DNA of 64,000 nt from Microbacterium terrisoli (lineage in GTDB: Bacteria; Actinomycetota; Actinomycetes; Actinomycetales; Microbacteriaceae). Position 1 is the first letter of the stretch; each line of letters starts with the position of its first letter. The position numbers and the translations under genes are program-made. The stretch is from positions 1,550,001 to 1,614,000 of the forward strand of contig NZ_CP133019.1 in the NCBI RefSeq assembly GCF_030866805.1. Direction: 5' to 3'. Shown here in pieces: positions 1 through 64,000 of the stretch. The notes below the pieces were generated by a model that saw only the letters and a program-made list of their open reading frames with translations, was not told where the DNA came from and did not search any database.

Positions 1-286
1 GACCGAAGTACGCGATCGGGCGGCTGTCGGGCTGAAAGCTGCCGACCGTGAACTCGACGGTGGGCATGCCGAACGCCGATGTCGCTTCGGCCAACGGATT
101 GTCGGCGACGCCATGGATCCACGAGGCGCCGAGGTCGGTCACGTGCCCGTCGGAGCGGTCGGTGTGCAGTCGGCCGCCGATGCGCTCGCGCGCTTCGAGA
201 ACGACGACGCTGCGGCCGGCGGCCTGCAGCAGGCGGGCCGCAGTCAGTCCGGCGACGCCGGCACCGATCACCACTGTGTCCGTCAT
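1..286 (-). CDS. Flavin-containing amine oxidase / FAD-dependent oxidoreductase (N-terminal part only)
   Basis: Reading leftwards from an ATG at 286, the protein opens with a dinucleotide-binding fold [13 protein letters not shown] (GxGxxG) followed by [14 protein letters not shown] and GASWIHG. These are hallmark segments of the flavin monoamine oxidase / polyamine oxidase / phytoene-desaturase-like superfamily, which oxidise amines or related substrates with FAD. Only about 95 residues are inside the window; the catalytic C-terminal part lies beyond base 1. The ATG overlaps the stop of the upstream lipoprotein gene (ATGA), so it is the third gene of a leftward operon with the lipoprotein and hisN. 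The substrate cannot be told from this fragment. Confidence 0.85.
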
Positions 287-849
287 GGCGCCGGCGGCCA
301 TTCGATCAGCAGCAGACCCTGTTTCGTGTCGGAGAACAGGATCTGACCGTCGTCGAGCCGGTACGTCATGCCACTGTCTCGGGCACCTCCGGGCATGCTG
401 TCGGTTGCGGTCATGTAGGTCTGGCCGTCTTCGCTGAGTTTCTGAAAGCCGGAGTTCGAGAGCTCTTGGGTCACCTCGGTCTCCTGCTCGGGCGTGATCG
501 GTGCCCAGCCGTAGACCTGCACGTCGTCGCTGGGGACCTTCTCATTGCCCCAGATGCATTGGATGCCGCCGGGTAGTTCGATGTTGCCGACATAGAACGG
601 GTCCTGGCGAGAGCTCCAGCCGACCGCGGTGAAGGCATCCACCGTCGATTTCGGGATGATCGTGTCACACGTCGGATCGCCCGCCGGCGTCGGATTGTCG
701 CCGGACCCGCTGACGGTCTGAGTCGGAGCGGGATGCTGTGCCCTGCCGCTGCCGGCCGGCGACGGCGTCGACGCGGCGCACCCGGCCAGGGCCAACCCGC
801 CCGTGATGACCAGCGCGAGCAGAACGGCCCGGCCATCGGTGCGGATCAT
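283..849 (-). CDS. Putative secreted lipoprotein, unknown function
   Basis: The gene encodes 188 aa. The N-terminus is a lipoprotein signal: positive MIRTDGR, a hydrophobic stretch and the lipobox LALAGC, with Cys24 as the lipidation site, followed by a Ser/Pro/Gly/Thr-rich linker to about residue 55. The mature domain has two Cys (TCDTIIP, GIQCIWG) that could form a disulfide, a pattern common in small actinobacterial surface lipoproteins. I do not recognise a named family. The start overlaps the hisN stop by 4 bases and the stop overlaps the amine oxidase start, so the three genes are translationally coupled. A longer in-frame reading upstream is only a shadow of hisN. Confidence 0.8.
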
Positions 850-1676
850 GTCGTCGGCTCGGTCGTGGTCAGCAGGTGCAGATAGGCCTCGTGCAGCACT
901 CCGTTGGTCGCCAGCGACGAGCGCGTGCCGATCGTGTCGACGCCGTCGATGTCGGTGAACCGTCCGCCCGCCTCGCGCACGATCGGCACGTGCGCGGCGA
1001 TGTCGTACTCCTTGACGTCGAACTCCGCGACGAACTCGAGCCGCCCCTCGGCCAGCAGCATGTACGGCCATGCGTCGCCGTAGCCGCGGTCGCGCCACAC
1101 CGCGCGGGTGAGTCGGATCAGATCGTCCAGGCGTCCCGCGTCGTCCCACTGGCCGATGCTCTGAAAGCTGACCGATGAGGCGGCGAGATCATCGACAGCG
1201 GAGACGTGGATGCGGCGAGACGAGGCATCCGGTCCGTTCGTCCACGACCCGCTGCCGGTGGCTGCCCACCAGCGCCGGCCGATCGCCGGCTGGCTCACGA
1301 CGCCGACCTGCGGAACGCCGTCGACGGCCAGGGCGATCAGCGTCGCCCACATCGGGATGCCCTTGAGATAGTTGGCGGTGCCGTCGATCGGGTCGATGAT
1401 CCACTGGCGGGAGCCGGGGCCCGGGGTGCCGGCATCCGTCCCGAATTCTTCGCCGAGCACGCCGTCGCCGGGGCGCTCGGCGGCGATCAGGTCACGGATG
1501 GCACGTTCGGTGGCGAGATCGGCTTCGGTCACGTGGGTTGCGTCGGCCTTGAGTCGGACGTCCAGATCGGCGGCGTCGAATCGGCTCATCGACACCGCGT
1601 CGGCGGCGTCGGCGAGGCGCAGGGCGAGGGCGAGATCGTCGTCGAACACGTCCGCACCGGGGGAGGGAGAGGTCAC
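846..1676 (-). CDS. hisN: Histidinol-phosphatase of the inositol-monophosphatase family
   Basis: This 276-aa protein belongs to the Mg-dependent inositol monophosphatase superfamily. Visible motifs are GEEFG (75-79), the metal-binding DPIDGTANY (Asp95, Asp98) and GDAWPY near 200, followed by the EYDIAAH segment with the last metal-ligand Asp. The sequence resembles the actinobacterial HisN group that makes histidinol from histidinol phosphate in histidine synthesis; an inositol-1-phosphatase role is the main alternative. The GTG start at 1676 is supported by a TATCCT box (1683-1688) exactly 6 nt upstream, implying a leaderless mRNA. It is the first gene of a three-gene leftward operon. Confidence 0.8.
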   Translation of the reverse strand: MTSPSPGADVFDDDLALALRLADAADAVSMSRFDAADLDVRLKADATHVTEADLATERAIRDLIAAERPGDGVLGEEFGTDAGTPGPGSRQWIIDPIDGTANYLKGIPMWATLIALAVDGVPQVGVVSQPAIGRRWWAATGSGSWTNGPDASSRRIHVSAVDDLAASSVSFQSIGQWDDAGRLDDLIRLTRAVWRDRGYGDAWPYMLLAEGRLEFVAEFDVKEYDIAAHVPIVREAGGRFTDIDGVDTIGTRSSLATNGVLHEAYLHLLTTTEPTT

Positions 1677-1682
1677 CTGCCA

Positions 1683-1688
1683 AGGATA
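1683..1688 (-). promoter_or_regulatory. -10 box of a leaderless hisN promoter
   Basis: On the minus strand TATCCT is followed by 6 nt and then the GTG start of hisN, so transcription would begin at the start codon. The same spacing recurs before several other genes in the window. No convincing -35 is visible. Confidence 0.45.
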
Positions 1689-1708
1689 ACCGGCGGGCCC
1701 TGCTCGAT

Positions 1709-1738
1709 TTCGTACTCGCCCGATTCGGATGCTAATGT
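1709..1738 (+). promoter_or_regulatory. Probable promoter of tRNA-Lys
   Basis: A TAATGT -10 (1733-1738) followed by TGA lies about 30 bp before the tRNA; a poor -35 (TTCGTA, 1709-1714) sits 18 bp upstream. The box-plus-TGA arrangement recurs before the tRNA-Gln and tRNA-Glu genes. Confidence 0.35.
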
Positions 1739-1769
1739 TGACCTTCGTTCGCCGGTAACGGTGAGCAGC

Positions 1770-1841
1770 GCGCCTCTAGCTCAACGGCAGAGCAATTGAC
1801 TCTTAATCAATGGGTTCTGGGTTCGAATCCCAGGGGGCGCA
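1770..1841 (+). tRNA. tRNA-Lys (anticodon CTT)
   Basis: A complete cloverleaf of 72 nt. The acceptor stem GCGCCTC pairs with 1834-1840 including one G-U; the D-arm is GCTC/GAGC; the anticodon stem ATTGA/TCAAT encloses loop CTCTTAA with anticodon CTT at 1802-1804; the T-arm carries GGTTCGAATCC. Discriminator A1841 is followed by an encoded CCA (1842-1844). Confidence 0.97.
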
Positions 1842-1857
1842 CCATATCCGTACCGGC

Positions 1858-4245
1858 TCATGTGTCTGCCAGGGCGGTCACGGTTCCAGCCGTTCCGTCC
1901 ACGCGCACGAGCATGCCGTCGTGCAGCACGCGCGTGGCGTCGCCGGTGCCCATGACGGCCGGCAAGCCGTACTCGCGGGCCACGATCGCGGCGTGCGACG
2001 CAGGGCCGCCCGCGTCGACGACCACTGCTGCGGCGCGTTGGAACAGGGGAGTCCACGTCGGGTTGGTGACCGGGCACACGAGCACGTCGCCCGCTCGCAG
2101 CAGCGCGAATTCGTCGACGTCATGAATGACCCGCACGCGCCCAGTCGTCACCCCGCCTCCGCCGGCAAGGCCCGATACGAGCGCATCGCCGCGTGCGTCA
2201 GCCGCCCCGCGCTCGATGTTCAGCAGCGGGCGAGAGCGCAGAGCGTCCCGGAGCCGGGACCGGGCGTCCACGACATCGGTCAGCGCGTGCGCGCCGGCAC
2301 CGTCAGGGGCCTCCAGCGCCTCGAGTTCGTCGAGTCGGCAGTGGTACACGTCCTCGGCCGCGGTGAGCACGCCCGCCGATTGAAGGCGTGTCCCGATCTC
2401 GTGCAGTGCGGTGCGCAACGCCGGCGTCAGCCGTGTGAACAGGACGTGCGTGTCCTCACGGAACGCCACCGCGTGTGCCGCGCGGTCGATCCGGCCGTGC
2501 ATGCGCGCCTTCGATCGTTGCGACCGGATGCTCCGAAGGAGGGCGGTGGCGGCATTCTGCGCGTTCGCGGCCGGGGGCGAGCCGTCTGACTGCAGCAGCG
2601 CGACGAGGGCAAGCACCGATGTCGGGCGCTCACCGAGTGAGGGGGTCGTGATGAGGATCGGCGTCGTGGTCTCGCGGTAGCCGTAGTCCGCCAGCCACCG
2701 GTCGAAAGCATCGGCGAAGCCCGGATCGCGACGGGCGGCCTCGAGATCACCCTCCGCGACGGCACGGGCGGTGGCGGGGTTGAGGCCGGCCAGACGTGCC
2801 ACCTCGGCCAGACGGTCATTGCCCTCGGACGTGAGGGTGCGCACGCCTTGCAGCAACTCGGGCAGTGCGCGCCCCTTGCCTCGGATGCGCAGCGACAATG
2901 CCAGGCGCAGCAGCGCCAGACCAGCCGCGGGCAGGTAGTCGAAGCGCAGGCCGGTGACCGGCTCGAGAGCGTCGAGCACGCGGCGGGGCTGCGCGCGCAG
3001 GTCCGGCCAGTCGAGCGAAGCGACATCGAGGTCGGACAGATCGGCCACCACGCGGTCGAATGCGGCCAGGCGAGGGTCTGCCGACCAGCCTTCGAGCGGA
3101 AAGCGTCGCGCGCGGCGTGGTAGACGCCAGGGGGCTGTCAGCAGGCGCAGACGCGGCCGCGGCATCGGGATGCGGGCACCGTCGACGATGCCTTCCGTCT
3201 CGTGGTACAGCGCGTCGAACACGCCGCCGATGCCCACGTCTCCCACGATGCGGGCCATCATGCCGACCGGCCCGCGCGGCACCCAGGTGGTCATGTCGAT
3301 CGGGTACGGGCGGGCCGTCAGATAATCGCCCAGCACTGTCGACAACGTGCGCTGCACGCGGTTCAGACGCTGTGGCGGCAGCGGCAGGGCGGTCATCGGG
3401 CGGGCTTGCACGATCACCGTTCGGCCACCTTCGATCGCCCACTCGATGTCCATCGGCCGGCCGTAGTGCCGTGCGATCCGACCGCCGAGGTCGGCCAACT
3501 GCGCACACTCGCGCGGTGTGAGCACAGGGGACTCAGCGGCCGGAGTTTGCTCGCGAATGCGCCCACCGGGACCTGTGATGACGTGGTCGGGTGTCACCGC
3601 GCCCGACACGACGGCTTCGCCCAGGCCCGCGCTGGCCTCGATCACGGTCTCGTCGCGGCGGCCCGTCACCGGGTTGGCGGTGAACATCACGCCTGCGACC
3701 TCTGCGCGCACCATACGCTGCACCACGACGGCGATCGTGACGTCCACCGGATGGATGCCCAGGCGTGCGCGATAGGCGACGGCGCGGTCCGTCCACAACG
3801 AGGCCCAGCAGCGCCGCACGGCGTCGGCTATGGCATCCGTCCCCGTCACGTCGAGGAACGTGTCCTGCTGACCGGCGAACGTCGCACCGGGCAGGTCTTC
3901 GGCCGTTGCGCTCGAACGCACCGCGACGGGTCCGGCACCCAGCGCGTCGCACGCGCGTCGCAGGCTTCGGCCCAGGTCGTCCGGGAGCGGCGCTGCTGCG
4001 AGCGCGTTCCGCAACGCGGCCGCCTCGGCGTGCGTGACCGGGTCCGCCAGCCGTGCCGTGCGCGTGGGCAGATCGAGGGATGCCGCCGACCGGGCGTACG
4101 CCTCGGTCGAGATGACGAATCCGTCGGGTACCGGCAGCCCCGCGCGCATGAGTTCACCGAGGTTCGCACCCTTGCCGCCCGCCACGGCGACATCACCGAC
4201 GCCGAGCGACGCGAGTGGCAGGATCAGCTGTGCCGAAGTGGTCAT
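1858..4245 (-). CDS. PEP-synthase / rifampicin-phosphotransferase-like dikinase
   Basis: A 795-aa protein. The N-terminal ~310 residues are a PEP/pyruvate-dikinase ATP-grasp domain (GGKGANLGEL near 25; AVRSSATAEDLPGATFAG; VIEASAGLGEAVVSG). A long middle region without a clear motif follows. The phosphohistidine swivel domain is at the extreme C-terminus: GGPASHAAIVAREYG with catalytic His751. Genuine PEP synthases carry a PEP-binding TIM barrel after the His domain, which is missing here. The ATP domain - middle domain - His domain order is that of rifampicin phosphotransferases, which phosphorylate rifamycins with ATP. The substrate is uncertain because the middle (acceptor) domain decides it. 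The gene stands alone; the stop lies just beyond the tRNA-Lys 3' end. Confidence 0.75.
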   Translation of the reverse strand: MTTSAQLILPLASLGVGDVAVAGGKGANLGELMRAGLPVPDGFVISTEAYARSAASLDLPTRTARLADPVTHAEAAALRNALAAAPLPDDLGRSLRRACDALGAGPVAVRSSATAEDLPGATFAGQQDTFLDVTGTDAIADAVRRCWASLWTDRAVAYRARLGIHPVDVTIAVVVQRMVRAEVAGVMFTANPVTGRRDETVIEASAGLGEAVVSGAVTPDHVITGPGGRIREQTPAAESPVLTPRECAQLADLGGRIARHYGRPMDIEWAIEGGRTVIVQARPMTALPLPPQRLNRVQRTLSTVLGDYLTARPYPIDMTTWVPRGPVGMMARIVGDVGIGGVFDALYHETEGIVDGARIPMPRPRLRLLTAPWRLPRRARRFPLEGWSADPRLAAFDRVVADLSDLDVASLDWPDLRAQPRRVLDALEPVTGLRFDYLPAAGLALLRLALSLRIRGKGRALPELLQGVRTLTSEGNDRLAEVARLAGLNPATARAVAEGDLEAARRDPGFADAFDRWLADYGYRETTTPILITTPSLGERPTSVLALVALLQSDGSPPAANAQNAATALLRSIRSQRSKARMHGRIDRAAHAVAFREDTHVLFTRLTPALRTALHEIGTRLQSAGVLTAAEDVYHCRLDELEALEAPDGAGAHALTDVVDARSRLRDALRSRPLLNIERGAADARGDALVSGLAGGGGVTTGRVRVIHDVDEFALLRAGDVLVCPVTNPTWTPLFQRAAAVVVDAGGPASHAAIVAREYGLPAVMGTGDATRVLHDGMLVRVDGTAGTVTALADT

Positions 4246-4324
4246 CCTGTCGGCATCCTACGGTCGCGACATCGCGGCGGGAAGCGCCATGGGGGCGAAG
4301 GCGGCGAAGGCGGCGCGGTCACCG

Positions 4325-4338
4325 GGGCGCATGCGCCC
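4325..4338. terminator. Palindromic G/C hairpin after the MFS gene
   Basis: GGGCGCATGCGCCC is a perfect 14-bp palindrome, giving a 5-bp stem with a CATG loop, about 25 bp past the MFS stop in the gap 4246-4363. It may act as a weak terminator for the leftward operon; there is no T-run. The rest of the gap holds short GGCGAA tandem repeats and nothing else I can identify. Confidence 0.25.
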
Positions 4339-4363
4339 GCGGACCCCGCGCCGGTGCGGCTGC

Positions 4364-5593
4364 CTAGGCGGCGTCGCCGACGAGGATGGCGGCGCCTTCT
4401 TCCGCGGCATCCGCTTCGTGCGTGTCGATGCGCGCGAGCACCTTTCGGCCCAACAGGATCGCGAGGGTCGCGATGAGCACCGAGGCGCCCGCGAAGTAGT
4501 ACGGGATCGATGCGTTGAACACGTGCCAGAGCGCGGCGGCGAGCGGGGGTGCGACCGCACCGCCGATGAAGCGGACTGCGGAGTACGCCGATGATGCGAC
4601 AGCGCGCGGGAGGTCGGTGGCCTCCATGACCGCTTCGGTGAGCACCGTGTTCATGATGCCCAGCAGCAGGCCGCCGACGATGATGCAGATGACCAGAGTG
4701 ACGACGGAGGACACCAGGATGCCGGCGACGATCAGGTCGATCGCCAGCAGCGGCAGCACGATGAACATGATCGTCGTGCGCGACATCCGGTGCAGCAGAA
4801 TCGGGGCCACCCAGACGCTGGTGATCGCCAGAGCGACTCCCCATCCGAAGAACGTGAAGCCGATGCCCATCGCCGAGAAACCGAGCACGAACGGTGAGAA
4901 TGCCAGCAGCACGAAAAACCCGATGTTGTAGAACAGGGCCGCTACGGCGAGGATCGCCAGCGCGGGGATGCGCAGCGCTGTGAAGGGCGCCGACAGTGGC
5001 ATCGGCGCGCGCTTCTCACCTTTGTCGCGCACCAGCACGAGTACGGCGATGAAGGCGATGGACATGAGGACGACCACGCCGAAGAACGGACCCTGCCAGG
5101 CCACTTCGCCGAGCAGGCCGCCCAGGAGAGGTCCGATGGCGATGCCGATGCCCAGCGCTGCCTCGTACAGGATGATCGCGGCCTCGCTGCCGCCCGAAGC
5201 AGCTCCGACGATGGTTGCCAGTGCGGTCGAGATGAACAAGGCGTTGCCCAGGCCCCAGCCGGCGCGGAAGCCGATGATCGCATCGACGCTGCCGCTGAGC
5301 GCGCACAGCAGCGAGAAGACGACGATGAGCGCGAGCCCCGACAGCAGGGTCGCCTTCGCGCCGATGCGGCTGGACACCCAGCTCGTGATGAGCATCGCGG
5401 CCCCGGTCACGAGCAGGTAGCTCGTGAACAGCATCTCGGTCTGGACCGGATCGGCCCTCAGCGACTCGGCGATCGCCGGCAGGATCGGGTCCACCAGGCC
5501 GATGCCCATGAACGCGACGACGCAGGCGAAGGCGACTGCCCACACTTGCGCGGGCTGATGCCAGATCGATCCGGATGGGGAAGCCGATGTCAT
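4364..5593 (-). CDS. MFS drug-efflux-type transporter (12 TM)
   Basis: A 409-aa membrane protein with about 12 hydrophobic segments. It opens with VAFACVVAFMGIGLVDPILPAIAESL, typical of DHA1-type drug:H+ antiporters of the major facilitator superfamily, and carries a motif-A-like loop (SRIGAKATLL) after TM2 and a motif-C-like GPLLGGLLGE in TM5. It should sit in the cytoplasmic membrane and export a small compound. The start overlaps the marR stop (ATGA), so the regulator and pump are one transcript, a classic arrangement in which the pump's substrate relieves MarR repression. The substrate is unknown. Confidence 0.85.
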   Translation of the reverse strand: MTSASPSGSIWHQPAQVWAVAFACVVAFMGIGLVDPILPAIAESLRADPVQTEMLFTSYLLVTGAAMLITSWVSSRIGAKATLLSGLALIVVFSLLCALSGSVDAIIGFRAGWGLGNALFISTALATIVGAASGGSEAAIILYEAALGIGIAIGPLLGGLLGEVAWQGPFFGVVVLMSIAFIAVLVLVRDKGEKRAPMPLSAPFTALRIPALAILAVAALFYNIGFFVLLAFSPFVLGFSAMGIGFTFFGWGVALAITSVWVAPILLHRMSRTTIMFIVLPLLAIDLIVAGILVSSVVTLVICIIVGGLLLGIMNTVLTEAVMEATDLPRAVASSAYSAVRFIGGAVAPPLAAALWHVFNASIPYYFAGASVLIATLAILLGRKVLARIDTHEADAAEEGAAILVGDAA

Positions 5594-6021
5594 CGGGTGA
5601 CTCCTTGGGGGTTGGTGCGGGAAGAGAGGATGTGGGCGGCGCGCGACAGCACGGCCCAGTCGTCGTCGCCGAGGTCGGCGAACAGCGGTTCGAGGGCATC
5701 ACGCAATTCGATGCGCCACGCGGCCAGGGCTGCGCGGCCGCGTTCGGTGATGCTGATCACGCTCGCGCGCGAGTCGGCCGGGTCGTGATCGCGGCGCACG
5801 TGACCGGCCTCGACGAGCTGGCCCACCATGCGCGTCATGCCGGGCTGGGTGGTGCGGCTGGCTGTCGCGAGCTCGCCGAGGCGAAGCGGGCCCCCGGTTG
5901 CGAGCACGCTCAGCGCCCGCCATTGTGCAGCGGGCGCCTCGTTGCGGGTCTCGAGGGCGGCGACACGGGTGAGGGTGTGCGCGGCGGTCACGATCTCGGC
6001 GATGTCCTGAGCGCGACTCAT
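5590..6021 (-). CDS. MarR-family transcriptional repressor
   Basis: A 143-aa winged-helix regulator. WRALSVLATGGPLRLGELATASRTTQPGMTRMVGQL is the MarR helix-turn-helix and DHDPADSRASVISIT is the wing with the family's D-x-R signature. The start at 6021 was chosen over one 10 codons upstream because a TATACT box ends 6 nt before it and an inverted-repeat operator lies right there; the longer form would place the operator inside the gene. It probably represses itself and the co-transcribed MFS pump until a small aromatic or antibiotic-like ligand binds. Confidence 0.88.
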   Translation of the reverse strand: MSRAQDIAEIVTAAHTLTRVAALETRNEAPAAQWRALSVLATGGPLRLGELATASRTTQPGMTRMVGQLVEAGHVRRDHDPADSRASVISITERGRAALAAWRIELRDALEPLFADLGDDDWAVLSRAAHILSSRTNPQGVTR

Positions 6022-6028
6022 CCCAGAA

Positions 6029-6049
6029 GTATATATCGCAGGTATATAC
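6029..6049. promoter_or_regulatory. MarR operator, overlapping a leaderless promoter
   Basis: GTATATA-N7-TATATAC is a perfect 7+7 inverted repeat 8 bp upstream of the marR ATG. It covers a minus-strand TATACT -10 box (6028-6033), so bound repressor would block marR-MFS transcription. It is A/T-rich in an otherwise G/C-rich window. Confidence 0.7.
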
Positions 6050-6074
6050 AAAGCGAATGCACATGAGCGTCACG

Positions 6075-6123
6075 TTGACATGTCGAGCGGGTGACTCTAC
6101 GATTCCTAATACCTGAATCAGGT
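6075..6123 (+). promoter_or_regulatory. Promoter and operator of the HAAT transporter / 3-hydroxybutyrate operon
   Basis: TTGACA (6075-6080), a 17-bp spacer and TACGAT (6098-6103) form the best sigma70-type promoter in the window. ACCTGA-A-TCAGGT, a perfect 13-bp palindrome at 6111-6123, covers the expected transcription start. It is the likely operator for the TetR regulator encoded inside the operon (12416-13126); that assignment is inference. Confidence 0.65.
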
Positions 6124-6159
6124 TTCATGAGCTGCTTATCAACGGCGAAAGGCAAGGCC

Positions 6160-7365
6160 ATGCGCGTCACCCACACCAAGCTGCTTCTGGCAGCGCTGAC
6201 TGCGATCGGCGCGCTCACGCTCGCCGCGTGCGCACCGATCGCGACAGGATCCGATCCGACATCGGACAGTGCCGCGCCCAGTGAGGTCGCCGTCGGCGTC
6301 ATCACGAGTGAGACCGGTCCGCTGGCCGGTTATGGCAAGCAGTACCTCGACGGCTTCAAGGCGGGCCTGGACTATGCGACAGATGGCACCGGCAAGGTCG
6401 GCGACACCACGCTGAAGATCGACTACCGCGACGACGCCGGCGACCCCGACACCGCCGTGACGGCGGCCAAGGATCTGATCGGCAGCGGCACCAAGATCCT
6501 GCTCGGCAGTGCATCCTCCGGTGTCGCCCTGGCCGTTGCGGAGCAGGCGGCGCAGAACAAGGTGCTGTTCATCTCGGGCCCTGCAGCGGCCGATGCCATC
6601 ACCGGCGTCAACGAGTACACCTTCCGGTCCGGCAGGCAAAGTGCACAGGATGTCGCAACCGCCGGATCGTTCCTCGAGAACGTCTCGGGCAAGAAGATCA
6701 CCGTGTTCGCCCAGAACAGCGCCTTCGGGCAGGGCAATGAGGCAGCGGTCAAGGCGATCCTGGGAGCCAAGGGGGCGACCGTCGACAGCGTTCTGGTGCC
6801 CGAGGATGCCACCGAGTTCACGCCCTTCGCGCAGAAGGTCATCCAGTCCAAGCCCGACCTCGTGTTCGTGGCATGGGCGGGCGCGACCAGCGGTGCCATG
6901 TGGCAGGCGCTGTCGCAGCAGGGAGTGCTGGAGTCGATCCCGGTGGTCACCGGTCTCGGCGACTCGCCGACGTTCGGTGCGTACGGCGAGGCCAGCGAGA
7001 AGATCAACTTCCTCAGCTACTACTTCCCGACCGCGGCCGACAACGCCGTCAACACGGCCATGATCGAGAAGGTCACCGCCGCCGGCGGCACCCCCGACCT
7101 GTTCAGCCCGGACGGGTTCAACGCGGCGATCATGCTCGTGCACGCCGTCAAGGACGGCAAGGACGACGTGAACGCGATGGTCAAGGCACTCGAGGGCTTC
7201 ACCTTCGACGGCCCGAAGGGCAAGCTGACCGTCCGCGCGTCCGACCACGCGCTGCTGCAGGACATGTACCAGGCCAAGCTCGTCGCCAAGGACGGGTCCT
7301 TCGTGCCCGAATTGGTCAAGACGGTCCCCGCCGACGAGGTCAGCCCGGCCGAGGCGACGAAGTAG
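6160..7365 (+). CDS. ABC transporter substrate-binding lipoprotein (HAAT / branched-chain amino acid type)
   Basis: A 401-aa extracellular solute receptor. The lipoprotein signal is MRVTHTK, a hydrophobic core and LTLAAC with lipidated Cys24. The mature protein is a type-I periplasmic-binding fold of the LivJ/LivK family: VGVITSETGPLAGYGKQYLDG at the first strand, DYRDDAGDPDTAVTAAKDLI and SGVALAVAEQAAQ. The start at 6160 was chosen over in-frame ATGs at 6091 and 6127 because it gives a proper signal peptide and has GAAAGG upstream. The genes behind it suggest the ligand is a hydroxy-acid or short carboxylate rather than an amino acid; that is inference. Confidence 0.85.
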   Translation: MRVTHTKLLLAALTAIGALTLAACAPIATGSDPTSDSAAPSEVAVGVITSETGPLAGYGKQYLDGFKAGLDYATDGTGKVGDTTLKIDYRDDAGDPDTAVTAAKDLIGSGTKILLGSASSGVALAVAEQAAQNKVLFISGPAAADAITGVNEYTFRSGRQSAQDVATAGSFLENVSGKKITVFAQNSAFGQGNEAAVKAILGAKGATVDSVLVPEDATEFTPFAQKVIQSKPDLVFVAWAGATSGAMWQALSQQGVLESIPVVTGLGDSPTFGAYGEASEKINFLSYYFPTAADNAVNTAMIEKVTAAGGTPDLFSPDGFNAAIMLVHAVKDGKDDVNAMVKALEGFTFDGPKGKLTVRASDHALLQDMYQAKLVAKDGSFVPELVKTVPADEVSPAEATK

Positions 7366-7366
7366 C

Positions 7367-8131
7367 ATGAGCGACCCCACCCCGCCCGCGCTGCGGATCA
7401 CAGGCCTCGGCCTGCAGATCGGCGCGGCCACGATCCTGAAGGACGTCGACCTCGACGTCACCCGCGGCGCCCTGATCGGCGTGATCGGACCGAACGGAGC
7501 CGGCAAGACGACCCTGTTCAACGCGATCTCGGGCGTGGTGCGCCCCACCGCGGGGCGGATCGAGATGGCCGGCCAGGACATCACCGGGATGTCGGTGGCG
7601 CAGCGCGCGCGGGCGGGGCTGGGGCGCACGTTCCAGACCTCGAGCCTGTTCCCGGGCCTGACGGTGCTCGAGAACGTGCGGCTGGCGGCGCAGGCGGCGC
7701 TCGGCGGCAGCTACACGCTGCTGCGCTTTCCGCGCCGTCGTGACGAGGCGTCGACGATCGCACGCGAGAAGCTCGACGAAGTGTGCCTCTCGCACAAGAT
7801 CGACGCGCTCGCCGGCGACATCTCGCACGGCGACAAGCGCAAGCTCGAGATCGCCGTTCTGCTGGCCACGCGCGCGCAGACGGTGCTGCTGGACGAGCCG
7901 ATGGCCGGCGTCGCTTCCGGAGATGTGACAGGACTGGTCGACAGCATCCGCGAACTGCACGCGGCGACCGACTGCACGATGCTCATGGTCGAGCACCACA
8001 TCGACGTGCTCATGGGGCTGGTCGAGAAGGTCGCCGTCATGTACTTCGGTTCCATCATCGCGTTCGACACGCCCGCACGGGTCATGGCCGACCCGGTCGT
8101 GCAGAGCGCGTACCTGGGGAGTGCGGCATGA
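7367..8131 (+). CDS. HAAT ABC transporter ATPase, LivG type
   Basis: A 254-aa ATP-binding subunit. Walker A is GPNGAGKT (41-48), followed by the LivG-type FQTSSLFPGLTVLENV. The signature is the degenerate ISHGDKRKLEIAV in place of LSGGQ, and Walker B is VLLDEPMAGV. It powers import together with LivF, LivH and LivM homologues. It starts 1 nt after the receptor gene stop and overlaps the next gene by 4 nt. The operon gives no hint of amino acid metabolism. Confidence 0.9.
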   Translation: MSDPTPPALRITGLGLQIGAATILKDVDLDVTRGALIGVIGPNGAGKTTLFNAISGVVRPTAGRIEMAGQDITGMSVAQRARAGLGRTFQTSSLFPGLTVLENVRLAAQAALGGSYTLLRFPRRRDEASTIAREKLDEVCLSHKIDALAGDISHGDKRKLEIAVLLATRAQTVLLDEPMAGVASGDVTGLVDSIRELHAATDCTMLMVEHHIDVLMGLVEKVAVMYFGSIIAFDTPARVMADPVVQSAYLGSAA

Positions 8132-8850
8132 GCGACGCGATCCTCGAGGTGAGGGGCCTGCGCGCCTCGATCGCCGGTCAGCAGGTGATCGAAGAGATCA
8201 CGTTCGATGTGCCGGCCCATGGCATCACCGCGGTGCTCGGGCGCAACGGCGTCGGCAAGACCTCCACACTGCGCGCGATCATGGGGCTGATCCAGCGTCG
8301 CGGCGAAGTGCGGCTGGCGGGCGAGCGCATCGACGGGCTGCTCACGCACCGCATCGCACGCCGGGGTGTGGGCTACGTGCCCGAAGACCGCGAAGTGTTC
8401 GCCGGGCTGACCGTCGCCGAGAATCTCGCGCTCGCCGAGCGCGATCGCAACCCCCGCCGAGATCTCGTCGCCCAGCTGTTCCCCGACCTGGTCGCCCGGT
8501 CCCAGCAGCGTGCCGGCACCCTGTCGGGCGGCCAGCAGCAGATGGTCTCGGTGGCCCGTGCGCTGCTGAACGAGAACCGGGTCCTTCTCGTGGACGAGCC
8601 GACCAAGGGCTTGGCGCCCAAGGTGGTCGACGAAGTCGCCGATGCTCTCGCGCGGGCCGCGGCATCCGTTCCGATCGTGCTGGTCGAGCAGAACCTCGAC
8701 GTGGTCCGACGCCTTGCCGAGGGTGCGGTGGTGATTGCCGGCGGCCGCGTCGTGCACACCGGCAATGCGCGCGAGATCCTCGACGACGCGGATCTGACCC
8801 GGCGACTGCTCGGCGTCCACACCGACACGACCGCGGGGAGCGACGCATGA
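8128..8850 (+). CDS. HAAT ABC transporter ATPase, LivF type
   Basis: A 240-aa second ATPase subunit. Walker A is GRNGVGKT (38-45), followed by GVGYVPEDREVFAGLTVAEN, the signature LSGGQQQM, Walker B VLLVDEPTKGLAPKVV and the switch LVEQN. The start was taken at the ATG overlapping the previous stop (ATGA) rather than at a far-upstream in-frame ATG that lies inside livG. LivF and LivG homologues form the ATPase heterodimer of this importer class. Confidence 0.9.
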   Translation: MSDAILEVRGLRASIAGQQVIEEITFDVPAHGITAVLGRNGVGKTSTLRAIMGLIQRRGEVRLAGERIDGLLTHRIARRGVGYVPEDREVFAGLTVAENLALAERDRNPRRDLVAQLFPDLVARSQQRAGTLSGGQQQMVSVARALLNENRVLLVDEPTKGLAPKVVDEVADALARAAASVPIVLVEQNLDVVRRLAEGAVVIAGGRVVHTGNAREILDDADLTRRLLGVHTDTTAGSDA

Positions 8851-9722
8851 GCACCGTGATTCTGGCACTGGTCACCGGCATCGGTCTGGGGGCCCTGTAC
8901 TTCCTCGTCTCGTCGGGTCTGAGCCTGATCTACGGCCTCATGCACGTGCTGAACTTCGCCCACGGAGTGTTCCTGTCGCTGAGTGCGTTCGTCGGGTGGG
9001 AGGTCGCGCGGCGAATGGATGCCTCGACCTGGGGCGGATTCCTTCTCTCGGTCCTGGTCGGCGCACTCGTGGGCGCGGTGTTCGCCGCACTGACCGAATT
9101 GGCGCTGATCCGGCCGCTGTATGAGCGTCACATCGAACAGGTGCTGGTCACCGTCGGCCTCTCGCTCGCCGCGATCGCCCTGTTCAACGGCATCTGGGGC
9201 ACCGATCCCATCTACATCGCCGGCCCCGACTGGCTGAAGCAGACCACCGCGGTGCTCGGAGCGAAGATCCCCAACGTCTACTGGCTGCTGATCGCCGCCG
9301 CCGCGGTCGTGCTCGCCGGCCTCGTGCTGTTCCTGCAGCGCACCCGCTACGGCGTCGTCATCCGGGCGGGCGTCGAGAACCGAGCGATGGTCACCGCGCT
9401 GGGCGTGGACGTACGGCGCTCGTTCACTCTCGTCTTCGCGATCGGTGGCGCCGCCGCCGGCATCGGGGGAGTGCTCGCCGCCCAGTGGGCGGGCTACGTC
9501 TCGTCGGGACTTGGCCAGACGCTGCTGATCTTCGCGTTCATCGTGACGATCATCGGCGGACTCGGCTCGCTCGCCGGGGCGGCCATCGCCTCGGTGCTCG
9601 TGGCGGTGCTGCAGCAATTCGCGAACTTCTTCCTCGCAGGCACCGGAGACTTCATCGTGGTCGTGCTGCTCGCGGTGGTACTGCTGGTCAGACCGTCCGG
9701 ACTGCTGGGGAGGAGAGCATGA
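8847..9722 (+). CDS. HAAT ABC transporter permease, LivH type
   Basis: A 291-aa integral membrane protein with about 8 hydrophobic helices. GLGALYFLVSSGLSLIYGLMHVLNFAHG is the LivH family signature, and GGLGSLAGAAIAS near the C-terminus is also typical. It forms half of the membrane channel. The ATG overlaps the livF stop (ATGA), and its own stop overlaps the next gene in the same way, so stoichiometric coupled translation is likely. Confidence 0.9.
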   Translation: MSTVILALVTGIGLGALYFLVSSGLSLIYGLMHVLNFAHGVFLSLSAFVGWEVARRMDASTWGGFLLSVLVGALVGAVFAALTELALIRPLYERHIEQVLVTVGLSLAAIALFNGIWGTDPIYIAGPDWLKQTTAVLGAKIPNVYWLLIAAAAVVLAGLVLFLQRTRYGVVIRAGVENRAMVTALGVDVRRSFTLVFAIGGAAAGIGGVLAAQWAGYVSSGLGQTLLIFAFIVTIIGGLGSLAGAAIASVLVAVLQQFANFFLAGTGDFIVVVLLAVVLLVRPSGLLGRRA

Positions 9723-10843
9723 ACACCGACGACGTCTCGTCCCGAACCTGGCAGCGACTCGGCGTCCCCGTCTTCGGCGTCGCGGTGGTCGTGGTCCTCG
9801 CGATCCTGCCGCTGCTGAACCTCTCGATCCCCGGCATCCTCCCCGGGCCGACCTACACCCCCGGCAGTCTGGCGCTGATGTCGCTGTGCATGGTGTACGC
9901 CGCCCTCGCGCTGTCGTACAACATGCTGCTGGGCACCGCAGGGCTGCTCTCGTTCGGGCACGCGCTCTCGTTCGGCGCGGGCGCCTACGGCCTGGGCATC
10001 GTGCTGCAGCAGCTGCCGGTGCCACTGTGGGCCGGCATCCTCATCTCGGTGCTCGGGGGTCTGGTGATCGCGATGGTCACCGGCGCGATCAGCCTGCGGG
10101 TGAACGGCATCCCCTTCGCGATGGTCACCCTGGCCTTCGCGCAGGCCGCTTCCGTGCTCGTGCGACGCAACGCGCAGCTCACCGGCGGCGAAGAGGGTCT
10201 GACACTGTCGACCATGCACGTGCCCGACTGGCTGGTCGGGGTCGTCAACACCCGCAACCTGTACTGGTTCGCGCTGGTGGCGGTGCTCATCGCCTACCTG
10301 ATCGCCCTGTGGATCGACCGGTCGCGGCTCGGCCACATCGCGCAGGCCGCCCGAGAGAACGAACTGCGGGTGCGTGTGCTGGGACTGAGCCCGTATGCGG
10401 CGAAACTCATCGTGTTCGTCGCCGCGGCGGTCGCCGCCGGCCTCGCCGGAATCGTCTACCTGCTGCTGCAGAGCGGCACGCAGCCGCACGCGGTCTCGGC
10501 CGACCTCACGATCACGATCCTGGTCATGGTCGTGCTGGGCGGCGTCGGATTCCGCTGGGGCGCGGTGCTCGGCGGCGTGATCTACACGCTGCTCGACCAG
10601 CGGCTCGCGGTGCTCGCTCGCTCCGATGCGATCGCGGGGCTGCCTGACGCGCTGCGCATCCCCCTGTCCGAGCCGCTGTTCCTGCTGGGCGTACTGTTCA
10701 TCGTTGTGGTGATGTTCCTGCCCGGCGGCATCGCCGGCACCGCGCGCAGCCTCGCCCGGCGGTGGCGCGCCGGTCGTGCGCGCGGGGCCGAAGCCGCCCG
10801 ATGGGACGACGCCCGATGGGACGATGCGGAGGCGGACGCATGA
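9719..10843 (+). CDS. HAAT ABC transporter permease, LivM type
   Basis: A 374-aa membrane protein. Family features are YAALALSYNMLLGTAGLLSFGHALSFGAGAY, the cytoplasmic loop RSRLGHIAQAARENELRVRVLGLSPY that contacts the ATPase, and a C-terminal GGVGFRWGAVLGG. It pairs with the LivH-type permease. The C-terminal tail after the last helix is Arg/Ala-rich and of low complexity (about 30 residues), with an internal near-repeat RWDDARWDDA. Both ends overlap neighbouring genes by 4 nt. Confidence 0.9.
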   Translation: MNTDDVSSRTWQRLGVPVFGVAVVVVLAILPLLNLSIPGILPGPTYTPGSLALMSLCMVYAALALSYNMLLGTAGLLSFGHALSFGAGAYGLGIVLQQLPVPLWAGILISVLGGLVIAMVTGAISLRVNGIPFAMVTLAFAQAASVLVRRNAQLTGGEEGLTLSTMHVPDWLVGVVNTRNLYWFALVAVLIAYLIALWIDRSRLGHIAQAARENELRVRVLGLSPYAAKLIVFVAAAVAAGLAGIVYLLLQSGTQPHAVSADLTITILVMVVLGGVGFRWGAVLGGVIYTLLDQRLAVLARSDAIAGLPDALRIPLSEPLFLLGVLFIVVVMFLPGGIAGTARSLARRWRAGRARGAEAARWDDARWDDAEADA

Positions 10844-12432
10844 TCGACGCAGAGGGGATGTCGCAGCCCGCCGACGAGCCGCACACCATCGGCCGATGGC
10901 TCGAAGACCGCGCCGGCAGCTGCGGTGACCGGATCGCGATCGACGATCGCGGTGTGCGCGTCGGGTACCGACTGCTGTTCGAACGGGCGAGACTGCTCAC
11001 CGAGCGCTTGCGCGCCGCCGGCTACGGCCCCGGGGACCGCGTGGCCACCGTCTCGGGCAACTCGATCGACCACGTCGTGGCGTTCTTCGCGTGTGCGATG
11101 TCGGGGATCGCCTTCATTCCGCTGTCGTGGCGGCAGACGACGATCGAACTCGCCTCCGCCATCGGCCACTGCAACGCGCAGCTGCTGCTGATCGACGAGG
11201 AGTACGCCGGACTGGTCGAGGATGCCCGTCGCAATGCCGCAGCGGCGACCCCCACTGCGCGGTTGGGAGTCGCCGGCGTCGAGGCGCATCCACCGGCCCG
11301 GCATGGGCGGTTCGGCCCGGCGCCCCGGCATCGGCCGGTGCGCGACGACGATGTCGCGCTCGTGATCTTCACGTCCGGCAGCGAAGGCATGCCCAAGGGC
11401 GTCATGCTCACCCACGCGAACTGCTTCTGGAACAACCTTGCCCTGGCCGGGGTCGCCCAGCTGACCGCGCAGGACGTCGTTCTGGCCACGCTTCCGCAGT
11501 TCCACGTCGCGGCGTGGAACGTGCAGCCGCTGCTGGCCTGGTGGACCGGGGCCACCGTCGTGCTGGAGCGCTCGTTCCAACCCGACCGGGTGCTGCAGCT
11601 GATCGCCGCGCGCGGCGTGACGGCGATGATGGGCGTTCCCACGCAGTATCGCCTGCTCGCCGACGACCCACGGTTCGCAGCATCCGACCTGTCGACGCTG
11701 CGTCTGGTGCAGGTCGGCGGAGCGCCGTTGCCGCCGGATCTGCGCGAGATCTGGTCCGACCGCGGCGTCGAGCTGCTCGCCGGCTACGGACTGACCGAGG
11801 CCGGCCCCAACGCGCTCTCGGTCGCACCGGGACAGGCCGAGGCCAGTGCGGGCACCGTCGGGATGCCGTATCCCACGGTCGATGTCGCGGTGGTCGACCC
11901 AGCGACGGGCCTCGCCCAGGGCGACGGTGCCGTGGGCGAGCTGTGGGTGCGCGGGCCCAGTGTCTTCGCCGGCTACCTCGACGACCCCGATGCGACCGCG
12001 CACGTGCGTGACGGACAATGGCTGCGCACGGGCGATCTCGCACGACGCGATGAGGCCGGCCGGTTCGTGCTGGTAGACCGCATCAAGGACATCTACATCT
12101 CCGGCGGTGAGAACGTCGCCCCGGCGGAGGTCGAGCGCGCCCTGTGCGCGCACCCGCTCGTGCAGGCGGCCGCCGTCGTGGGTGTGCCCGATCGGGTCTG
12201 GGGTGAGCGCGGTGTGGCATTCGTCCAGCTGCGGGCGGGAGCCGTGTGCGGCGCGGACGAGCTGATGGCGCACGCGCGCGCCCAGTTGTCGTCGTTCAAA
12301 GTGCCGGTGCACATCGAGCAGGTCGCCGACCTGCCGAGGTCGGGAATCGACAAGGTCGCCCGCACCCGACTGCGGGAGCAGGCAGCGGCGATCGCCGCAC
12401 ATCACGAGGGGGCGGATGAAGATGCACGCTGA
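10840..12432 (+). CDS. AMP-forming acyl-CoA synthetase (ANL superfamily)
   Basis: A 530-aa adenylate-forming ligase that should convert a carboxylic acid, ATP and CoA to acyl-CoA, AMP and PPi. Seen are the P-loop motif TSGSEGMPKG (178-187), GYGLTEAGP, LRTGDLARRD, the hinge RIKDIYISGGENVAPAEVE and a C-terminal PRSGIDKVARTRL with the catalytic Lys. The sequence resembles medium/long-chain fatty-acid and feruloyl-type ligases more than acetoacetyl-CoA synthetase. It follows the transporter with an ATGA overlap, so it probably activates the imported acid. The start overlapping the livM stop was chosen over an upstream ATG inside livM. Confidence 0.88.
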   Translation: MIDAEGMSQPADEPHTIGRWLEDRAGSCGDRIAIDDRGVRVGYRLLFERARLLTERLRAAGYGPGDRVATVSGNSIDHVVAFFACAMSGIAFIPLSWRQTTIELASAIGHCNAQLLLIDEEYAGLVEDARRNAAAATPTARLGVAGVEAHPPARHGRFGPAPRHRPVRDDDVALVIFTSGSEGMPKGVMLTHANCFWNNLALAGVAQLTAQDVVLATLPQFHVAAWNVQPLLAWWTGATVVLERSFQPDRVLQLIAARGVTAMMGVPTQYRLLADDPRFAASDLSTLRLVQVGGAPLPPDLREIWSDRGVELLAGYGLTEAGPNALSVAPGQAEASAGTVGMPYPTVDVAVVDPATGLAQGDGAVGELWVRGPSVFAGYLDDPDATAHVRDGQWLRTGDLARRDEAGRFVLVDRIKDIYISGGENVAPAEVERALCAHPLVQAAAVVGVPDRVWGERGVAFVQLRAGAVCGADELMAHARAQLSSFKVPVHIEQVADLPRSGIDKVARTRLREQAAAIAAHHEGADEDAR

Positions 12433-13126
12433 ACAGACCACGGCCGGGCAGGTCGAGGAGAACGTGTCACCGGCCACCGGCCGGCCGCTGACCAAACGCG
12501 GTGAGGCCACGCGGCGTCGCCTGCTCGAAGCGGCCGAGCACGTTTTCGCCGACCAGGGCTACCACGAGGCGTCGATCGTGAAGATCACCGAGCGCGCGAG
12601 TGTGGGGCTGGGCACGTTCTATCTGTACTTCGACAGCAAGAAGACCATCTTTGAAGCGCTCGTGGTCGATCTGAACCAGCGCGTGCGACACTCCATGGGC
12701 GAGGCGATGGAAGGAGCGGCGTCGAGGCTGGAGGCCGAACGGGCAGGATTCGCCGGCTTCTTCCGCTTCACTGCCGCCCACCCCGCGCTGTACCGCGTCG
12801 TCCGCGAGGCCGAGTTCGTCTCACCCGACATGCTGCGCGTGCACTACGGCCGCATCGTCGAGGGATACGAACAGGGGCTGCGCCAAGCGCAGCAAGCCGA
12901 CGAGATCGACCGCGCCCTCGACCCGCAGGTCGCAGCCTGGGCCCTGATGGGCATAGGCGAGCTGATCGGCATGCGCTTTCTGCTCTGGGAGCACGGACCC
13001 GACGGCGGTGCGCCCGACCGCATCGCGCCCGACGTGTTCGAGGCGATGATGCGGTTCGTCGAGAACGCGCTCGCCCCGCGCGCGGCGACAGGGCGCGAGG
13101 ACACGACAGAAGGAGAAGTGCGATGA
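12416..13126 (+). CDS. TetR/AcrR-family transcriptional regulator
   Basis: A 236-aa protein with a TetR DNA-binding domain at about 27-75 (KRGEATRRRLLEAAEHVFADQGYHEAS then VGLGTFYLYFDSKKTIFEALV) and a helical ligand domain. It overlaps the ligase gene by 17 nt and the dehydrogenase gene by 4 nt, so it is embedded in the catabolic operon and may autoregulate it through the palindrome at 6111-6123. The ligand is likely an acyl-CoA or hydroxy-acid intermediate (inference). An ATG two codons downstream (12422) is an equally possible start. Confidence 0.88.
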   Translation: MKMHAEQTTAGQVEENVSPATGRPLTKRGEATRRRLLEAAEHVFADQGYHEASIVKITERASVGLGTFYLYFDSKKTIFEALVVDLNQRVRHSMGEAMEGAASRLEAERAGFAGFFRFTAAHPALYRVVREAEFVSPDMLRVHYGRIVEGYEQGLRQAQQADEIDRALDPQVAAWALMGIGELIGMRFLLWEHGPDGGAPDRIAPDVFEAMMRFVENALAPRAATGREDTTEGEVR

Positions 13127-13875
13127 GCGAGCAGGATCTGAACGGCAAGCGTGCGGTGATCACCGGGGGTGCCAGCGGCATCGGCCTCGCGTGCACACGA
13201 GAGCTGGCCCGCCGCGGTGCCCACGTGGTCATCGCCGACCTGAATGCCGATGCCGCCCAGGCCGCGGCATCCGACCTCGGCGGCGAGGCATGGACCGTCG
13301 ACCTCTCCGACACCCGAGCCTTGGACGACCTGTCGCTGCAGGCCGACATCCTCGTCAACAACGCGGGAATCCAGCGCGTCGCGCCCATCGTCGACTTCGA
13401 CCCCGAGGCGTTCCGGCTGATTCAGCGGCTGATGGTGGAGGCCCCGTTCCTGCTGGTGCGCGCCGTGCTCCCGGGCATGTACGAGCGCGGGTGGGGACGC
13501 ATCGTCAACATCTCCAGCGCCCACGGCCTGCGCGCGAGCGCCTTCAAGTCCGCGTACGTCACCGCCAAGCACGCCTTGGAGGGACTCTCGAAGGTCACGG
13601 CCCTCGAGGGCGCCGAACACGGCGTCACGAGCAACTGCATCAACCCGGGCTATGTGCGCACGCCGCTGGTCGAGAAGCAGATCGCCGACCAGGCCGCCAT
13701 GCACGGCATCCCCGAATCGGAAGTCGTCGAAAAGGTCATGCTCACCGAGATGGCCGTCAAGCGTCTGGTCGAGCCCGACGAAGTCGCCTCGCTGGCCGGC
13801 TGGCTCGTGGGCCCGACATCGGGCATGACCACCGGAGCGTCCTACACGATCGACGGCGGATGGACGGCGCGGTGA
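13123..13875 (+). CDS. 3-hydroxybutyrate dehydrogenase (SDR family)
   Basis: A 250-aa short-chain dehydrogenase. NAD binding is TGGASGIG (14-21), NNAG is at 79-82, and the catalytic residues are Ser132, Tyr145 and Lys149 (YVTAK). NPGYVRTPLVEKQI and the C-terminal ASYTIDGGWTAR are characteristic of the PHB-type (R)-3-hydroxybutyrate dehydrogenases, which oxidise 3-hydroxybutyrate to acetoacetate with NAD. The nearby CoA-transferase and thiolase genes complete the route to acetyl-CoA. The start overlaps the TetR stop (ATGA). Confidence 0.87.
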   Translation: MSEQDLNGKRAVITGGASGIGLACTRELARRGAHVVIADLNADAAQAAASDLGGEAWTVDLSDTRALDDLSLQADILVNNAGIQRVAPIVDFDPEAFRLIQRLMVEAPFLLVRAVLPGMYERGWGRIVNISSAHGLRASAFKSAYVTAKHALEGLSKVTALEGAEHGVTSNCINPGYVRTPLVEKQIADQAAMHGIPESEVVEKVMLTEMAVKRLVEPDEVASLAGWLVGPTSGMTTGASYTIDGGWTAR

Positions 13876-14789
13876 GTCCCGCTGCGCGCATCCGCGACAC
13901 CGTCCAGGTCCCTGTCTCCGGCGGGGCTCTGCGCGTCGGCGTGAGGGCGGGGGAGCAGGATGCCGCGGCCGCGCTGCTGATCCACGGAGTGACGGCGTCG
14001 CACCTCGCGTGGCCGTTCGTCGCCGAGCGCTTGCCCGCACTGCGGCTGATCGCCCCCGACCTGCGCGGGCGCGGCGCGAGCAACGAGGTGGCCGGGGCCG
14101 CCGGGATGGCCGCACACGCCGAGGACATGGTCGCCGTGCTCGACGCGCTCGACATCGAGCGCGCCACCGTCGTCGGCCATTCGATGGGCGCGTTCGTCGC
14201 GGTCGTGCTCGCACACCTGCACCCCGACCGGGTCTCGAACCTGGTCCTGGTCGACGGCGGCCTGCCGCTGCAGGTGCCGGCCGGCCTTTCGCCCGATCAG
14301 CTGGTCGCCCACATTCTGGGACCGACCGCCGAACGGCTCGACATGCGGTTCGCGAATGTCGATGACTATCTCGGCTTCTGGCGCGCGCATCCCGCATTCG
14401 CACACGCCTGGAGCGACGAGCTCGAAGATTACCTCGCCTACGATCTCGTCGACGACGGCGCCGGTGCGCTGCGTCCGGCGACGAGCTATCGGACCGTCGT
14501 GGACGACACCGTCGACATGAACACGGGCACGGCGCTGCCCGAAGCGCTCGCCGGGCTGCGGCATCCCACCCGCCTTCTGACCGTGCCCCGCGGGCTGCAG
14601 GACGAACCGCCGGGACTGTACCCCGCCGACTACCTCGCCGATCTGCTGGCGGCGTACCCGACCGTGCAGCACACGCGCATCGAGGGCTTCAACCACTACA
14701 CGATCGCGATGAGCCCGACCGGGGCCCAGATCGTGGCCGACACGGTGGCGCAGGCGCTCACCGACGAGCCGACGCGATCCGTGAGGTGA
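13872..14789 (+). CDS. Alpha/beta-hydrolase, possibly a hydroxy-acid ester hydrolase
   Basis: A 305-aa alpha/beta-hydrolase fold enzyme. The oxyanion segment is LLIHGVTASH, the nucleophile elbow is VGHSMGAF with Ser104, and the catalytic His is probably in GFNHYT near the C-terminus. The GTG start overlapping the dehydrogenase stop (GTGA) was chosen; an ATG four codons earlier (13860) is possible. No signal peptide is seen, so it is cytoplasmic. Beside 3-hydroxybutyrate dehydrogenase it could cleave 3-hydroxybutyrate esters or oligomers; that is inference. The 3' end overlaps the convergent iclR gene by 32 bp. Confidence 0.8.
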   Translation: MSPAARIRDTVQVPVSGGALRVGVRAGEQDAAAALLIHGVTASHLAWPFVAERLPALRLIAPDLRGRGASNEVAGAAGMAAHAEDMVAVLDALDIERATVVGHSMGAFVAVVLAHLHPDRVSNLVLVDGGLPLQVPAGLSPDQLVAHILGPTAERLDMRFANVDDYLGFWRAHPAFAHAWSDELEDYLAYDLVDDGAGALRPATSYRTVVDDTVDMNTGTALPEALAGLRHPTRLLTVPRGLQDEPPGLYPADYLADLLAAYPTVQHTRIEGFNHYTIAMSPTGAQIVADTVAQALTDEPTRSVR

Positions 14790-15543
14790 GCTGGTGCGCG
14801 TGCGCGAGCAGCGTGCGCCCCAGCTCGGGCAGTCGGTCGGGCCCGAAGCGGAACTCGACACCGTTCAGGCTCAGCGCCCACTGCGGGTGCCCGTCGCGGG
14901 TGAACACGGCAGCGCCGATGCCGTAGCTTCCCTTGACGATCAGCCCGGGATTGAGCGAATACCCGCGTTCCTTGGTCTCGGCCAGGCGCCGGCGCAGGCG
15001 CGCCTCGCTGTGCGCGTCGCCGTAGCGCTGCGCCAATTCGGGATGCCGCTCGAAGTATGCGTCCACATCGTGGGGCTGTTGGAATGCCAGGATCGCCAGC
15101 CCGGCCGAGGCGACGCCGAGCGGAAAGCGCACTCCTTCGTGCAGCACGAACGATCGGATCGGAAAGCTCCCCTCCTCATCGACCAGGCACACGGTCTCAT
15201 CCCCGCGGCGCACCGAGAGGAACGCACTCTCCTCGGTGCGCACCGACAGCGACCGCACGATGTCGCGCGCGATCTCGGTGATGTCGTACCGTGCTGCCGC
15301 CACGTTCCCCATCAGGAACAGCTCGGGCCCCGGCATCCATGTGCCCGTGTGCTCGTCCTGGTCGACGAGCCCCTCGCGGCGCAGCGCGGTCAGCAGCCGG
15401 TGCGTGGTCGGACGGGTCAGCTCGGCGCGTCGGGCCAGTTCGCTCACGCTGGCACCACCCGTGCCGGATGCCGTGACCAGCCGCAGCAGTGACGCCGCCC
15501 GTGCGATCGCCTGCGCTCCCGGCACCACTGCGTGCGTGTCCAT
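14758..15543 (-). CDS. IclR-family transcriptional regulator
   Basis: A 261-aa regulator: an N-terminal winged helix (ASVSELARRAELTRPTTHRLLTALRREGLV) and the IclR effector domain with LSVRRGDETVCLVDEEG, GVRFPLGVASAGLAILAF and GIGAAVFTRDGHP. It is divergent from the CoA-transferase/thiolase genes and likely controls them in response to a small carboxylate. The ATG at 15543 was preferred over one 10 codons upstream because TAGTGT (15551-15556) ends 7 nt before it, giving a leaderless transcript as elsewhere in the window. Confidence 0.88.
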   Translation of the reverse strand: MDTHAVVPGAQAIARAASLLRLVTASGTGGASVSELARRAELTRPTTHRLLTALRREGLVDQDEHTGTWMPGPELFLMGNVAAARYDITEIARDIVRSLSVRTEESAFLSVRRGDETVCLVDEEGSFPIRSFVLHEGVRFPLGVASAGLAILAFQQPHDVDAYFERHPELAQRYGDAHSEARLRRRLAETKERGYSLNPGLIVKGSYGIGAAVFTRDGHPQWALSLNGVEFRFGPDRLPELGRTLLAHAHQLTSRIASARR

Positions 15544-15547
15544 ATTG

Positions 15548-15568
15548 TGAACACTAGAGCGAGGTTCA
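15548..15568. promoter_or_regulatory. Candidate IclR operator
   Basis: TGAAC-N11-GTTCA is an inverted repeat that overlaps the minus-strand TAGTGT -10 box of iclR. It lies in the 125-bp divergent region, so one bound regulator could act on both directions. A CCATATGG palindrome (15570-15577) is directly adjacent. Confidence 0.4.
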
Positions 15569-15668
15569 TCCATATGGCAAACGGACGCCTGCGCGGCGGG
15601 CCTGCGACGCGCGACGATGGAAGAGCGAGCGGTGCCGACGGCGGCGCCGCAGGACGAAGGAGGTCCGT

Positions 15669-16448
15669 GTGATCGACAAGCAGGTGGCCGACCCCGCACA
15701 GGCGGTGGCCGACATCCCGGACGGAGCGACCATCGCCGTCGGCGGCTTCGGGCTGAGCGGCAACCCGATGGCGCTGATCGAGGCGCTGCTGGCACAGGGC
15801 ACGACGGATCTGTCGGTGATCTCGAACAACTGCGGCGTCGATGACTGGGGTCTGGGAGTGCTTCTGGGCGCTCGACGCATCCGCAAGATGACCTCGTCTT
15901 ATGTGGGCGAGAACAAGGAGTTCGAACGGCAGTTCCTCGAAGGCGACCTCGAACTGGAGCTGACGCCGCAGGGCACCCTCGCCGAGAAGCTGCGGGCCGG
16001 GGGAGCCGGGGTCGCTGCTTTCTTCACTCCGACCGGCGTCGGCACGCAGGTCGCCGAGGGCGGCCTGCCGCGACGCTACGACGGCCACGGCGGCATCGCC
16101 GTGGCGTCCCCGGTCAAAGAGACCCGCATCTTCACCGTGGGCGGGCGTGAACGCGAGTACGTCCTCGAAGAAGGCATCGTCGCCGACTTCGCGCTCGTGC
16201 ACGCTCTGCGTGGCGACCGGCACGGCAACCTGGTCTTCAACAAGGCCGCCCGCAACTTCAACCCCCTGGCGGCGATGAGCGGCCGGGTGTGCATCGCACA
16301 GGTCGAGGAGCTCGTCGAACCGGGCGAGATCGACCCCGATGCGGTGCACCTGCCCGGCATCTATGTCCAGCGCGTGGTCGAGGTGGGCACCGGCATCGAA
16401 AAGCGCATCGAACGGCGCACCGTCGCCTCGCCCGTGGAAGGAGCATGA
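15669..16448 (+). CDS. 3-oxoacid CoA-transferase subunit A
   Basis: A 259-aa alpha subunit of a class-I CoA-transferase (SCOT/PcaI/AtoD type). Family features are [19 protein letters not shown], the [16 protein letters not shown] segment, [28 protein letters not shown] and [23 protein letters not shown]. It transfers CoA from succinyl-CoA to acetoacetate (or 3-oxoadipate) together with subunit B. The GTG start is preceded by AAGGAGGT (15657-15664), the strongest ribosome-binding site seen here. With the thiolase next door, acetoacetate is the likely substrate. Confidence 0.9.
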
Positions 16449-16449
16449 C

Positions 16450-17103
16450 ATGGCACTGACCCGCCAGGAGATGGCCGCCCGCGCAGCACGTGAGCTGCCC
16501 GACGGCGCTTACGTGAACCTCGGGATCGGCCTGCCGACCCTCGTCCCCAACTACGTGCCCGACGACGTCACCGTCGTGCTGCAGTCCGAGAACGGCATTC
16601 TCGGCGTCGGCCCGTATCCGACCGAAGAGAACGTCGATCCCGACCTCATCAACGCCGGCAAAGAGACGGTGACGCTGCTGCCGGGCGCCGCGTTCTTCGA
16701 CTCGGCCACGAGCTTCGGCATGATCCGCGGCGGCAAGATCGACGCGGCGATCCTCGGTGCCATGCAGGTGTCGAAAGACGGAGACCTGGCGAACTGGATG
16801 ATCCCCGGCAAGATGGTCAAGGGCCCCGGCGGCGCGATGGACCTCGTCCACGGAGCGGGCAAGGTCATCGTGCTGATGGAGCACGTCGCCAAAGACGGCT
16901 CGGCGAAGATCGTGAACGCGTGCTCGCTGCCGTTGACCGGCAAGCGGGTGGTCGATCGCATCATCACCGACCTCGCCGTGATCGACGTCACCGACGACGG
17001 ACTGGTGCTGGTGGAACTCGCGCCGGGCGTGAGCGTCGATGACGTGGTGGCAGCCACCGAACCCGAGCTGACCATTCCCGCAGAGCTTAAGGTGAAGGCA
17101 TGA
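16450..17103 (+). CDS. 3-oxoacid CoA-transferase subunit B
   Basis: A 217-aa beta subunit. [17 protein letters not shown] and [13 protein letters not shown] contain the catalytic Glu47 that forms the glutamyl-CoA thioester, and [15 protein letters not shown] and [18 protein letters not shown] are also family-typical. The start follows the subunit A stop by 1 nt; the in-frame extension further upstream lies inside subunit A. It overlaps the thiolase start by 4 nt. Confidence 0.92.
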
Positions 17104-18284
17104 ACACCGATGATGTTGTGATCGTGGCGGCTGCGCGCACCCCACAAGGGCGGCTCAAGGGCCAGCTCGCGCCGCTGACGGCAGTGCAACTGGGCAGCGC
17201 CGCCATCGCCGGCGCGCTGGAGAAGAGCGGCATCCCCGCCGACGCGGTCGACGCCGTGCTGGTCGGCCAGGTGCTGTCGGCCGGGGCAGGGCAGAACCCT
17301 GCGCGCCAGGCGGCGATCGGCGCCGGCATCCCGTGGACCGTCCACGCCAGCGGCGTGAACAAGGTCTGTCTGTCGGGTCTGACCGCCGTCATCGATGCCG
17401 CACGCATGCTGCGGCTCGGCGACGCGACGGTCGTGGTGGCCGCCGGTATGGAGTCGATGACCAGGTCGCCGCACCTGCTCATGGGCTCACGCGATGGGTG
17501 GTCGTACGGCACCATCGAAGTGCTCGACCACATGGCCTACGACGGCCTGACCGACGCATACGACCGCGAGAGCATGGGCGCCTCGACCGAGCGCCTCAAC
17601 GGCCGCTATGAGGTCACGCGCGAGGAGCAGGATGCCGTGGCCGCCCGCTCTCATCAGCGCGCAGCCGCCGCCTGGGATGAAGGAGTCTTCGACGCCGAGA
17701 TCGTGCCCGTCACGATCCCGCAGCGGCGGGGCGAGCCGGTCGTGGTCACACGTGACGAGGGCATCCGCCCCGACACGACCGTCGAGACGCTGGCAGGTCT
17801 GCGCCCGGCCTTCGCGGAGGGCGGCTCGATCACCGCCGGCAACTCGTCACAGATCTCCGACGGGGCCTCGGCGGTCGTGCTCACCACCCGGTCGCATGCC
17901 GACGCGAACGGATGGAAGGTGCTGGCCGTCGTCGGTGCGTCCGGCCAGGTCGCCGGCCCCGACAACTCGCTGCACGAGCAGCCTGCGCGTGCGATCGGCG
18001 GGGCACTGGACAAGCAGGGCATCACCGTCGCCGACCTCGACGTCGTCGAGATCAACGAGGCGTTCGGTGCCGTGGTCGCCCGCTCGCAGCGCGAGCTGGG
18101 CCTGTCGGACGACCGTGTCAACATCCACGGCGGCGGAATCGCGATCGGCCACCCGATCGGGGCCAGCGGCAACCGGCTCGTGGTGCACATGGTGCACGAA
18201 CTGGTGCGCCGCGGCGGGGGCACGGCGGCCGTGGCCCTGTGCGGTGGCGGCGGTCAGGGCGACGCGCTGATCATCACCCGCTGA
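17100..18284 (+). CDS. Acetyl-CoA C-acetyltransferase (thiolase)
   Basis: A 394-aa degradative/biosynthetic thiolase. The acyl-enzyme Cys90 lies in NKVCLSGL, His351 in GHPIGASG and the second catalytic Cys381 in CGGGGQGDA. It cleaves acetoacetyl-CoA to two acetyl-CoA, the last step after the CoA-transferase; the reverse reaction could feed polyhydroxybutyrate synthesis. Full family length. The operon ends at the hairpin that follows. Confidence 0.92.
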
Positions 18285-18293
18285 CCTCGCTCA

Positions 18294-18325
18294 CGCTGTG
18301 CACGTGGCGCACCACGTGCACAGCG
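18294..18325. terminator. Strong bidirectional hairpin terminator
   Basis: A perfect 14-bp stem (18294-18307 with 18312-18325, core CTGTGCACGTGG/CCACGTGCACAG) with a 4-nt CGCA loop sits 10 bp past the thiolase stop and 20 bp before the stop of the convergent small gene. It lacks a T-run on either strand, which is common in G/C-rich actinobacteria. Confidence 0.7.
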
Positions 18326-18344
18326 GCGCGGGCGGGATGCTCGC

Positions 18345-18599
18345 TCAGTCCTCGATGTGCTGCTTGAGGTACTTCTTCTCGTGACCGGCGATCGGCGAGT
18401 CCAGCGGAGCGAGATGGCCCGTGCCGGCGCGGCGGACATCGACGATAGCTCCGATGGCCAGAGCCAGTGAGACCGCCCAGCCCACCCAGGCCAGTGCCGT
18501 GCGCCAGGTGAACGGCTCCTTCTCGCGAAGAGCGCGCAGCAGCTGCATGCCGCTGGTCGTGGCAGTGATGATCCCCGTCCCGAAGACATACTTGCGCAT
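18345..18599 (-). CDS. Small membrane protein, unknown function
   Basis: An 84-aa protein with a probable first helix at 5-20 and a clear hydrophobic segment at about 32-55 (TALAWVGWAVSLALAIGAIV). The polar C-terminal tail is rich in His, Lys and Glu. No named family is recognised. It is alone on the minus strand between convergent and divergent neighbours. The ATG at 18599 is the only sensible start. Codon use is ordinary for the window, which supports a real gene. Confidence 0.6.
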   Translation of the reverse strand: MRKYVFGTGIITATTSGMQLLRALREKEPFTWRTALAWVGWAVSLALAIGAIVDVRRAGTGHLAPLDSPIAGHEKKYLKQHIED

Positions 18600-18702
18600 G
18601 CCTCCACGCTAGCGTGCTGTCCGCTCGCCGCGCCGCGGACATCTCCGCGTTCGGGCGCTGTTAGCCTGAGAGTGCACTCGCGGAACGAAGGCAGGCACGG
18701 AC

Positions 18703-20109
18703 ATGCGCCAGGCAGAACTCGTCGTCGTCGCGAACCGTCTGCCCGTCGATCGAGACGAGAACGGCGGTTGGCGCAGGTCACCCGGGGGATTGGTGAGCGC
18801 GCTCGAGCCGGTCATGCGCACCGTCGACGGTGCGTGGGTGGGCTGGCCCGGTCAGGCGGGGCTCCACGTCGACGAGTTCGAGTTCGAAGGCACCCGGCTC
18901 GTACCCGTGACGCTGTCGGCGGAAGAGGTGGAGGACTACTACGAGGGGTTCTCCAACGACACGATCTGGCCGCTCTACCACGACGTGATCTCCGTTCCGA
19001 GGTACCGACGCGAGTGGTGGAACGCCTATCGCAAGGTCAACGAGCGGTTCGCGGATGCCGCGGCCGCCGTGGCCGCGTCGGGGGCGACGGTCTGGGTGCA
19101 GGACTATCAGCTGCAGCTGGTGCCGCAGTTGATCCGCGAGCGCAGGCCCGATGTCACGATCGGCTACTTCCATCACATTCCCTTCCCGGCATACGGCCTG
19201 TTCTCTCAGCTGCCGTGGCGACGGCAGGTGCTGGAAGGGCTGCTCGGAGCCGACGTGATCGGGTTCCAGCGCACCGCCGACGCCAGCAACTTCGCCCGTG
19301 CCGTGCATCGTCAGCTGCGCCATGAGACGCGGGCCAGCGGCATCCGGATCCCTCGAGAAGACGGCACGATCCGCGTGGCGCTCGCGAAGGCGTTCCCCAT
19401 CTCGATCGACACCGCCAGCTACATCGAGATGGCCGCGCGGCCCGACATCCAGCAGCGTGCGATCCAGATCCGCGAAGAGCTCGGCAATCCCGCCAAGATC
19501 CTGCTGGGAGTGGACCGGCTTGATTACACCAAGGGCATCCGTCATCGGATGAAGGCGTTCGGCGAGCTCCTGGCCGAAGGATGGCTTTCGGTCCAGAACG
19601 CCACCCTCGTCCAGGTGGCCAGCCCCAGCCGCGAGCGCGTGGCCGCGTATGTGCAGCTGCGTGACGAGATCGAGCTCATGGTGGGTCGCGTCAACGGCAC
19701 ATACGACACCATGGGACACACCGCCATCCGCTATCTGCATCAGGCGTTCCCGCGGGAAGAGATGGTGGCGCTGTACCTGGCCGCTGACGTCATGCTCGTC
19801 ACCGCTCTGCGCGACGGCATGAACCTCGTCGCCAAGGAGTACATCGCGAGCCGCATCGACAACCGGGGAGTGCTCGTGCTCAGCGAGTTCACCGGCGCGG
19901 CCGACGAGCTCGGCAGTGCCGTCCGGATCAACCCGCACGACATCGAGGGTGTCAAGGACGCCATCATGCAAGCCGTCGAGATGGCGCCTGCCGAGCAGGG
20001 CCGTCGCATGCGCAAACTGCGAAAGCGCGTGCAGGAGCATGACGTGCAGGCGTGGTCGCGCAGCTTCTTGACGGCTCTTGCCACGGCGCGGGAGGCGAAC
20101 GCCTCGTGA
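18703..20109 (+). CDS. otsA: Trehalose-6-phosphate synthase
   Basis: A 468-aa GT20 glycosyltransferase that makes trehalose 6-phosphate from UDP- or GDP-glucose and glucose 6-phosphate. Features include VVVANRLPVDRD at the start, SPGGLVSALEP, WVQDYQLQLVPQLIR, GYFHHIPFPAYGLFSQLPWR, LGVDRLDYTKGIRHRMKAF and ALRDGMNLVAKEYIASR. It is full length and cytoplasmic. It overlaps otsB by 4 nt, so both trehalose steps are coupled. A TAGCCT box (18662-18667) and GAAGG before the ATG mark promoter and ribosome binding site. Confidence 0.96.
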   Translation: MRQAELVVVANRLPVDRDENGGWRRSPGGLVSALEPVMRTVDGAWVGWPGQAGLHVDEFEFEGTRLVPVTLSAEEVEDYYEGFSNDTIWPLYHDVISVPRYRREWWNAYRKVNERFADAAAAVAASGATVWVQDYQLQLVPQLIRERRPDVTIGYFHHIPFPAYGLFSQLPWRRQVLEGLLGADVIGFQRTADASNFARAVHRQLRHETRASGIRIPREDGTIRVALAKAFPISIDTASYIEMAARPDIQQRAIQIREELGNPAKILLGVDRLDYTKGIRHRMKAFGELLAEGWLSVQNATLVQVASPSRERVAAYVQLRDEIELMVGRVNGTYDTMGHTAIRYLHQAFPREEMVALYLAADVMLVTALRDGMNLVAKEYIASRIDNRGVLVLSEFTGAADELGSAVRINPHDIEGVKDAIMQAVEMAPAEQGRRMRKLRKRVQEHDVQAWSRSFLTALATAREANAS

Positions 20110-20912
20110 CGGCCGCGGCGGCCCAGCTCGACGCGCTCGTGACTGCTCCCCGACTTCTGGTCGCGCTCGATTTCGACGGCACGCTCTCACCACTGTGCGA
20201 CGAGCCCATGAAGGCGCGGATGCTGCCGGCTGCCCGCACCGCCGTCGAAGCCCTGGCGGCAGTGCCGTGCACCTGGGTGGCGCTGGTGTCGGGCCGCAGC
20301 CTGTCGGATCTTCGCATCATCGCCGAGCATCGCGACGACTCGCCCCTCCTGCTGGCGGGCTCGCACGGTGCCGAATACTGGACGCCTTCCGGCGGCACCG
20401 TCGAACCTGCCGAACAGCCGTACGACCTCGTGCTGCGAGACCGCCTGCGCGCCGACGCGGAGCAGTCCACGAGGGGACTGCGCGGCGTGTGGATCGAGCC
20501 CAAAGCGTTCGGATTCGGCGTGCACACCCGGCTTGCCACGCCGACCGACGCCGTCGCCGCCGGTGACGCCATCGACGCGCTGGTCGCCGCGCATGCACCG
20601 CACTGGCGGCGGCGCACCGGGCACAACATCCTGGAGTTCGCCTTCCGCGACGAGGGCAAAGACACCGCGGTCGCGCATCTGCGCGAACTGGTGCGCGCCG
20701 ACGCGGTGCTGTTCGCCGGCGACGATGTCACAGACGAGGATGCGCTGCGCAGCCTCGGCTCCGGCGACGTGGGAGTACGCGTAGGAGAAGGCCATGCCAC
20801 CGCTGCTGCGATCGTGTGCTCTGACATAAAAGCCCTCGCAGAGCTGCTCTCCGGGCTCGCCGGGCGCAGGGCCGAACGGGGCGGAATAGACTGCGAGCAT
20901 GCCTGCGCCTGA
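20106..20912 (+). CDS. otsB: Trehalose-6-phosphate phosphatase
   Basis: A 268-aa HAD-superfamily phosphatase. The nucleophile is Asp22 and the acid/base Asp24 in DFDGTLSP, followed by VSGRSLSDL, an SHGAEY segment and [10 protein letters not shown] at the C-terminus. It dephosphorylates trehalose 6-phosphate. The GTG start overlapping the otsA stop (GTGA) was chosen over an ATG 54 nt upstream inside otsA. The 3' end overlaps ilvD by 14 nt, and the -10 box of ilvD lies inside otsB. Confidence 0.92.
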
Positions 20913-22608
20913 GAATGCACCGATAGACATCAAACCTCGCAGCCGAGTCGTCACCGACGGTATCGAAGCCACCACATCACGCGGAATGCTCCGTGGAGTG
21001 GGAATGGGAGACGGCGACTGGGACAAGCCCCAGATCGGCATCGCCTCGAGCTGGAACGAGATCACGCCGTGCAACCTGAGCCTTGATCGGCTCGCGCAGG
21101 GGGCGAAACAGGGAGTGCACGCCGGTGGCGGCTACCCGCTGCAGTTCGGCACGATCTCGGTCTCGGACGGCATCTCGATGGGTCATGAGGGCATGCACTT
21201 CTCGCTGGTCTCGCGTGAGGTCATCGCCGACTCGGTCGAGACGGTCGTCATGGCCGAGCGCCTCGACGGCACGGTGCTGCTGGCTGGCTGTGACAAGTCG
21301 ATCCCCGGCATGCTCATGGCCTCTGCCCGACTCGACCTCGCCAGCGTGTTCCTGTACGCCGGTTCCATCGCGCCCGGTTGGGTCAAGCTCTCGGACGGCA
21401 CCGAGAAGGAGATCACGATCATCGACTCGTTCGAAGGCGTCGGAGCGTGTCTGGCCGGCCGGATGAGCGAAGAAGACCTGCACCGCATCGAGTGCGCGTT
21501 CGCCCCGGGCGAGGGTGCGTGCGGAGGCATGTACACCGCGAACACGATGGCCTCTGTGGCCGAGGCCCTCGGGCTCAGCCTGCCCGGCTCGGCGGCCCCG
21601 CCGTCGGCCGACCGTCGCCGTGACTTCTTCGCCCGTCGCTCGGGCGAGGCAGTGGTCGAGCTGCTGCGCCAGGGCATCACGACCCGCGACATCCTCTCGG
21701 TCGAGGCGTTCGAGAACGCGATCGCCCTCGCGATGGCGTTGGGAGGCTCGACGAACGTCGTCCTGCACCTTCTGGCGATCGCCAATGAGGCCGAGGTCGA
21801 GCTGAGCCTGCACGACTTCAACCGCATCGGCAACAAGGTGCCGCACGTGGCCGACATGAAGCCCTACGGACAGTTCGTCATGAACGACGTCGACAGGCAC
21901 GGCGGCATCCCGGTCATCATGAAGGCGATGCTCGACGAGGGCCTGCTGCACGGCGATGCGCTGACGGTCACCGGCAAGACGCTCGCCGAGAACCTCGAAG
22001 CCCTGAACCCGCAGCCGGTCGACGGCACCGTCATCCACACGTTCGACAACCCGATCCACGCGACCGGGGGTCTCACGATCCTGCACGGGTCGCTGGCGCC
22101 CGAAGGTGCCGTGGTGAAGACGGCCGGCTTCGATGCCGCGGTGTTCGAGGGACCGGCTCGCGTGTTCGAGCGCGAGCGCGCCGCGATGGACGCACTCGCA
22201 GCCGGGGAGATCGCGGCGGGCGACGTGCTCGTCATCCGCTATGAGGGTCCGAAGGGCGGTCCGGGCATGCGCGAGATGCTCGCGATCACCGCGGCCATCA
22301 AGGGCGCGGGGCTCGGAAAAGATGTACTACTCTTGACAGACGGACGATTCTCAGGCGGCACAACCGGCCTGTGCATCGGCCATATAGCACCCGAAGCCGT
22401 GGACGCAGGTCCGATCGGCTTCGTGCGCGATGGTGATCTGATACGGGTCGATATCGCGGCTCGCTCTCTCGATCTACTCGTCGATGAGGATGAGCTGGGC
22501 TCCCGAAGGGAAGGGTGGGAGCCACTGGAACCGCGCTACACCCGTGGCGTCTTGGCCAAGTACTCCAAGCTCGTGCGCTCGGCAGCGCAAGGGGCTGTCA
22601 CGGGGTAA
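20899..22608 (+). CDS. ilvD: Dihydroxy-acid dehydratase
   Basis: A 569-aa IlvD/Edd enzyme that dehydrates 2,3-dihydroxy-3-methylbutanoate and the pentanoate in valine and isoleucine synthesis. Fe-S cluster cysteines are Cys58 (EITPCN), Cys131 (LAGCDKS) and Cys208 ([10 protein letters not shown]); the C-terminal [23 protein letters not shown] is conserved. TAGACT (20887-20892) ends 6 nt before the ATG, so a leaderless promoter inside otsB is likely. From about 22315 to 22530 the codons switch to rare A/T-ending forms (gta, cta, ttg, aca, cga, ata, agg) unlike the rest of the gene. Confidence 0.96.
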
Positions 22609-22653
22609 GGCCGTTTCGCACCCATCAGTCTGCTGAATCGAAGAAAGATCACC

Positions 22654-24456
22654 ATGCCCGCAGATTCCACTGCGGCCGTTCCACGGCCGCCTGCCCGATC
22701 AGCGTCCGCCCCGGTGCTCACCGGTGCCCAAGCCGTCGTCCGCACGCTCGAGCTTCTCGGCGTCACCGACGTGTTCGGACTGCCCGGCGGCGCCATCCTG
22801 CCCGTCTACGACCCGCTGATGGACACCTCCGATATCCGTCACATCCTCGTCCGCCATGAGCAGGGCGCCGGTCACGCAGCCGAAGGCTACGCGTCGGCGT
22901 CGGGCAAGGTCGGTGTCGCCATCGCCACGTCCGGCCCGGGTGCGACCAACCTCGTCACCGCGATCGCCGACGCCTACATGGACTCGGTGCCGATGCTGGC
23001 CATCACCGGTCAGGTGTTCAGCACGCTGATGGGCACGGACGCGTTCCAAGAAGCCGACATCGTGGGCATCACGATGCCGATCACGAAGCACTCGTTCCTG
23101 GTCAGGCGTGCCGAAGACATCCCCGGTGCGCTCGTCGCGGCGTACGAGATCGCGTCGACCGGACGGCCGGGTCCGGTTCTCGTGGACATCACGAAGGACG
23201 CACAGCAGGCCGAATTCTCGTTCGTCTGGCCGCCGAAGGTCGACCTGCCCGGTTATCGGCCGGTCACCAAGGCGCACGGCAAGCAGATCCAGGCTGCGGC
23301 GCGCATGATCGCCGAAGCGCACAAGCCCGTCCTGTATGTCGGGGGCGGGGTGATCCGCGCTCGCGCTGCGGCCGAGCTGCTGACGCTGGCCGAAACCACC
23401 GGAGCGCCGGTGGTCACGACCCTGATGGCCCGCGGCGCGTTCCCTGATTCGCATCGGCAGCACCTGGGCATGCCCGGCATGCACGGCACGGTCCCCGCCG
23501 TGCTCGCGCTGCAGGAGGCCGATCTGATCGTCTCGCTCGGCGCTCGGTTCGATGACCGTGTCACCGGCAAGTCGGCGCTGTTCGCACCACACGCGAAGGT
23601 CGTGCACGTGGACATCGACCCGGCAGAGATCTCCAAGATCCGTCTGGCGGATGTGCCGATCGTCGGGGATCTGAAAGACGTCCTGGTCGACCTCGAGGTC
23701 GCCTATCGGAGTGTCGCGGACGACGAGTCCGACAATACGGACGAGTGGTGGTCGTACCTGGACGGTCTGCGTGACGAGTTCCCCCTCGGCTATGCGGCCA
23801 CCAGCGACGGTCTGCTCTCTCCGGAGTACGTGATCCAGCGGATCGGGGAGCTCACTGGGCCAGAGGCCGTCTACGCGGCCGGTGTCGGCCAGCACCAGAT
23901 GTGGGCCGCACAGTTCATCAAGTACGAGCGGCCGAACGCGTGGCTGAACTCCGGCGGGGCCGGCACGATGGGCTACGCGGTTCCAGCGGCGATGGGGGCC
24001 AAGGTCGGTCAGCCCGACCGCGTCGTGTGGGCGATCGACGGCGACGGCTGCTTCCAGATGACCAATCAGGAGCTGGCCACCTGCACGATCAACAACATCC
24101 CGATCAAGGTCGCGATCATCAACAACTCGTCGCTGGGCATGGTGCGCCAGTGGCAGACGCTGTTCTACAACGGCCGCCACTCCAACACCGACCTGAACAC
24201 GGGTCACGGCACGATCCACATCCCCGACTTCGTCAAGCTCGCCGAAGCCTACGGGTGCCTCGCGCTGCGGGTCGAGAAGGAAGAAGACGTGGATGCCGCG
24301 ATCCAGACGGCACTGGAGACCAATGACCGACCGGTCGTCATCGACTTCGTCGTGAGTGCCGACGCGATGGTCTGGCCGATGGTGCCACAGGGCGTGAGCA
24401 ACAGCTACGTGCAGTACGCGCGCGACCACGCTCCGGCGTTCGACCAGGAAGACTGA
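22654..24456 (+). CDS. ilvB: Acetolactate synthase large (catalytic) subunit
   Basis: A 600-aa ThDP enzyme that condenses pyruvate to acetolactate or with 2-oxobutyrate to acetohydroxybutyrate. The catalytic Glu69 is in [14 protein letters not shown]; ThDP/Mg binding is [17 protein letters not shown] through [15 protein letters not shown]-domain features ([11 protein letters not shown]) are present. The N-terminal ~20 residues are Pro/Ala-rich. It lies 45 nt after ilvD; the ATG is preceded by GAAGAAAG. No leader peptide with branched-chain codons is visible in that short gap. Confidence 0.96.
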
Positions 24457-24467
24457 GGAGGATCGAC

Positions 24468-24977
24468 ATGCCCAACCACGTGCTGAGCCTCCTGGTGGAG
24501 GACAAGCCCGGCCTGCTGACTCGCGTCGCGGGTCTGTTCGCCCGGCGCGGCTTCAACATCGCGTCCCTTGCCGTGGGCGTGACCGAGATTCCCGGACTGT
24601 CCCGGATCACGGTCGCCGTCGACGTCGAGGAGCAGCCTCTCGAGCAGGTGACCAAGCAGCTGAACAAGCTCGTGAACGTCATCAAGATCGTCGAGCTCGA
24701 ACCGGCGGCATCCGTCCAACGCGAGCACATGCTGATCAAGGTGCGTGCCGACAACGCGAACCGATCCAACGTCCTCGAAGTCGTCAACCTCTTCCGTGCG
24801 TCGGTGGTCGACTACGCGCCCGACGCGGTCGTGGTCGAGGTCACCGGTGACCATAGCAAGGTCGAAGCCTTCCTGCGCGCACTGGAGCCCTTCGGCATCA
24901 AGGAACTCGCCCAGTCGGGCCTCGTCGCCATCGGCCGCGGCAGCAAGAGCATCACCGAGCGCGTGCTGCGCGGCTGA
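24468..24977 (+). CDS. ilvN: Acetolactate synthase small (regulatory) subunit
   Basis: A 169-aa ACT-domain protein. HVLSLLVEDKPGLLTRVAGLFARRGFNI is the valine-binding ACT domain, and the C-terminal half (REHMLIKVRADNANRSNVLEVV) is the large-subunit activation domain. It confers feedback inhibition by valine on IlvB. It sits 11 nt after ilvB with GAGGAG before its ATG. Confidence 0.95.
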   Translation: MPNHVLSLLVEDKPGLLTRVAGLFARRGFNIASLAVGVTEIPGLSRITVAVDVEEQPLEQVTKQLNKLVNVIKIVELEPAASVQREHMLIKVRADNANRSNVLEVVNLFRASVVDYAPDAVVVEVTGDHSKVEAFLRALEPFGIKELAQSGLVAIGRGSKSITERVLRG

Positions 24978-26042
<1,065 letters not shown>

Positions 26043-26060
26043 TCGACCGAGCGACGAGGT

Positions 26061-26086
26061 GGGCCGGGGGAGCGATCCTCCGGCCC
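26061..26086 (+). terminator. Intrinsic-type terminator after ilvC
   Basis: An 11-bp stem (26061-26071 with 26076-26086, one G-U pair) with a GCGA loop lies 18 bp after the ilvC stop, followed by CTTC rather than a T-run. It also lies just past the 3' end of the convergent ROK gene. Confidence 0.7.
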
Positions 26087-26110
26087 CTTCGCTATCGGGC
26101 GTTTCGTGCC

Positions 26111-27223
26111 TCAGCGAAGTGATTCGAGGTACGAGCCCAGTGCCACCCCTGCCGCACCTCGGGCAACGCCCGCCGATGTCCACGCCACGACATCGACGGT
26201 GGGAGAGGCACCCAAAGTTGGCGTACTGCTCGCGATCGATGCAGTGAGGGGCTCGGCGATAGCGGCCCAGTACTGAGTCGTCCGCCCGCTGACGCGGATG
26301 TGATCGATGCCCAGGAGAGTGCTCACCGATCCGACGGCTCTTCCCAGTTCGCGGGAGCGGTCTTCGAGGAAAGCTGCGGTGGCGGCGTCCTGTGACATGT
26401 CGGACGCGCCGAGCGCACCGGCGGGCGCCCCCGCATTGAGCTCGGCATAGCCGAAGACCGTCTGCACACATCCACGATTCCCGCACCGACACAGGGCGCC
26501 GTTGGGATCAGTGCTGATATGCCCGAATTCGATGCTCCCGTGACGCACTCCACGCACGATCGAGCGGGCGGTGACGATGGCCATGCCGACACCGTCGCCA
26601 ATATGCAACAGGAGAAAGCTGTCAGGAACGGTCGGCGCGAACGCCAACTCGCGCTGCGCGAGGGCGATGACGTCATTCTCGACGAATACGGGTAGAGGTA
26701 TGATCTTTCGCAGTTCGGCGCCGAGTGGATAGTCATGCCAGCCCAAGACTGTGGAGATCAAGACCGTACCGTCGGTGGTGTCTACGACACCCGAGACGGT
26801 CACTCCGACCGCGATGACCGGCCGGGGGTGGAGTGCGTGGCGTAGAGCATCCACGGCTCTGACTATCCCGGCGATTTCGCCACCGGGTTCGATCGGGACG
26901 TGCTGGGTGTCGGCAATTTCTCCGGCAATAGTCACGGCAGCCGCGAGGATGCCCGTGCGCTCGATGGAGACGCCGACGAGCACTCCGCCGTCCTCCCGCG
27001 GCTCAAGAGGGATGCTGGGGCGGCCACTGGTGGTGGTGAGCGGTGCCCCCTCCTGAACGAAGCCGTGCTTGACGAGCGTCCGCACGTGGGTGCCGACCGT
27101 GGCGGGGACCAGGCCGAGGCGCGCCGCGAGTCTTTGTCTGCTGGAACCGGGAGAGCGGGCGATCTCGCTGAAGATCAGCCCGCGGCTGGACGTTCCTGCA
27201 GAAGGATACGGCGTACCGTCCAT
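26111..27223 (-). CDS. ROK-family transcriptional repressor (NagC/XylR/Mlc type)
   Basis: A 370-aa protein with an N-terminal winged helix (SSRQRLAARLGLVPATVGTHVRTLVKHGFVQEG) fused to a ROK sugar-binding domain: GVTVSGVVDTTDGTV, FVENDVIALAQREL and the zinc motif CRCGNRGCVQ. It should bind a sugar or sugar phosphate and release DNA. The ATG at 27223 has GGGAGGGGAA upstream; a longer reading frame to 27334 would cover the operator. It is divergent from the sugar ABC-transport operon, whose promoter carries a matching inverted repeat, so it is the likely repressor of the island. Confidence 0.88.
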   Translation of the reverse strand: MDGTPYPSAGTSSRGLIFSEIARSPGSSRQRLAARLGLVPATVGTHVRTLVKHGFVQEGAPLTTTSGRPSIPLEPREDGGVLVGVSIERTGILAAAVTIAGEIADTQHVPIEPGGEIAGIVRAVDALRHALHPRPVIAVGVTVSGVVDTTDGTVLISTVLGWHDYPLGAELRKIIPLPVFVENDVIALAQRELAFAPTVPDSFLLLHIGDGVGMAIVTARSIVRGVRHGSIEFGHISTDPNGALCRCGNRGCVQTVFGYAELNAGAPAGALGASDMSQDAATAAFLEDRSRELGRAVGSVSTLLGIDHIRVSGRTTQYWAAIAEPLTASIASSTPTLGASPTVDVVAWTSAGVARGAAGVALGSYLESLR

Positions 27224-27295
27224 CGTTTCCCCTCCCGGCCGGCCGTCGCATGACCGCCATCTGATTCTTGCAGGCGCAAACATCGGATGAAAGGG

Positions 27296-27327
27296 TTGCG
27301 CTGAAGTAAATTGCGAGATAAATTTAC
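27296..27327 (+). promoter_or_regulatory. Sugar-island promoter with overlapping ROK operator
   Basis: TTGCGC (27296-27301), a 17-bp spacer and TAAATT (27319-27324) form a promoter towards the ABC operon. GTAAATT-N8-AATTTAC (27306-27327), a perfect inverted repeat, covers the spacer and the whole -10. The A/T-rich palindrome resembles ROK repressor sites in general form; binding is inference. Confidence 0.6.
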
Positions 27328-27390
27328 CCCACAATCAATAGCGTCAGCGCCAGGACGGGCCGCTGGGCATCTGCAATGGAGGAGATTCGC

Positions 27391-28662
27391 GTGTCGAAAT
27401 ACAAGAAGAGCGCGGCGGCGATTCTCGCCGTCGCTGGACTGGCCGCAGGTCTGACTGCCTGTTCGTCGTCCGCCGGCGGTTCAGGTGGGGGCTCAGGCTC
27501 GCTGACGTGGAGCTTCTGGGACCAAGGGTCATCGAACAGTTCCTGGCAGGCACTGGCCGCCGACGTGCACAAACAGGACGCCGACATCACGGTGAAGCTC
27601 ACGCAGACGCCCTTTGCCGATTACTTCACCAAGTTGCAGTCGCAGTTGGCGGCCGGTACCACCGCGTGCATCGTGAGCATGCAGAGTTTGCGGCTGCCCG
27701 CGTTCAAGGACGCGCTCGAGCCGCTGGGTCCGCTGATGAAGAAGGCCGGATTCGACGAATCGCAGTGGAACCCTGGTGCGCTCAAGGCGCTGCAGGTCGA
27801 CGGCCAGCAGTACGCGATCCCATACGGCCTGTCGACGATGTTGCTGTACTACAACAAGGACGCGTTTGCGAAGGCCGGCGTGCCTGCTCCGACCAATGAC
27901 TGGACCACGTCCGACTTCGAAAGTGCCGCAGCCAAGATCACCGCAGTCGACGGCAAGCCCGCATTCGGACAGTCGTTCTCGGACCTGCACATGTTCTCGA
28001 TGCTGTTCGCCTACAACGGGGCGCGGCCAGTCACCGATGCGGCGAAGCTCGATCTCACGAACAGTCCGATGGAGCAGGCGTTCACGTGGTACTCGGGTCT
28101 TGCGACGAAGGAGAAGGTGTCGTCGATTCCGGCGAGCTCATCTGACGTGCCCTGGGGCGAGCAACAATTCGTGGCGGGCAACGTCGCAATGGCGGTCGAC
28201 GGCGACTGGAACATCTCGTCGGACGCCACTCAGGCGGCATTCCCGGTCGGAGTGGTGGCTCTCCCCCAGGGCCCGAACGGTGGCGGAACCTACTCTGCGA
28301 ACTCCGGCTTCGGCATCGCTAAGAGCTGCCAGAACAAGGAGGCCGCGGCGAAGGCCATCGCGATCATCACGAGTGAGTCAGCGCAGGTCGAGCAGGCGAA
28401 GGCGGGCACGCATCCTGCTCGTTTGGCTGCCGACGACGCCTTCTTCCAGGCGCTCGCCACGGCAACCGACAAGAAGAGCCCAGGCTATGCCGCTCAGGCA
28501 AAGGCGGCGATGGAGGCAGCAAGCGCGAAGTCGGTTCCGTTCATCAGCACGTCTTCGTGGGATCAGACGACAAAGTTGATCGCGCGCGAATTCATCCTGG
28601 CGTATTCCGGCAGTGAGAGCGCCGACACCGCGTTGCAGAACGTGCAGCAGTCGTCCAAGTAG
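27391..28662 (+). CDS. ABC sugar-transport substrate-binding lipoprotein
   Basis: A 423-aa family-1-type solute-binding protein for oligosaccharides. The lipoprotein signal ends in GLAAGLTAC (Cys24), followed by a Ser/Gly linker; LTWSFWDQGSSNSSWQALAADV and YAIPYGLSTMLLYYNKDAFAKAGV are typical of this class. The GTG at 27391 was preferred over the ATG at 27376 because the latter overlaps the GGAGGA ribosome-binding site. It is the first gene of an operon with two permeases and no ATPase, so a shared MsiK-type ATPase elsewhere probably energises it. Enzymes downstream point to a sulfated or fucosylated glycan. Confidence 0.88.
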   Translation: MSKYKKSAAAILAVAGLAAGLTACSSSAGGSGGGSGSLTWSFWDQGSSNSSWQALAADVHKQDADITVKLTQTPFADYFTKLQSQLAAGTTACIVSMQSLRLPAFKDALEPLGPLMKKAGFDESQWNPGALKALQVDGQQYAIPYGLSTMLLYYNKDAFAKAGVPAPTNDWTTSDFESAAAKITAVDGKPAFGQSFSDLHMFSMLFAYNGARPVTDAAKLDLTNSPMEQAFTWYSGLATKEKVSSIPASSSDVPWGEQQFVAGNVAMAVDGDWNISSDATQAAFPVGVVALPQGPNGGGTYSANSGFGIAKSCQNKEAAAKAIAIITSESAQVEQAKAGTHPARLAADDAFFQALATATDKKSPGYAAQAKAAMEAASAKSVPFISTSSWDQTTKLIAREFILAYSGSESADTALQNVQQSSK

Positions 28663-28676
28663 GTCCATCGATTCAC

Positions 28677-28707
28677 GGTGGGGCGGACGCGCGATGTCCG
28701 CCCCACC
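28677..28707 (+). terminator. Intercistronic hairpin (partial terminator / mRNA stabiliser)
   Basis: A perfect 12-bp stem (GGTGGGGCGGAC with GTCCGCCCCACC) with a 7-nt loop fills the gap between the binding-protein gene and the first permease gene. Such hairpins commonly raise the level of the binding-protein message relative to the permeases. No T-run follows. Confidence 0.65.
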
Positions 28708-28723
28708 TGCAGGAAGGCTCCAC

Positions 28724-29638
28724 ATGACCGCTCTGGCTGAGCGCGCGCCCGTTCGCACACGCGACAGGCGACGGCGACGTAACGACACCCGTGCTGCTCT
28801 GGCGTTTCTCACACCGAGCGCCGCCGGCCTGACCGTCTTCATCCTGTTCCCTTCTGTGCTCGCGATCGCCACAAGCCTCTTCCACTGGCCGACATACGGT
28901 GACATCACCTTCGCGGGACTCGACAACTACGCGGAGCTGTTCAGCGCACGTAGTGACTTCGGGCCCGCGCTGCTGAACACCGTGGTGTTCACGTTGCTGA
29001 TCGTTCCGATCAACTTGGTGTTGACTGTCGGGGTCGCGTTCTGGGTGGCGTCCAGCAGGTTCCGGCAGCTCTATCGCGTGCTCTTCTTCATCCCCGTCGT
29101 CACTCCGTCAGTGGCCACGGCCATCATCTGGAAGCTCCTGTACCAGCCCGATGGCGTGCTCAGCTGGGTGGCGGGGATGTTCGGCGCAACGCCGCCCAAC
29201 TTCCTGGCGTCGCCCTCGAGCGCTCTGCTCTCGGTGGTAGTCGTCATCCTGTGGAACGGCTTCGGCTACAACATGCTGATCTTCTCCGCCGCGATCGACC
29301 AGCTGCCGGAGGACGTACTGGCCGCCGCGTCGCTCGACGGTGCCGGCCGCTGGCGCACGATGTTCCAGATGAAGCTGCCTCTGATGACGCCTGCGATCTT
29401 CTTCGCGACCACGGTGACACTGATCCAGTCGTTCCAGATCTTCAACGAGCCGTACGTCATGACAGCCGGAGGCCCCGGCACCTCGACGATCACAGTCGTC
29501 ATGAACGTCTATCAGACGGCATTCCAGTCCGGTCAGCTCGGAGAGGCGGCAGCCCCGGCGATCGTCCTGTTCGTCCTGATCCTCGTCGTCACCCTGGTCC
29601 AGTGGACCGGGCAGAAGAAGTGGGTGCAGTATGAGTGA
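28724..29638 (+). CDS. ABC sugar-transport permease 1 (MalF-like)
   Basis: A 304-aa membrane protein with six predicted helices. The cytoplasmic EAA loop is EDVLAAASLDGAGRWRTMFQMKLP, preceded by LSVVVVILWNGFGYNMLIF; AFLTPSAAGLTVFILFPSVLAI is the first helix. The ATG at 28724 follows AGGAAGG. An Arg-rich N-terminal tail (RTRDRRRRRNDTR) faces the cytoplasm. It overlaps the second permease gene by 8 nt. Confidence 0.92.
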   Translation: MTALAERAPVRTRDRRRRRNDTRAALAFLTPSAAGLTVFILFPSVLAIATSLFHWPTYGDITFAGLDNYAELFSARSDFGPALLNTVVFTLLIVPINLVLTVGVAFWVASSRFRQLYRVLFFIPVVTPSVATAIIWKLLYQPDGVLSWVAGMFGATPPNFLASPSSALLSVVVVILWNGFGYNMLIFSAAIDQLPEDVLAAASLDGAGRWRTMFQMKLPLMTPAIFFATTVTLIQSFQIFNEPYVMTAGGPGTSTITVVMNVYQTAFQSGQLGEAAAPAIVLFVLILVVTLVQWTGQKKWVQYE

Positions 29639-30488
29639 CAGATCAACCATCGGAGTGCGGATCGGCCGAAGAACCGCGCGTTCGGCGAACGAGGTCGCGC
29701 TGGCGCTCGTTGCGCTGCTGTTCCTGTTTCCGGTGATCTTTACGATCACGTCATCGTTCAAGCCGAACAATGAGATCTTCCAGTCGCCGCCCTCGCTGTG
29801 GGGCAGCGAATTCCGTTGGCAGAACTATGTCGAGGTCTTTCAGAACGCCCCGTTCCTGCAGTACATCATCAACGGCATCATCCAATCGGTCGGCGGCACT
29901 CTCATCGTGCTGGCCGTCTCGGCACTTGCCGCGTATGCATTCGGCATCCTGCGCTGGCGTGGCCGCGACCAGAGCATGCTGGCGTATTTGGCCACCATGA
30001 TGATCCCTCAGGAGGTGCTGGTCATCCCGATGTTCCTGCTGATGCAGAAGTTCGGCTGGATCAACACATGGCAGGCACTGATCCTGCCCTGGGCCTTCGG
30101 CGCCTTCGGAACATTCCTTCTGCGACAGTTCTTCTCGACACTTCCCTACGAGCTGGTCGAGGCCTCACGCATGGACGGCTGCAGTAACTGGCGCACGTTC
30201 ATGAAGATCATCCTGCCTCTGGCGCGTCCATCATTGGCCGTTCTGGCAGTGTGGACTTTCATCACCTACTGGAACAGCTTTCTGTGGCCGCTGATTGCCG
30301 TGAACGACATACACGCATTGGGCAACGTGCCGCTGGGTCTACAGACGTTCTTCGGTGAGCACGGTGCGTCATGGAACCTCATCATCGCGGCGTCGGTGAT
30401 CTCAATCGCGCCGACGTTGCTGTTGCTGCTGTTGTTGCAGAAGCACCTCGTGAAGGGCATCGCGACTGTCGGACTGGCAGGAAGATGA
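29631..30488 (+). CDS. ABC sugar-transport permease 2 (MalG-like)
   Basis: A 285-aa membrane protein. ALVALLFLFPVIFTITSSFKPNNEI is the first helix, and the EAA loop is YELVEASRMDGCSNWRTFMKIILPLARP, followed by AVWTFITYWNSFLWPLI. It forms the channel with permease 1. Its stop overlaps the sulfatase start (ATGA), linking uptake directly to desulfation. Confidence 0.92.
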   Translation: MSDRSTIGVRIGRRTARSANEVALALVALLFLFPVIFTITSSFKPNNEIFQSPPSLWGSEFRWQNYVEVFQNAPFLQYIINGIIQSVGGTLIVLAVSALAAYAFGILRWRGRDQSMLAYLATMMIPQEVLVIPMFLLMQKFGWINTWQALILPWAFGAFGTFLLRQFFSTLPYELVEASRMDGCSNWRTFMKIILPLARPSLAVLAVWTFITYWNSFLWPLIAVNDIHALGNVPLGLQTFFGEHGASWNLIIAASVISIAPTLLLLLLLQKHLVKGIATVGLAGR

Positions 30489-31903
30489 CTGCGGTCACGC
30501 GCCGTCGGAGCGTCGTCGTTTTTCTCGCCGACGATCTCGGGTGGGGAGACCTGGGATGCTTCGGAAGCACTGCGATCCGTACCCCGGTGCTGGACGCGCT
30601 CGCTGAGGGAGGGATGCGGTTCACCGACTGCCACGCGGTCTCAGCTGTGTGCACGCCGAGCCGCTACGGCCTGCTGACGGGTGAGTACCCCTGGCGCTCG
30701 CCACTGCGCGAAGGCGTGCTCGGCGGCACCGATCCTTCGATTCTTCGCGATGGCCAGATCACCGTGGCATCGATGTTCCGGGATGCCGGGTATCGGACTG
30801 GCGCGTTCGGCAAATGGCACCTGGGACTGGGGTGGACCCGTCTCGACGGAACGACCCGTGCTGCGTTCGACGGGGCGTTCCATCCTGACATGCAGGCCTC
30901 CGGGCGTGACGTCGACTACTCGGCGCCCTTCGCTGATGGACCGATCTCGCACGGGTTCGATCGCTTCTTCGGCATCGCCGGATCGCTGGACATGCCGCCG
31001 TACTGCTACCTGGATCAGGACCGAACCGTCGGCATCCCCGATCGAGAGAAGGACCCCCTGGTGACCAGTCAGCGCCCGGGACTGCAGGTCGAGGGCTGGC
31101 AGGACGACCGCGTGGACGTCGACATCATTGACACTGCGTGCGATTGGATTCGGGAACAGGCCGCGTTGGACCAACCGTTCTTCGCGTACGTCGCCTCGGC
31201 AGCGCCGCACCGGCCGTGCGTGCCGCCAGAGTTCGTGCAGGGACTGTCAGAGGCGGGAGCCCGCGGTGATGCCGTGTGCCTCGTCGACTGGATGGTGGGT
31301 CGCATCCAGGACGTCCTGCGTGAGGCCGGCATCGCGCAGGACACCCTCATCGTGTTCACCAGCGACAACGGTGCACCGATGATCTTTCCCGAGGATGGCG
31401 ATGTCACCGAGCACCATCCGAACGGCGCATGGCGTGGCCAGAAGGCCGATGCATGGGAGGGTGGTCATCGGGTCCCGCTGATCGTGGCAGGCCCCGGCAT
31501 CGTGTCTGGGACGGTCGATGAGCCGGTCAGCCTGCTTGACGTGCTGCCGACTCTGGCGATGCTCACCGGCATTTCGGCATCGAATTCCGCAGGTGATGGC
31601 GTGGTGCTGGCCGGATTCACGCCGTCGCGCGCTCGAATCATCGGCCAGCAGGCTTTTGACGGAGCTCTCACTCTGCGCGCGGGAGACGAGAAGGTGATCC
31701 TGTCCACGGGTTCGGGAGGGTTCAGCGACCCCGTCGGCCATCCGGTCGCGGTGACCGCTGAGGTCGCGCAGTTCTACGATCTGGGCGATGATCCGGGCGA
31801 ACGCGAGAACCTGTGGCATGAGCGCCGAGCGCGCGTCGCTGAGATGCTCGCTCGGTTCAGCGCGCAGACGGGCTACCGGCACGAGGTCGTCGATGATGGC
31901 TGA
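30485..31903 (+). CDS. Type-I sulfatase (formylglycine-dependent), cytoplasmic
   Basis: A 472-aa S1-family arylsulfatase-type enzyme. The signature CTPSRYGLLTG holds Cys56, which a formylglycine-generating enzyme must oxidise; FLADDLGWGDLG gives the calcium-binding Asp pair, FGKWHLG and FTSDNGAP the other metal/sulfate ligands. It removes sulfate esters, presumably from an imported oligosaccharide. No signal peptide is present, unusual for glycan sulfatases and consistent with action after import. No modifying enzyme is in the window. The ATG overlaps the permease stop; a longer upstream frame lies within the permease gene. Confidence 0.88.
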   Translation: MTAVTRRRSVVVFLADDLGWGDLGCFGSTAIRTPVLDALAEGGMRFTDCHAVSAVCTPSRYGLLTGEYPWRSPLREGVLGGTDPSILRDGQITVASMFRDAGYRTGAFGKWHLGLGWTRLDGTTRAAFDGAFHPDMQASGRDVDYSAPFADGPISHGFDRFFGIAGSLDMPPYCYLDQDRTVGIPDREKDPLVTSQRPGLQVEGWQDDRVDVDIIDTACDWIREQAALDQPFFAYVASAAPHRPCVPPEFVQGLSEAGARGDAVCLVDWMVGRIQDVLREAGIAQDTLIVFTSDNGAPMIFPEDGDVTEHHPNGAWRGQKADAWEGGHRVPLIVAGPGIVSGTVDEPVSLLDVLPTLAMLTGISASNSAGDGVVLAGFTPSRARIIGQQAFDGALTLRAGDEKVILSTGSGGFSDPVGHPVAVTAEVAQFYDLGDDPGERENLWHERRARVAEMLARFSAQTGYRHEVVDDG

Positions 31904-32816
31904 TCGAGCACAGATTGCCGGCATAGACATCGGTGGCACCAAGATCGCTGCGATTCTCACGACAGGTGACGGCAGCGTCACCGCGCGGGGCGTCGCATCG
32001 ACGCCCGCTCGAGCGGGCGGCGATGCGATTGTGGATGCCGCAGCCCGGCTGGTCGCTGAACTCAGCCGAGTGCACGACGTCCGAGTCGCTGCGGCGGGCG
32101 TGGGCACCGCCGGCGTCGTCGACCACTCTGACGGCGTCGTCGTCGCGGCGTCCCAGACGTTCAGCGGCTGGGCCGGGTACCGGCTCGGAGACGTCCTCAG
32201 CACACGTCTCGGGGTGCCTGTTCATGTCGAAAACGACGTGAACGCGTTTCTCGTCGGCGAATCTGCCTGGGGTGCCTCACCTGCTCGAGACGTGCTGGGC
32301 GTGATGCTCGGAACGGGCGTGGGCGGTGCGCTGCTTCTCGACGGCGTGCTGCGTCACGGGCCACATGGAGGAGCCGGAGAGATCGGGCACACGCCAGGGT
32401 ACGGCGATATCCGCTGTACGTGCGGACAGACGGGCCACCTTGAGACCGTCGCCTCCGGTACGTCGATCGGCCTGCGGTACGGCGAGCGAACGGGCCATGT
32501 GAACATCGGCGCACACGAAGTTGCTGAGCGTGCTCGGTCGGGCGACGGCGATGCGCGTGCGGTCTTCGATTCAGCCGGCCGCGCATTGGCGCTGGCGTGC
32601 GCAACGGCGGCAGGAATCGTCGACGTCTCGGTCGCCGTGATCGGCGGAGGCGTGACCCGCTCGTGGGATTTGCTGGCTCCGGCGATCGAGCGCACCCTGG
32701 CTACCGACTCGCCGGTGTCCGGCGCGGATCTGCGCATCGTGCGCGGGACTCTCGGCGGCAGTGCTGTAGCGCTGGGAGCCGCACATTCTGCACGGCAAGC
32801 AATGTCGGGTCGCTGA
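31893..32816 (+). CDS. ROK-family sugar kinase
   Basis: A 307-aa kinase without a DNA-binding domain. The phosphate-binding IDIGGTKIAAIL opens the protein, GTAGVVDHSDGVVVAASQTFSGW is the sugar loop, VENDVNAF carries the catalytic Asp, and LGTGVGGALLLDG is the second nucleotide segment. The zinc site reads GHTPGYGDIRCTCGQTGHLE: the usual third Cys is His. It should phosphorylate a hexose released from the imported glycan. ATGs at 31893 and 31896 are adjacent; the first is listed. It overlaps the sulfatase by 11 nt. Confidence 0.87.
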   Translation: MMADRAQIAGIDIGGTKIAAILTTGDGSVTARGVASTPARAGGDAIVDAAARLVAELSRVHDVRVAAAGVGTAGVVDHSDGVVVAASQTFSGWAGYRLGDVLSTRLGVPVHVENDVNAFLVGESAWGASPARDVLGVMLGTGVGGALLLDGVLRHGPHGGAGEIGHTPGYGDIRCTCGQTGHLETVASGTSIGLRYGERTGHVNIGAHEVAERARSGDGDARAVFDSAGRALALACATAAGIVDVSVAVIGGGVTRSWDLLAPAIERTLATDSPVSGADLRIVRGTLGGSAVALGAAHSARQAMSGR

Positions 32817-32854
32817 CCCCGCCGTCACCCTGACCTCTCGAAGGAGAATCGTCC

Positions 32855-34429
32855 ATGACCGATCGCCCTGACGCCTCACAGATCTGGATGGGGCCGCTGG
32901 TGGCCGTCGCACACGACGGTATGTCGCGTCCGCGTATCGGCATCGCCGGTATCTCGATCGAATCCAGCACCTTCTCGCCACACATCTCGGGCGACGAGGC
33001 GTTCACCGTCCGCACCGGCGCCGAGCTGCTGGCGTACTACCCCTTCCTCGAGCGGGGTCGGCCCCTGCGCGACGCGGCCGAGTGGATACCACTGACACAC
33101 GGCCGTTCGCTTCCCGGCGGTGCGGTGGCCCCCACGACCTACCTTCGTATGAAAGAGGCGATCATCGAAGGGATCAGTGCGCACGGTCCCTTCGACGGCT
33201 TCTTCTTCGACATCCATGGAGCGATGAGCGTCGTGGGGATGCAGGATGCCGAGGCCGACCTGGCCAGTGCGGTACGGGACGCACTGGGGCCGGACACGCT
33301 CATCAGCGCATCAATGGATCTGCACGGCAACGTGTCTCGGGAGCTTCTGGACGAGGTGGACTTGATCACCTGCTACCGGATGGCCCCGCACGAGGATTGG
33401 CTGAACACGAAGGAACGCGCCGCGCATCATCTGCTTGACCGACTGCGTGGGGCAGGCGGCACGGACCCTCTGCGCAGGCGACCCTACAAGGCGTGGGTGC
33501 CGGTGCCTGTACTCCTCCCCGGCGAGAAGACGAGCACACGGCTCGACCCCGCCAAGCGCATCTACGCGCAGGTGCCGGACGTCGAAGCCCTTCCCGGGGT
33601 CGTCGACGCGGCCATCTGGGTGGGTTACGCGTGGGCGGACGAACCACGCTGTCAGGCCGCTGTCGTCGTGACCGGAGATGAACGCGGAACCATCGCGCGC
33701 GAGGCGGAGAAACTCGCTCGTCTCTATTGGAATGCGCGCGAAGACTTCGCGTTCGTCGGACCGGCAGCCTCGCTCGGAGACGCACTGGATCGTGCCCTCG
33801 CTGATGGCGCCGCACGGCCGTACGTCATCTCCGACTCCGGCGACAACCCGACCGCCGGTGGCGCCGGCGACGTATCCTGGACTCTCGGCGAACTGCTCGC
33901 GCGTCCCGACCTGACCGACGGCGCGCGCACGGTGATCTACGCGTCCGTGTTCGACCCTGGAGCAGTGGCCGAAGCCGTGGCGGCGGGCACAGGCGCCGCA
34001 GTCGAGTTGTCAGTGGGTGGTCGCGTGGACGCCGGCCCGCGTGGACCGGTCGCGCTGGGCGGCGAGATCGTGTCCATCACGGAGGGGGATGACGATGCCG
34101 GGACCCAGGTCGTCGTTCGGGCCGGCTCGGTCTACGCGATCGTGACGGAGCGGCGCAAGCCGTTTCACCATCTGGATGACTTCCGCATGCTCGGCCTGGA
34201 ACCCGAGAGCGCGGATGTGGTGATCGTGAAGATCGGCTATCTTGAGCCGGAGCTGTACGCGCTCGCCGCAGACTGGACACTTGCGCTGACCCCCGGCGGC
34301 GTAGACCAAGACCTCCTCCGGCTCGGTCACCGTCACCTCGCTCCCGGCGTCGTGCCGTTTGATACCTCGGTCCCGGACCCCGACCTGACGCCTGCGGTCT
34401 CTCGACGCGGTGAGGAAGATCACGCATGA
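32855..34429 (+). CDS. M81-family (MlrC-like) metallohydrolase
   Basis: A 524-aa protein of the microcystinase C (MlrC) family. Features are PRIGIAGISIESSTFSP, FFFDIHGAMSVVGMQDAEADL, SASMDLHGNVSRELL, CYRMAPHEDWLNTKERA and SDSGDNPTAGGAGD, with conserved Asp/His candidates for zinc. MlrC hydrolyses a linear microcystin peptide, but members often sit in sugar or amino-acid gene sets where their substrate is unknown. Here it lies between a sugar kinase and a fucosidase, so it may act on an amide or ester of a modified sugar (inference). GAAGGAG precedes the ATG; no signal peptide. Confidence 0.82.
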   Translation: MTDRPDASQIWMGPLVAVAHDGMSRPRIGIAGISIESSTFSPHISGDEAFTVRTGAELLAYYPFLERGRPLRDAAEWIPLTHGRSLPGGAVAPTTYLRMKEAIIEGISAHGPFDGFFFDIHGAMSVVGMQDAEADLASAVRDALGPDTLISASMDLHGNVSRELLDEVDLITCYRMAPHEDWLNTKERAAHHLLDRLRGAGGTDPLRRRPYKAWVPVPVLLPGEKTSTRLDPAKRIYAQVPDVEALPGVVDAAIWVGYAWADEPRCQAAVVVTGDERGTIAREAEKLARLYWNAREDFAFVGPAASLGDALDRALADGAARPYVISDSGDNPTAGGAGDVSWTLGELLARPDLTDGARTVIYASVFDPGAVAEAVAAGTGAAVELSVGGRVDAGPRGPVALGGEIVSITEGDDDAGTQVVVRAGSVYAIVTERRKPFHHLDDFRMLGLEPESADVVIVKIGYLEPELYALAADWTLALTPGGVDQDLLRLGHRHLAPGVVPFDTSVPDPDLTPAVSRRGEEDHA

Positions 34430-35775
34430 TGAACTTCGAATCCCGCATCGGCCCCGACATGGGCGCGTCCGCACCGACGTATCCGCGGTTCGGCGTGCCG
34501 GACTGGTTCCGAGACGCGAAGCTTGGCTTCTTCGTCCACTGGGGCCTGTATTCGGTGCCGGCGTGGGGGACTCCGCCAGGGATGCGGCATATACCCGTTG
34601 AGGATGCCTACATGCACCACCAGTACGCGGAGTGGTATGGGAACACGGTGCGCATCGCGGGCAGCCCGACATGGGAGCGGCACCAGCGTGTCTACGGCAC
34701 GGGAACCTCTTACGAGGATCTCGCCGATCTCTGGGACGCGTCGGCGTTCGACGCCGACGCGTTCATCGGCGAACTCGTCGACGCAGGTGCCCGGTATGTC
34801 GTGCCGACTGCCAAGCACCACGAGGGCTTCTGCCTCTGGGAGACGGCGACGACGCCGTTCAACGCGGTCGCGCGCGGCCCGCGCCGAGATCTTGTGGCCG
34901 AACTGCACGATGCCGCTCGGCGACGCGGAGCACGGTTCGGAGTGTATTACTCGGGGGCGCTGGATTGGCACGTCGGCGACTTCCCACCCATCCAGAGCGA
35001 TACGGATCTGTTTCGGTACCGGCGGAACGACGAACTGTATTCACGGTATGCGGCCGCGCAGCTTGATGAGCTGATCACGCGCTTCCACCCCGATGTACTG
35101 TGGAACGACATCGACTGGCCCGACGGCGGCAAGGGGGATGACGACTACGCGGTGGCGGCTTTGCTGCGCCGATACTTCGCGGCGGTCCCGGACGGCGTGG
35201 TCAACGATCGCTGGGGGGTGCCGTACCACGGCTACCTCACTCGGGAGTATGCCGATGTCGCCGACATCCTCGAGCCTGTGTGGGAGTCGACGCGCGGACT
35301 CGGGTTCTCTTTCGGCTACAACCAGGACGAAGACGGACGCCACTCGCTTTCCGGTGCAGCGCTGATTCGGCTGTTCGTGGACATCGTGGCCAAGAACGGC
35401 AATCTGCTGTTGAACGTCGGACCGCGTGCCGACGGATCGATCCCCGATCTCCAGCGTGCGGCGATGCGCGAACTGGGGGCGTGGCTGCGGACGAATGGCG
35501 AGGCCGTCTACGGCACGCGGCCGTGGATCCGTGCGGGGGAGCGCACCGGCGCGCCACGCGCCTACACCACATCGACGTCGGGTGTGCATGTTCACGCACT
35601 CGACCCCGCCGCGGGTGCGATCGGGCTTCCCGCAGAGCTTGCGCGCGCGGCCGACGCACGCTGGGCAGACGGGTCACCGGCTACCATCACGACATTGCCC
35701 GGCGGTCTCACCGAGGCCGCCATCCCCCGTGCGCTTCGCGGTGCGGCCGTGGCAGTCCTTACGCTGAGACCATGA
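34426..35775 (+). CDS. Alpha-L-fucosidase (GH29)
   Basis: A 449-aa GH29 glycosidase. FGVPDWFRDAKLGFFVHWGLYSVPAWG and VVPTAKHHEGFCLWET are diagnostic; the nucleophile is probably Asp228 in LWNDIDWP; NGNLLLNVGPRADGSIPD and a C-terminal beta domain follow. It releases L-fucose from glycans with retention. No signal peptide is seen, so it acts on imported oligosaccharide after desulfation. It overlaps the M81 gene by 4 nt and cutC by 4 nt. ATG codons at 34426 and 34429 are both possible. Confidence 0.9.
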   Translation: MMNFESRIGPDMGASAPTYPRFGVPDWFRDAKLGFFVHWGLYSVPAWGTPPGMRHIPVEDAYMHHQYAEWYGNTVRIAGSPTWERHQRVYGTGTSYEDLADLWDASAFDADAFIGELVDAGARYVVPTAKHHEGFCLWETATTPFNAVARGPRRDLVAELHDAARRRGARFGVYYSGALDWHVGDFPPIQSDTDLFRYRRNDELYSRYAAAQLDELITRFHPDVLWNDIDWPDGGKGDDDYAVAALLRRYFAAVPDGVVNDRWGVPYHGYLTREYADVADILEPVWESTRGLGFSFGYNQDEDGRHSLSGAALIRLFVDIVAKNGNLLLNVGPRADGSIPDLQRAAMRELGAWLRTNGEAVYGTRPWIRAGERTGAPRAYTTSTSGVHVHALDPAAGAIGLPAELARAADARWADGSPATITTLPGGLTEAAIPRALRGAAVAVLTLRP

Positions 35776-36509
35776 CGCCCGCACCCTCACCCGCCCTCCC
35801 TGTCGAGATCGCCGTGCAGGGCCCCGCGGGAGCCCGTATCGCGTTCGCCGAGGGTGCCGACCGCATTGAACTGTGCCAGGCGCTGGATGTCGGGGGCCTC
35901 ACGCCTTCGGCCGGAACCGTCGAGTGCGTGCTGGCAGAACTCGGCGACGGGCACGCAGTCGCGCCTCTTGTGCGTCCCCGCGGGGGCGGTTTCGTGTATG
36001 ACGACGACGAGTCGGCGGTGGTCGCCGCCGACATCCGCCACCTGGTCTCGCTCGGGGTCGGAGCAGTGGTCGTCGGGTGCCTGACCGCAGCAGGCACCAT
36101 CGACCGGACGCGGCTGGCCGAGTGGACGGATGCCGCAGCCGGCGCCGACGTCGTCTTCCACCGTGCGATCGACACGGTGGCTGACCCTGCTGCTGCGATC
36201 GACGTGCTCATCGAGTGCGGGGTCGCTCGCGTGCTGACGTCGGGCGGGGCGGGGCGCAGCATCGACGGCACGTCGGTGCTCGCCGAGCTGGTCGTGCGTG
36301 CCGGCGGTCGCCTGCAGATCATGGCGGGCGGGGGAGTCCGGGTCGTGGACATCGCCGCATTGCGCGCCGCCGGAGTCGACGCCGTGCACCTGTCGGCGCG
36401 GGCGCGCTCCGGGGACCGTTCGCCGAGCGGTCCCGGCGGCGGCGCGGACGGGCACGACGTGACCGACCCGGCGATCGTGCGCGCGGCGGTGGCAGCGGCA
36501 CGCGCCTGA
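35772..36509 (+). CDS. CutC-family protein
   Basis: A 245-aa TIM-barrel protein. VEIAVQGPAGARIAFAEGADRIELCQAL, LVRPRGGGFVYDDDE, VVFHRAIDTVADPAAAI and VLTSGGAGRSIDGT are the family signatures. It was named for copper homeostasis, but no copper-binding cluster is visible and the family's reaction is unsettled. It is translationally coupled (ATGA) to the fucosidase, which suggests a role in sugar or sugar-phosphate metabolism rather than copper. The last ~30 residues before the final helix are Gly/Ser/Asp-rich. It is the last gene of the island operon. Confidence 0.85.
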   Translation: MTPAPSPALPVEIAVQGPAGARIAFAEGADRIELCQALDVGGLTPSAGTVECVLAELGDGHAVAPLVRPRGGGFVYDDDESAVVAADIRHLVSLGVGAVVVGCLTAAGTIDRTRLAEWTDAAAGADVVFHRAIDTVADPAAAIDVLIECGVARVLTSGGAGRSIDGTSVLAELVVRAGGRLQIMAGGGVRVVDIAALRAAGVDAVHLSARARSGDRSPSGPGGGADGHDVTDPAIVRAAVAAARA

Positions 36510-36574
36510 TCCCGCCTCGGGCGTGTGATTCCGCGTCGCGGATGCCCTGTGACCGGTGCCCTAGACTGGCGCGC

Positions 36575-37114
36575 ATGGCTCCCGATCCGCGCATCCCCGA
36601 GGATGATGACGCTCTGCACTGGGACGGCGACGAAGAGCCGCGCGTCACCCTGCCGAAGGGGTGGGAGGCGCTCGGCCCGGGCGCTGAGCGTGTGACGCAG
36701 CAGGCGGACGATTCGGCGGGCGACACCGCCGATGATGCCGTGTCGCCGCCACCCGGCGCCGCGGTGGCAGCCGCGCCGGGTGGACGTGCCGCCGATGGCG
36801 CCGCGGAGGCGCCCGCGCAGCTGAGCAACGTCGCCCTGGTGGGCTTCGGTGTGCTCGGCGGCGCCTACCTGCTGTACACGATCGGATGGATCATCGGCGG
36901 GTATCGGCTGCAGGGGCGCGCACAGTGGATGGTCACCGATGCGATGTTCCAGGGCAGCTTCTGGCTGACGATCCTGGCACCGCTGATCTGGTTCGTGACC
37001 GTCCTGCTGCTCACCCGCGGCAGACGCATGTGGGTGCGTATCGTCTGGCTCGTCGCCGGGGTCGTGCTGCTCGTGCCCTGGCCGTTCGTGATGACCGGGT
37101 TGGTGGGACTGTGA
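36575..37114 (+). CDS. Membrane protein with acidic N-terminal tail, unknown function
   Basis: A 179-aa protein. The first ~85 residues are acidic, then Ala/Pro/Gly-rich and probably disordered and cytoplasmic; three hydrophobic helices follow (about 88-108, 124-145 and 155-175). TAGACT (36562-36567) ends 7 nt before the ATG, so the gene is likely leaderless, which sets the start. It forms an operon with the next membrane gene. I do not recognise the family. Confidence 0.75.
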   Translation: MAPDPRIPEDDDALHWDGDEEPRVTLPKGWEALGPGAERVTQQADDSAGDTADDAVSPPPGAAVAAAPGGRAADGAAEAPAQLSNVALVGFGVLGGAYLLYTIGWIIGGYRLQGRAQWMVTDAMFQGSFWLTILAPLIWFVTVLLLTRGRRMWVRIVWLVAGVVLLVPWPFVMTGLVGL

Positions 37115-37116
37115 GC

Positions 37117-37503
37117 ATGGCCGAGCAGAGCAACGGCGAGCACGACGAGAACGTCGCGGTCGCGGCATCCCGCACTCACATGCCGATGTGGCTGTTCGGG
37201 ACGATCATCGGACTCTTCGGACTCTTCTACGCCTACGCGGTGTGGAATGCGCTGTCGAACCTCATCCAGACCGTGCAGCAGTATGACGCGCTGGGTGTTC
37301 CGCTGAATGCGCTGGGGTGGCTGCTGTGGATCTTCGCCGCCGTCTTCCCGATCGTGGTCTATGCCGTCGCAGTGCGCATCGCGGCGCACCGCCACGCCGG
37401 GCACGTGGCGCTGGTGATGCTCGCCGGGCTTGCGCTGGTGGCCGTGTTCTGGCTCGACGTCGTCGCATACGCGACGCTGAACACGCACGCGCTCATCTCG
37501 TGA
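37117..37503 (+). CDS. Small three-helix membrane protein, unknown function
   Basis: A 128-aa protein with a polar N-terminus of about 22 residues and three hydrophobic helices (MWLFGTIIGLFGLFYAYAV; LGWLLWIFAAVFPIVVYAV; HVALVMLAGLALVAVFWLDVVAYA). It follows the previous membrane gene by 2 nt. A GTG at 37111 (GTGA overlap with the previous stop) would add two residues and is equally likely. The two products may form a complex (inference). Confidence 0.75.
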   Translation: MAEQSNGEHDENVAVAASRTHMPMWLFGTIIGLFGLFYAYAVWNALSNLIQTVQQYDALGVPLNALGWLLWIFAAVFPIVVYAVAVRIAAHRHAGHVALVMLAGLALVAVFWLDVVAYATLNTHALIS

Positions 37504-37653
37504 GCAGGCGGCGCAGCGCTGTGGCCGTCACATGGTCGGGAGCGGCCGGGTCCGCGCGGTAGGCTGTGACCGTCTCGCCCCGAAGGCGTGCGGCGCGGCA
37601 TTCCCGTCATCACCGCCGTCGCGCGCTGCGCGCTTGCCGAAGGGCTTCTCGCT

Positions 37654-39246
37654 GTGACCAAACCCGTCGTCCTCATCGCCGAACAGCTTTCGCCCGCCAC
37701 AATCGACGCGCTCGGTCCGGATTTCGATGTCCGCCAGGTCGATGGAACCGACCGGCCCGCGCTGCTGGCAGCCCTCGCAGAGGCAGACGCGGTGCTGATC
37801 CGGTCGGCGACGAAGATGGATGCCGAGGCCATCGCCGCGGCCCGCCGTCTGAAGGTCATCGCCCGCGCCGGTGTCGGCCTCGACAACGTCGACACCCCCG
37901 CGGCCACCGCCGCCGGGGTCATGGTCGTCAACGCCCCCACCTCGAACATCATCTCGGCCGCCGAGCTCACGGTCGGTCACATCCTGTCGCTCGCGCGGCA
38001 CATTCCCGCCGCCCACGCCTCGCTGTCGGCGGGGGAGTGGAAGCGCAGTTCGTTCACCGGTGTGGAGCTGTTCGACAAGACCGTCGGAATCGTCGGCCTC
38101 GGCCGCATCGGCGCCCTGATCACGGCACGCCTGCAGAGCTTCGACATGAAGGTCATCGCCTACGACCCTTACGTCACGAGCGCACGCGCACAGCAGCTCG
38201 GGGTGGAGCTGGTCAGCCTGGACGAGCTGCTCGAGCGCAGCGACTTCGTCACGGTGCACATGCCGAAGACTCCCGAGACCACCGGCATGATCAGCACACC
38301 GCAACTGCAGCGCATGAAGTCGACAGCGTTCGTGATCAATGTCGCCCGCGGCGGCCTCATCGATGAGGACGCTCTGTTCACGGCGCTGGGCTCCGGCGAG
38401 ATCGCCGGGGCCGGTCTGGACGTCTTCTCGTCCGAGCCACCCACCGACAAGCGTCTGCTGTCGCTGCCGAACGTCTCCGTCACGCCACACCTGGGCGCCT
38501 CGACCGCCGAGGCGCAGGAGAAGGCGGGCGTGTCTGTGGCTAAGTCCGTGCGCCTGGCGCTGGACGGCGAGCTCGTGCCCGACGCTGTGAACGTCGCCGG
38601 CGGTGTGATCGACCCCTACGTGCGCCCCGGCATCCCGCTGGTGGAGAAGCTCGGCCAGATCTTCTCCGGTCTGGCGCGTTCGCCGTTGACGAGCCTGGAC
38701 ATCGAAGTGCACGGCGAGCTGCAGGGTTACGACGTCAGCGTTCTCAAGCTGGCGGCGTTGAAGGGCGTGTTCACGCCCATCGTCAGCGAGTCGGTGTCGT
38801 ACGTGAACGCACCGTTGCTGGCACAGCAGCGCGGTGTCGAGGTGCGGCTGATCGTCGACGACAACAGCCCCGAATACCGCAACGTCATCACGTTGCGCGG
38901 TGCGCTCTCGGACGGCTCGCAGCTGTCGGTCTCGGGCACGCTCACCGGCCCGAGGCAGGTCGAGAAGCTGGTCGGCATCAACGAGTACGCCGTCGAGCTG
39001 CCCATCGAGCAGCATCACATCGTCATGCTCTACACCGACCGCCCGGGCATCGTGGCGGTGTTCGGCCAGCGGTTCGGGGATGCCGGCATCAACATCGCCG
39101 GCATGCAGATCGCGCGCCAGTCGGCCGGTGGCCAGGCGCTGTCCGTGCTCACGGTCGACTCGCCCGTCTCGGACGAACTGCTCGAACTCGTGCGCACGGA
39201 CATCGATGCCGACCTGTTCCGTCAGATCGAGATCATCGAGAGCTGA
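37654..39246 (+). CDS. serA: D-3-phosphoglycerate dehydrogenase
   Basis: A 530-aa long-form SerA that oxidises 3-phosphoglycerate in serine synthesis. The NAD motif is VGIVGLGRIGALIT, active-site segments include ARGGLIDEDAL and the His/Glu pair in VTPHLGAST; an intervening domain and a C-terminal ACT domain (HHIVMLYTDRPGIVAVFGQRF) allow serine feedback. The GTG at 37654 has GAAGGG 9 nt upstream; a TAGGCT box near 37560 suggests an ~80-nt leader. A weak CTGAGC-N16-GCTCAG hairpin (39243-39270) marks the 3' end. Confidence 0.95.
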   Translation: MTKPVVLIAEQLSPATIDALGPDFDVRQVDGTDRPALLAALAEADAVLIRSATKMDAEAIAAARRLKVIARAGVGLDNVDTPAATAAGVMVVNAPTSNIISAAELTVGHILSLARHIPAAHASLSAGEWKRSSFTGVELFDKTVGIVGLGRIGALITARLQSFDMKVIAYDPYVTSARAQQLGVELVSLDELLERSDFVTVHMPKTPETTGMISTPQLQRMKSTAFVINVARGGLIDEDALFTALGSGEIAGAGLDVFSSEPPTDKRLLSLPNVSVTPHLGASTAEAQEKAGVSVAKSVRLALDGELVPDAVNVAGGVIDPYVRPGIPLVEKLGQIFSGLARSPLTSLDIEVHGELQGYDVSVLKLAALKGVFTPIVSESVSYVNAPLLAQQRGVEVRLIVDDNSPEYRNVITLRGALSDGSQLSVSGTLTGPRQVEKLVGINEYAVELPIEQHHIVMLYTDRPGIVAVFGQRFGDAGINIAGMQIARQSAGGQALSVLTVDSPVSDELLELVRTDIDADLFRQIEIIES

Positions 39247-39266
39247 GCGACACCAGCGCGCCCGGC

Positions 39267-39524
39267 TCAGATCAGGTCGTCGGGTGCCGAGGCCTCGTCA
39301 CGGCGCACCGTGTCGCCCGTGCGCGGGTCGACTGTGGTGTGCGACGTCGCCACCGTCCGTCGTCGGCGCAGCAAGAAGGCGATGCCGATCAGCACCACGA
39401 TGACACCGGCACCCATCAGGATGTAACCGACAAGCTGCAGGTCGATCCACGACACGTCGATGTGGAGCGCGAAGGCGAGAATCGCTCCGATGACGAAAAG
39501 CACGATACCCAGTCCGATGCTCAT
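39267..39524 (-). CDS. Small two-helix membrane protein (DUF6458-like)
   Basis: An 85-aa protein with two hydrophobic helices (SIGLGIVLFVIGAILAFAL; LVGYILMGAGVIVVLIGIAFLL), a positive RRRRT stop and a polar tail. The MSIGLGI opening and layout match the small actinobacterial family I recall as DUF6458. GAGGAGAAAT precedes the ATG at 39524, which fixes the start; the longer frame to 39602 lacks a signal. Function unknown; it stands alone and converges on serA. Confidence 0.8.
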   Translation of the reverse strand: MSIGLGIVLFVIGAILAFALHIDVSWIDLQLVGYILMGAGVIVVLIGIAFLLRRRRTVATSHTTVDPRTGDTVRRDEASAPDDLI

Positions 39525-39630
39525 GATTTCTCCTCTCGGCGCGCAGTCGTAGGCGCTCTTTCCAGCGACCGTACCTGGCTTCTGCCGGCCGGCAGGGGCC
39601 ATTGCGCGCGTGTCTGCCGTGTGATAGCGG

Positions 39631-40173
39631 CTATTCGGCCACGGCGTGGAGCACGAGGGCGATGAGCGCGTCGAGATCGGCCCCGACGGGCAGGTGCATC
39701 GCGGTCTCTGCTTCGAGCAGGTTGTTGAAGTACAAACCGTCTGAGACCAGCAGCACGAGATTCAGCGCCGCTTCGTCGCGTACGTGGGGCCTGAGGGCGT
39801 CTGCCCATCGGTCTCGTGTGCGCTGCAGCGCGGTGCCCGCCGCGACGCTGCCGCCCTGCGCCAGGCGCGAGACGGCGAGCATCGCGCGGTCGAGCGGGTC
39901 GGCCGTCAGCACGGACGATCGCAGGTAGTACGCGACGGCGCCCTCGGATGCCGCGGCGATCGCGGCGACGTCCTCGTCGACGAGTCCGTCCAGTCGGTCG
40001 ATCATGCCCGCTTCGAGGGCATCCTTCGTCGCGAAGTGATAGAGCAGACCGCCCTTGGAGACGCCGGCGGCCCGGGCTGTGGCATCCATCGTCGCGGCGC
40101 GCTCGTTGCCGTCGATGAGGATCTGTTCGAAGGCGTCCAAGACGCTTCCCCGTGCCCGCGGAGGACGACTCAT
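39631..40173 (-). CDS. TetR-family repressor of the divergent efflux pump
   Basis: A 180-aa regulator. RGSVLDAFEQILIDGNERAATMDATARAAGVSKGGLLYHFATKDALEAG is the TetR DNA-binding domain; the rest is a helical ligand-binding domain. It is divergent from the 14-helix MFS pump at 40263 and shares an operator region with it, so it should repress the pump until a drug-like ligand binds, as QacR and related regulators do. Confidence 0.9.
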   Translation of the reverse strand: MSRPPRARGSVLDAFEQILIDGNERAATMDATARAAGVSKGGLLYHFATKDALEAGMIDRLDGLVDEDVAAIAAASEGAVAYYLRSSVLTADPLDRAMLAVSRLAQGGSVAAGTALQRTRDRWADALRPHVRDEAALNLVLLVSDGLYFNNLLEAETAMHLPVGADLDALIALVLHAVAE

Positions 40174-40213
40174 GACAACGATGCTATCGGCAGATCGGCC
40201 ATGAACCCCATGT

Positions 40214-40239
40214 TACTATACCGGCTGGACGGTAAAGTA
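40214..40239. promoter_or_regulatory. TetR operator with overlapping divergent promoters
   Basis: TACTATACCG-N6-CGGTAAAGTA is a 10+10 inverted repeat with one mismatch. It overlaps a minus-strand TATAGT -10 (40215-40220) for tetR and a plus-strand TAAAGT -10 (40233-40238) for the pump, so a bound dimer would silence both. Confidence 0.7.
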
Positions 40240-40262
40240 TGCCGTCGATTGTCGAGCACATC

Positions 40263-41798
40263 ATGACTGTCACCCACGCGATCCCCGTCACCGACGGCAC
40301 CGGCGGCCGTGCCGGCGCGCGCGGATGGGTCGCCCTGGCTGTGCTGATGCTTCCCGTGCTGCTCGTCTCGGTCGATAACACCGTGCTCAGCTTCGCACTG
40401 CCGATGATCTCGTCGGCGCTCGAACCCACCAGCATCCAGCAGCTGTGGATCATCGACGCCTACCCGCTCGTGCTCGCGGCCCTGCTGGTGACGATGGGCA
40501 CGCTCGGCGACCGATTCGGCAGGCGACGGATGCTGCTCATCGGCGCGACCGGGTTCGCTCTCGTCTCGGCGGCTTCGGCGTTCGCCCCCACGGCGGGGTG
40601 GCTGATCTCGGGGCGCGCCGGGATGGCCGTGTTCGGTGCCATGCTCATGCCCTCGACCCTGTCGCTGATCCGCAGCATCTTCTCCGAACGTGCGCAGCGA
40701 CGACTGGCGATCGCCGTCTGGGCGGCGATGTTCTCGGCCGGCGCCGCGCTCGGACCGATCGTCGGCGGCTTTCTGCTGGAGCACTTCGCGTGGGGATCGG
40801 TGTTCCTGATGGCGGTGCCTGTGCTGGTGCCGCTGCTGGTGTTCGCCCCCATGTTCGTGCCCGAGAGCCGCGACCCCGACCCGGGCCGCATCGACCCCGT
40901 CAGCATCGTGCTGTCGATCGGCGCCATGCTGCCGATCGTCTACGCGATCAAGCAGCTCGCTGTCGAAGGCTTCAGCGCGACCGTGGTCGTGCTGCTGGTC
41001 GCAGGCGTGCTGTTCGGGTTGCTGTTCGTGCGCCGTCAGCTGCGCGCCGAGATCCCGATGCTCGACATGGGCCTGTTCCGCACACCGGCCTTCACCGGAG
41101 CGCTGCTGGTGAACCTGCTCAGTGTGATCGCGCTGGTCGGCTTCTTGTTCTTCATCGCCCAGCATCTGCAGCTGATCATCGGATTGTCGCCGATGGAATC
41201 GGGCCTGGCTCTGCTGCCGTCGCTGGTGGCCATGATCGTGGCGGGACTGATCGTGGTGCCGCTGTCGGTGCGCATTCCACCTCGCGTGCTCATCCCCGCC
41301 GCTCTCGTGTTCTCGGTCGCAGGCTATGTCGGCATCGGGCTGACGACCGGCCCCGACACCCTGTGGCCGACGATCGTCGCTTCGGTGAGCCTGGGCATCG
41401 GCATCGGCATGGCCGAGACGGTCTCGAATGAGCTGATCCTCTCCAGCGCTCCGGCGGCCAAGGCCGGTGCCGCCAGCGCGGTGTCCGAGACCGCATACGA
41501 ACTGGGCACGGTGCTGGGCACGTCGGTCATCGGCGGGTTCCTCACCGCGGTGTACCGCACGACGATCGCCATCCCCGAAGGGGTCCCCGCACATATCGCG
41601 GCCGAGGCGCGCGAGACGCTGGCCGGCGCGATGAATGCGGCGGGTGAACTCGGCGGCATGCTGGGTGCGGCGCTGCGCGCAGCGGCGGCGCAGGCTTTCG
41701 ACGCGGGCGTGGGTGCGGCGGCGCTGACCGGGGCGGTGCTGGTTGCGGTGGCCGCTGTGATCGCGGCCACTACGCTGAAGGGCAGGAGCACCCGGTAG
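40263..41798 (+). CDS. DHA2-family MFS multidrug transporter (14 TM)
   Basis: A 511-aa membrane protein with about 14 helices. Motif A is [13 protein letters not shown], the first-helix acidic motif is [15 protein letters not shown], and motif C is [14 protein letters not shown]. It resembles QacA/SmvA-type proton-driven exporters of cationic dyes and antiseptics. The ATG at 40263 was preferred over 40239 because the latter overlaps the operator arm and lies too close to the promoter. The final helix is followed by KGRSTR. Confidence 0.88.
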
Positions 41799-41824
41799 GG
41801 GCCGGGGTCGTGTCGAGGAGAGCC

Positions 41825-42877
41825 ATGTCGCGTGTTGTGAAGCTGGCCGTCATCCCAGGTGACGGCATCGGGCCCGAGGTCATCGCCGAGGCCGAGAAGG
41901 TGTTGGATGCCGCGACGGCGGCAAGTGAGGTCCGTTTCGAGAAGACCCGCTTCTCGCTGGGTGCCGCCCGCTACCTCGCCACCGGCGACACTCTCACCGA
42001 CGATGACCTCGCCTCGATCAAGACGCACGATGCGATCCTGCTCGGCGCCGTGGGCGGCACGCCGGGTGACCCGGCGTTGAAGGACGCCAACATCGAGCGC
42101 GGTCTGCTGCTGAAGCTCCGGTTCGAGCTCGACCACTACGTGAACCTGCGGCCGGCGAAGCTGTTCCCCGGAGCGCCGGGGCCGCTCGCCGACCCGGGCG
42201 AGGTCGACTTCGTCGTGGTGCGTGAGGGCACCGAAGGCCCCTATGTCGGCAACGGCGGCTCGATCCGCCGGGGCACCGCGCATGAGGTGGCCAACGAGAC
42301 CTCGGTGAACACCGCGTACGGTGTCGAGCGCGTCGTCCGGTACGCCTTCGCAGCCGCGGAGCGGCGCAGCCGTCGGCTCACGCTCGTGCACAAGACCAAT
42401 GTGCTCATCAACGCCGGTTCGCTGTGGAAGCGGGTCGTGGACGAGGTGGCCGAAGAGCATCCGCAGGTTGCCGTAGACTACCTGCACGTCGACGCGGCCA
42501 CCATCTTCCTGGTCACGAACCCCAGCCGGTTCGACGTGATCGTCACCGACAACCTCTTCGGCGACATCCTGACAGACCTGGCCGGCGCCGTGACCGGTGG
42601 CATCGGTTTGGCAGCCTCGGGCAACATCAACCCCGATGGCGCCTTCCCCTCGATGTTCGAGCCCGTGCACGGATCGGCGCCCGACATCGCAGGACAGCAG
42701 AAGGCCGATCCCACGGCCGCGATCCTGTCCATCGCCCTCCTGCTCGACCATCTCGGGCTGACCGGCGAAGCAGGCCGTGTCACTCGCGCGGCCGAGGAGG
42801 ACATCGCGACCCGAGGCGGCGCACCCCGCACCACCGCGCAGATCGGCGACGCCATCGCCGCGCGACTCCAGGCGTAG
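41825..42877 (+). CDS. leuB: 3-isopropylmalate dehydrogenase
   Basis: A 350-aa isocitrate/isopropylmalate dehydrogenase-family enzyme for the third step of leucine synthesis. [18 protein letters not shown] opens the protein; [28 protein letters not shown] and [15 protein letters not shown] hold substrate and metal residues; [24 protein letters not shown] binds NAD. GAGGAG precedes the ATG at 41825, which was preferred over an in-frame ATG at 41810. It is followed by ilvE. Confidence 0.96.
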
Positions 42878-42924
42878 CCTGGAAGCACGCGAGCGTCGCC
42901 CGCGCATCAACGACTGGATGTGAC

Positions 42925-44022
42925 ATGACTTCTCCCGCAGACACCGCTCTCGCCTCGCTCGAGTTCGCGGTCACCCGCAACCCTGCCCCGCGCAGCGCTG
43001 CCGAGCGCGAAGCGGCCCTTCGCGACCCGGTGTTCGGCACGGTCTTCACCGACCACATGGTGGGCATCACCTGGACCGATGGTGAGGGCTGGCACGACGC
43101 CCGCGTACAGCCGTACGGCCCGCTCGCGCTGGACCCGGCTGCGGCCGTGCTGCACTACGGCCAGGAGATCTTCGAGGGCATCAAGGCGTACCGGCACGCA
43201 GACGGATCGGTCTACACGTTCCGCCCCGATCAGAACGCGGCGCGTCTGCAGCGCAGTGCGCACCGACTCGCGCTGCCGGAGCTGCCCGCCGACCTGTTCA
43301 CGCAGGCTCTGCGCGAGCTGATCGCCGTCGATGGCGCGTGGGTGCCCTCGGGTGCCGACCAGAGCCTGTACCTGCGGCCGTTCGTGTTCGCCTCCGAGCC
43401 GTTCCTGGGCGTGCGGCCGGCCCGCGAGGTCTCGTTCTACATCATCGCCAGTCCGGTGGGCGCGTACTTCAAGGGCGGCGCCAAGCCGGTCTCGATCTGG
43501 CTCAGCGAAGACTATGCGCGTGCCGGCAAGGGCGGCACGGGGGCGGCGAAGACAGGCGGCAACTATGCCGCGAGCCTCCTGCCGCAGGCCGAGGCATATG
43601 AGCAGGGCTGCGACCAGGTCGTCTTCCTCGACGCCGACGGCAATGTCGAAGAACTCGGCGGCATGAACGTGGTGTTCGTGTACAAGGACGGCACGATCGT
43701 GACCCCCGCATCCGCATCGATCCTGGCCGGCATCACGCGCCTGTCGCTGCTGGAGCTCGCCCGCGACCGGGGCCACGACGTGCAGGAGCGCGCGATCTCG
43801 ATCGACGAGTGGCGTCAGGGCGTGGCATCCGGCGACATCGTCGAGGTGTTCGCGTGCGGCACTGCCGCCGTGGTGGCACCGATCGGGCAGCTCAAGGGCC
43901 ACGCGTTCTCCGACGAGCAGCCGCTCGGGGAGCTCGCACTGTCGTTGCGTGAAGAGCTCACCGACATCCAGTACGGCCGTCGTGATGACCGCCACAGCTG
44001 GCTGGTGCGACTGGACGGCTGA
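42925..44022 (+). CDS. ilvE: Branched-chain amino acid aminotransferase
   Basis: A 365-aa fold-type IV PLP enzyme that makes Leu, Ile and Val from their keto acids. Features are YGQEIFEGIKAYRHADGS, RLALPELP, the LYLRPFVFASE segment, and the PLP Lys in GAAKTGGNYAASL; EELGGMNVVFVYKDG and EVFACGTAAVVAPIG bind cofactor and substrate. It lies 47 nt after leuB; a far-upstream in-frame ATG is inside leuB. A TAGCCT box near 42876 might give it its own promoter. Confidence 0.95.
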   Translation: MTSPADTALASLEFAVTRNPAPRSAAEREAALRDPVFGTVFTDHMVGITWTDGEGWHDARVQPYGPLALDPAAAVLHYGQEIFEGIKAYRHADGSVYTFRPDQNAARLQRSAHRLALPELPADLFTQALRELIAVDGAWVPSGADQSLYLRPFVFASEPFLGVRPAREVSFYIIASPVGAYFKGGAKPVSIWLSEDYARAGKGGTGAAKTGGNYAASLLPQAEAYEQGCDQVVFLDADGNVEELGGMNVVFVYKDGTIVTPASASILAGITRLSLLELARDRGHDVQERAISIDEWRQGVASGDIVEVFACGTAAVVAPIGQLKGHAFSDEQPLGELALSLREELTDIQYGRRDDRHSWLVRLDG

Positions 44023-44054
44023 CTGAATGCCCGCCAGGTCCTAGGCTTGTGCGG

Positions 44055-44822
44055 GTGAGAATCGCACGCTTCAGCCACCATGGCGCCATCACGTACGGCA
44101 TCGTCGACGAGACCGATCTGGTCGTGCTCGCCGGCGACCCGATGTTCGCGGGTTTCGAAACGACCGGAGCGCGCATCCCCCTGGCCGACGTCGCGCTGCT
44201 GGCACCGGTGATACCGCGCTCGAAGGTCGTCGCGATCGCGCGCAACTACCGCGACCACGCCGCCGAGCTCGGCAACGAGGTGCCGGCCGCGCCGATGCTG
44301 TTCCTCAAGCCCAACACGTCGGTCATCGGCCCCGGAGACGCGATCGTGCTGCCCCCGCAGTCCGCGCGCGTCGACTACGAGGGGGAGCTTGCAGCCGTCA
44401 TCGGAAAGATCGCCAAGAACGTGTCGGCCGAGCAGGCGCTCGACCACGTGTTCGGCTACACGATCGCCAACGACGTCACCGCGCGCGACCTGCAGCCCAT
44501 CGACGGCCAGTGGTCGCGCGCGAAAGGGTTCGACACGTTCTGCCCGCTGGGGCCGGCGATCGAGACCGACTTCGACCCGCACGGCTCAGCCGTGATCACC
44601 ACCCGTGTGGACGGCGAGGTGCGTCAGCACGGCCCGATCTCAGACATGATCCACTCGGTCGCCGACATCATCGCCTACGCGTCGACCGCTTTCACCCTGC
44701 TGCCCGGCGACGTGATCCTCACCGGCACGCCCGCAGGCGTCGGCCCGTTCACCGCCGGTCAGACGGTCGAGGTCGAGATCTCGGGCCTGGGCATCCTGCG
44801 AAATCCTGCGCGCGCCGCGTGA
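44055..44822 (+). CDS. Fumarylacetoacetate-hydrolase-family enzyme
   Basis: A 255-aa FAH-fold protein. AIARNYRDHAAELGNEVP, MLFLKPNTSVIGPGD, the metal-binding DYEGELAAVIG and GYTIANDVTARDLQ, and a C-terminal GDVILTGTPAGVGPF are typical of the oxaloacetate-decarboxylase / acylpyruvase-like branch. The exact substrate is not clear. The GTG at 44055 was chosen because TAGGCT (44042-44047) ends 7 nt before it (leaderless); a GTG at 44049 is in frame but too close to the box. The gene before gltX is of this family in mycobacteria too (recalled knowledge). Confidence 0.87.
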   Translation: MRIARFSHHGAITYGIVDETDLVVLAGDPMFAGFETTGARIPLADVALLAPVIPRSKVVAIARNYRDHAAELGNEVPAAPMLFLKPNTSVIGPGDAIVLPPQSARVDYEGELAAVIGKIAKNVSAEQALDHVFGYTIANDVTARDLQPIDGQWSRAKGFDTFCPLGPAIETDFDPHGSAVITTRVDGEVRQHGPISDMIHSVADIIAYASTAFTLLPGDVILTGTPAGVGPFTAGQTVEVEISGLGILRNPARAA

Positions 44823-46099
44823 GCGAGACACTGTCGCCCCCGCCTGACGCCGCGGCACTGGCCGCGCTGCAGCAGCGCACCATCTGGGTGCTCTCCCTTG
44901 GGCAGGTGCTGGGCGGATTGGCGTTCGGCGCGACGGTGTCGGTCGGGGCGATCCTGGCCGCACAGGTCTCGGGCGACGAGGCCCTCTCGGGCTGGGCGAC
45001 GGCATCGGTGACACTGGGCACCGCGGCCACCGCCGTCCCGCTGGCAGCCCTCGCCCGCCGGCGCGGCCGGCGCCCCGCACTGGCGGTGGGGATGCTGATC
45101 GCCCTGGTCGGTGTCGGAATGGTCGTCACGGCGGTCGGAGTGTGGAGCTTTCCTCTGCTGATCGCCGGCTTCCTGCTGATCGGTGCGGGGCAGGCGGCCA
45201 ACCTGCAGTCGCGCTTCGCCGCTGCAGACCTCGCGACCGACACCTCGCGCGCACGCGATCTGTCGATCGTCATCTGGGCCACCACGATCGGGGCGGTTCT
45301 CGGCCCCAACCTCGTCGGACCGGGGGAGGCCATCGGCCACATGCTCGGGATGCCGCAGCTGACCGGCGCCTATGTGTTCACGGTGATCACCCAAGGGCTG
45401 GGCGTCGTGCTGTACCTGGTGTTCCTGCGCCCTGACCCGCTCACGACAGCACAGCGCGTGACCGCCCACCACGCGGCATCCGGCAACCGCATCGCCCATG
45501 CCGACCAGCCCATGGCCGCCCGCTATGCGATACTCGCCGTCGCGGGCGCCCACGTCGTCATGGTGTCGGTGATGGCGATGACCCCCGTGCACCTCGAGCA
45601 CGCGGGCGCGACGATCCAGATCATCGGGCTCACCATCAGCCTGCACATCGCGGGCATGTACGCGCTCTCGCCTGTCTTCGGCATGCTCGCCGACAGGCTG
45701 GGCCGGCTGGCCGTCATCATGATCGGACAGGTGCTCCTCGTCGCCGCGTTGCTGACAGCGGCGCTCGGTCAGCACTCGACTGCCGCCGTCACCGTCGCGC
45801 TGATCCTGCTGGGTCTGGGCTGGAGCGCCACCACCGTGTCGGGTGCGGCGCTTCTGACCGAGGCATCGGCGGAACAGTGGCGCACGCGCCGACAGGGGCA
45901 CAACGACCTGATCATGAGTCTGGTGGGCGGGATCGGTGCGATCCTCGCCGGGCTCGTGCTCGCGTCGATCGACTACGGCGGCCTGGCGCTGGTCGCCCTC
46001 GTGGTCGTGGCGGCGGTCATCGTGTGCGCACCGCTCGGCCGGATGCGCACGGGCGAGGGCGCACCGGCGCGCACGGGGGCGAGCTCGCGCGACGCCTAG
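44819..46099 (+). CDS. MFS transporter (12 TM)
   Basis: A 426-aa membrane protein with about 12 helices. ALARRRGRRPALAVGMLIA is a motif-A-like loop, LSIVIWATTIGAVLGPNLVGPG lies in TM5, and GMLADRLGRLAVIMIGQ is the second loop. The GTG start overlaps the FAH stop (GTGA), so the two genes are coupled. A far-upstream in-frame ATG lies inside the FAH gene. Substrate unknown; the C-terminal tail is polar and Gly/Ala/Arg-rich. Confidence 0.85.
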   Translation: MSETLSPPPDAAALAALQQRTIWVLSLGQVLGGLAFGATVSVGAILAAQVSGDEALSGWATASVTLGTAATAVPLAALARRRGRRPALAVGMLIALVGVGMVVTAVGVWSFPLLIAGFLLIGAGQAANLQSRFAAADLATDTSRARDLSIVIWATTIGAVLGPNLVGPGEAIGHMLGMPQLTGAYVFTVITQGLGVVLYLVFLRPDPLTTAQRVTAHHAASGNRIAHADQPMAARYAILAVAGAHVVMVSVMAMTPVHLEHAGATIQIIGLTISLHIAGMYALSPVFGMLADRLGRLAVIMIGQVLLVAALLTAALGQHSTAAVTVALILLGLGWSATTVSGAALLTEASAEQWRTRRQGHNDLIMSLVGGIGAILAGLVLASIDYGGLALVALVVVAAVIVCAPLGRMRTGEGAPARTGASSRDA

Positions 46100-46111
46100 A
46101 ATCAAAGGGAT

Positions 46112-47626
46112 ATGGCTACCGTTCATCCCCAGACCACGACCGCATCAGGCGCCGAGGTCCGCGTCCGCTTCTGCCCGTCGCCCACCGGCCTGCCGCATGT
46201 CGGCATGGTGCGCACCGCCCTGTACAACTGGGCGTACGCGCGGCACACCGGCGGCACGCTGGTCTTCCGCATCGAAGACACCGACGCCGCCCGCGACAGC
46301 GAGCAGAGCTACCAGCAGCTGGTCGACGCGCTCACGTGGCTGAAGATCGATTGGGATGAGGGTGTCGAGAAGGGCGGTCCGAACGGGCCGTATCGCCAGT
46401 CGCAGCGCACCGGCATCTACGCCGACGTGCTCGCCAAGCTCGTCGAGACGGGGCTGGTCTACGAGAGCTACTCGACGGCCGAAGAGATCGACGCGCGCAA
46501 CGAAGCCGCAGGCCGCGCCAAGCAGCTGGGCTACGACAACTTCGACCGCGACCTCACCGACGAGCAGAAGGCCGCGTTCCGCGCCGAGGGGCGCGAGCCC
46601 GCATGGCGCTTGAAGGTGCCGAATGAAGACCTCACCTATGTCGATCTCATCCGTGGTGAGGTGACCTTCCCGGCCGGATCGTTCCCGGACTTCGTGCTCG
46701 TGCGCGCCGGCGGCAAGGCGCTGTACCCGTTCACCAACCCCGTCGATGATGCGCTCATGGGCGTGACCCACGTCATCCGCGGCGAAGACATCATGCCTTC
46801 CACCGCCCGTCAGCTCGCACTGTACGACGCGCTGATCAGGGCGGGCGTTACGACGTTCGTTCCGCGCTTCGGTCACATGCCGCTCGTGCTGGGCGAGACC
46901 GGCAACAAGAAGCTGTCCAAGCGCGACCCCAAAGCCGACCTGTTCCTGCAGCGCGAGAAGGGCTTCATCCACGAGGGTCTGCTGAACTACCTCGCGCTGC
47001 TGGGCTGGTCGATCGCCGCCGACCGCGATGTCTTCTCGCTGGAGGAGTTCACCGCCGCCTTCGACATCGCCGATGTCAATCCGAATCCGGCCCGCTTCGA
47101 TCAGAAGAAGGCCGAATCCATCAACGGAGACCACATCCGGATGCTGCAACCCGAGGACTTCGCCGCGCGCATCGTCCCCTACCTGCAGCACGCCGGGGTG
47201 GTGGGAAAAGAGGTCACTCCCGCACAGCAGTCGCTGATCACCGCTGTGGCGCCGCTCGTGCAGGAGCGTGTGCAGCTGCTCGGCGACGTGCCGGGTCTTG
47301 TCGGCTTCCTGTTCACGAACGACATCGAGTATGCGGACGACGCGATGAAGGGCCTGCCCGCCAACGCGTCGGAGGTGCTCGTGGCCGCCGTGGCTGCACT
47401 GGAGGACGTGCCCGAGACGGAGTTCACGACGGATGCCGTGCATGACGCGCTCTCGACTGCGCTCATCGACGGACTCGGTCTGAAGCCCCGCATCGCGTTC
47501 GGTCCGCTGCGCACGGCGGTGAGTGGCCGGAGGGTCTCACCGCCGCTGTTCGAGTCGCTGGAACTGCTCGGCAAGGCCGAGACGATACGCCGTCTGGGAG
47601 CGCTCGTGGAGCGACTCGCCCGGTAG
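46112..47626 (+). CDS. gltX: Glutamyl-tRNA synthetase
   Basis: A 504-aa class-I aminoacyl-tRNA synthetase. The HIGH motif reads HVGM (29-32) in [19 protein letters not shown], and KLSKR is at 267-271. The catalytic Asp/Glu segment is [16 protein letters not shown]. In actinobacteria this enzyme usually charges both tRNA-Glu and tRNA-Gln, with later amidation; both tRNAs are nearby. TAGAAT (46097-46102) is the likely -10, with AAAGGGA as ribosome-binding site. Confidence 0.96.
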
Positions 47627-47635
47627 CGGGTCGGT

Positions 47636-47665
47636 TTGGTCGAAGGCCCGCACGTCGTCTAGACT
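47636..47665 (+). promoter_or_regulatory. tRNA-Gln promoter
   Basis: TTGGTC (47636-47641), 18-bp spacer and TAGACT (47660-47665) followed by TGA, starting 10 bp after the gltX stop and ending about 32 bp before the tRNA. The tRNA-Glu promoter has the same -35 and spacing. Confidence 0.6.
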
Positions 47666-47697
47666 TGATGACTGTTGCGGCTTCGGCCGGAACGCCT

Positions 47698-47769
47698 TGG
47701 GGTATGGTGTAATTGGCAACACAGCGGTTTCTGGTACCGCCATTCTTGGTTCGAGTCCAGGTACCCCAG
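47698..47769 (+). tRNA. tRNA-Gln (anticodon CTG)
   Basis: A 72-nt cloverleaf. Acceptor TGGGGTA pairs with TACCCCA; the anticodon stem GCGGT/ACCGC encloses loop TTCTGGT with CTG at 47731-47733; the T-arm holds GGTTCGAGTCC. G47769 is the discriminator; CCA is not encoded, unlike the Lys and Glu tRNAs here. Confidence 0.96.
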
Positions 47770-47778
47770 CAAGAGAAG

Positions 47779-47804
47779 AACCCCCGCTCAGGCGGGGGTT
47801 TTCT
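47779..47804 (+). terminator. Intrinsic terminator after tRNA-Gln
   Basis: AACCCCCGC-TCAG-GCGGGGGTT is a perfect 9-bp stem with a 4-nt loop, followed by TTTTC. It is one of only two T-tailed terminators in the window; the other follows tRNA-Glu. Confidence 0.85.
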
Positions 47805-47850
47805 CGTTCGCGACGGAGTACTCTGCGCGTCCACTCGCTGCACGACGTGA

Positions 47851-47928
47851 AGCCCGACACGCTGGTGGTCGGGCTGCTCCCAGACCGGTGCCATCCACCG
47901 ATGAGCGGCTGAAGAAGAGTCTGGGAGC
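47851..47928. repeat. Back-to-back inverted repeats in a gene-free stretch
   Basis: The gap 47805-48029 holds no credible gene. It contains a perfect 8-bp hairpin AGCCCGAC-N9-GTCGGGCT (47851-47875) directly followed by a perfect 10-bp inverted repeat GCTCCCAGAC-N33-GTCTGGGAGC (47876-47928). The repeats end just before a strong promoter. They may be an untranslated structured RNA, a remnant, or an operator; I see no evidence to choose. Confidence 0.6.
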
Positions 47929-47931
47929 CTG

Positions 47932-47960
47932 TTGACCTGCCGCGTGCGGCGGGCTAGACA
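47932..47960 (+). promoter_or_regulatory. Promoter of the DUF2231-Rieske gene
   Basis: TTGACC (47932-47937), 17-bp spacer and TAGACA (47955-47960), reading into the gene at 48030 with an expected leader of about 60 nt. Confidence 0.6.
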
Positions 47961-48029
47961 CAAGAGGGGGCCCGGCACCGGATGCCGGTGCGCCGACGGG
48001 TGGAGTACGCGCAGACAGGAGTGGTCGGA

Positions 48030-48890
48030 ATGCGATATGTCACGGGTGTATTGCGCGGCACGGTGCGGCTGATCGGTCGGTGGCAGGCGATAGACGGGAT
48101 CTCGGATGCCGTCTCCGATCTGGTCGCGAAGCTGACCGGCTCGACCCCGGTCAAGAACCTGCTGTCGGGCACGTTCATGGGGCACCCGCTTCATCCGGCC
48201 CTCACCGATGTGCCGATCGGGGCGTGGCTGGCGGCCACCACTGTCGATGTCGTGGCGGGGGAGCGGGATGCCGCGGCCGCCCAGACACTGGTCGGACTCG
48301 GCGTGCTCGCGGCCGTGCCCACCGGAATCTCGGGCAGCAGCGACTGGTCGACGACCTATGGGCCCGACAAGCGCATCGGACTCGTGCACGCGGTCGTCAA
48401 CATCAGCGCCACCACGCTGCAGGCCGCCTCCTGGCTGGCGCGTCGCAGAGGCCACCGCGGGCGCGGCGCCGTGCTCTCTCTCGTCGGACTCGGTCTCACG
48501 CTCGGCTCTGCCTACCTCGGGGGCCACCTGACGCTCAGTCGCGGGGTCGGCGTGAACCACACCGCGTTCGAAGAGCCGTCTGAGGAGTGGACCGATGTGG
48601 CAGCCGAAGCCGAGCTGGGGCCCGGATCGCTGACGCGGGTCGAGGTCGGCGGGGTTCCCGTGGTCCTGATCAAGAGGCACGGCGAAGTCCATGCCCTGTC
48701 TGCCGTGTGCACGCACGCCGGCGGTCCGTTGGACGGAGGCACGCTGGACACGAGCGGCTGCGTGACGTGCCCCTGGCACGGCAGCCGCTTCCGCATCGAC
48801 GATGGCAGCGTGCAGCGCGGGCCGGCATCCGAGCCTGCGCCGAGGTGGGACGTGAAGATCGAGGACGGCCGCGTTCTGGTGCGCGCGTAG
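48030..48890 (+). CDS. Membrane-anchored Rieske iron-sulfur protein with DUF2231 domain
   Basis: A 286-aa fusion. The N-terminal part is a DUF2231-like module with GTFMGHPLHPALTDVPIGAWLAATTVDVV and about four hydrophobic helices. The C-terminal ~100 residues are a Rieske domain: Cys227-x-His229 (CTHAGGPLDGG) and Cys247-x2-His250 (CPWHGSRF) ligate a [2Fe-2S] cluster. It is probably a membrane electron carrier; the partner is unknown. The ATG at 48030 has CAGGAG upstream and was preferred over 47982, which lies in the likely 5' leader. Confidence 0.85.
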   Translation: MRYVTGVLRGTVRLIGRWQAIDGISDAVSDLVAKLTGSTPVKNLLSGTFMGHPLHPALTDVPIGAWLAATTVDVVAGERDAAAAQTLVGLGVLAAVPTGISGSSDWSTTYGPDKRIGLVHAVVNISATTLQAASWLARRRGHRGRGAVLSLVGLGLTLGSAYLGGHLTLSRGVGVNHTAFEEPSEEWTDVAAEAELGPGSLTRVEVGGVPVVLIKRHGEVHALSAVCTHAGGPLDGGTLDTSGCVTCPWHGSRFRIDDGSVQRGPASEPAPRWDVKIEDGRVLVRA

Positions 48891-48959
48891 CGGTCGGTGT
48901 GCCGGCGGCTGCGCCTCTGCGCGAGGATGGCCGTGACGGTTGCAGCAGGAGGGCCATGC

Positions 48960-49598
48960 ATGAGCATCACGCGGGAACGGTTCGACGCAATCAGGCGGGA
49001 GTGGGGCGAGGTCGGCAGCTGGGCGGTGTGGGCCGATGCGCCGCCGGGCGAGGGCGTGAAGGCGCGCGTCGGAGACCTCTCGATGCTCGACCCCGACGAG
49101 AACCCCGGGCTGCTGGCCACTGTGAACCCTGACGTCGTGATGCTCGGTATCAACGGGTCGGGCGCACCGACGGCCGAACCGTTCAGCAGCTTCCACGATC
49201 CGTCGCCTCGGGCGAATCATTTCAAGCTGCGACATGCCTACCGCGGCACACCGTTCTGGGGCGCCTACCTCACCGACACGTTCAAGGGCATCCCGTCGTA
49301 CGGGGCAAGGCGCACATTCGAATACCTGCGAGCGAACCCCGACGTCGTCGAGGCACAGCTGGCGCGTCTGCTCGAGGAGTTGGGCACGCTCGGATCGGAA
49401 GATCCTCTGCTGGTCGCGTTCGGTCGTGACGTGCACAGAATCCTGCAGGAGCGCCTCGGCGACCGGTTCCGAATCGCCCGGGTGCCGCACTACGCGCACT
49501 TCCTCAGCAAAGAGGAGTACCGCGCGCAGGCGCTGGCGGGCATCGAGGAGTGCCTCGTGGCGGGAAGCGCGGCCGATGCTGTGCGCTCGCCGCGGTGA
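48960..49598 (+). CDS. Uracil-DNA-glycosylase-like protein
   Basis: A 212-aa protein. VNPDVVMLGINGSG, FHDPSPRANHFKLRHAYRGTPFWGAYLTDTFKG and DPLLVAFGRDVHRIL resemble the fold and segment order of the UDG superfamily, but the classical active-site and HPS motifs are not clear (HYAH is in the last position). It could be a DNA-repair enzyme or a distant relative of unknown role. GCAGGAGGG precedes the ATG at 48960. It stands 69 bp after the Rieske gene, perhaps on its transcript. Confidence 0.55.
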   Translation: MSITRERFDAIRREWGEVGSWAVWADAPPGEGVKARVGDLSMLDPDENPGLLATVNPDVVMLGINGSGAPTAEPFSSFHDPSPRANHFKLRHAYRGTPFWGAYLTDTFKGIPSYGARRTFEYLRANPDVVEAQLARLLEELGTLGSEDPLLVAFGRDVHRILQERLGDRFRIARVPHYAHFLSKEEYRAQALAGIEECLVAGSAADAVRSPR

Positions 49599-49612
49599 GC
49601 GTGGACAGGCTG

Positions 49613-49972
49613 TCACGCGGCAGGAGGCGCGCTGCGTTTCATGTACCACTCCACGAAGCGCTTCGCGCGACCGTCGGCGGCGAACCACACCTCCCAGAGA
49701 TTCGAATACGAATCGAAACCGGGATAGTCGACGGTCCCTTTCACGATTCCCAGCCGTTCGTCTTCGATGAGCACGTGGAAGGCGAACCGCGGCTCCGATC
49801 GCTCTTGCTCCGCCCACATCTCCACGATCGCGTCGATCCCGAGCGCGGGCTCCGGATCATCGGGCTGGAACAGGTATTCGGCGTCGTCGGTGAAGATCGC
49901 GCGCACGTCCGCGGCATCCTTCGACCGCCATGCGCGGACATAGCCGTCCAACCACTCCTGAGTCTGTGACAT
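49613..49972 (-). CDS. NTF2/SnoaL-like protein
   Basis: A 119-aa small alpha+beta-barrel protein. TQEWLDGYVRAWRSKDAADVRAIFTDDAEYLFQP and NLWEVWFAADGRAKRFVEWYMKR are characteristic of the nuclear-transport-factor-2 / SnoaL fold, used by diverse small-molecule enzymes and binding proteins. The start at 49972 has AGGAGCCC upstream and was chosen over one 10 codons earlier. No operon partners; the function cannot be assigned. Its stop converges on the UDG-like gene. Confidence 0.78.
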   Translation of the reverse strand: MSQTQEWLDGYVRAWRSKDAADVRAIFTDDAEYLFQPDDPEPALGIDAIVEMWAEQERSEPRFAFHVLIEDERLGIVKGTVDYPGFDSYSNLWEVWFAADGRAKRFVEWYMKRSAPPAA

Positions 49973-50066
49973 GGGCTCCTGCCTAGCATGAGCCACCGAC
50001 ATCCTGTGTCGTCATCTGCATCGGCGCGCGATGATGGAGATGTCCCATTGCCTCGAGGAGCTCCTG

Positions 50067-50987
50067 ATGCGCGCTGCCGTCTACGATCACTACACCCGCG
50101 ATGACGACGACATCGTGGTCCGCGATGTCGCCGAGCCGAAGGTCTTCCCCGGTTCCGTGCTGATCGAGGTGCGGGCGGCGGGGGTGAATCCCGTCGACTG
50201 GAAGGCGATGGCGGGCGGGCTCGACCCGCTCATCGATGCGCAGTTCCCCGTCGTTCCGGGGTGGGATGTCGCAGGTGTGGTCACCGCCCTGGGCGCCGAC
50301 ACTCCGGAGTTCGCCGTCGGCGACGAGGTGCTCGGCTACGCGCGCAAAGACGTCCTGGGCGCAGGGACGTTCGCCGAGCGCGTCGCGGTATCGGCGCGTG
50401 CCGTCACGCGCAAGCCGCCGTCGCTGTCGTGGGAGCAGGCCGGCGCTCTGCCGCTGGCGGGCGGCACGGCGCTGCGCACGATCGACGCTCTGGGCGATCT
50501 CGAGGGTCGCACCGTGCTCGTGTACGGCGCCGCCGGCGGCGTCGGCGGCCTGGCGGTGCAGATCGCCCGCGCCCGTGGTGCCCGCGTGATCGGGACGGCA
50601 TCTGCGGGCAATCATGACTTCTTGCGTGGGCTGGGCGTCGAGCCGGTCGCCTATGACGAAGGTCTTGCCGATCGCGTGCGCGCTCAGGCCGGCGGCCCGG
50701 TCGACGCGGTGGCCGACTTCGTCGGCGGCCAACTCGACACGACACGCGCTGTGCTGAGCGAGAGCGGCCGACACGCGTCGGTCGCCGACTCCACCGTGGC
50801 ACAGCACGGCGGGCGCTACATCTGGGTGCGTCCCGACGGAGCAGAGACCGCTCGCCTGGTCGGTCTGGTCGAAAACGGCCGGCTGCACGTCGACGTGGCG
50901 CAGACGTTCCCGCTGGAGCGGGTGGGCGACGGGTTCCGGGCCAGCCGGAGCGGCCACACCCGCGGCAAGCTCGTCATCGTGCCGTGA
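50067..50987 (+). CDS. Quinone-oxidoreductase-like NADPH dehydrogenase (zinc-free MDR family)
   Basis: A 306-aa medium-chain dehydrogenase/reductase. VLIEVRAAGVNPVDWKAMAGG and VVPGWDVAGVVTALG are the catalytic-domain motifs; VLVYGAAGGVGGLAVQIARARGARVIGTAS is the NADPH-binding Rossmann segment. Zinc-binding cysteines are absent, as in quinone oxidoreductases. It probably reduces quinones or enones. The ATG at 50067 begins the conserved MRAAVYDHY opening; two earlier ATGs add a non-conserved extension. Confidence 0.88.
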   Translation: MRAAVYDHYTRDDDDIVVRDVAEPKVFPGSVLIEVRAAGVNPVDWKAMAGGLDPLIDAQFPVVPGWDVAGVVTALGADTPEFAVGDEVLGYARKDVLGAGTFAERVAVSARAVTRKPPSLSWEQAGALPLAGGTALRTIDALGDLEGRTVLVYGAAGGVGGLAVQIARARGARVIGTASAGNHDFLRGLGVEPVAYDEGLADRVRAQAGGPVDAVADFVGGQLDTTRAVLSESGRHASVADSTVAQHGGRYIWVRPDGAETARLVGLVENGRLHVDVAQTFPLERVGDGFRASRSGHTRGKLVIVP

Positions 50988-51076
50988 GAGAGGGCGCTGC
51001 GCTCTGGGTGCGCACCGGTGCCGACGCAGGTGCGGCGGGGGCGGGGAGGCCTGCCGGCCGCAACTAAGCTGGAACC

Positions 51077-51352
51077 ATGCTCAGTGGCCGCATTCGTTCC
51101 GTCGAGACCCGAGAGATCACGGTGGAGGCGGCGAGCATCGATGAGGCCCGCGCCGAAGTGGACGCCCAGGTGCCCGAGGGCTGGGTGGTGACCGATGCCG
51201 CAGCCACCATGGCGAAGGCGTCGATCATGATCTCGCTGCACGCGAAGCTCGCGCGACGCGACGGCGTGCGCGACATCGAGGCGGCCGACCTGGATGCTCT
51301 GCAGGCGCTGGTGCCCGAAGGCTGGCAGCTGCTGAGCGTACGCGAGGCCTGA
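51077..51352 (+). CDS. Small protein with an internal repeat, unknown function
   Basis: A 91-aa soluble protein. TAAGCT (51065-51070) ends 6 nt before the ATG, indicating a leaderless gene and supporting the start. The segments QVPEGWVVTDA (near 35) and LVPEGWQLLSV (near 78) are similar, suggesting an internal duplication. A central MAKASIMISLHAKLARRDG could be amphipathic. No family is recognised; it converges on the glycosyltransferase gene. Confidence 0.6.
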   Translation: MLSGRIRSVETREITVEAASIDEARAEVDAQVPEGWVVTDAAATMAKASIMISLHAKLARRDGVRDIEAADLDALQALVPEGWQLLSVREA

Positions 51353-51367
51353 CCTGGAGGCGCGACC

Positions 51368-53356
51368 TCAGCCGCCCGCACAGTCGTAGAGGTCGGTGAC
51401 GGCGGGATCCATCACGCTCGTGCAGTTGCTGCGCACCCACGTGAGGATCTGAGTGGATGCCGTGGCCGTGTCACCGCCGAACCCTCCGCCTCGACCGGAG
51501 GTCTGTACGTACCGCACGTCGCCGGCGCCCACCATTGCGGTGAACGCTGCGAGCGTGGGGACGGGGTCGTTGCCACTGAATCCGCCGATCGGCAGGATCG
51601 AGGCGCCGCCTGAGGAGGTGATCAACGGTGCCGCCGCCTGCGCGCCGAACACCGCGAGGATGTAGCGGCCGCCGGTCGCGTGTGCGGTCGCATACGTGAG
51701 CGCCGCGGTGCCGTTGCCGCCGGCCAGCAGCGCGCCGCCGAAGCGCCCGCCGTTGGGGGCGAAGCCTGTCGAGGCAGGGCCCCGGTGCCGCAGGCCCCGT
51801 CGCCCCGCGCCCTGTGGCGCCGGCCCCTGCGGCGGCGTGCCCTGGCCGAAACCATCGGTACCCGGCCGACCTGCTGCGAACCCGCGGGTGGCTCCGGTGA
51901 ACCCGCCACCCAGGTCGCTGACGCCGCCGGCGACAGGATTCGTGCTGCTCGGGTGCGCGATGGTCACCGCCGACCACACCGCCGGGGTCAGCAGCATCCC
52001 GATCGTCGTCGTGACACCGACCACGACCCGCCACACCCGGCGTGACCGGCGCCCGCTCCAGGCCATCCCGAAGACCGCGACGGCGGCGGCGACGACCTGG
52101 GCCGCGGCCACCGGCAGCGAGTACCCGCCGTATACAGCCGCGATGACCACAGCGGTGGCCGCGGCGACCGTCAGCAGTGCGATGCACGGCCACAGCATCC
52201 TGCGTCTGAGCGCCTCGCCGAAGGCGACGCCCACCGCGATCCCCATCGGCACGGCCAGCGCCGCGGTGTAGAACTGGTGCATTCCGGCCACCGTCGAGAA
52301 CATCGCCAGGAATGTCGCGAGCCACATGCCCACAAAGACCCATACGGCCGCCCGCACCCGCAGGACCGCGAGGATCACCACCGCCAGCACGGCCGCCGGG
52401 ATCAGCCATCCGATCTGGCCGGCCAACTGCTCATTGAACAGGCGCAGCACTCCCGCGCCGCCCGAGAACGGGGGAGTGAACGAGTTGTAGGCAGAGCTGT
52501 CGGAGGTGGCAGCGCCGAAGCGACCGAGCCCGTTGTAGCCGAAGACCATCTCCCAGGGGTCGTCGTGCAGAGTGCTGCCGATGTAGGGGCGACTGCCGGC
52601 GGGGATGAGCCAGACGATCACGATCCACACCACCGACAGCGCGGCGCTGACCAGGCCGGCCACGATCACATGCGCGATCCGTCGGCGCAGCGGCTGCCGG
52701 GTGCACAGATACGCGACCGCCAGCGCCGGCCAGAGTGCCCATGCCTCGAGCATGTACGCCTGGAACGACACGGCGATGAACACGCCTGCCAGCATCAGCC
52801 ATCGCCCGCGCTCCAGGCGCAGCGCGTTCAGAGCCGCCCACGAGGTCAGTGCCAGGCCGAGCACGAAGAACGATTCGGGCTGGTTCGAACGCGACACGGC
52901 CACCAGGATCGGGGTGGTGGCCACGATCGCGCCCGCGATCCATCCCGCGCAGGCTCCGGCGAGGCGCCGGGCAGTGATCGCGACGATGACCGTGGCAGCC
53001 ACGGCGGCCAGCGCGTTGGGCAGGACCACCGCGAACGTCGAGAACCCGAACGCCTTCACGAAAAGCGCGGGCACCCAGTACGACCCCGGGATCTTGTCGA
53101 GGGTGACGGTGCCGGCCGGATCGAGCGCGCCGAAGAAGAAGTTCGGCCAGCTCTTGCTCATCGACACCGCGATCGAGGCGTAGTACTCCGAGCGGGAGCC
53201 CGCCCACGAGCCCCAGACGGTCAGGACCGCGCTGAGCAGACCGAGCGCGATCAAGCACCCGGCCCACAGGCTGAATCGGCGTCGCGGGGCGCGCACCGCG
53301 GCAGGGGCCGGCCTCTCGACCGCGACCCGGTCGGCGCTGCGCGTTGCGATCGTCAT
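51368..53356 (-). CDS. GT-C glycosyltransferase, ArnT/PMT-like (GT39 type)
   Basis: A 662-aa polytopic protein with about 11-13 helices. The first extracytoplasmic loop holds the acidic SEYYASIAVSMSKSW and FFGALDPAGTVTLDKIPGSYWVPAL, typical of actinobacterial polyprenyl-phosphate-sugar-dependent transferases. After the helices comes a Gly/Gln/Pro-rich stretch (about 500-550) and a soluble C-terminal domain (GGRYILAVFGAQAAAPLI to VTDLYDC). It probably glycosylates cell-envelope or secreted substrates. The ATG is at 53356. It is a single-gene unit. Confidence 0.85.
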   Translation of the reverse strand: MTIATRSADRVAVERPAPAAVRAPRRRFSLWAGCLIALGLLSAVLTVWGSWAGSRSEYYASIAVSMSKSWPNFFFGALDPAGTVTLDKIPGSYWVPALFVKAFGFSTFAVVLPNALAAVAATVIVAITARRLAGACAGWIAGAIVATTPILVAVSRSNQPESFFVLGLALTSWAALNALRLERGRWLMLAGVFIAVSFQAYMLEAWALWPALAVAYLCTRQPLRRRIAHVIVAGLVSAALSVVWIVIVWLIPAGSRPYIGSTLHDDPWEMVFGYNGLGRFGAATSDSSAYNSFTPPFSGGAGVLRLFNEQLAGQIGWLIPAAVLAVVILAVLRVRAAVWVFVGMWLATFLAMFSTVAGMHQFYTAALAVPMGIAVGVAFGEALRRRMLWPCIALLTVAAATAVVIAAVYGGYSLPVAAAQVVAAAVAVFGMAWSGRRSRRVWRVVVGVTTTIGMLLTPAVWSAVTIAHPSSTNPVAGGVSDLGGGFTGATRGFAAGRPGTDGFGQGTPPQGPAPQGAGRRGLRHRGPASTGFAPNGGRFGGALLAGGNGTAALTYATAHATGGRYILAVFGAQAAAPLITSSGGASILPIGGFSGNDPVPTLAAFTAMVGAGDVRYVQTSGRGGGFGGDTATASTQILTWVRSNCTSVMDPAVTDLYDCAGG

Positions 53357-53432
53357 GACCGCGAGCGTATGCGGCAGGCGTAGGCGCTCACCCAGCGGGG
53401 TCTATGAGCAACCTGTGCGGGCGAGGGTCAGA

Positions 53433-54077
53433 TCACAGCTCGGTGGAGTCACCGGGGTCGAGCCTGAAGAACCGGCCACCGCCCTGCGCCGTCGCCCATT
53501 CCAGGCGGTCACGATGCATGGCCAGACCTGTGCTGGAAAGGGTCATGTCGTGCGTGCCGAAGGCCCCGTGCGGCGCGACGGCCAGCACGAAGTCCATCGC
53601 CTCGCCGATCTTCAGCCACGGTGCGCCCACGGGCGCGGCAAGCAGCTCGACATCGCGCCCCTCCGGCACGGCGTACGAATCGCCGGGGTAGTAGAAGCGG
53701 TCGTTGACGAGCACGCCGACGTTGTCGACCACCGGCAGTGACTCGTGGATCACCGCGTGGCGTCCGCCGAAGAACTCCAGCGTGAACGGCGCGAGCTCGA
53801 CCGTGTCACCCGGGGCGACGACGGTGACCTCCAGACCCGCTTCGCGGATGGATGCCGCAGCCCCGGCGGGTGCGTAGACCGGCGCGCCGCCGGTGCCCTG
53901 CGCGATGCGTGCGAGGCTCTCGGGCGTCCAGTGATCGGCGTGCTCGTGGGTGACCACCACCCCCACCACGTGCTCCAGGTCCTCGATCGGCCGGGTGAAT
54001 CCGCCCGGGTCGACGATGAGCTTCTCGCCGTCGATCTCGATGACCAGAGCGGCATGTTCGTGCTTGGTGACGCGCAT
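53433..54077 (-). CDS. MBL-fold metal-dependent hydrolase
   Basis: A 214-aa metallo-beta-lactamase-fold protein. VVTHEHADHWTPE is the HxHxDH zinc motif, YPGDSY supplies the bridging Asp, and APHGAFGTHDM probably a late His. It resembles UlaG/YtnP-like small hydrolases; the substrate is unknown. The start at 54077 (MRVTKHEHAALVIE) gives the normal first strand; an upstream ATG at 54107 is possible. It is downstream of the gntR gene on the same strand, 45 bp away. Confidence 0.8.
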   Translation of the reverse strand: MRVTKHEHAALVIEIDGEKLIVDPGGFTRPIEDLEHVVGVVVTHEHADHWTPESLARIAQGTGGAPVYAPAGAAASIREAGLEVTVVAPGDTVELAPFTLEFFGGRHAVIHESLPVVDNVGVLVNDRFYYPGDSYAVPEGRDVELLAAPVGAPWLKIGEAMDFVLAVAPHGAFGTHDMTLSSTGLAMHRDRLEWATAQGGGRFFRLDPGDSTEL

Positions 54078-54122
54078 GGAACAAGTCAACTCCGCCGTGC
54101 CCGGCACGGCAACTCAGGAGCC

Positions 54123-54857
54123 TCAGAGCCGGTAGTCGAACTGCAGCCTCATCTTGTCGCCGCGGAAGACGATCGTCGAGTATTCGAATCGGCGGCCGTC
54201 GGCATCGCTGATGACGTCGGTCAGCTTCAGCAACGGTACGCCGCGCTTCACTCCGAGCACCTGCGCGTCTCTCGGCTCGGCGGCGATCGCCTCCAGCTGC
54301 TCGTCGACCCGGCGCATCGGCAGGCCGTAGGCGTCTTCCAGGATGACGCACAGCTGCTCGTCGACGACATCGCGATCGTCCAGCCCGGGCGCGAGTGCTG
54401 CGGGCACGTACGAGCGATGCAGGCTGATCGGCTCGTCTCCGACGGAGCGGAGACGGACGATCGCGAACACCTCGGCCGACTCGTCGAGCCCGAGATGCTC
54501 GCGGACGGCGGGTGAGGGCGAGGTCAGCTCGAGGCTGATCAGGCTTGTGGCTGTCGCATATCCCATCGACTCGAGCTGCTCGCGCACGCCCTTGTAGGCG
54601 GGGGAGACGGTGCTGATCTTCGACGGAGCGACGTATGTGCCTTTGCCCGGCACGCGGATCAGCAGGCCGTCGGCGGCCAGCTTGTTGAGCACACCGCGTA
54701 CGGTCATCCGGCTCAGGCCGAACATCCGATTCAATTCATTCTCGGAGGGGATGCGCTGATTGGGGGCCCATTCACCGCGCTCGATGCGCGCGTAGAGGAT
54801 GTTCTCCAGCTGCTGGTACAGCGGCATGGATGAATCACGTGCCAACAGATCGGACAC
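54123..54857 (-). CDS. GntR-family regulator, HutC subfamily
   Basis: A 244-aa regulator: an N-terminal winged helix (YQQLENILYARIERGEWAPNQRIPSENELNRMFGLSRMTVRGVLNKLAADGLL) and a UTRA ligand domain (ISLHRSYVPAALAPGL through RFEYSTIVFRGDKMRL). The GTG at 54857 has GAAGGAGG upstream. It is divergent from the aldolase-HAD-DhaL-DhaK operon and should control it in response to a sugar phosphate; the HutC group usually senses such metabolites. Confidence 0.92.
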   Translation of the reverse strand: MSDLLARDSSMPLYQQLENILYARIERGEWAPNQRIPSENELNRMFGLSRMTVRGVLNKLAADGLLIRVPGKGTYVAPSKISTVSPAYKGVREQLESMGYATATSLISLELTSPSPAVREHLGLDESAEVFAIVRLRSVGDEPISLHRSYVPAALAPGLDDRDVVDEQLCVILEDAYGLPMRRVDEQLEAIAAEPRDAQVLGVKRGVPLLKLTDVISDADGRRFEYSTIVFRGDKMRLQFDYRL

Positions 54858-54908
54858 GACAGCGCCTCCTTCCCGTCGACCTCGGCCATGCTACGCGAGA
54901 GGCGACCC

Positions 54909-54937
54909 TTGGCACCGGCAGTCTATACAGGTATAGT
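54909..54937 (+). promoter_or_regulatory. Promoter and GntR operator of the aldolase/DHA-kinase operon
   Basis: TTGGCA (54909-54914), 17-bp spacer and TATAGT (54932-54937) point at the aldolase gene. CTATAC-AG-GTATAG (54923-54936), a perfect 14-bp palindrome, covers the -10; its TATAC core fits HutC-subfamily sites. Placement indicates direct repression. Confidence 0.72.
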
Positions 54938-54985
54938 CAATCTCGCCCGGCACCGTGGATGACGCCGGTGCTCGAGGGAGCGACG

Positions 54986-55870
54986 ATGCTGGTCTCCACC
55001 GCCGGGATGACCCGGTTAGCGCGCGACGCGGGGTATGCGGTGCCCGCGGTCAACGTCTTCGATGATCTGAGCATGCGCGCGGTCGTGGCGGCTGCCGAGG
55101 CCGAATCGGCGCCTCTGATCGTCCAGATCTCCGTGAAGACCGTGCGTCTGATCGGAGCGGACTTCACGACGGCGATGTTCCGCAACGCGGTCAAAGAGGC
55201 GAGCGTGCCGATCGCACTGCATCTGGATCACTGCCCCGATCGTGGCGTGATCGACGAGATCATCCGGCAGGGGTGGTCGTCGGTGCTCTTCGACGCATCG
55301 AACCGTGAGCTCGCCGACGCCGAGCGCGAGACGGCCGAGGTGGTCGCAGCAGCCCACGCGGCAGGCGTGGATGTGGAGTCCGAGATCGAGAACATCATCG
55401 GTGTGGAAGACGGCGTCGGCTCGGATGTCTCGCTGCACTCCTACACCGTCGAAGAACTCGCCGACATCGCCCGGCGCACGGGAGTCGACCTGATCGCTCC
55501 GCAATTGGGCACCGCGCACGGCGAATACCGTAGCCAACCCCACCTCCTGCCCGAGCGCGCGCGCGACCTGGCGGCACGCACGCCGTTGCCGATCGTGCTG
55601 CACGGCGGCACCGGGCTGAGCGCCGAGGAGTTCACCTCGTTCATCGACGCCGGTGTCTCGAAGATCAACATCTCCACGCGGGTCAAGCTCTCGTACATGC
55701 AGGCGGCGGCGGAGCACCTCGATCGCGCCCGAGATGGCGGCAAATGGGATCCGCTGGCGATGTTCCGCGACATGGGGAGCGCTGTGCAGGCGGCGATCGC
55801 CGAGCACATCGCCGAGTTCGGAGCATCCGGGCGTGCCGATGCCACGCGCGCCGCATTGGAGACGGCATGA
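54986..55870 (+). CDS. Class II ketose-bisphosphate-type aldolase
   Basis: A 294-aa Zn-dependent aldolase of the FbaA/GatY/KbaY family. Zinc ligands are likely His82 (LHLDHCPD), His178 (GTAHGEY) and His206 (LHGGTG), with Glu133 as a second-site residue; SKINISTRVK binds phosphate. It should split a phosphorylated ketose into DHAP and an aldehyde, or the reverse. It is shorter than FbaA of central glycolysis and lies in a regulated operon, so a pathway-specific substrate is likely. The ATG at 54986 follows GAGGGAG. Confidence 0.88.
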   Translation: MLVSTAGMTRLARDAGYAVPAVNVFDDLSMRAVVAAAEAESAPLIVQISVKTVRLIGADFTTAMFRNAVKEASVPIALHLDHCPDRGVIDEIIRQGWSSVLFDASNRELADAERETAEVVAAAHAAGVDVESEIENIIGVEDGVGSDVSLHSYTVEELADIARRTGVDLIAPQLGTAHGEYRSQPHLLPERARDLAARTPLPIVLHGGTGLSAEEFTSFIDAGVSKINISTRVKLSYMQAAAEHLDRARDGGKWDPLAMFRDMGSAVQAAIAEHIAEFGASGRADATRAALETA

Positions 55871-56649
55871 CCCGTGCCCTGATCTTCGACTGCGACGGCG
55901 TGCTCGCCGATACCGAGCGTGACGGTCATCGAATCGCGTTCAATGAGACCTTCGCGCACTTCGGAGTGCCGGTGCGATGGTCCGATGACGAGTACGGCGA
56001 GCTGCTGCGCATCGGCGGCGGCAAGGAGCGGATGACGACGCTGTTCGCCCCCGACCGCCTCGAGGCGCTCGGACTGCCCGACGATCCCGCGGCCCAGCAG
56101 GAGCTCGTGGCCCGCTGGCACGCGTACAAGACAGACCGCTACACACAACTCGTGCAGTCCGGCGCACTGCCGGCCCGGCCGGGCGTCCGGCGCCTCGCCG
56201 CGCAGGCGCACGATGCGGGCTGGCATCTGGCCGTGGCATCCACGTCTGCCGAAGCCTCCGTGCGCGCCGTTCTGGAGCATGCCGTCGGGGCGGAACTGGC
56301 GACGCAGTTCACGGTATGCGCGGGGGATGTCGTCGCGCACAAGAAGCCCGCACCCGACATCTACCTGCTGACGCTCGAGCGACTGGGCGTCGATGCCGGC
56401 ACCGCGATCGCCGTCGAAGACAGTGCCATCGGACTGCGCGCCGCGCTCGCCGCAGGGTTGCGAACGATCGTCACGGTCAGCGGCTACACCGCGAGTGAGG
56501 ACTTCCATGGCGCCGCCGCTGTCGTCGACAGCCTCGGCGACCTGCCCGACACGGTCACGACGGTGATCGCCGATGCCTCCGGCCTCGGCATCACCGGCGA
56601 GATCACGATCGCAGATCTCGCGCGCCTGAGCGAACAGCCTCGCGCATAG
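55867..56649 (+). CDS. HAD-superfamily phosphatase/phosphomutase (CbbY-like)
   Basis: A 260-aa HAD hydrolase. DCDGVLADTE supplies nucleophile Asp8 and acid/base Asp10; VASTSAEASV, the Lys in AHKKPAPDIYL and AVEDSAIGLRAAL are motifs II-IV. The cap domain resembles the CbbY/beta-phosphoglucomutase group, so it may dephosphorylate or repair a sugar phosphate in this pathway. It overlaps the aldolase stop (ATGA). Confidence 0.85.
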   Translation: MTRALIFDCDGVLADTERDGHRIAFNETFAHFGVPVRWSDDEYGELLRIGGGKERMTTLFAPDRLEALGLPDDPAAQQELVARWHAYKTDRYTQLVQSGALPARPGVRRLAAQAHDAGWHLAVASTSAEASVRAVLEHAVGAELATQFTVCAGDVVAHKKPAPDIYLLTLERLGVDAGTAIAVEDSAIGLRAALAAGLRTIVTVSGYTASEDFHGAAAVVDSLGDLPDTVTTVIADASGLGITGEITIADLARLSEQPRA

Positions 56650-56672
56650 TCAGGAAAGAAAGGGCAGAGCTC

Positions 56673-57308
56673 GTGTCGGACGGCAATGACAGTATGACGA
56701 GGCTCGAGCGGGCGGTGCACACCATCGCGCAGACGTGCGTCGACAACGAGAAGTACTTCAGCGACCTGGATTCCGTGGTCGGCGACGGCGACTTCGGGTA
56801 CTCGCTGGCGCGCGGGTTCGAGATCGTCCTGACCGACTGGGACGGGTACGACCGCAGCGACCCCTCGACATTCCTGCAGAAGATCGCCTTGACGATGAGC
56901 AGCCGCATCGGCGGCACCTCCGGTCCCATCTGGGGCACCGCCTTCATCAGGGCATCCACGGCAGTGCGTGGCAAGTCTGAGCTGGCCGGCGCCGACGTGG
57001 TCGCGATGCTGCGCGCCGCGATCGAGGGGATCAAGGCTCGAGGCGGCGCGGAGGTGGGGGAGAAGACGCTGCTCGATGCGCTGGTGCCGCTCGCTGACGC
57101 CCTCGAGCAGCAGATCGCCGCAGGCGCCGACGCCCCCGTCGCATTGGCGGCCGCGCTCGAAGCCGCGCGTGCCGGCGCCGAAGCCACCAAGCCCATGCAG
57201 GCCCGCCGCGGCCGGGCGTCGTACACCGGCGAGCGCAGCATCGGGTCCATCGATCCCGGCGCCGTGGCCGTCGTCGTGCTCACCGAACGCATCGCCGACA
57301 CCTGGTGA
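56673..57308 (+). CDS. Dihydroxyacetone-kinase-type subunit DhaL
   Basis: A 211-aa nucleotide-binding subunit. DLDSVVGDGDFG holds the three Mg-binding Asp (33, 38, 40); SSRIGGTSGPIWGTAF and the C-terminal RGRASYTGERSIGSIDPGA are conserved. With DhaK it phosphorylates dihydroxyacetone or a related ketose such as erythrulose. Whether ATP or a phosphoprotein donates the phosphate is not visible; no DhaM-type partner is nearby, which favours ATP. GTG start; AGGAAAGAAAGGG lies upstream. Confidence 0.88.
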   Translation: MSDGNDSMTRLERAVHTIAQTCVDNEKYFSDLDSVVGDGDFGYSLARGFEIVLTDWDGYDRSDPSTFLQKIALTMSSRIGGTSGPIWGTAFIRASTAVRGKSELAGADVVAMLRAAIEGIKARGGAEVGEKTLLDALVPLADALEQQIAAGADAPVALAAALEAARAGAEATKPMQARRGRASYTGERSIGSIDPGAVAVVVLTERIADTW

Positions 57309-57346
57309 TCGATCCCGAATCCGCATGACTGAGAGAGAAGCGTTCG

Positions 57347-58342
57347 ATGAAGAAATTCCTCAATGACCCGAAGACGTTCGTCCCCGACATGCTGCGCGGA
57401 ATCGCGCTGGCGAATCCGGACACGCTGAGCTACGTGCCCGAATACAACCTGATCATGCGTGCCGACGCGCCCCGAAACGACAAGGTCTCGATCATCCAGG
57501 GCTCCGGCTCGGGCCACGAGCCTGCGCACGTGATGGTGGTGGGCCCCGGAATGCTGGATGCCGCGTGCCCCGGCGACGTGTTCTCGGCACCGCCGATGGA
57601 CTACGTGCTCGAGACTGCGCGTCGGCTGCGCTCGGACAAGGGAGTGCTGCTGCTGGTGAACAACTACACCGGCGACAAGATGGCGTTCGAGATGGCGTCC
57701 GAACTCGCCGAGGCCGAAGGCATATCGGTACGCACGCTGTTCATCGATGACGACGTCGCCGTCGAAGACTCGACGTACACGATCGGGCGGCGCGGAGTGG
57801 CCGGCAACTTCTTCGTGATGAAAGCCGTCGGCGCTGCCGCGGAGGACGGCGCCGACCTCGACCAGCTCGTGCGGGTGGGAGAGAAGGTCAATTCCGTCAC
57901 CCGCACGATGGGCGTGGCATTGACCGCGTGCACGCCGCCCGCGAAGGGCAGCCCACTTTTCGAACTGGGCGACGACGAGATGGAGTTCGGGGTCGGCATC
58001 CACGGAGAGCCGGGCCGCCGACGCGACAAGCTGATGTCGGCCGACCAGATCGTCGATGCGATGCTCGAGGCGATCGTGCCCGACCTGCCGTATGCGGGCG
58101 GAGACGAGGTGGCGCTGATGGTCAACGGGCTGGGCGGCACTCCGATCAGCGAGCTGTATCTGCTCTACGGCATCGCGCATCAGCGCCTTGCTGACCAGGG
58201 GATCAAGATCACTCGCAGCTACGTCGGCGAGTACTGCACGTCGCTGGACATGGCGGGGGCATCCATCACCCTCGTCAAGCTCGACGACGAGATCAACAAG
58301 CTGTTGGACGCGCCCGCATCGGTGGCTATTCGCGTGTTCTGA
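57347..58342 (+). CDS. Dihydroxyacetone-kinase-type subunit DhaK
   Basis: A 331-aa substrate-binding subunit. His219 in GVGIHGEPG should bind the ketose covalently as a hemiaminal; IIQGSGSGHEPAHVMVVGPGMLDAACPGDVFSAPP and LLVNNYTGDKMAFEMA are signatures. DhaL precedes DhaK here, the reverse of the usual order. The operon also has an aldolase and a HAD phosphatase but no transporter, suggesting that the substrate is made inside the cell or imported by a distant system. Confidence 0.9.
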   Translation: MKKFLNDPKTFVPDMLRGIALANPDTLSYVPEYNLIMRADAPRNDKVSIIQGSGSGHEPAHVMVVGPGMLDAACPGDVFSAPPMDYVLETARRLRSDKGVLLLVNNYTGDKMAFEMASELAEAEGISVRTLFIDDDVAVEDSTYTIGRRGVAGNFFVMKAVGAAAEDGADLDQLVRVGEKVNSVTRTMGVALTACTPPAKGSPLFELGDDEMEFGVGIHGEPGRRRDKLMSADQIVDAMLEAIVPDLPYAGGDEVALMVNGLGGTPISELYLLYGIAHQRLADQGIKITRSYVGEYCTSLDMAGASITLVKLDDEINKLLDAPASVAIRVF

Positions 58343-58349
58343 CATCGTC

Positions 58350-58385
58350 TCGGGGGTGCAGGTGTCCGCGCACCTGCATCCCCGA
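58350..58385 (+). terminator. Terminator of the DHA-kinase operon
   Basis: A 15-bp stem (58350-58364 with 58371-58385, one G-U pair) with a 6-nt loop begins 8 bp after the dhaK stop. It has no T-run. It also insulates the tRNA-Glu promoter that follows. Confidence 0.75.
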
Positions 58386-58399
58386 ACATCCGGAGCGAT

Positions 58400-58429
58400 T
58401 TGGTCGTGTTCTGGACGGCATGGCATACT
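58400..58429 (+). promoter_or_regulatory. tRNA-Glu promoter
   Basis: TTGGTC (58400-58405), 18-bp spacer and CATACT (58424-58429) followed by TGA, about 16 bp before the tRNA. It matches the tRNA-Gln promoter in -35, spacing and the TGA after the -10. Confidence 0.6.
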
Positions 58430-58445
58430 TGAACGGTTGCCTGAC

Positions 58446-58518
58446 GGCCCCATCGTATAGCGGCCTAGTACGCCGCCCTCTCACGGCGGTAACGCGGGTT
58501 CGAATCCCGCTGGGGTCA
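58446..58518 (+). tRNA. tRNA-Glu (anticodon CTC)
   Basis: A 73-nt cloverleaf. Acceptor GGCCCCA pairs with TGGGGTC (one G-U); the anticodon stem CCGCC/GGCGG encloses loop CTCTCAC with anticodon CTC; the T-arm holds GGTTCGAATCC. A58518 is the discriminator and CCA is encoded (58519-58521). Confidence 0.97.
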
Positions 58519-58531
58519 CCAACACACCAAG

Positions 58532-58557
58532 AGCCGGTCCGGAATGGGCCGGCTTTT
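58532..58557 (+). terminator. Intrinsic terminator after tRNA-Glu
   Basis: AGCCGGTCC-GGAAT-GGGCCGGCT forms a 9-bp stem with one G-U pair, followed by TTTTCG, 10 bp after the tRNA CCA end. Confidence 0.82.
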
Positions 58558-58658
58558 CGTGTTCTCGTGCGGCCGTCCGTGGGGGTTTTCGGCGGGGATC
58601 AGCGTGCTCACGCACTGTGCTCGGGCGAATCACAAGGTCGGTGCGCAATGCTCCTGAC

Positions 58659-59342
58659 GTGACCTCTCCTTCACGTCGTGCGAGCCCCACCGCCCTCACG
58701 TCGAGCTTCATCGGCTTGGCTCTCGTACTGGCGGTGCTCGTCGCGGGGCTGGCGATCACCGCGGCACCCGCGTGGTCGGCCGCCGAGACGCGGGTCGTGG
58801 CCGCGGTGGGCGCGGCCCACAACCCGCTGCTGGACGCGCTGTGCCAGATGATCGACGCGGTATTCGGGCCCGCCGGTGCGCCGATCCTCGGCATACTGCT
58901 GCTGGCGTGGGCGCTGCTGCTGACCGGCACCTGGCGGGGCGCGCTTCGCGCCGGACTGCTGCTGGTGGTGCCCTGGATGGTCGCCCAGGGCATGAAGTTC
59001 GTCGTGCGCCGTCCCCGACCGGAGCACGGTGCGCTGATCCGGACGATCGTTCCCGCTCCGTTGACATCCAGCTATCCCAGCGGCCACACCGCGTTCGCCG
59101 CTGCGCTGGTGTGCGCATTCGTGCTGTCCCTGGCCACCGCCCGCGCACGAACCGCCGCGGCCGCCGTCGGCGGTGTGGTCGTGCTCGCCGTGGCCTGGTC
59201 ACGCGTCTACCTCGGTGTGCACTATCCGACGGATGTCGTGGCGTCGATCGTCCTGGTGCTGGCCATCGCCCTGCCGTTGGACGCCGTGCTGACCCGGATG
59301 GGACCGCTCCGGGTGGATACCCCTGCTCGCGTCACGGCCTGA
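58659..59342 (+). CDS. PAP2-family membrane phosphatase
   Basis: A 227-aa membrane protein with about six helices. The phosphatase motifs are KFVVRRPRP, SYPSGHTAF and SRVYLGVHYPTDV, containing the catalytic His residues. It probably dephosphorylates undecaprenyl diphosphate or phosphatidic-type lipids at the membrane. The GTG at 58659 is chosen because AATGCT (58647-58652) ends 6 nt before it; an in-frame ATG at 58617 would precede this box. The start is not certain. Confidence 0.82.
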   Translation: MTSPSRRASPTALTSSFIGLALVLAVLVAGLAITAAPAWSAAETRVVAAVGAAHNPLLDALCQMIDAVFGPAGAPILGILLLAWALLLTGTWRGALRAGLLLVVPWMVAQGMKFVVRRPRPEHGALIRTIVPAPLTSSYPSGHTAFAAALVCAFVLSLATARARTAAAAVGGVVVLAVAWSRVYLGVHYPTDVVASIVLVLAIALPLDAVLTRMGPLRVDTPARVTA

Positions 59343-59365
59343 TCACCGCGCGCAACGGCGTCAGG

Positions 59366-60937
59366 TCATCCGGCAGACGGCAGGCGTGAACGGGTCAGCA
59401 GCCAGATGCGGCTGCGGTGCTCGTCGATGCGCCGCTGGGGGTGATATCCGAGGCGGGTCAACGAGGTCAACCCCCAGGAGTCGGGGGTGCGGGAGTCGGT
59501 GTACTCGACGAGCCAGATGCGCGCGACGCCGATGAATCGGCCGTGCGCGGCGGCCTGGGGAATCGAATACGTCTCGTCCCACCAGTACGCCGCGCGGACG
59601 TACGGCTTTCTCAGCAGGAGGTCGCGCGTGCTGCGGAACGCGGCCGGCTCCGTGTCCATCGCGAGGCGCGGCTGACGGGACGGACGTGCCGCGGCGTCGA
59701 ACACGATCCCGTCACCCGGCCGGGCATCACCGGAGATGACGTCTGCGATCTCGTTCCAGTCGGACCCGTTCTTGGCGTACGGCGTGCGCTGCGATGCCCA
59801 CACAGGTGCGGCGGCGATCACCACGACAGCGGTGAGCACCACGGCGGCGAGCAGGCCACCCGTGTGCGATCTTGTCGCCCGGGCGATGCGACGCACACCC
59901 AGCGCCATCAGCAGCGCCGCAGCGGGCGCCGCGAAGGTCCCGTAGCGTGAGGTGAAATCGGCGATCAGTACGTTGACGGCGATCAGCACGCCCATCGGGA
60001 GAATCAGCCACGCCAGCAGCAGCGGCTCCAGGTGCACGACGCTCGCATCGCGAAATCGTCCACGGCCGCCAGCCCGAAGCGCATCGGCCGCGAATGCGAG
60101 ACCCGCGACGGCGATCAGCGTCCAGGCGACCGCGGCGAACATGCCATCGCTGAACCACGTCTGCACGAACACGGATGCCGGGGTCACAGCATCCGCCTTC
60201 TCAAGATAGGCGATCTGATGGCGCTGCAGCACGGCCAGCACATAAAGCGGTGTCGCGCAGGCCAACCCGGCAAGTGTGGCCCGCAGCCACCGTCGCCGCA
60301 TGACGCGCATCGCGGGGTCGGTCCACATCGCGACGCCGGCGGGCAGAGCCATCAGTCCGAGGTACAGGTACGAATACGTGCCCACCGCCAGGACCGCGCC
60401 GTACGCGATCCACCAGCCCTTCCCGGTTGGTCGGCGCAGCATGATCTCGACGACGATGGCACACAGGATCGCCGCGAGGGCTGCATCGAAGGCATACGAG
60501 CGGGCTTCTTCGCCTGCGTAGGTGAGCCGGGGCAGCACCGCGGCGAACACGCCGGCCAGCACCGCGGTGCGAAGGCCTACGACGCGTCCGCACGGCCACA
60601 CGACAGCGGCCGCGCAGATGCCGACGCCGATCGCCGATGGAAGGCGCACGGAGAAGGGCGACGAGCCGAACACCTCGATCCAGCCGTGCAGCACGGTGTA
60701 GTACAGGCCGTGCACGGCGTCGACCCGGGTCAGCATCCCCAGCAGCGAGACCAGCGGGCGCGTGGCGGACATGACACTGGTGGCCTCATCGCCCCACAGC
60801 GACGGGATCCACGATCCTGTTGCCGCCAGAACGGCTGCGAGCGTGCCCAGACCGGCCGAAGCCCCGCCCAGCTGCCGATACCGCACCCGGGGAATCGCCG
60901 CGGGCGCGGCATCCGCTTCCAGCGCCGCGAGGGCCAC
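59366..60937 (-). CDS. GT-C family glycosyltransferase (mannosyltransferase-like)
   Basis: A 523-aa protein with about 10-12 helices. The first loop has the acidic SLWGDEATSVMSATRPL and HGLYYTVLHGWIEVFG, typical of GT-C lipid-linked-sugar transferases; a C-terminal soluble region of about 100 residues follows. It likely adds sugars to the envelope using a polyprenyl-phosphate donor. The GTG at 60937 has GAGAGG 9 nt upstream; the open frame continues to 61180, but that part is Arg/Ser/Pro-rich and overlaps the riboswitch region. Confidence 0.72.
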   Translation of the reverse strand: MALAALEADAAPAAIPRVRYRQLGGASAGLGTLAAVLAATGSWIPSLWGDEATSVMSATRPLVSLLGMLTRVDAVHGLYYTVLHGWIEVFGSSPFSVRLPSAIGVGICAAAVVWPCGRVVGLRTAVLAGVFAAVLPRLTYAGEEARSYAFDAALAAILCAIVVEIMLRRPTGKGWWIAYGAVLAVGTYSYLYLGLMALPAGVAMWTDPAMRVMRRRWLRATLAGLACATPLYVLAVLQRHQIAYLEKADAVTPASVFVQTWFSDGMFAAVAWTLIAVAGLAFAADALRAGGRGRFRDASVVHLEPLLLAWLILPMGVLIAVNVLIADFTSRYGTFAAPAAALLMALGVRRIARATRSHTGGLLAAVVLTAVVVIAAAPVWASQRTPYAKNGSDWNEIADVISGDARPGDGIVFDAAARPSRQPRLAMDTEPAAFRSTRDLLLRKPYVRAAYWWDETYSIPQAAAHGRFIGVARIWLVEYTDSRTPDSWGLTSLTRLGYHPQRRIDEHRSRIWLLTRSRLPSAG

Positions 60938-61098
60938 GCCTGCTGCCTCTCTGCCCGAGCCAACCGATATCCGCGTCGAGAGACTACCCAGCGCAGCCCG
61001 GCGGGGAGGGGACGAGATGATGAGGCGGCTGTGAAGGTCATGTGACCGCGGACGTGTCCACTGCGCGTCGCAGGTCGGATCACCCGCCGGCGGCCCGT

Positions 61099-61233
61099 TA
61101 GACTGTCGGGGCGAGAGGGAGTATCCCGATATCGCGCGTCCGTCATCACGAGGCCCGTCGGAGGGCCTCCGGGCGCGCACCGTTACGGCGGGGGAGAGAC
61201 TTTCGACGCAACGCCGACCCTCGAAAGGCCCGC
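61099..61233 (+). promoter_or_regulatory. Candidate yybP-ykoY manganese riboswitch upstream of terC
   Basis: TAGACT (61099-61104) would start an RNA near 61111. It contains GGGAGTA (61118-61124) and CCGTCATCAC (61140-61149), resembling the two conserved internal-loop strands of the yybP-ykoY manganese aptamer. A perfect 7-bp hairpin GAGGCCC-N6-GGGCCTC (61150-61169) stands between them and the 3' part. A second hairpin, CTTTCGA (61200-61206) with TCGAAAG (61221-61227), buries the ribosome-binding site GAAAGG of terC, a plausible translational switch. TerC genes are a known host of this riboswitch class. No covariance search was possible. Confidence 0.6.
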
Positions 61234-62247
61234 ATGGACTTCGTCATTCCGGTGTGGTTCGAGGTCACCGCCATGAGCGTGGTGGTCCTGATCCTCGCCG
61301 CCGATCTGCTGATCATCCTCAAGCGCCCGCACATCCCATCGATGAAGGAAGCATCCGCGTGGGTCGTGTTCTACGTCGTCCTGGCGCTGATCTTCGCCGC
61401 GCTGCTGCTGTGGGCAACCGGCAGCACGGATGCCATGGGCCAGTTCGTCGCCGGATGGCTGACCGAGTACAGCCTGTCGATCGACAACCTCTTCGTGTTC
61501 GTGCTGCTGATGACGCAGTTCTCGGTGCCACGGCGCTACCAGCAGGAAGCGCTCATGGTGGGCATCATCATCGCGCTCGTGCTGCGCGGCGTGTTCATCC
61601 TGCTCGGGGCCGCACTCATCGAGAACTTCAGCTGGATCTTCTACGTCTTCGGCCTGTTCCTCGTCTACACCGCGTGGCGGCAGGCCTTCGGCGGCGGCGA
61701 CGACGATGCCCAGACCGAGACGGGCATTGTGCGCTTCCTGCGCCGCTTCGTCAACATCAGCGATCATTACGACGGCGCCAAGCTGCGCACGACCGTCGAG
61801 GGCAAGCGCGTGTTCACGCCGATGCTTCTCGTCTTCCTCTCGCTCGGCGTCACAGACCTCATCTTCGCGATCGACTCGATCCCGGCGATCTTCGGCATCA
61901 CGCACAGCGCTTTCATCGTGTTCACCACGAACGTGTTCGCCCTGATGGGTCTGCGCCAGCTCTATTTCCTGCTGGGCGGGCTGCTGGACCGCTTGAAGTA
62001 CCTGCACTACGGCATCGCGTTCATCCTCGCTTTCATCGGCGTCAAACTGTTCGCCCACGCCCTGCACGTGAACGAGATCCCGTTCATCAACGGCGGCAAA
62101 TCCGTCGAGTGGGCGCCCGAGATCTCGACAGTCGCGTCGCTGATCGTCATCATCGTCGCCATGGCGGTGGCCACCGGAGCAAGCCTCATCGCCGCGCGCC
62201 GCGAGCGGGCACGGTCCGCGATGAGCGGGCCGCGCGACCCGGAGTGA
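61234..62247 (+). CDS. TerC/Alx-family integral membrane metal transporter
   Basis: A 337-aa membrane protein with about nine helices. EYSLSIDNLFVFVLLMTQF and LVFLSLGVTDLIFAIDSIPAIFGI are the twin TerC motifs with intramembrane Asp residues. Members related to MeeF/Alx export Mn2+. The upstream RNA structure fits manganese control. The C-terminal tail is Arg-rich. The gene ends about 160 bp before leuC, with the leu leader between them. Confidence 0.9.
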   Translation: MDFVIPVWFEVTAMSVVVLILAADLLIILKRPHIPSMKEASAWVVFYVVLALIFAALLLWATGSTDAMGQFVAGWLTEYSLSIDNLFVFVLLMTQFSVPRRYQQEALMVGIIIALVLRGVFILLGAALIENFSWIFYVFGLFLVYTAWRQAFGGGDDDAQTETGIVRFLRRFVNISDHYDGAKLRTTVEGKRVFTPMLLVFLSLGVTDLIFAIDSIPAIFGITHSAFIVFTTNVFALMGLRQLYFLLGGLLDRLKYLHYGIAFILAFIGVKLFAHALHVNEIPFINGGKSVEWAPEISTVASLIVIIVAMAVATGASLIAARRERARSAMSGPRDPE

Positions 62248-62285
62248 GCGCTGTCATGCACGGCCGGGGGCGTTGCCGGCGGTGT

Positions 62286-62400
62286 TATTCTGAGCGGGTG
62301 CAAAGCGCGCGGCTCCTTCTTATGTGCCGCGGCGAGTTCTGACCTACCGCCCAGGCTCGTCGCGGAGTTCGTCGTGGGCGTGACCCTCTCTCCCAAGGAG
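62286..62400 (+). promoter_or_regulatory. Leucine attenuator region of leuCD
   Basis: TATTCT (62286-62291) ends 6 nt before a GTG that opens a 14-codon leader. After it, CCGCGGCGAG (62327-62336) pairs with CTCGTCGCGG (62356-62365), a 10-bp stem with one G-U. CGCCCA (62348-62353) can instead pair with TGGGCG (62375-62380). The two pairings interlock, so they are likely alternatives. Ribosomes stalled at the Leu codons would block the first. AAGGAG (62395-62400) is the leuC ribosome-binding site. No T-run follows either hairpin, so whether transcription or translation is controlled is open. Confidence 0.68.
62298..62342 (+). CDS. leuL: Leu leader peptide (14 aa)
   Basis: The short frame encodes MQSARLLLMCRGEF (GTG start). 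Three consecutive Leu codons CTC-CTT-CTT include two that are rare in this G/C-rich genome. It stops inside the first attenuator stem. No ribosome-binding site precedes it; the -10 spacing suggests a leaderless start. Position directly upstream of leuC supports a role in sensing charged tRNA-Leu. Confidence 0.7.
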   Translation: MQSARLLLMCRGEF

Positions 62401-62411
62401 CACGAACAGCA

Positions 62412-63902
62412 ATGAGCACATCCGCATCCGCATCCGCATCGGTCATCCCGGAGCACCCGCGCACCCTCGCCGAGAAGGTGTGGGACGACCACCTGGTAGT
62501 CAAAGGCGAAGACGGTCAGCCCGACCTCATCTACATCGACCTGCACCTGCTGCACGAGGTCACCAGCCCCCAGGCGTTCGATGGCCTGCGCACCGAGGGC
62601 CGTGGTGTGCGACGGCTGGATCTGACGATCGCCACCGAAGACCACAACACCCCGACGCTGAACATCGACAAGCCCATCGCCGATCTCACCAGCCGCACGC
62701 AGATCGAGACGCTGCGCCGCAACTGCGCGGAATTCGGTGTGCGGCTGCACTCGCTCGGCGACAAAGAGCAGGGCATCGTCCACGTCGTGGGCCCCCAGCT
62801 GGGCCTGACGATGCCCGGCATCACGGTGGTCTGCGGCGACAGCCACACCTCGACGCACGGGGCGTTCGGAGCGATGGCCTTCGGCATCGGCACGAGCGAG
62901 GTCGAGCACGTGCTGGCCACGCAGACGCTGCCGTTGAAACCGTTCAAGACGATGGCCATCACCGTGGAGGGCGAGCTGCGTCACGGCGTGACCGCGAAGG
63001 ACATCATCCTGGCGGTGATCGCCGAGATCGGCACGAACGGCGGGCAGGGCTATGTGCTCGAGTATCGCGGCAGCGCGATCCGGTCCCTGTCGATGGAGGG
63101 CCGGATGACGATCTGCAACATGTCGATCGAAGCCGGCGCCCGCGCGGGCATGGTCGCCCCTGACGAGACGACCTTCGCCTACCTGAAGGGGCGTCCGCAC
63201 GCACCCCAGGGGCAGGACTGGGACGACGCGGTCGCCTACTGGCGCACGCTGCCCACCGACGAGGGCGCGGTCTATGACGCCGAGGTCTTCGTCGATGCCA
63301 CGAAGCTCGAACCGTTCGTGACGTGGGGGACGAACCCCGGGCAGGGCGTGTCGCTGTCGGGCAGCATCCCCTCGCCCGACGACTTCGCCGACCCCAACCT
63401 GAAGGCCGCCGCCGAGCGCGCGCTGACCTACATGGATCTGCAGCCGGGCACGCCGATGAAGGAGATCCCCGTGGATGCCGTGTTCATGGGGTCCTGCACG
63501 AACAGTCGCATCGAGGATCTGCGCCAATTCGCGTCGATCATCAAGGGACGTACGAAGGCCGAGGGCGTGCGTGTCATGGTCGTGCCCGGTTCTGCCCGCG
63601 TGCGCCTGGAGGCGGAGGCGGAGGGCCTGAACAAGGTCTTCGAGGAGTTCGGGGCCGAATGGCGCTTCGCCGGCTGCTCGATGTGTCTGGGCATGAATCC
63701 CGACCAGCTCGCACCGGGCGAGCGGTGCGCCTCCACGAGCAACCGCAACTTCGAGGGGCGGCAGGGCAAGGGCGGACGCACGCATCTGGTCTCTCCGCTG
63801 GTCGCCGCGGCCACCGCGGTGCGGGGAACACTGTCGAGTCCGAGCGACCTGGCGGAGCTGCCTGAGCGCACGGCGGCGGCGAACGAGAGGAAGGGCGCCT
63901 GA
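62412..63902 (+). CDS. leuC: 3-isopropylmalate dehydratase large subunit
   Basis: A 496-aa aconitase-family enzyme that converts 2- to 3-isopropylmalate. [4Fe-4S] ligands are Cys362 (MGSCTNSR), Cys422 and Cys425 (GCSMCLG). [25 protein letters not shown] and [16 protein letters not shown] are conserved. The first residues after Met are a Ser/Ala run from a short GCATCC tandem repeat. It is followed by leuD 1 nt after its stop. Confidence 0.96.
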
Positions 63903-63903
63903 C

Positions 63904-64000
63904 ATGGACAAGTTCTCGACCCACACGGGGATCGCCGCGCCGCTGACCCGCTCCGCCGTCGACACCGACCAGATCATCCCCGCCGTGTACCTCAAGCGCG
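63904..64000 (+). CDS. leuD: 3-isopropylmalate dehydratase small subunit (N-terminal part only)
   Basis: [20 protein letters not shown] followed by [12 protein letters not shown] is the conserved start of LeuD, which completes the active site of LeuC. Only about 32 residues are inside the window; the rest lies beyond base 64000. The ATG is 2 nt after the leuC stop codon begins its gap (stop at 63900-63902). Confidence 0.93.

Follow-up and report, generated by a model that had tools for sequence, protein, structure and literature searches.

In the stretch of 64,000 nucleotides of Microbacterium terrisoli DNA analysed here (the window), a nine-gene island occupies an insertion hotspot anchored on the left by ilvC (25014..26042, forward strand) and on the right by serA (37588..39246, forward strand, with its true start probably further in). 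The gene nearest ilvC is on the reverse strand and encodes a ROK-family transcriptional repressor (26111..27223; PF00480 plus a winged HTH), for which the longest open reading frame begins at TTG 27334 and the likely start is ATG 27223. The other eight genes are on the forward strand and encode a CUT1 solute-binding lipoprotein (27376..28662; PF01547), ABC permease 1 (28724..29638; PF00528), ABC permease 2 (29631..30488; PF00528), an S1 formylglycine sulfatase with an S1_15-like fold (30485..31903; PF00884, 164 bits), a ROK sugar kinase (31893..32816; PF00480, 175 bits), an M81 or MlrC-like metallohydrolase (32921..34429; PF07364 and PF07171), a GH29 alpha-L-fucosidase (34426..35775; PF01120, 294 bits against a cut-off of 25.2) and a CutC-family protein (35772..36509; PF03932, 183 bits). 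The open reading frames and Pfam profiles confirmed the place and the families of all nine genes as given in the preliminary description. Several likely starts lie downstream of the longest-ORF starts, namely those of permease 1 (near 28724), the sulfatase (30485, with an ATGA overlap with the permease 2 stop), the kinase (31893 or 31896), M81 (32921) and CutC (35772, with an ATGA overlap with the GH29 stop). Neighbouring genes among the eight on the forward strand either overlap or have at most about 105 bases between them, which is consistent with one operon.

The operon encodes the binding protein and the two permeases of a CUT1 importer, and one OB_MalK ATPase match was found elsewhere in the genome; this MalK-type ATPase presumably serves the importer. 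In a crude hydropathy scan, the binding protein scored high, and it carries a lipobox-like LTAC, while no signal-like stretch was seen at the N-terminus of the sulfatase, kinase, M81, GH29 or CutC proteins. Among the sulfatase homologues in the matches listed, 0 of 120 were above the signal threshold of the same scan. The absence of a signal peptide from both the sulfatase and the fucosidase, as described before, was thus borne out by this crude scan, and both enzymes are probably cytoplasmic.

The maturation motif C/S-x-P-S-R of the sulfatase is present as C56-T-P-S-R60, and C56, P58, S59 and R60 were invariant in 48 aligned homologues. The predicted model (pLDDT 93) and the sequence both had S1_15 structures as top matches (9bau, 9bas, 7ozc, 7oze and 7p26, with 32-34% identity over the structural alignment), followed by human arylsulfatase A as the next structural neighbour. 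No formylglycine-generating enzyme had been noted in the window, and the sole PF03781 match of the genome indeed lies outside it (275.6 bits, G000:C1:3236840-3237733), so the possibility that the genome has no sulfatase maturase, named in the preliminary description as a ground for refutation, was rejected. A PF03781 match was present in seven of eight chosen genomes, and a profile search of the Tessaracoccus OS52 genome gave none.

The characterised S1_15 enzymes are described, in the available excerpts of the source, as 6-O-sulfatases of Gal/GalNAc, with galacto-recognition by His and Asp/Arg residues, and 6s20 is a GalNAc-6-O-sulfatase of this kind. The S1_15 structures share the fold and the catalytic site with the window sulfatase. 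Those of B. theta are described there as periplasmic; the window sulfatase differs in having no visible signal peptide and in its presumed dyad, since the presumed Asp-Arg dyad of galacto-recognition reads Asp-Met in the module sulfatases (GSLDMPP; the site assignment is itself presumed). Fucose has no O6. As the nearest solved sulfatases are 6-O-sulfatases of Gal/GalNAc, the sulfate may sit on the partner sugar and not on fucose. The alternative, that fucose itself is sulfated as in fucoidan-like fragments and that the sulfatase is an exo-fucose-sulfatase acting before GH29, is possible, though less likely than not. In its favour, the GH29 enzyme is the sole glycosidase in the operon, the exchange of the presumed Arg for Met means that specificity may have moved, and marine Verrucomicrobiota loci with GH29 and S1_15 likely target sulfated fucose according to the available text of PMC8857213.

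For the GH29 enzyme, whose gene gives the genome's single PF01120 match, the best solved relative was the Thermotoga maritima fucosidase 1hl8, and D228 and E274 align with D224 and E266 of that enzyme, which we take to be the GH29 catalytic pair. The sulfatase and GH29 therefore both appear to keep their catalytic residues. Outside the operon, a cluster of genes encodes an L-fuconate dehydratase (E 1.4e-177 to the solved L-fuconate dehydratase 2hne, with no NCBIfam model above its cut-off), an AKR nearest to L-galactose dehydrogenases, an amidohydrolase nearest to 4dlf and presumably in a lactonase role, an SDR, and an FAH-like protein resembling 2,4-didehydro-3-deoxy-L-rhamnonate hydrolase at a score below the cut-off of that family. 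The similarity of the four proteins other than the dehydratase is weaker, with none above an equivalog cut-off. An oxidative L-fucose pathway is thus probable in this strain, and the absence of fucose catabolism was rejected as a likely case. By raw count, this dehydratase was found in 14 of the 15 chosen module genomes, the exception being Tessaracoccus OS52, which has a fucose isomerase. The fucose isomerase FucI (PF07881), present in one of seven genomes, is missing not only from the window, as had been noted, but from the entire source genome, so an isomerase route in this strain was rejected. The affinity of the AKR for L-galactose dehydrogenases and the presence of exo-alpha-L-galactosidases (7ljj) among the solved GH29 relatives would also suit a sulfated alpha-L-galactoside as substrate, with GH29 acting on L-galactose. 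This reading is very improbable, since the T. maritima alpha-L-fucosidase is closest by far (E 4.5e-110 vs. 2.7e-55) and the closest match of the dehydratase is to L-fuconate dehydratase.

The specificity of the ROK kinase could not be read from its PDB matches. In the M81 protein, the zinc-site residues E14, H99, D133, H135 and H157 are all present, and each of these columns is kept in 31-32 of 32 rows, with gaps counted as not kept. Around 20 M81 loci, matches above 80 bits were found to the ROK kinase in 13, to CutC in 7, to GH29 in 4 and to the sulfatase in none, and M81 also occurs in loci without GH29 or sulfatase. The M81 loci of large genomes, which we take to be Streptomyces-like, have an oligopeptide-type transporter. 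Pfam scans of 20 proteins neighbouring M81 returned transporter parts, one more GH29, another sulfatase, oxidoreductases and unrelated proteins, and none of these 20 gave a clue to the M81 substrate.

The same set of genes is also found in Arthrobacter, Paenarthrobacter and Tessaracoccus, and in two further genomes. Seven other sulfatase-type loci (L033, L046-L050 and L148) were found in more than one gene order, and such recurrence with varied order indicates more than chance. A CutC match was missing from the Tessaracoccus locus L046, and the kinase match was weak in L033, L047-L050 and L148. Kinase identity was only 35-41% in the Micrococcaceae loci and 33% in genome G227, so the kinase step may differ among sulfatase-type loci. 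Between the repressor and binding protein genes of the window, inverted-repeat searches found an operator-like palindrome (27306..27327; GTAAATT-8-AATTTAC), which is a candidate operator. It differs from the TTAATTCGGnnCCGAATTAA type of palindrome that is common to L048, L049, L050 and L148 and has a shorter form in L047; in the same searches, L046 had only an imperfect GAATTC-centred palindrome and L033 had no operator-like palindrome.

In the 20 kb taken around each relative of the binding protein, a GH29 gene was present in 18 of 20 loci (raw count; many of these 18 neighbours are only 29-36% identical to the GH29 of the window), which makes fucosides the probable cargo of the transporter. 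In the binding-protein tree (rows of at least 28% identity and 70% of length), all eight sulfatase-type binding proteins fell in one clade (SH-aLRT 100; 8 vs. 29 rows), although the link between sulfatase and transporter is partly built in because six of the seven other loci were found via the sulfatase and only L148 without it. Long branches meet in the trees, as the tree-building warning reported, including where the sulfatase-type clade as a whole connects to the other rows, so the place of this clade among the remaining rows is unsure; the long rows of this tree are L157, L167, L116, L163, L160, L046 and L033. Sulfatase relatives at 47-50% identity adjoin other transporters (L034 and L051). 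The sulfatase could also be a passenger on a plain fucoside locus, scavenging sulfur from aryl or alkyl sulfates, as the existence of sulfatase-free versions of the locus and the proximity to human arylsulfatase A would allow. This is improbable, as one binding-protein clade combined with a sulfatase in varied gene orders favours a functional link, even with six loci recruited by the sulfatase.

The two parts of the island differ in their relationships. Within the genus, sulfatase-free islands also occur at this ilvC-serA site, and the kinase, M81 and GH29 group with them, whereas the front part, with regulator, transporter and sulfatase, is more like sulfatase-type loci and has a lower GC content (63.6% at 26111-31903, compared with 68.4% at 31893-36509 and 68.4% in the remaining window). 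Identity to six sulfatase-type loci vs. ten CUT1 sulfatase-free loci was 67-71% vs. 47-51% for permease 1, 75-85% vs. 56-58% for permease 2, and 34-40% vs. 23-29% for the repressor. A single sulfatase-type clade was rejected for GH29 (p-AU 0.0003; rows of at least 40% identity and 70% of length, with GH29 rows below 40% left out) and for M81 (p-AU 0.016; 13 of the 20 M81-context loci plus loci from other comparisons, with long rows L118, L120 and L046, and with only the best of two tblastn pieces in different frames used for L120 and L156). Both trees thus reject descent of the sulfatase-type locus as a single unit, with the identity contrast and GC content in agreement, and by sequence comparison the island looks like a chimera of two blocks by descent. 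The kinase of G227 breaks a neat split into two halves, and the trees do not fix how many exchanges took place: in both the GH29 and the M81 tree, L046 is placed away from the remaining sulfatase-type rows, but the support is weak and its M81 branch is long.

Taken together, the locus likely serves the import and cytoplasmic breakdown of sulfated fucosides, on an older fucoside island refitted with a cassette. Of the preliminary description, the import and cytoplasmic breakdown are strengthened by the GH29-linked relatives of the transporter and by a sulfatase that tracks one transporter clade, while the nearest solved sulfatases give no support to sulfate on the fucose. A small sulfated fucosyl oligosaccharide would be imported whole by the lipoprotein, the two permeases and the MalK-type ATPase from elsewhere, the FGE-matured sulfatase would remove sulfate in the cytoplasm, and GH29 would release L-fucose there, presumably after the sulfatase. 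The fucose would be oxidised via L-fuconate by the enzymes encoded in the separate cluster, the partner sugar would probably be phosphorylated by the ROK kinase, and M81 and CutC would process a further bond or intermediate. The divergent ROK protein would repress the operon until a sugar ligand comes. That no sugar would be lost to neighbours follows from this layout. By descent, an older fucoside island without sulfatase, situated between ilvC and serA, would have retained its kinase, M81 and GH29 genes, while a regulator-transporter-sulfatase cassette took the place of its front half.

The FHMO cluster of Bifidobacterium longum SC596 (PMC5069460) likewise has a binding protein and an ABC system that imports fucosylated oligosaccharides intact, together with fucosidases that lack a signal peptide, and no cross-feeding is expected; its available description names an L-fuconate dehydrogenase, whereas the fucose pathway of the present strain is elsewhere in the genome, and mentions no sulfatase, M81 or CutC. 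In another actinobacterium, Bifidobacterium breve, the locus Bbr_0851-0855 (PMC6045583) has a transporter gene adjoining a sulfatase gene and is listed under sulphated-sugar metabolism, but the excerpted account gives a single transport protein, an atsB maturase within the locus and no listed fucosidase. The marine Verrucomicrobiota locus mentioned above shares GH29 with an S1_15 sulfatase and differs in phylum, in two GH29 genes and in putative sialidases, with no CUT1-ROK-M81 arrangement in the text available. The microcystinase MlrC (7ylq; PMC12474180) shares the M81 family, the five zinc-site residues and a predicted cytoplasmic place; according to the accessible part of that paper its substrate is linear microcystin, in which it cleaves a peptide bond, whereas the M81 protein of the window sits among sugar genes. 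In the open-licence PMC literature, no paper was found joining CutC, fucosidase, ROK and sulfatase, on MlrC/M81 in an ABC transporter gene cluster, or on an actinobacterial cytoplasmic sulfatase-fucosidase locus.

More tentatively, actinobacterial fucoside loci might consist of exchangeable halves, one for specificity (repressor, transporter and sulfatase) and one for processing (kinase, M81, GH29 and CutC), such that a single swap of the front would take a bacterium from using plain fucosides to using sulfated ones, and M81 with the ROK kinase would have an undescribed sugar role in which the target might be an amide or an N-linked aglycone. For actinobacteria such as Arthrobacter and Tessaracoccus, the analysis predicts a transporter that takes up sulfated fucosyl oligosaccharides intact, and the related sulfatase-free transporters are natural controls, with which a comparison of binding proteins makes sulfate recognition testable. 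M81 and CutC, families with poorly known roles, are here placed beside a sugar kinase, a setting that makes their function accessible to assays, and a catabolic locus may acquire a new substrate class via cassette exchange.

In the window, the interval between ilvC and serA holds a divergent ROK repressor and then genes encoding a binding protein, two permeases, a sulfatase, a ROK kinase, an M81 protein, a GH29 fucosidase and CutC (operon at about 26111-36509), with gene starts moved inward wherever the longest ORFs ran too far. The locus is real and coherent. The operon content and opposing ROK repressor given in the preliminary description were borne out by ORF and family-profile evidence, and its claim that the sulfatase and fucosidase have no signal peptide held up in a crude hydropathy scan, where no export signal was seen in the operon enzymes. 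In the homologue alignment and structure model, the sulfatase N-terminus is directly the first core strand.

The sulfatase maturation motif is C56-T-P-S-R60, and D16, D17, K110, H112, D294, N295 and K320, which we take to be further S1 site positions, are invariant in 48 homologues. The GH29 aligns with the T. maritima fucosidase, also at D224 and E266, presumably the residues with catalytic roles. The M81 protein keeps all five residues around the zinc in the microcystinase MlrC, as given in part of one report (PMC12474180). The sulfatase model (pLDDT 93) was closest to S1_15 structures, followed by human arylsulfatase A. Fucose has no O6, one reason why, by analogy, we lean towards a sulfate on the partner sugar rather than on fucose. 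The other is that the S1_15 enzymes characterised so far, in the passages concerned of two papers, take 6-O-sulfate off Gal or GalNAc (PMC10154612, PMC12549532). A sulfate on fucose itself is the less favoured but possible reading, given that the presumed Asp-Arg dyad is, at its presumed position, Asp-Met in 8/8 module sulfatases.

Sulfatase searches also found the locus in G227 (same family), Tessaracoccus OS52, Paenarthrobacter PH39-S1, P. histidinolovorans, Arthrobacter HY1533 and H35-MC1, with more than one gene order. In the family search, 81/299 genomes had any sulfatase match, and among the matches listed only G227 (66%) and G235 (50%, other context) reached at least 50% over most of the sulfatase length besides the window. 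Sulfatase relatives near 47-50% in G235 (L034) and Microbacterium AK031 (L051, also with a distant GH29, 31%) lie beside more sulfatases and a different CUT1 transporter, and would belong to other sulfated-sugar loci. In Tessaracoccus rhinocerotis (L056, 9617-10864), a partial sulfatase match and a partial GH29 match on opposite strands overlap by ~75 bases, suggesting that the copy has decayed or been rearranged.

When 396 genomes from the order were searched with the binding protein, 36 had matches at E <= 1e-40; of the 38 non-self places, the best 20 other than G280 were taken as loci, with 17 weaker places left out. GH29 was present in 18/20 (29-74% identity to the window GH29; missing in L166 and L167), the yardstick being one GH29 per 3.63 Mb in the own genome, and M81 in 8/20. 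The sulfatase occurred in L148 alone, and none of the other 19 loci had a binding protein at about 58% identity. A near-identical palindrome, TTAATTCGGnnCCGAATTAA, lies 5' of the binding protein in L148 and three other sulfatase-type loci (L048, L049, L050), with a shorter form in L047; it differs from the window's palindrome and is likely a ROK operator.

Among M81-fetched loci, the kinase was present in 13/20, with CUT1 or oligopeptide-type transporters, and the M81-kinase pairing looks wider than a fucoside role. In L107, L110, L112 and similar large-genome loci, M81, ROK kinase and ROK repressor lie beside an SBP_bac_5 oligopeptide-type transporter, with no GH29 or sulfatase match in these loci. 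Locus L119 of another genome of the genus (G527) has four M81 matches in a stretch of less than 12 kb (7839-19667), accompanied by MFS transporters, a Gfo/Idh/MocA oxidoreductase, an epimerase and a creatinase-N-like protein.

Identities to six sulfatase-type loci versus ten sulfatase-free CUT1 loci were 59-65% versus 33-41% for the binding protein, 67-71% versus 47-51% for permease 1 and 75-85% versus 56-58% for permease 2, and the eight sulfatase-type rows formed one clade in the binding-protein tree (SH-aLRT 100; 29 other rows). For kinase, M81 and GH29, the same-genus islands (L129, L132, L136, L138) reached 61-65%, 73-75% and 70-75%, versus 33-52%, 66-76% and 52-76% for sulfatase-type loci, where M81 and GH29 were highest in G227 (76% each; kinase 33%) and the kinase in Tessaracoccus. 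The GH29 tree grouped the window and G227 with six same-genus sulfatase-free rows (support 97), and AU tests rejected a single sulfatase-type clade for GH29 (p 0.0003; 8 vs 14 rows) and for M81 (p 0.016; 8 vs 24 rows). GC content was 63.6% in the front block and 68.4% in the rear block and rest of the window. The locus looks chimeric, its front block (repressor to sulfatase) being the part probably exchanged. Since G227 shows the window-like pattern for GH29 and M81, this exchange may predate the species of the window, or may have happened twice.

Within the genus, the stretch between ilvC and serA is a hotspot. ilvC was found in 39/39 genus genomes searched, with serA within the same 20 kb in 13/14 fetched loci. 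These 13 held a sulfatase-free fucoside island in four, a lone GH29 relative in one and CutC in two; the anchors were 1.2-1.3 kb apart in two and 4.7-5.6 kb apart without module genes in four. The operon's sulfatase was found at the ilvC site in 0/14 fetched genus loci. Across the gap (window 26042-37588, L128-L141), varied inserts of 1.2 to 15.4 kb lie between conserved anchors in 13 loci. This site is also occupied by a sulfatase-free island in G280 (L102), which belongs to the same family but a different genus.

Parts of published reports describe similar features in known systems, namely uptake of fucosylated oligosaccharides together with cytoplasmic fucosidases in Bifidobacterium (PMC5069460), as proposed for the window, a transporter beside a sulfatase in B. 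breve (PMC6045583) and GH29 paired with S1_15 in Verrucomicrobiota (PMC8857213). No paper on the window's gene combination was found in the open-licence literature searched.

The own genome, one contig of 3.63 Mb, has four PF00884 (sulfatase family) matches, one GH29 and one OB_MalK ATPase. Whole-genome searches, named as checks in the preliminary description, found one formylglycine-generating enzyme (PF03781) and, for fucose catabolism, an L-fuconate dehydratase cluster, with fucose isomerase (FucI) absent genome-wide. In Tessaracoccus OS52 (L046), the genome has the sulfatase and no PF03781 match, perhaps reflecting another maturase or an assembly gap. The cluster (G000:C1:1282550-1291514) encodes an SDR, a FAH-type hydrolase, a LacI regulator, an AKR most similar to L-galactose dehydrogenases, L-fuconate dehydratase and an amidohydrolase whose closest structure is 4dlf. 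CoA-transferase-like and dehydratase-like genes are interspersed among these, and a binding-protein-like lipoprotein with no NCBIfam match comes next. Gene content, conserved catalytic residues and linkage were observed directly, as were the formylglycine-generating enzyme and fuconate dehydratase cluster elsewhere in the genome; we infer a sulfated fucosyl oligosaccharide as substrate, its import into the cell, the order of enzymatic steps, the kinase substrate and the repressor ligand. L-fuconate dehydratase was present in 14/15 chosen genomes, with FucI in the one exception, and released fucose is therefore probably usable by the cell.
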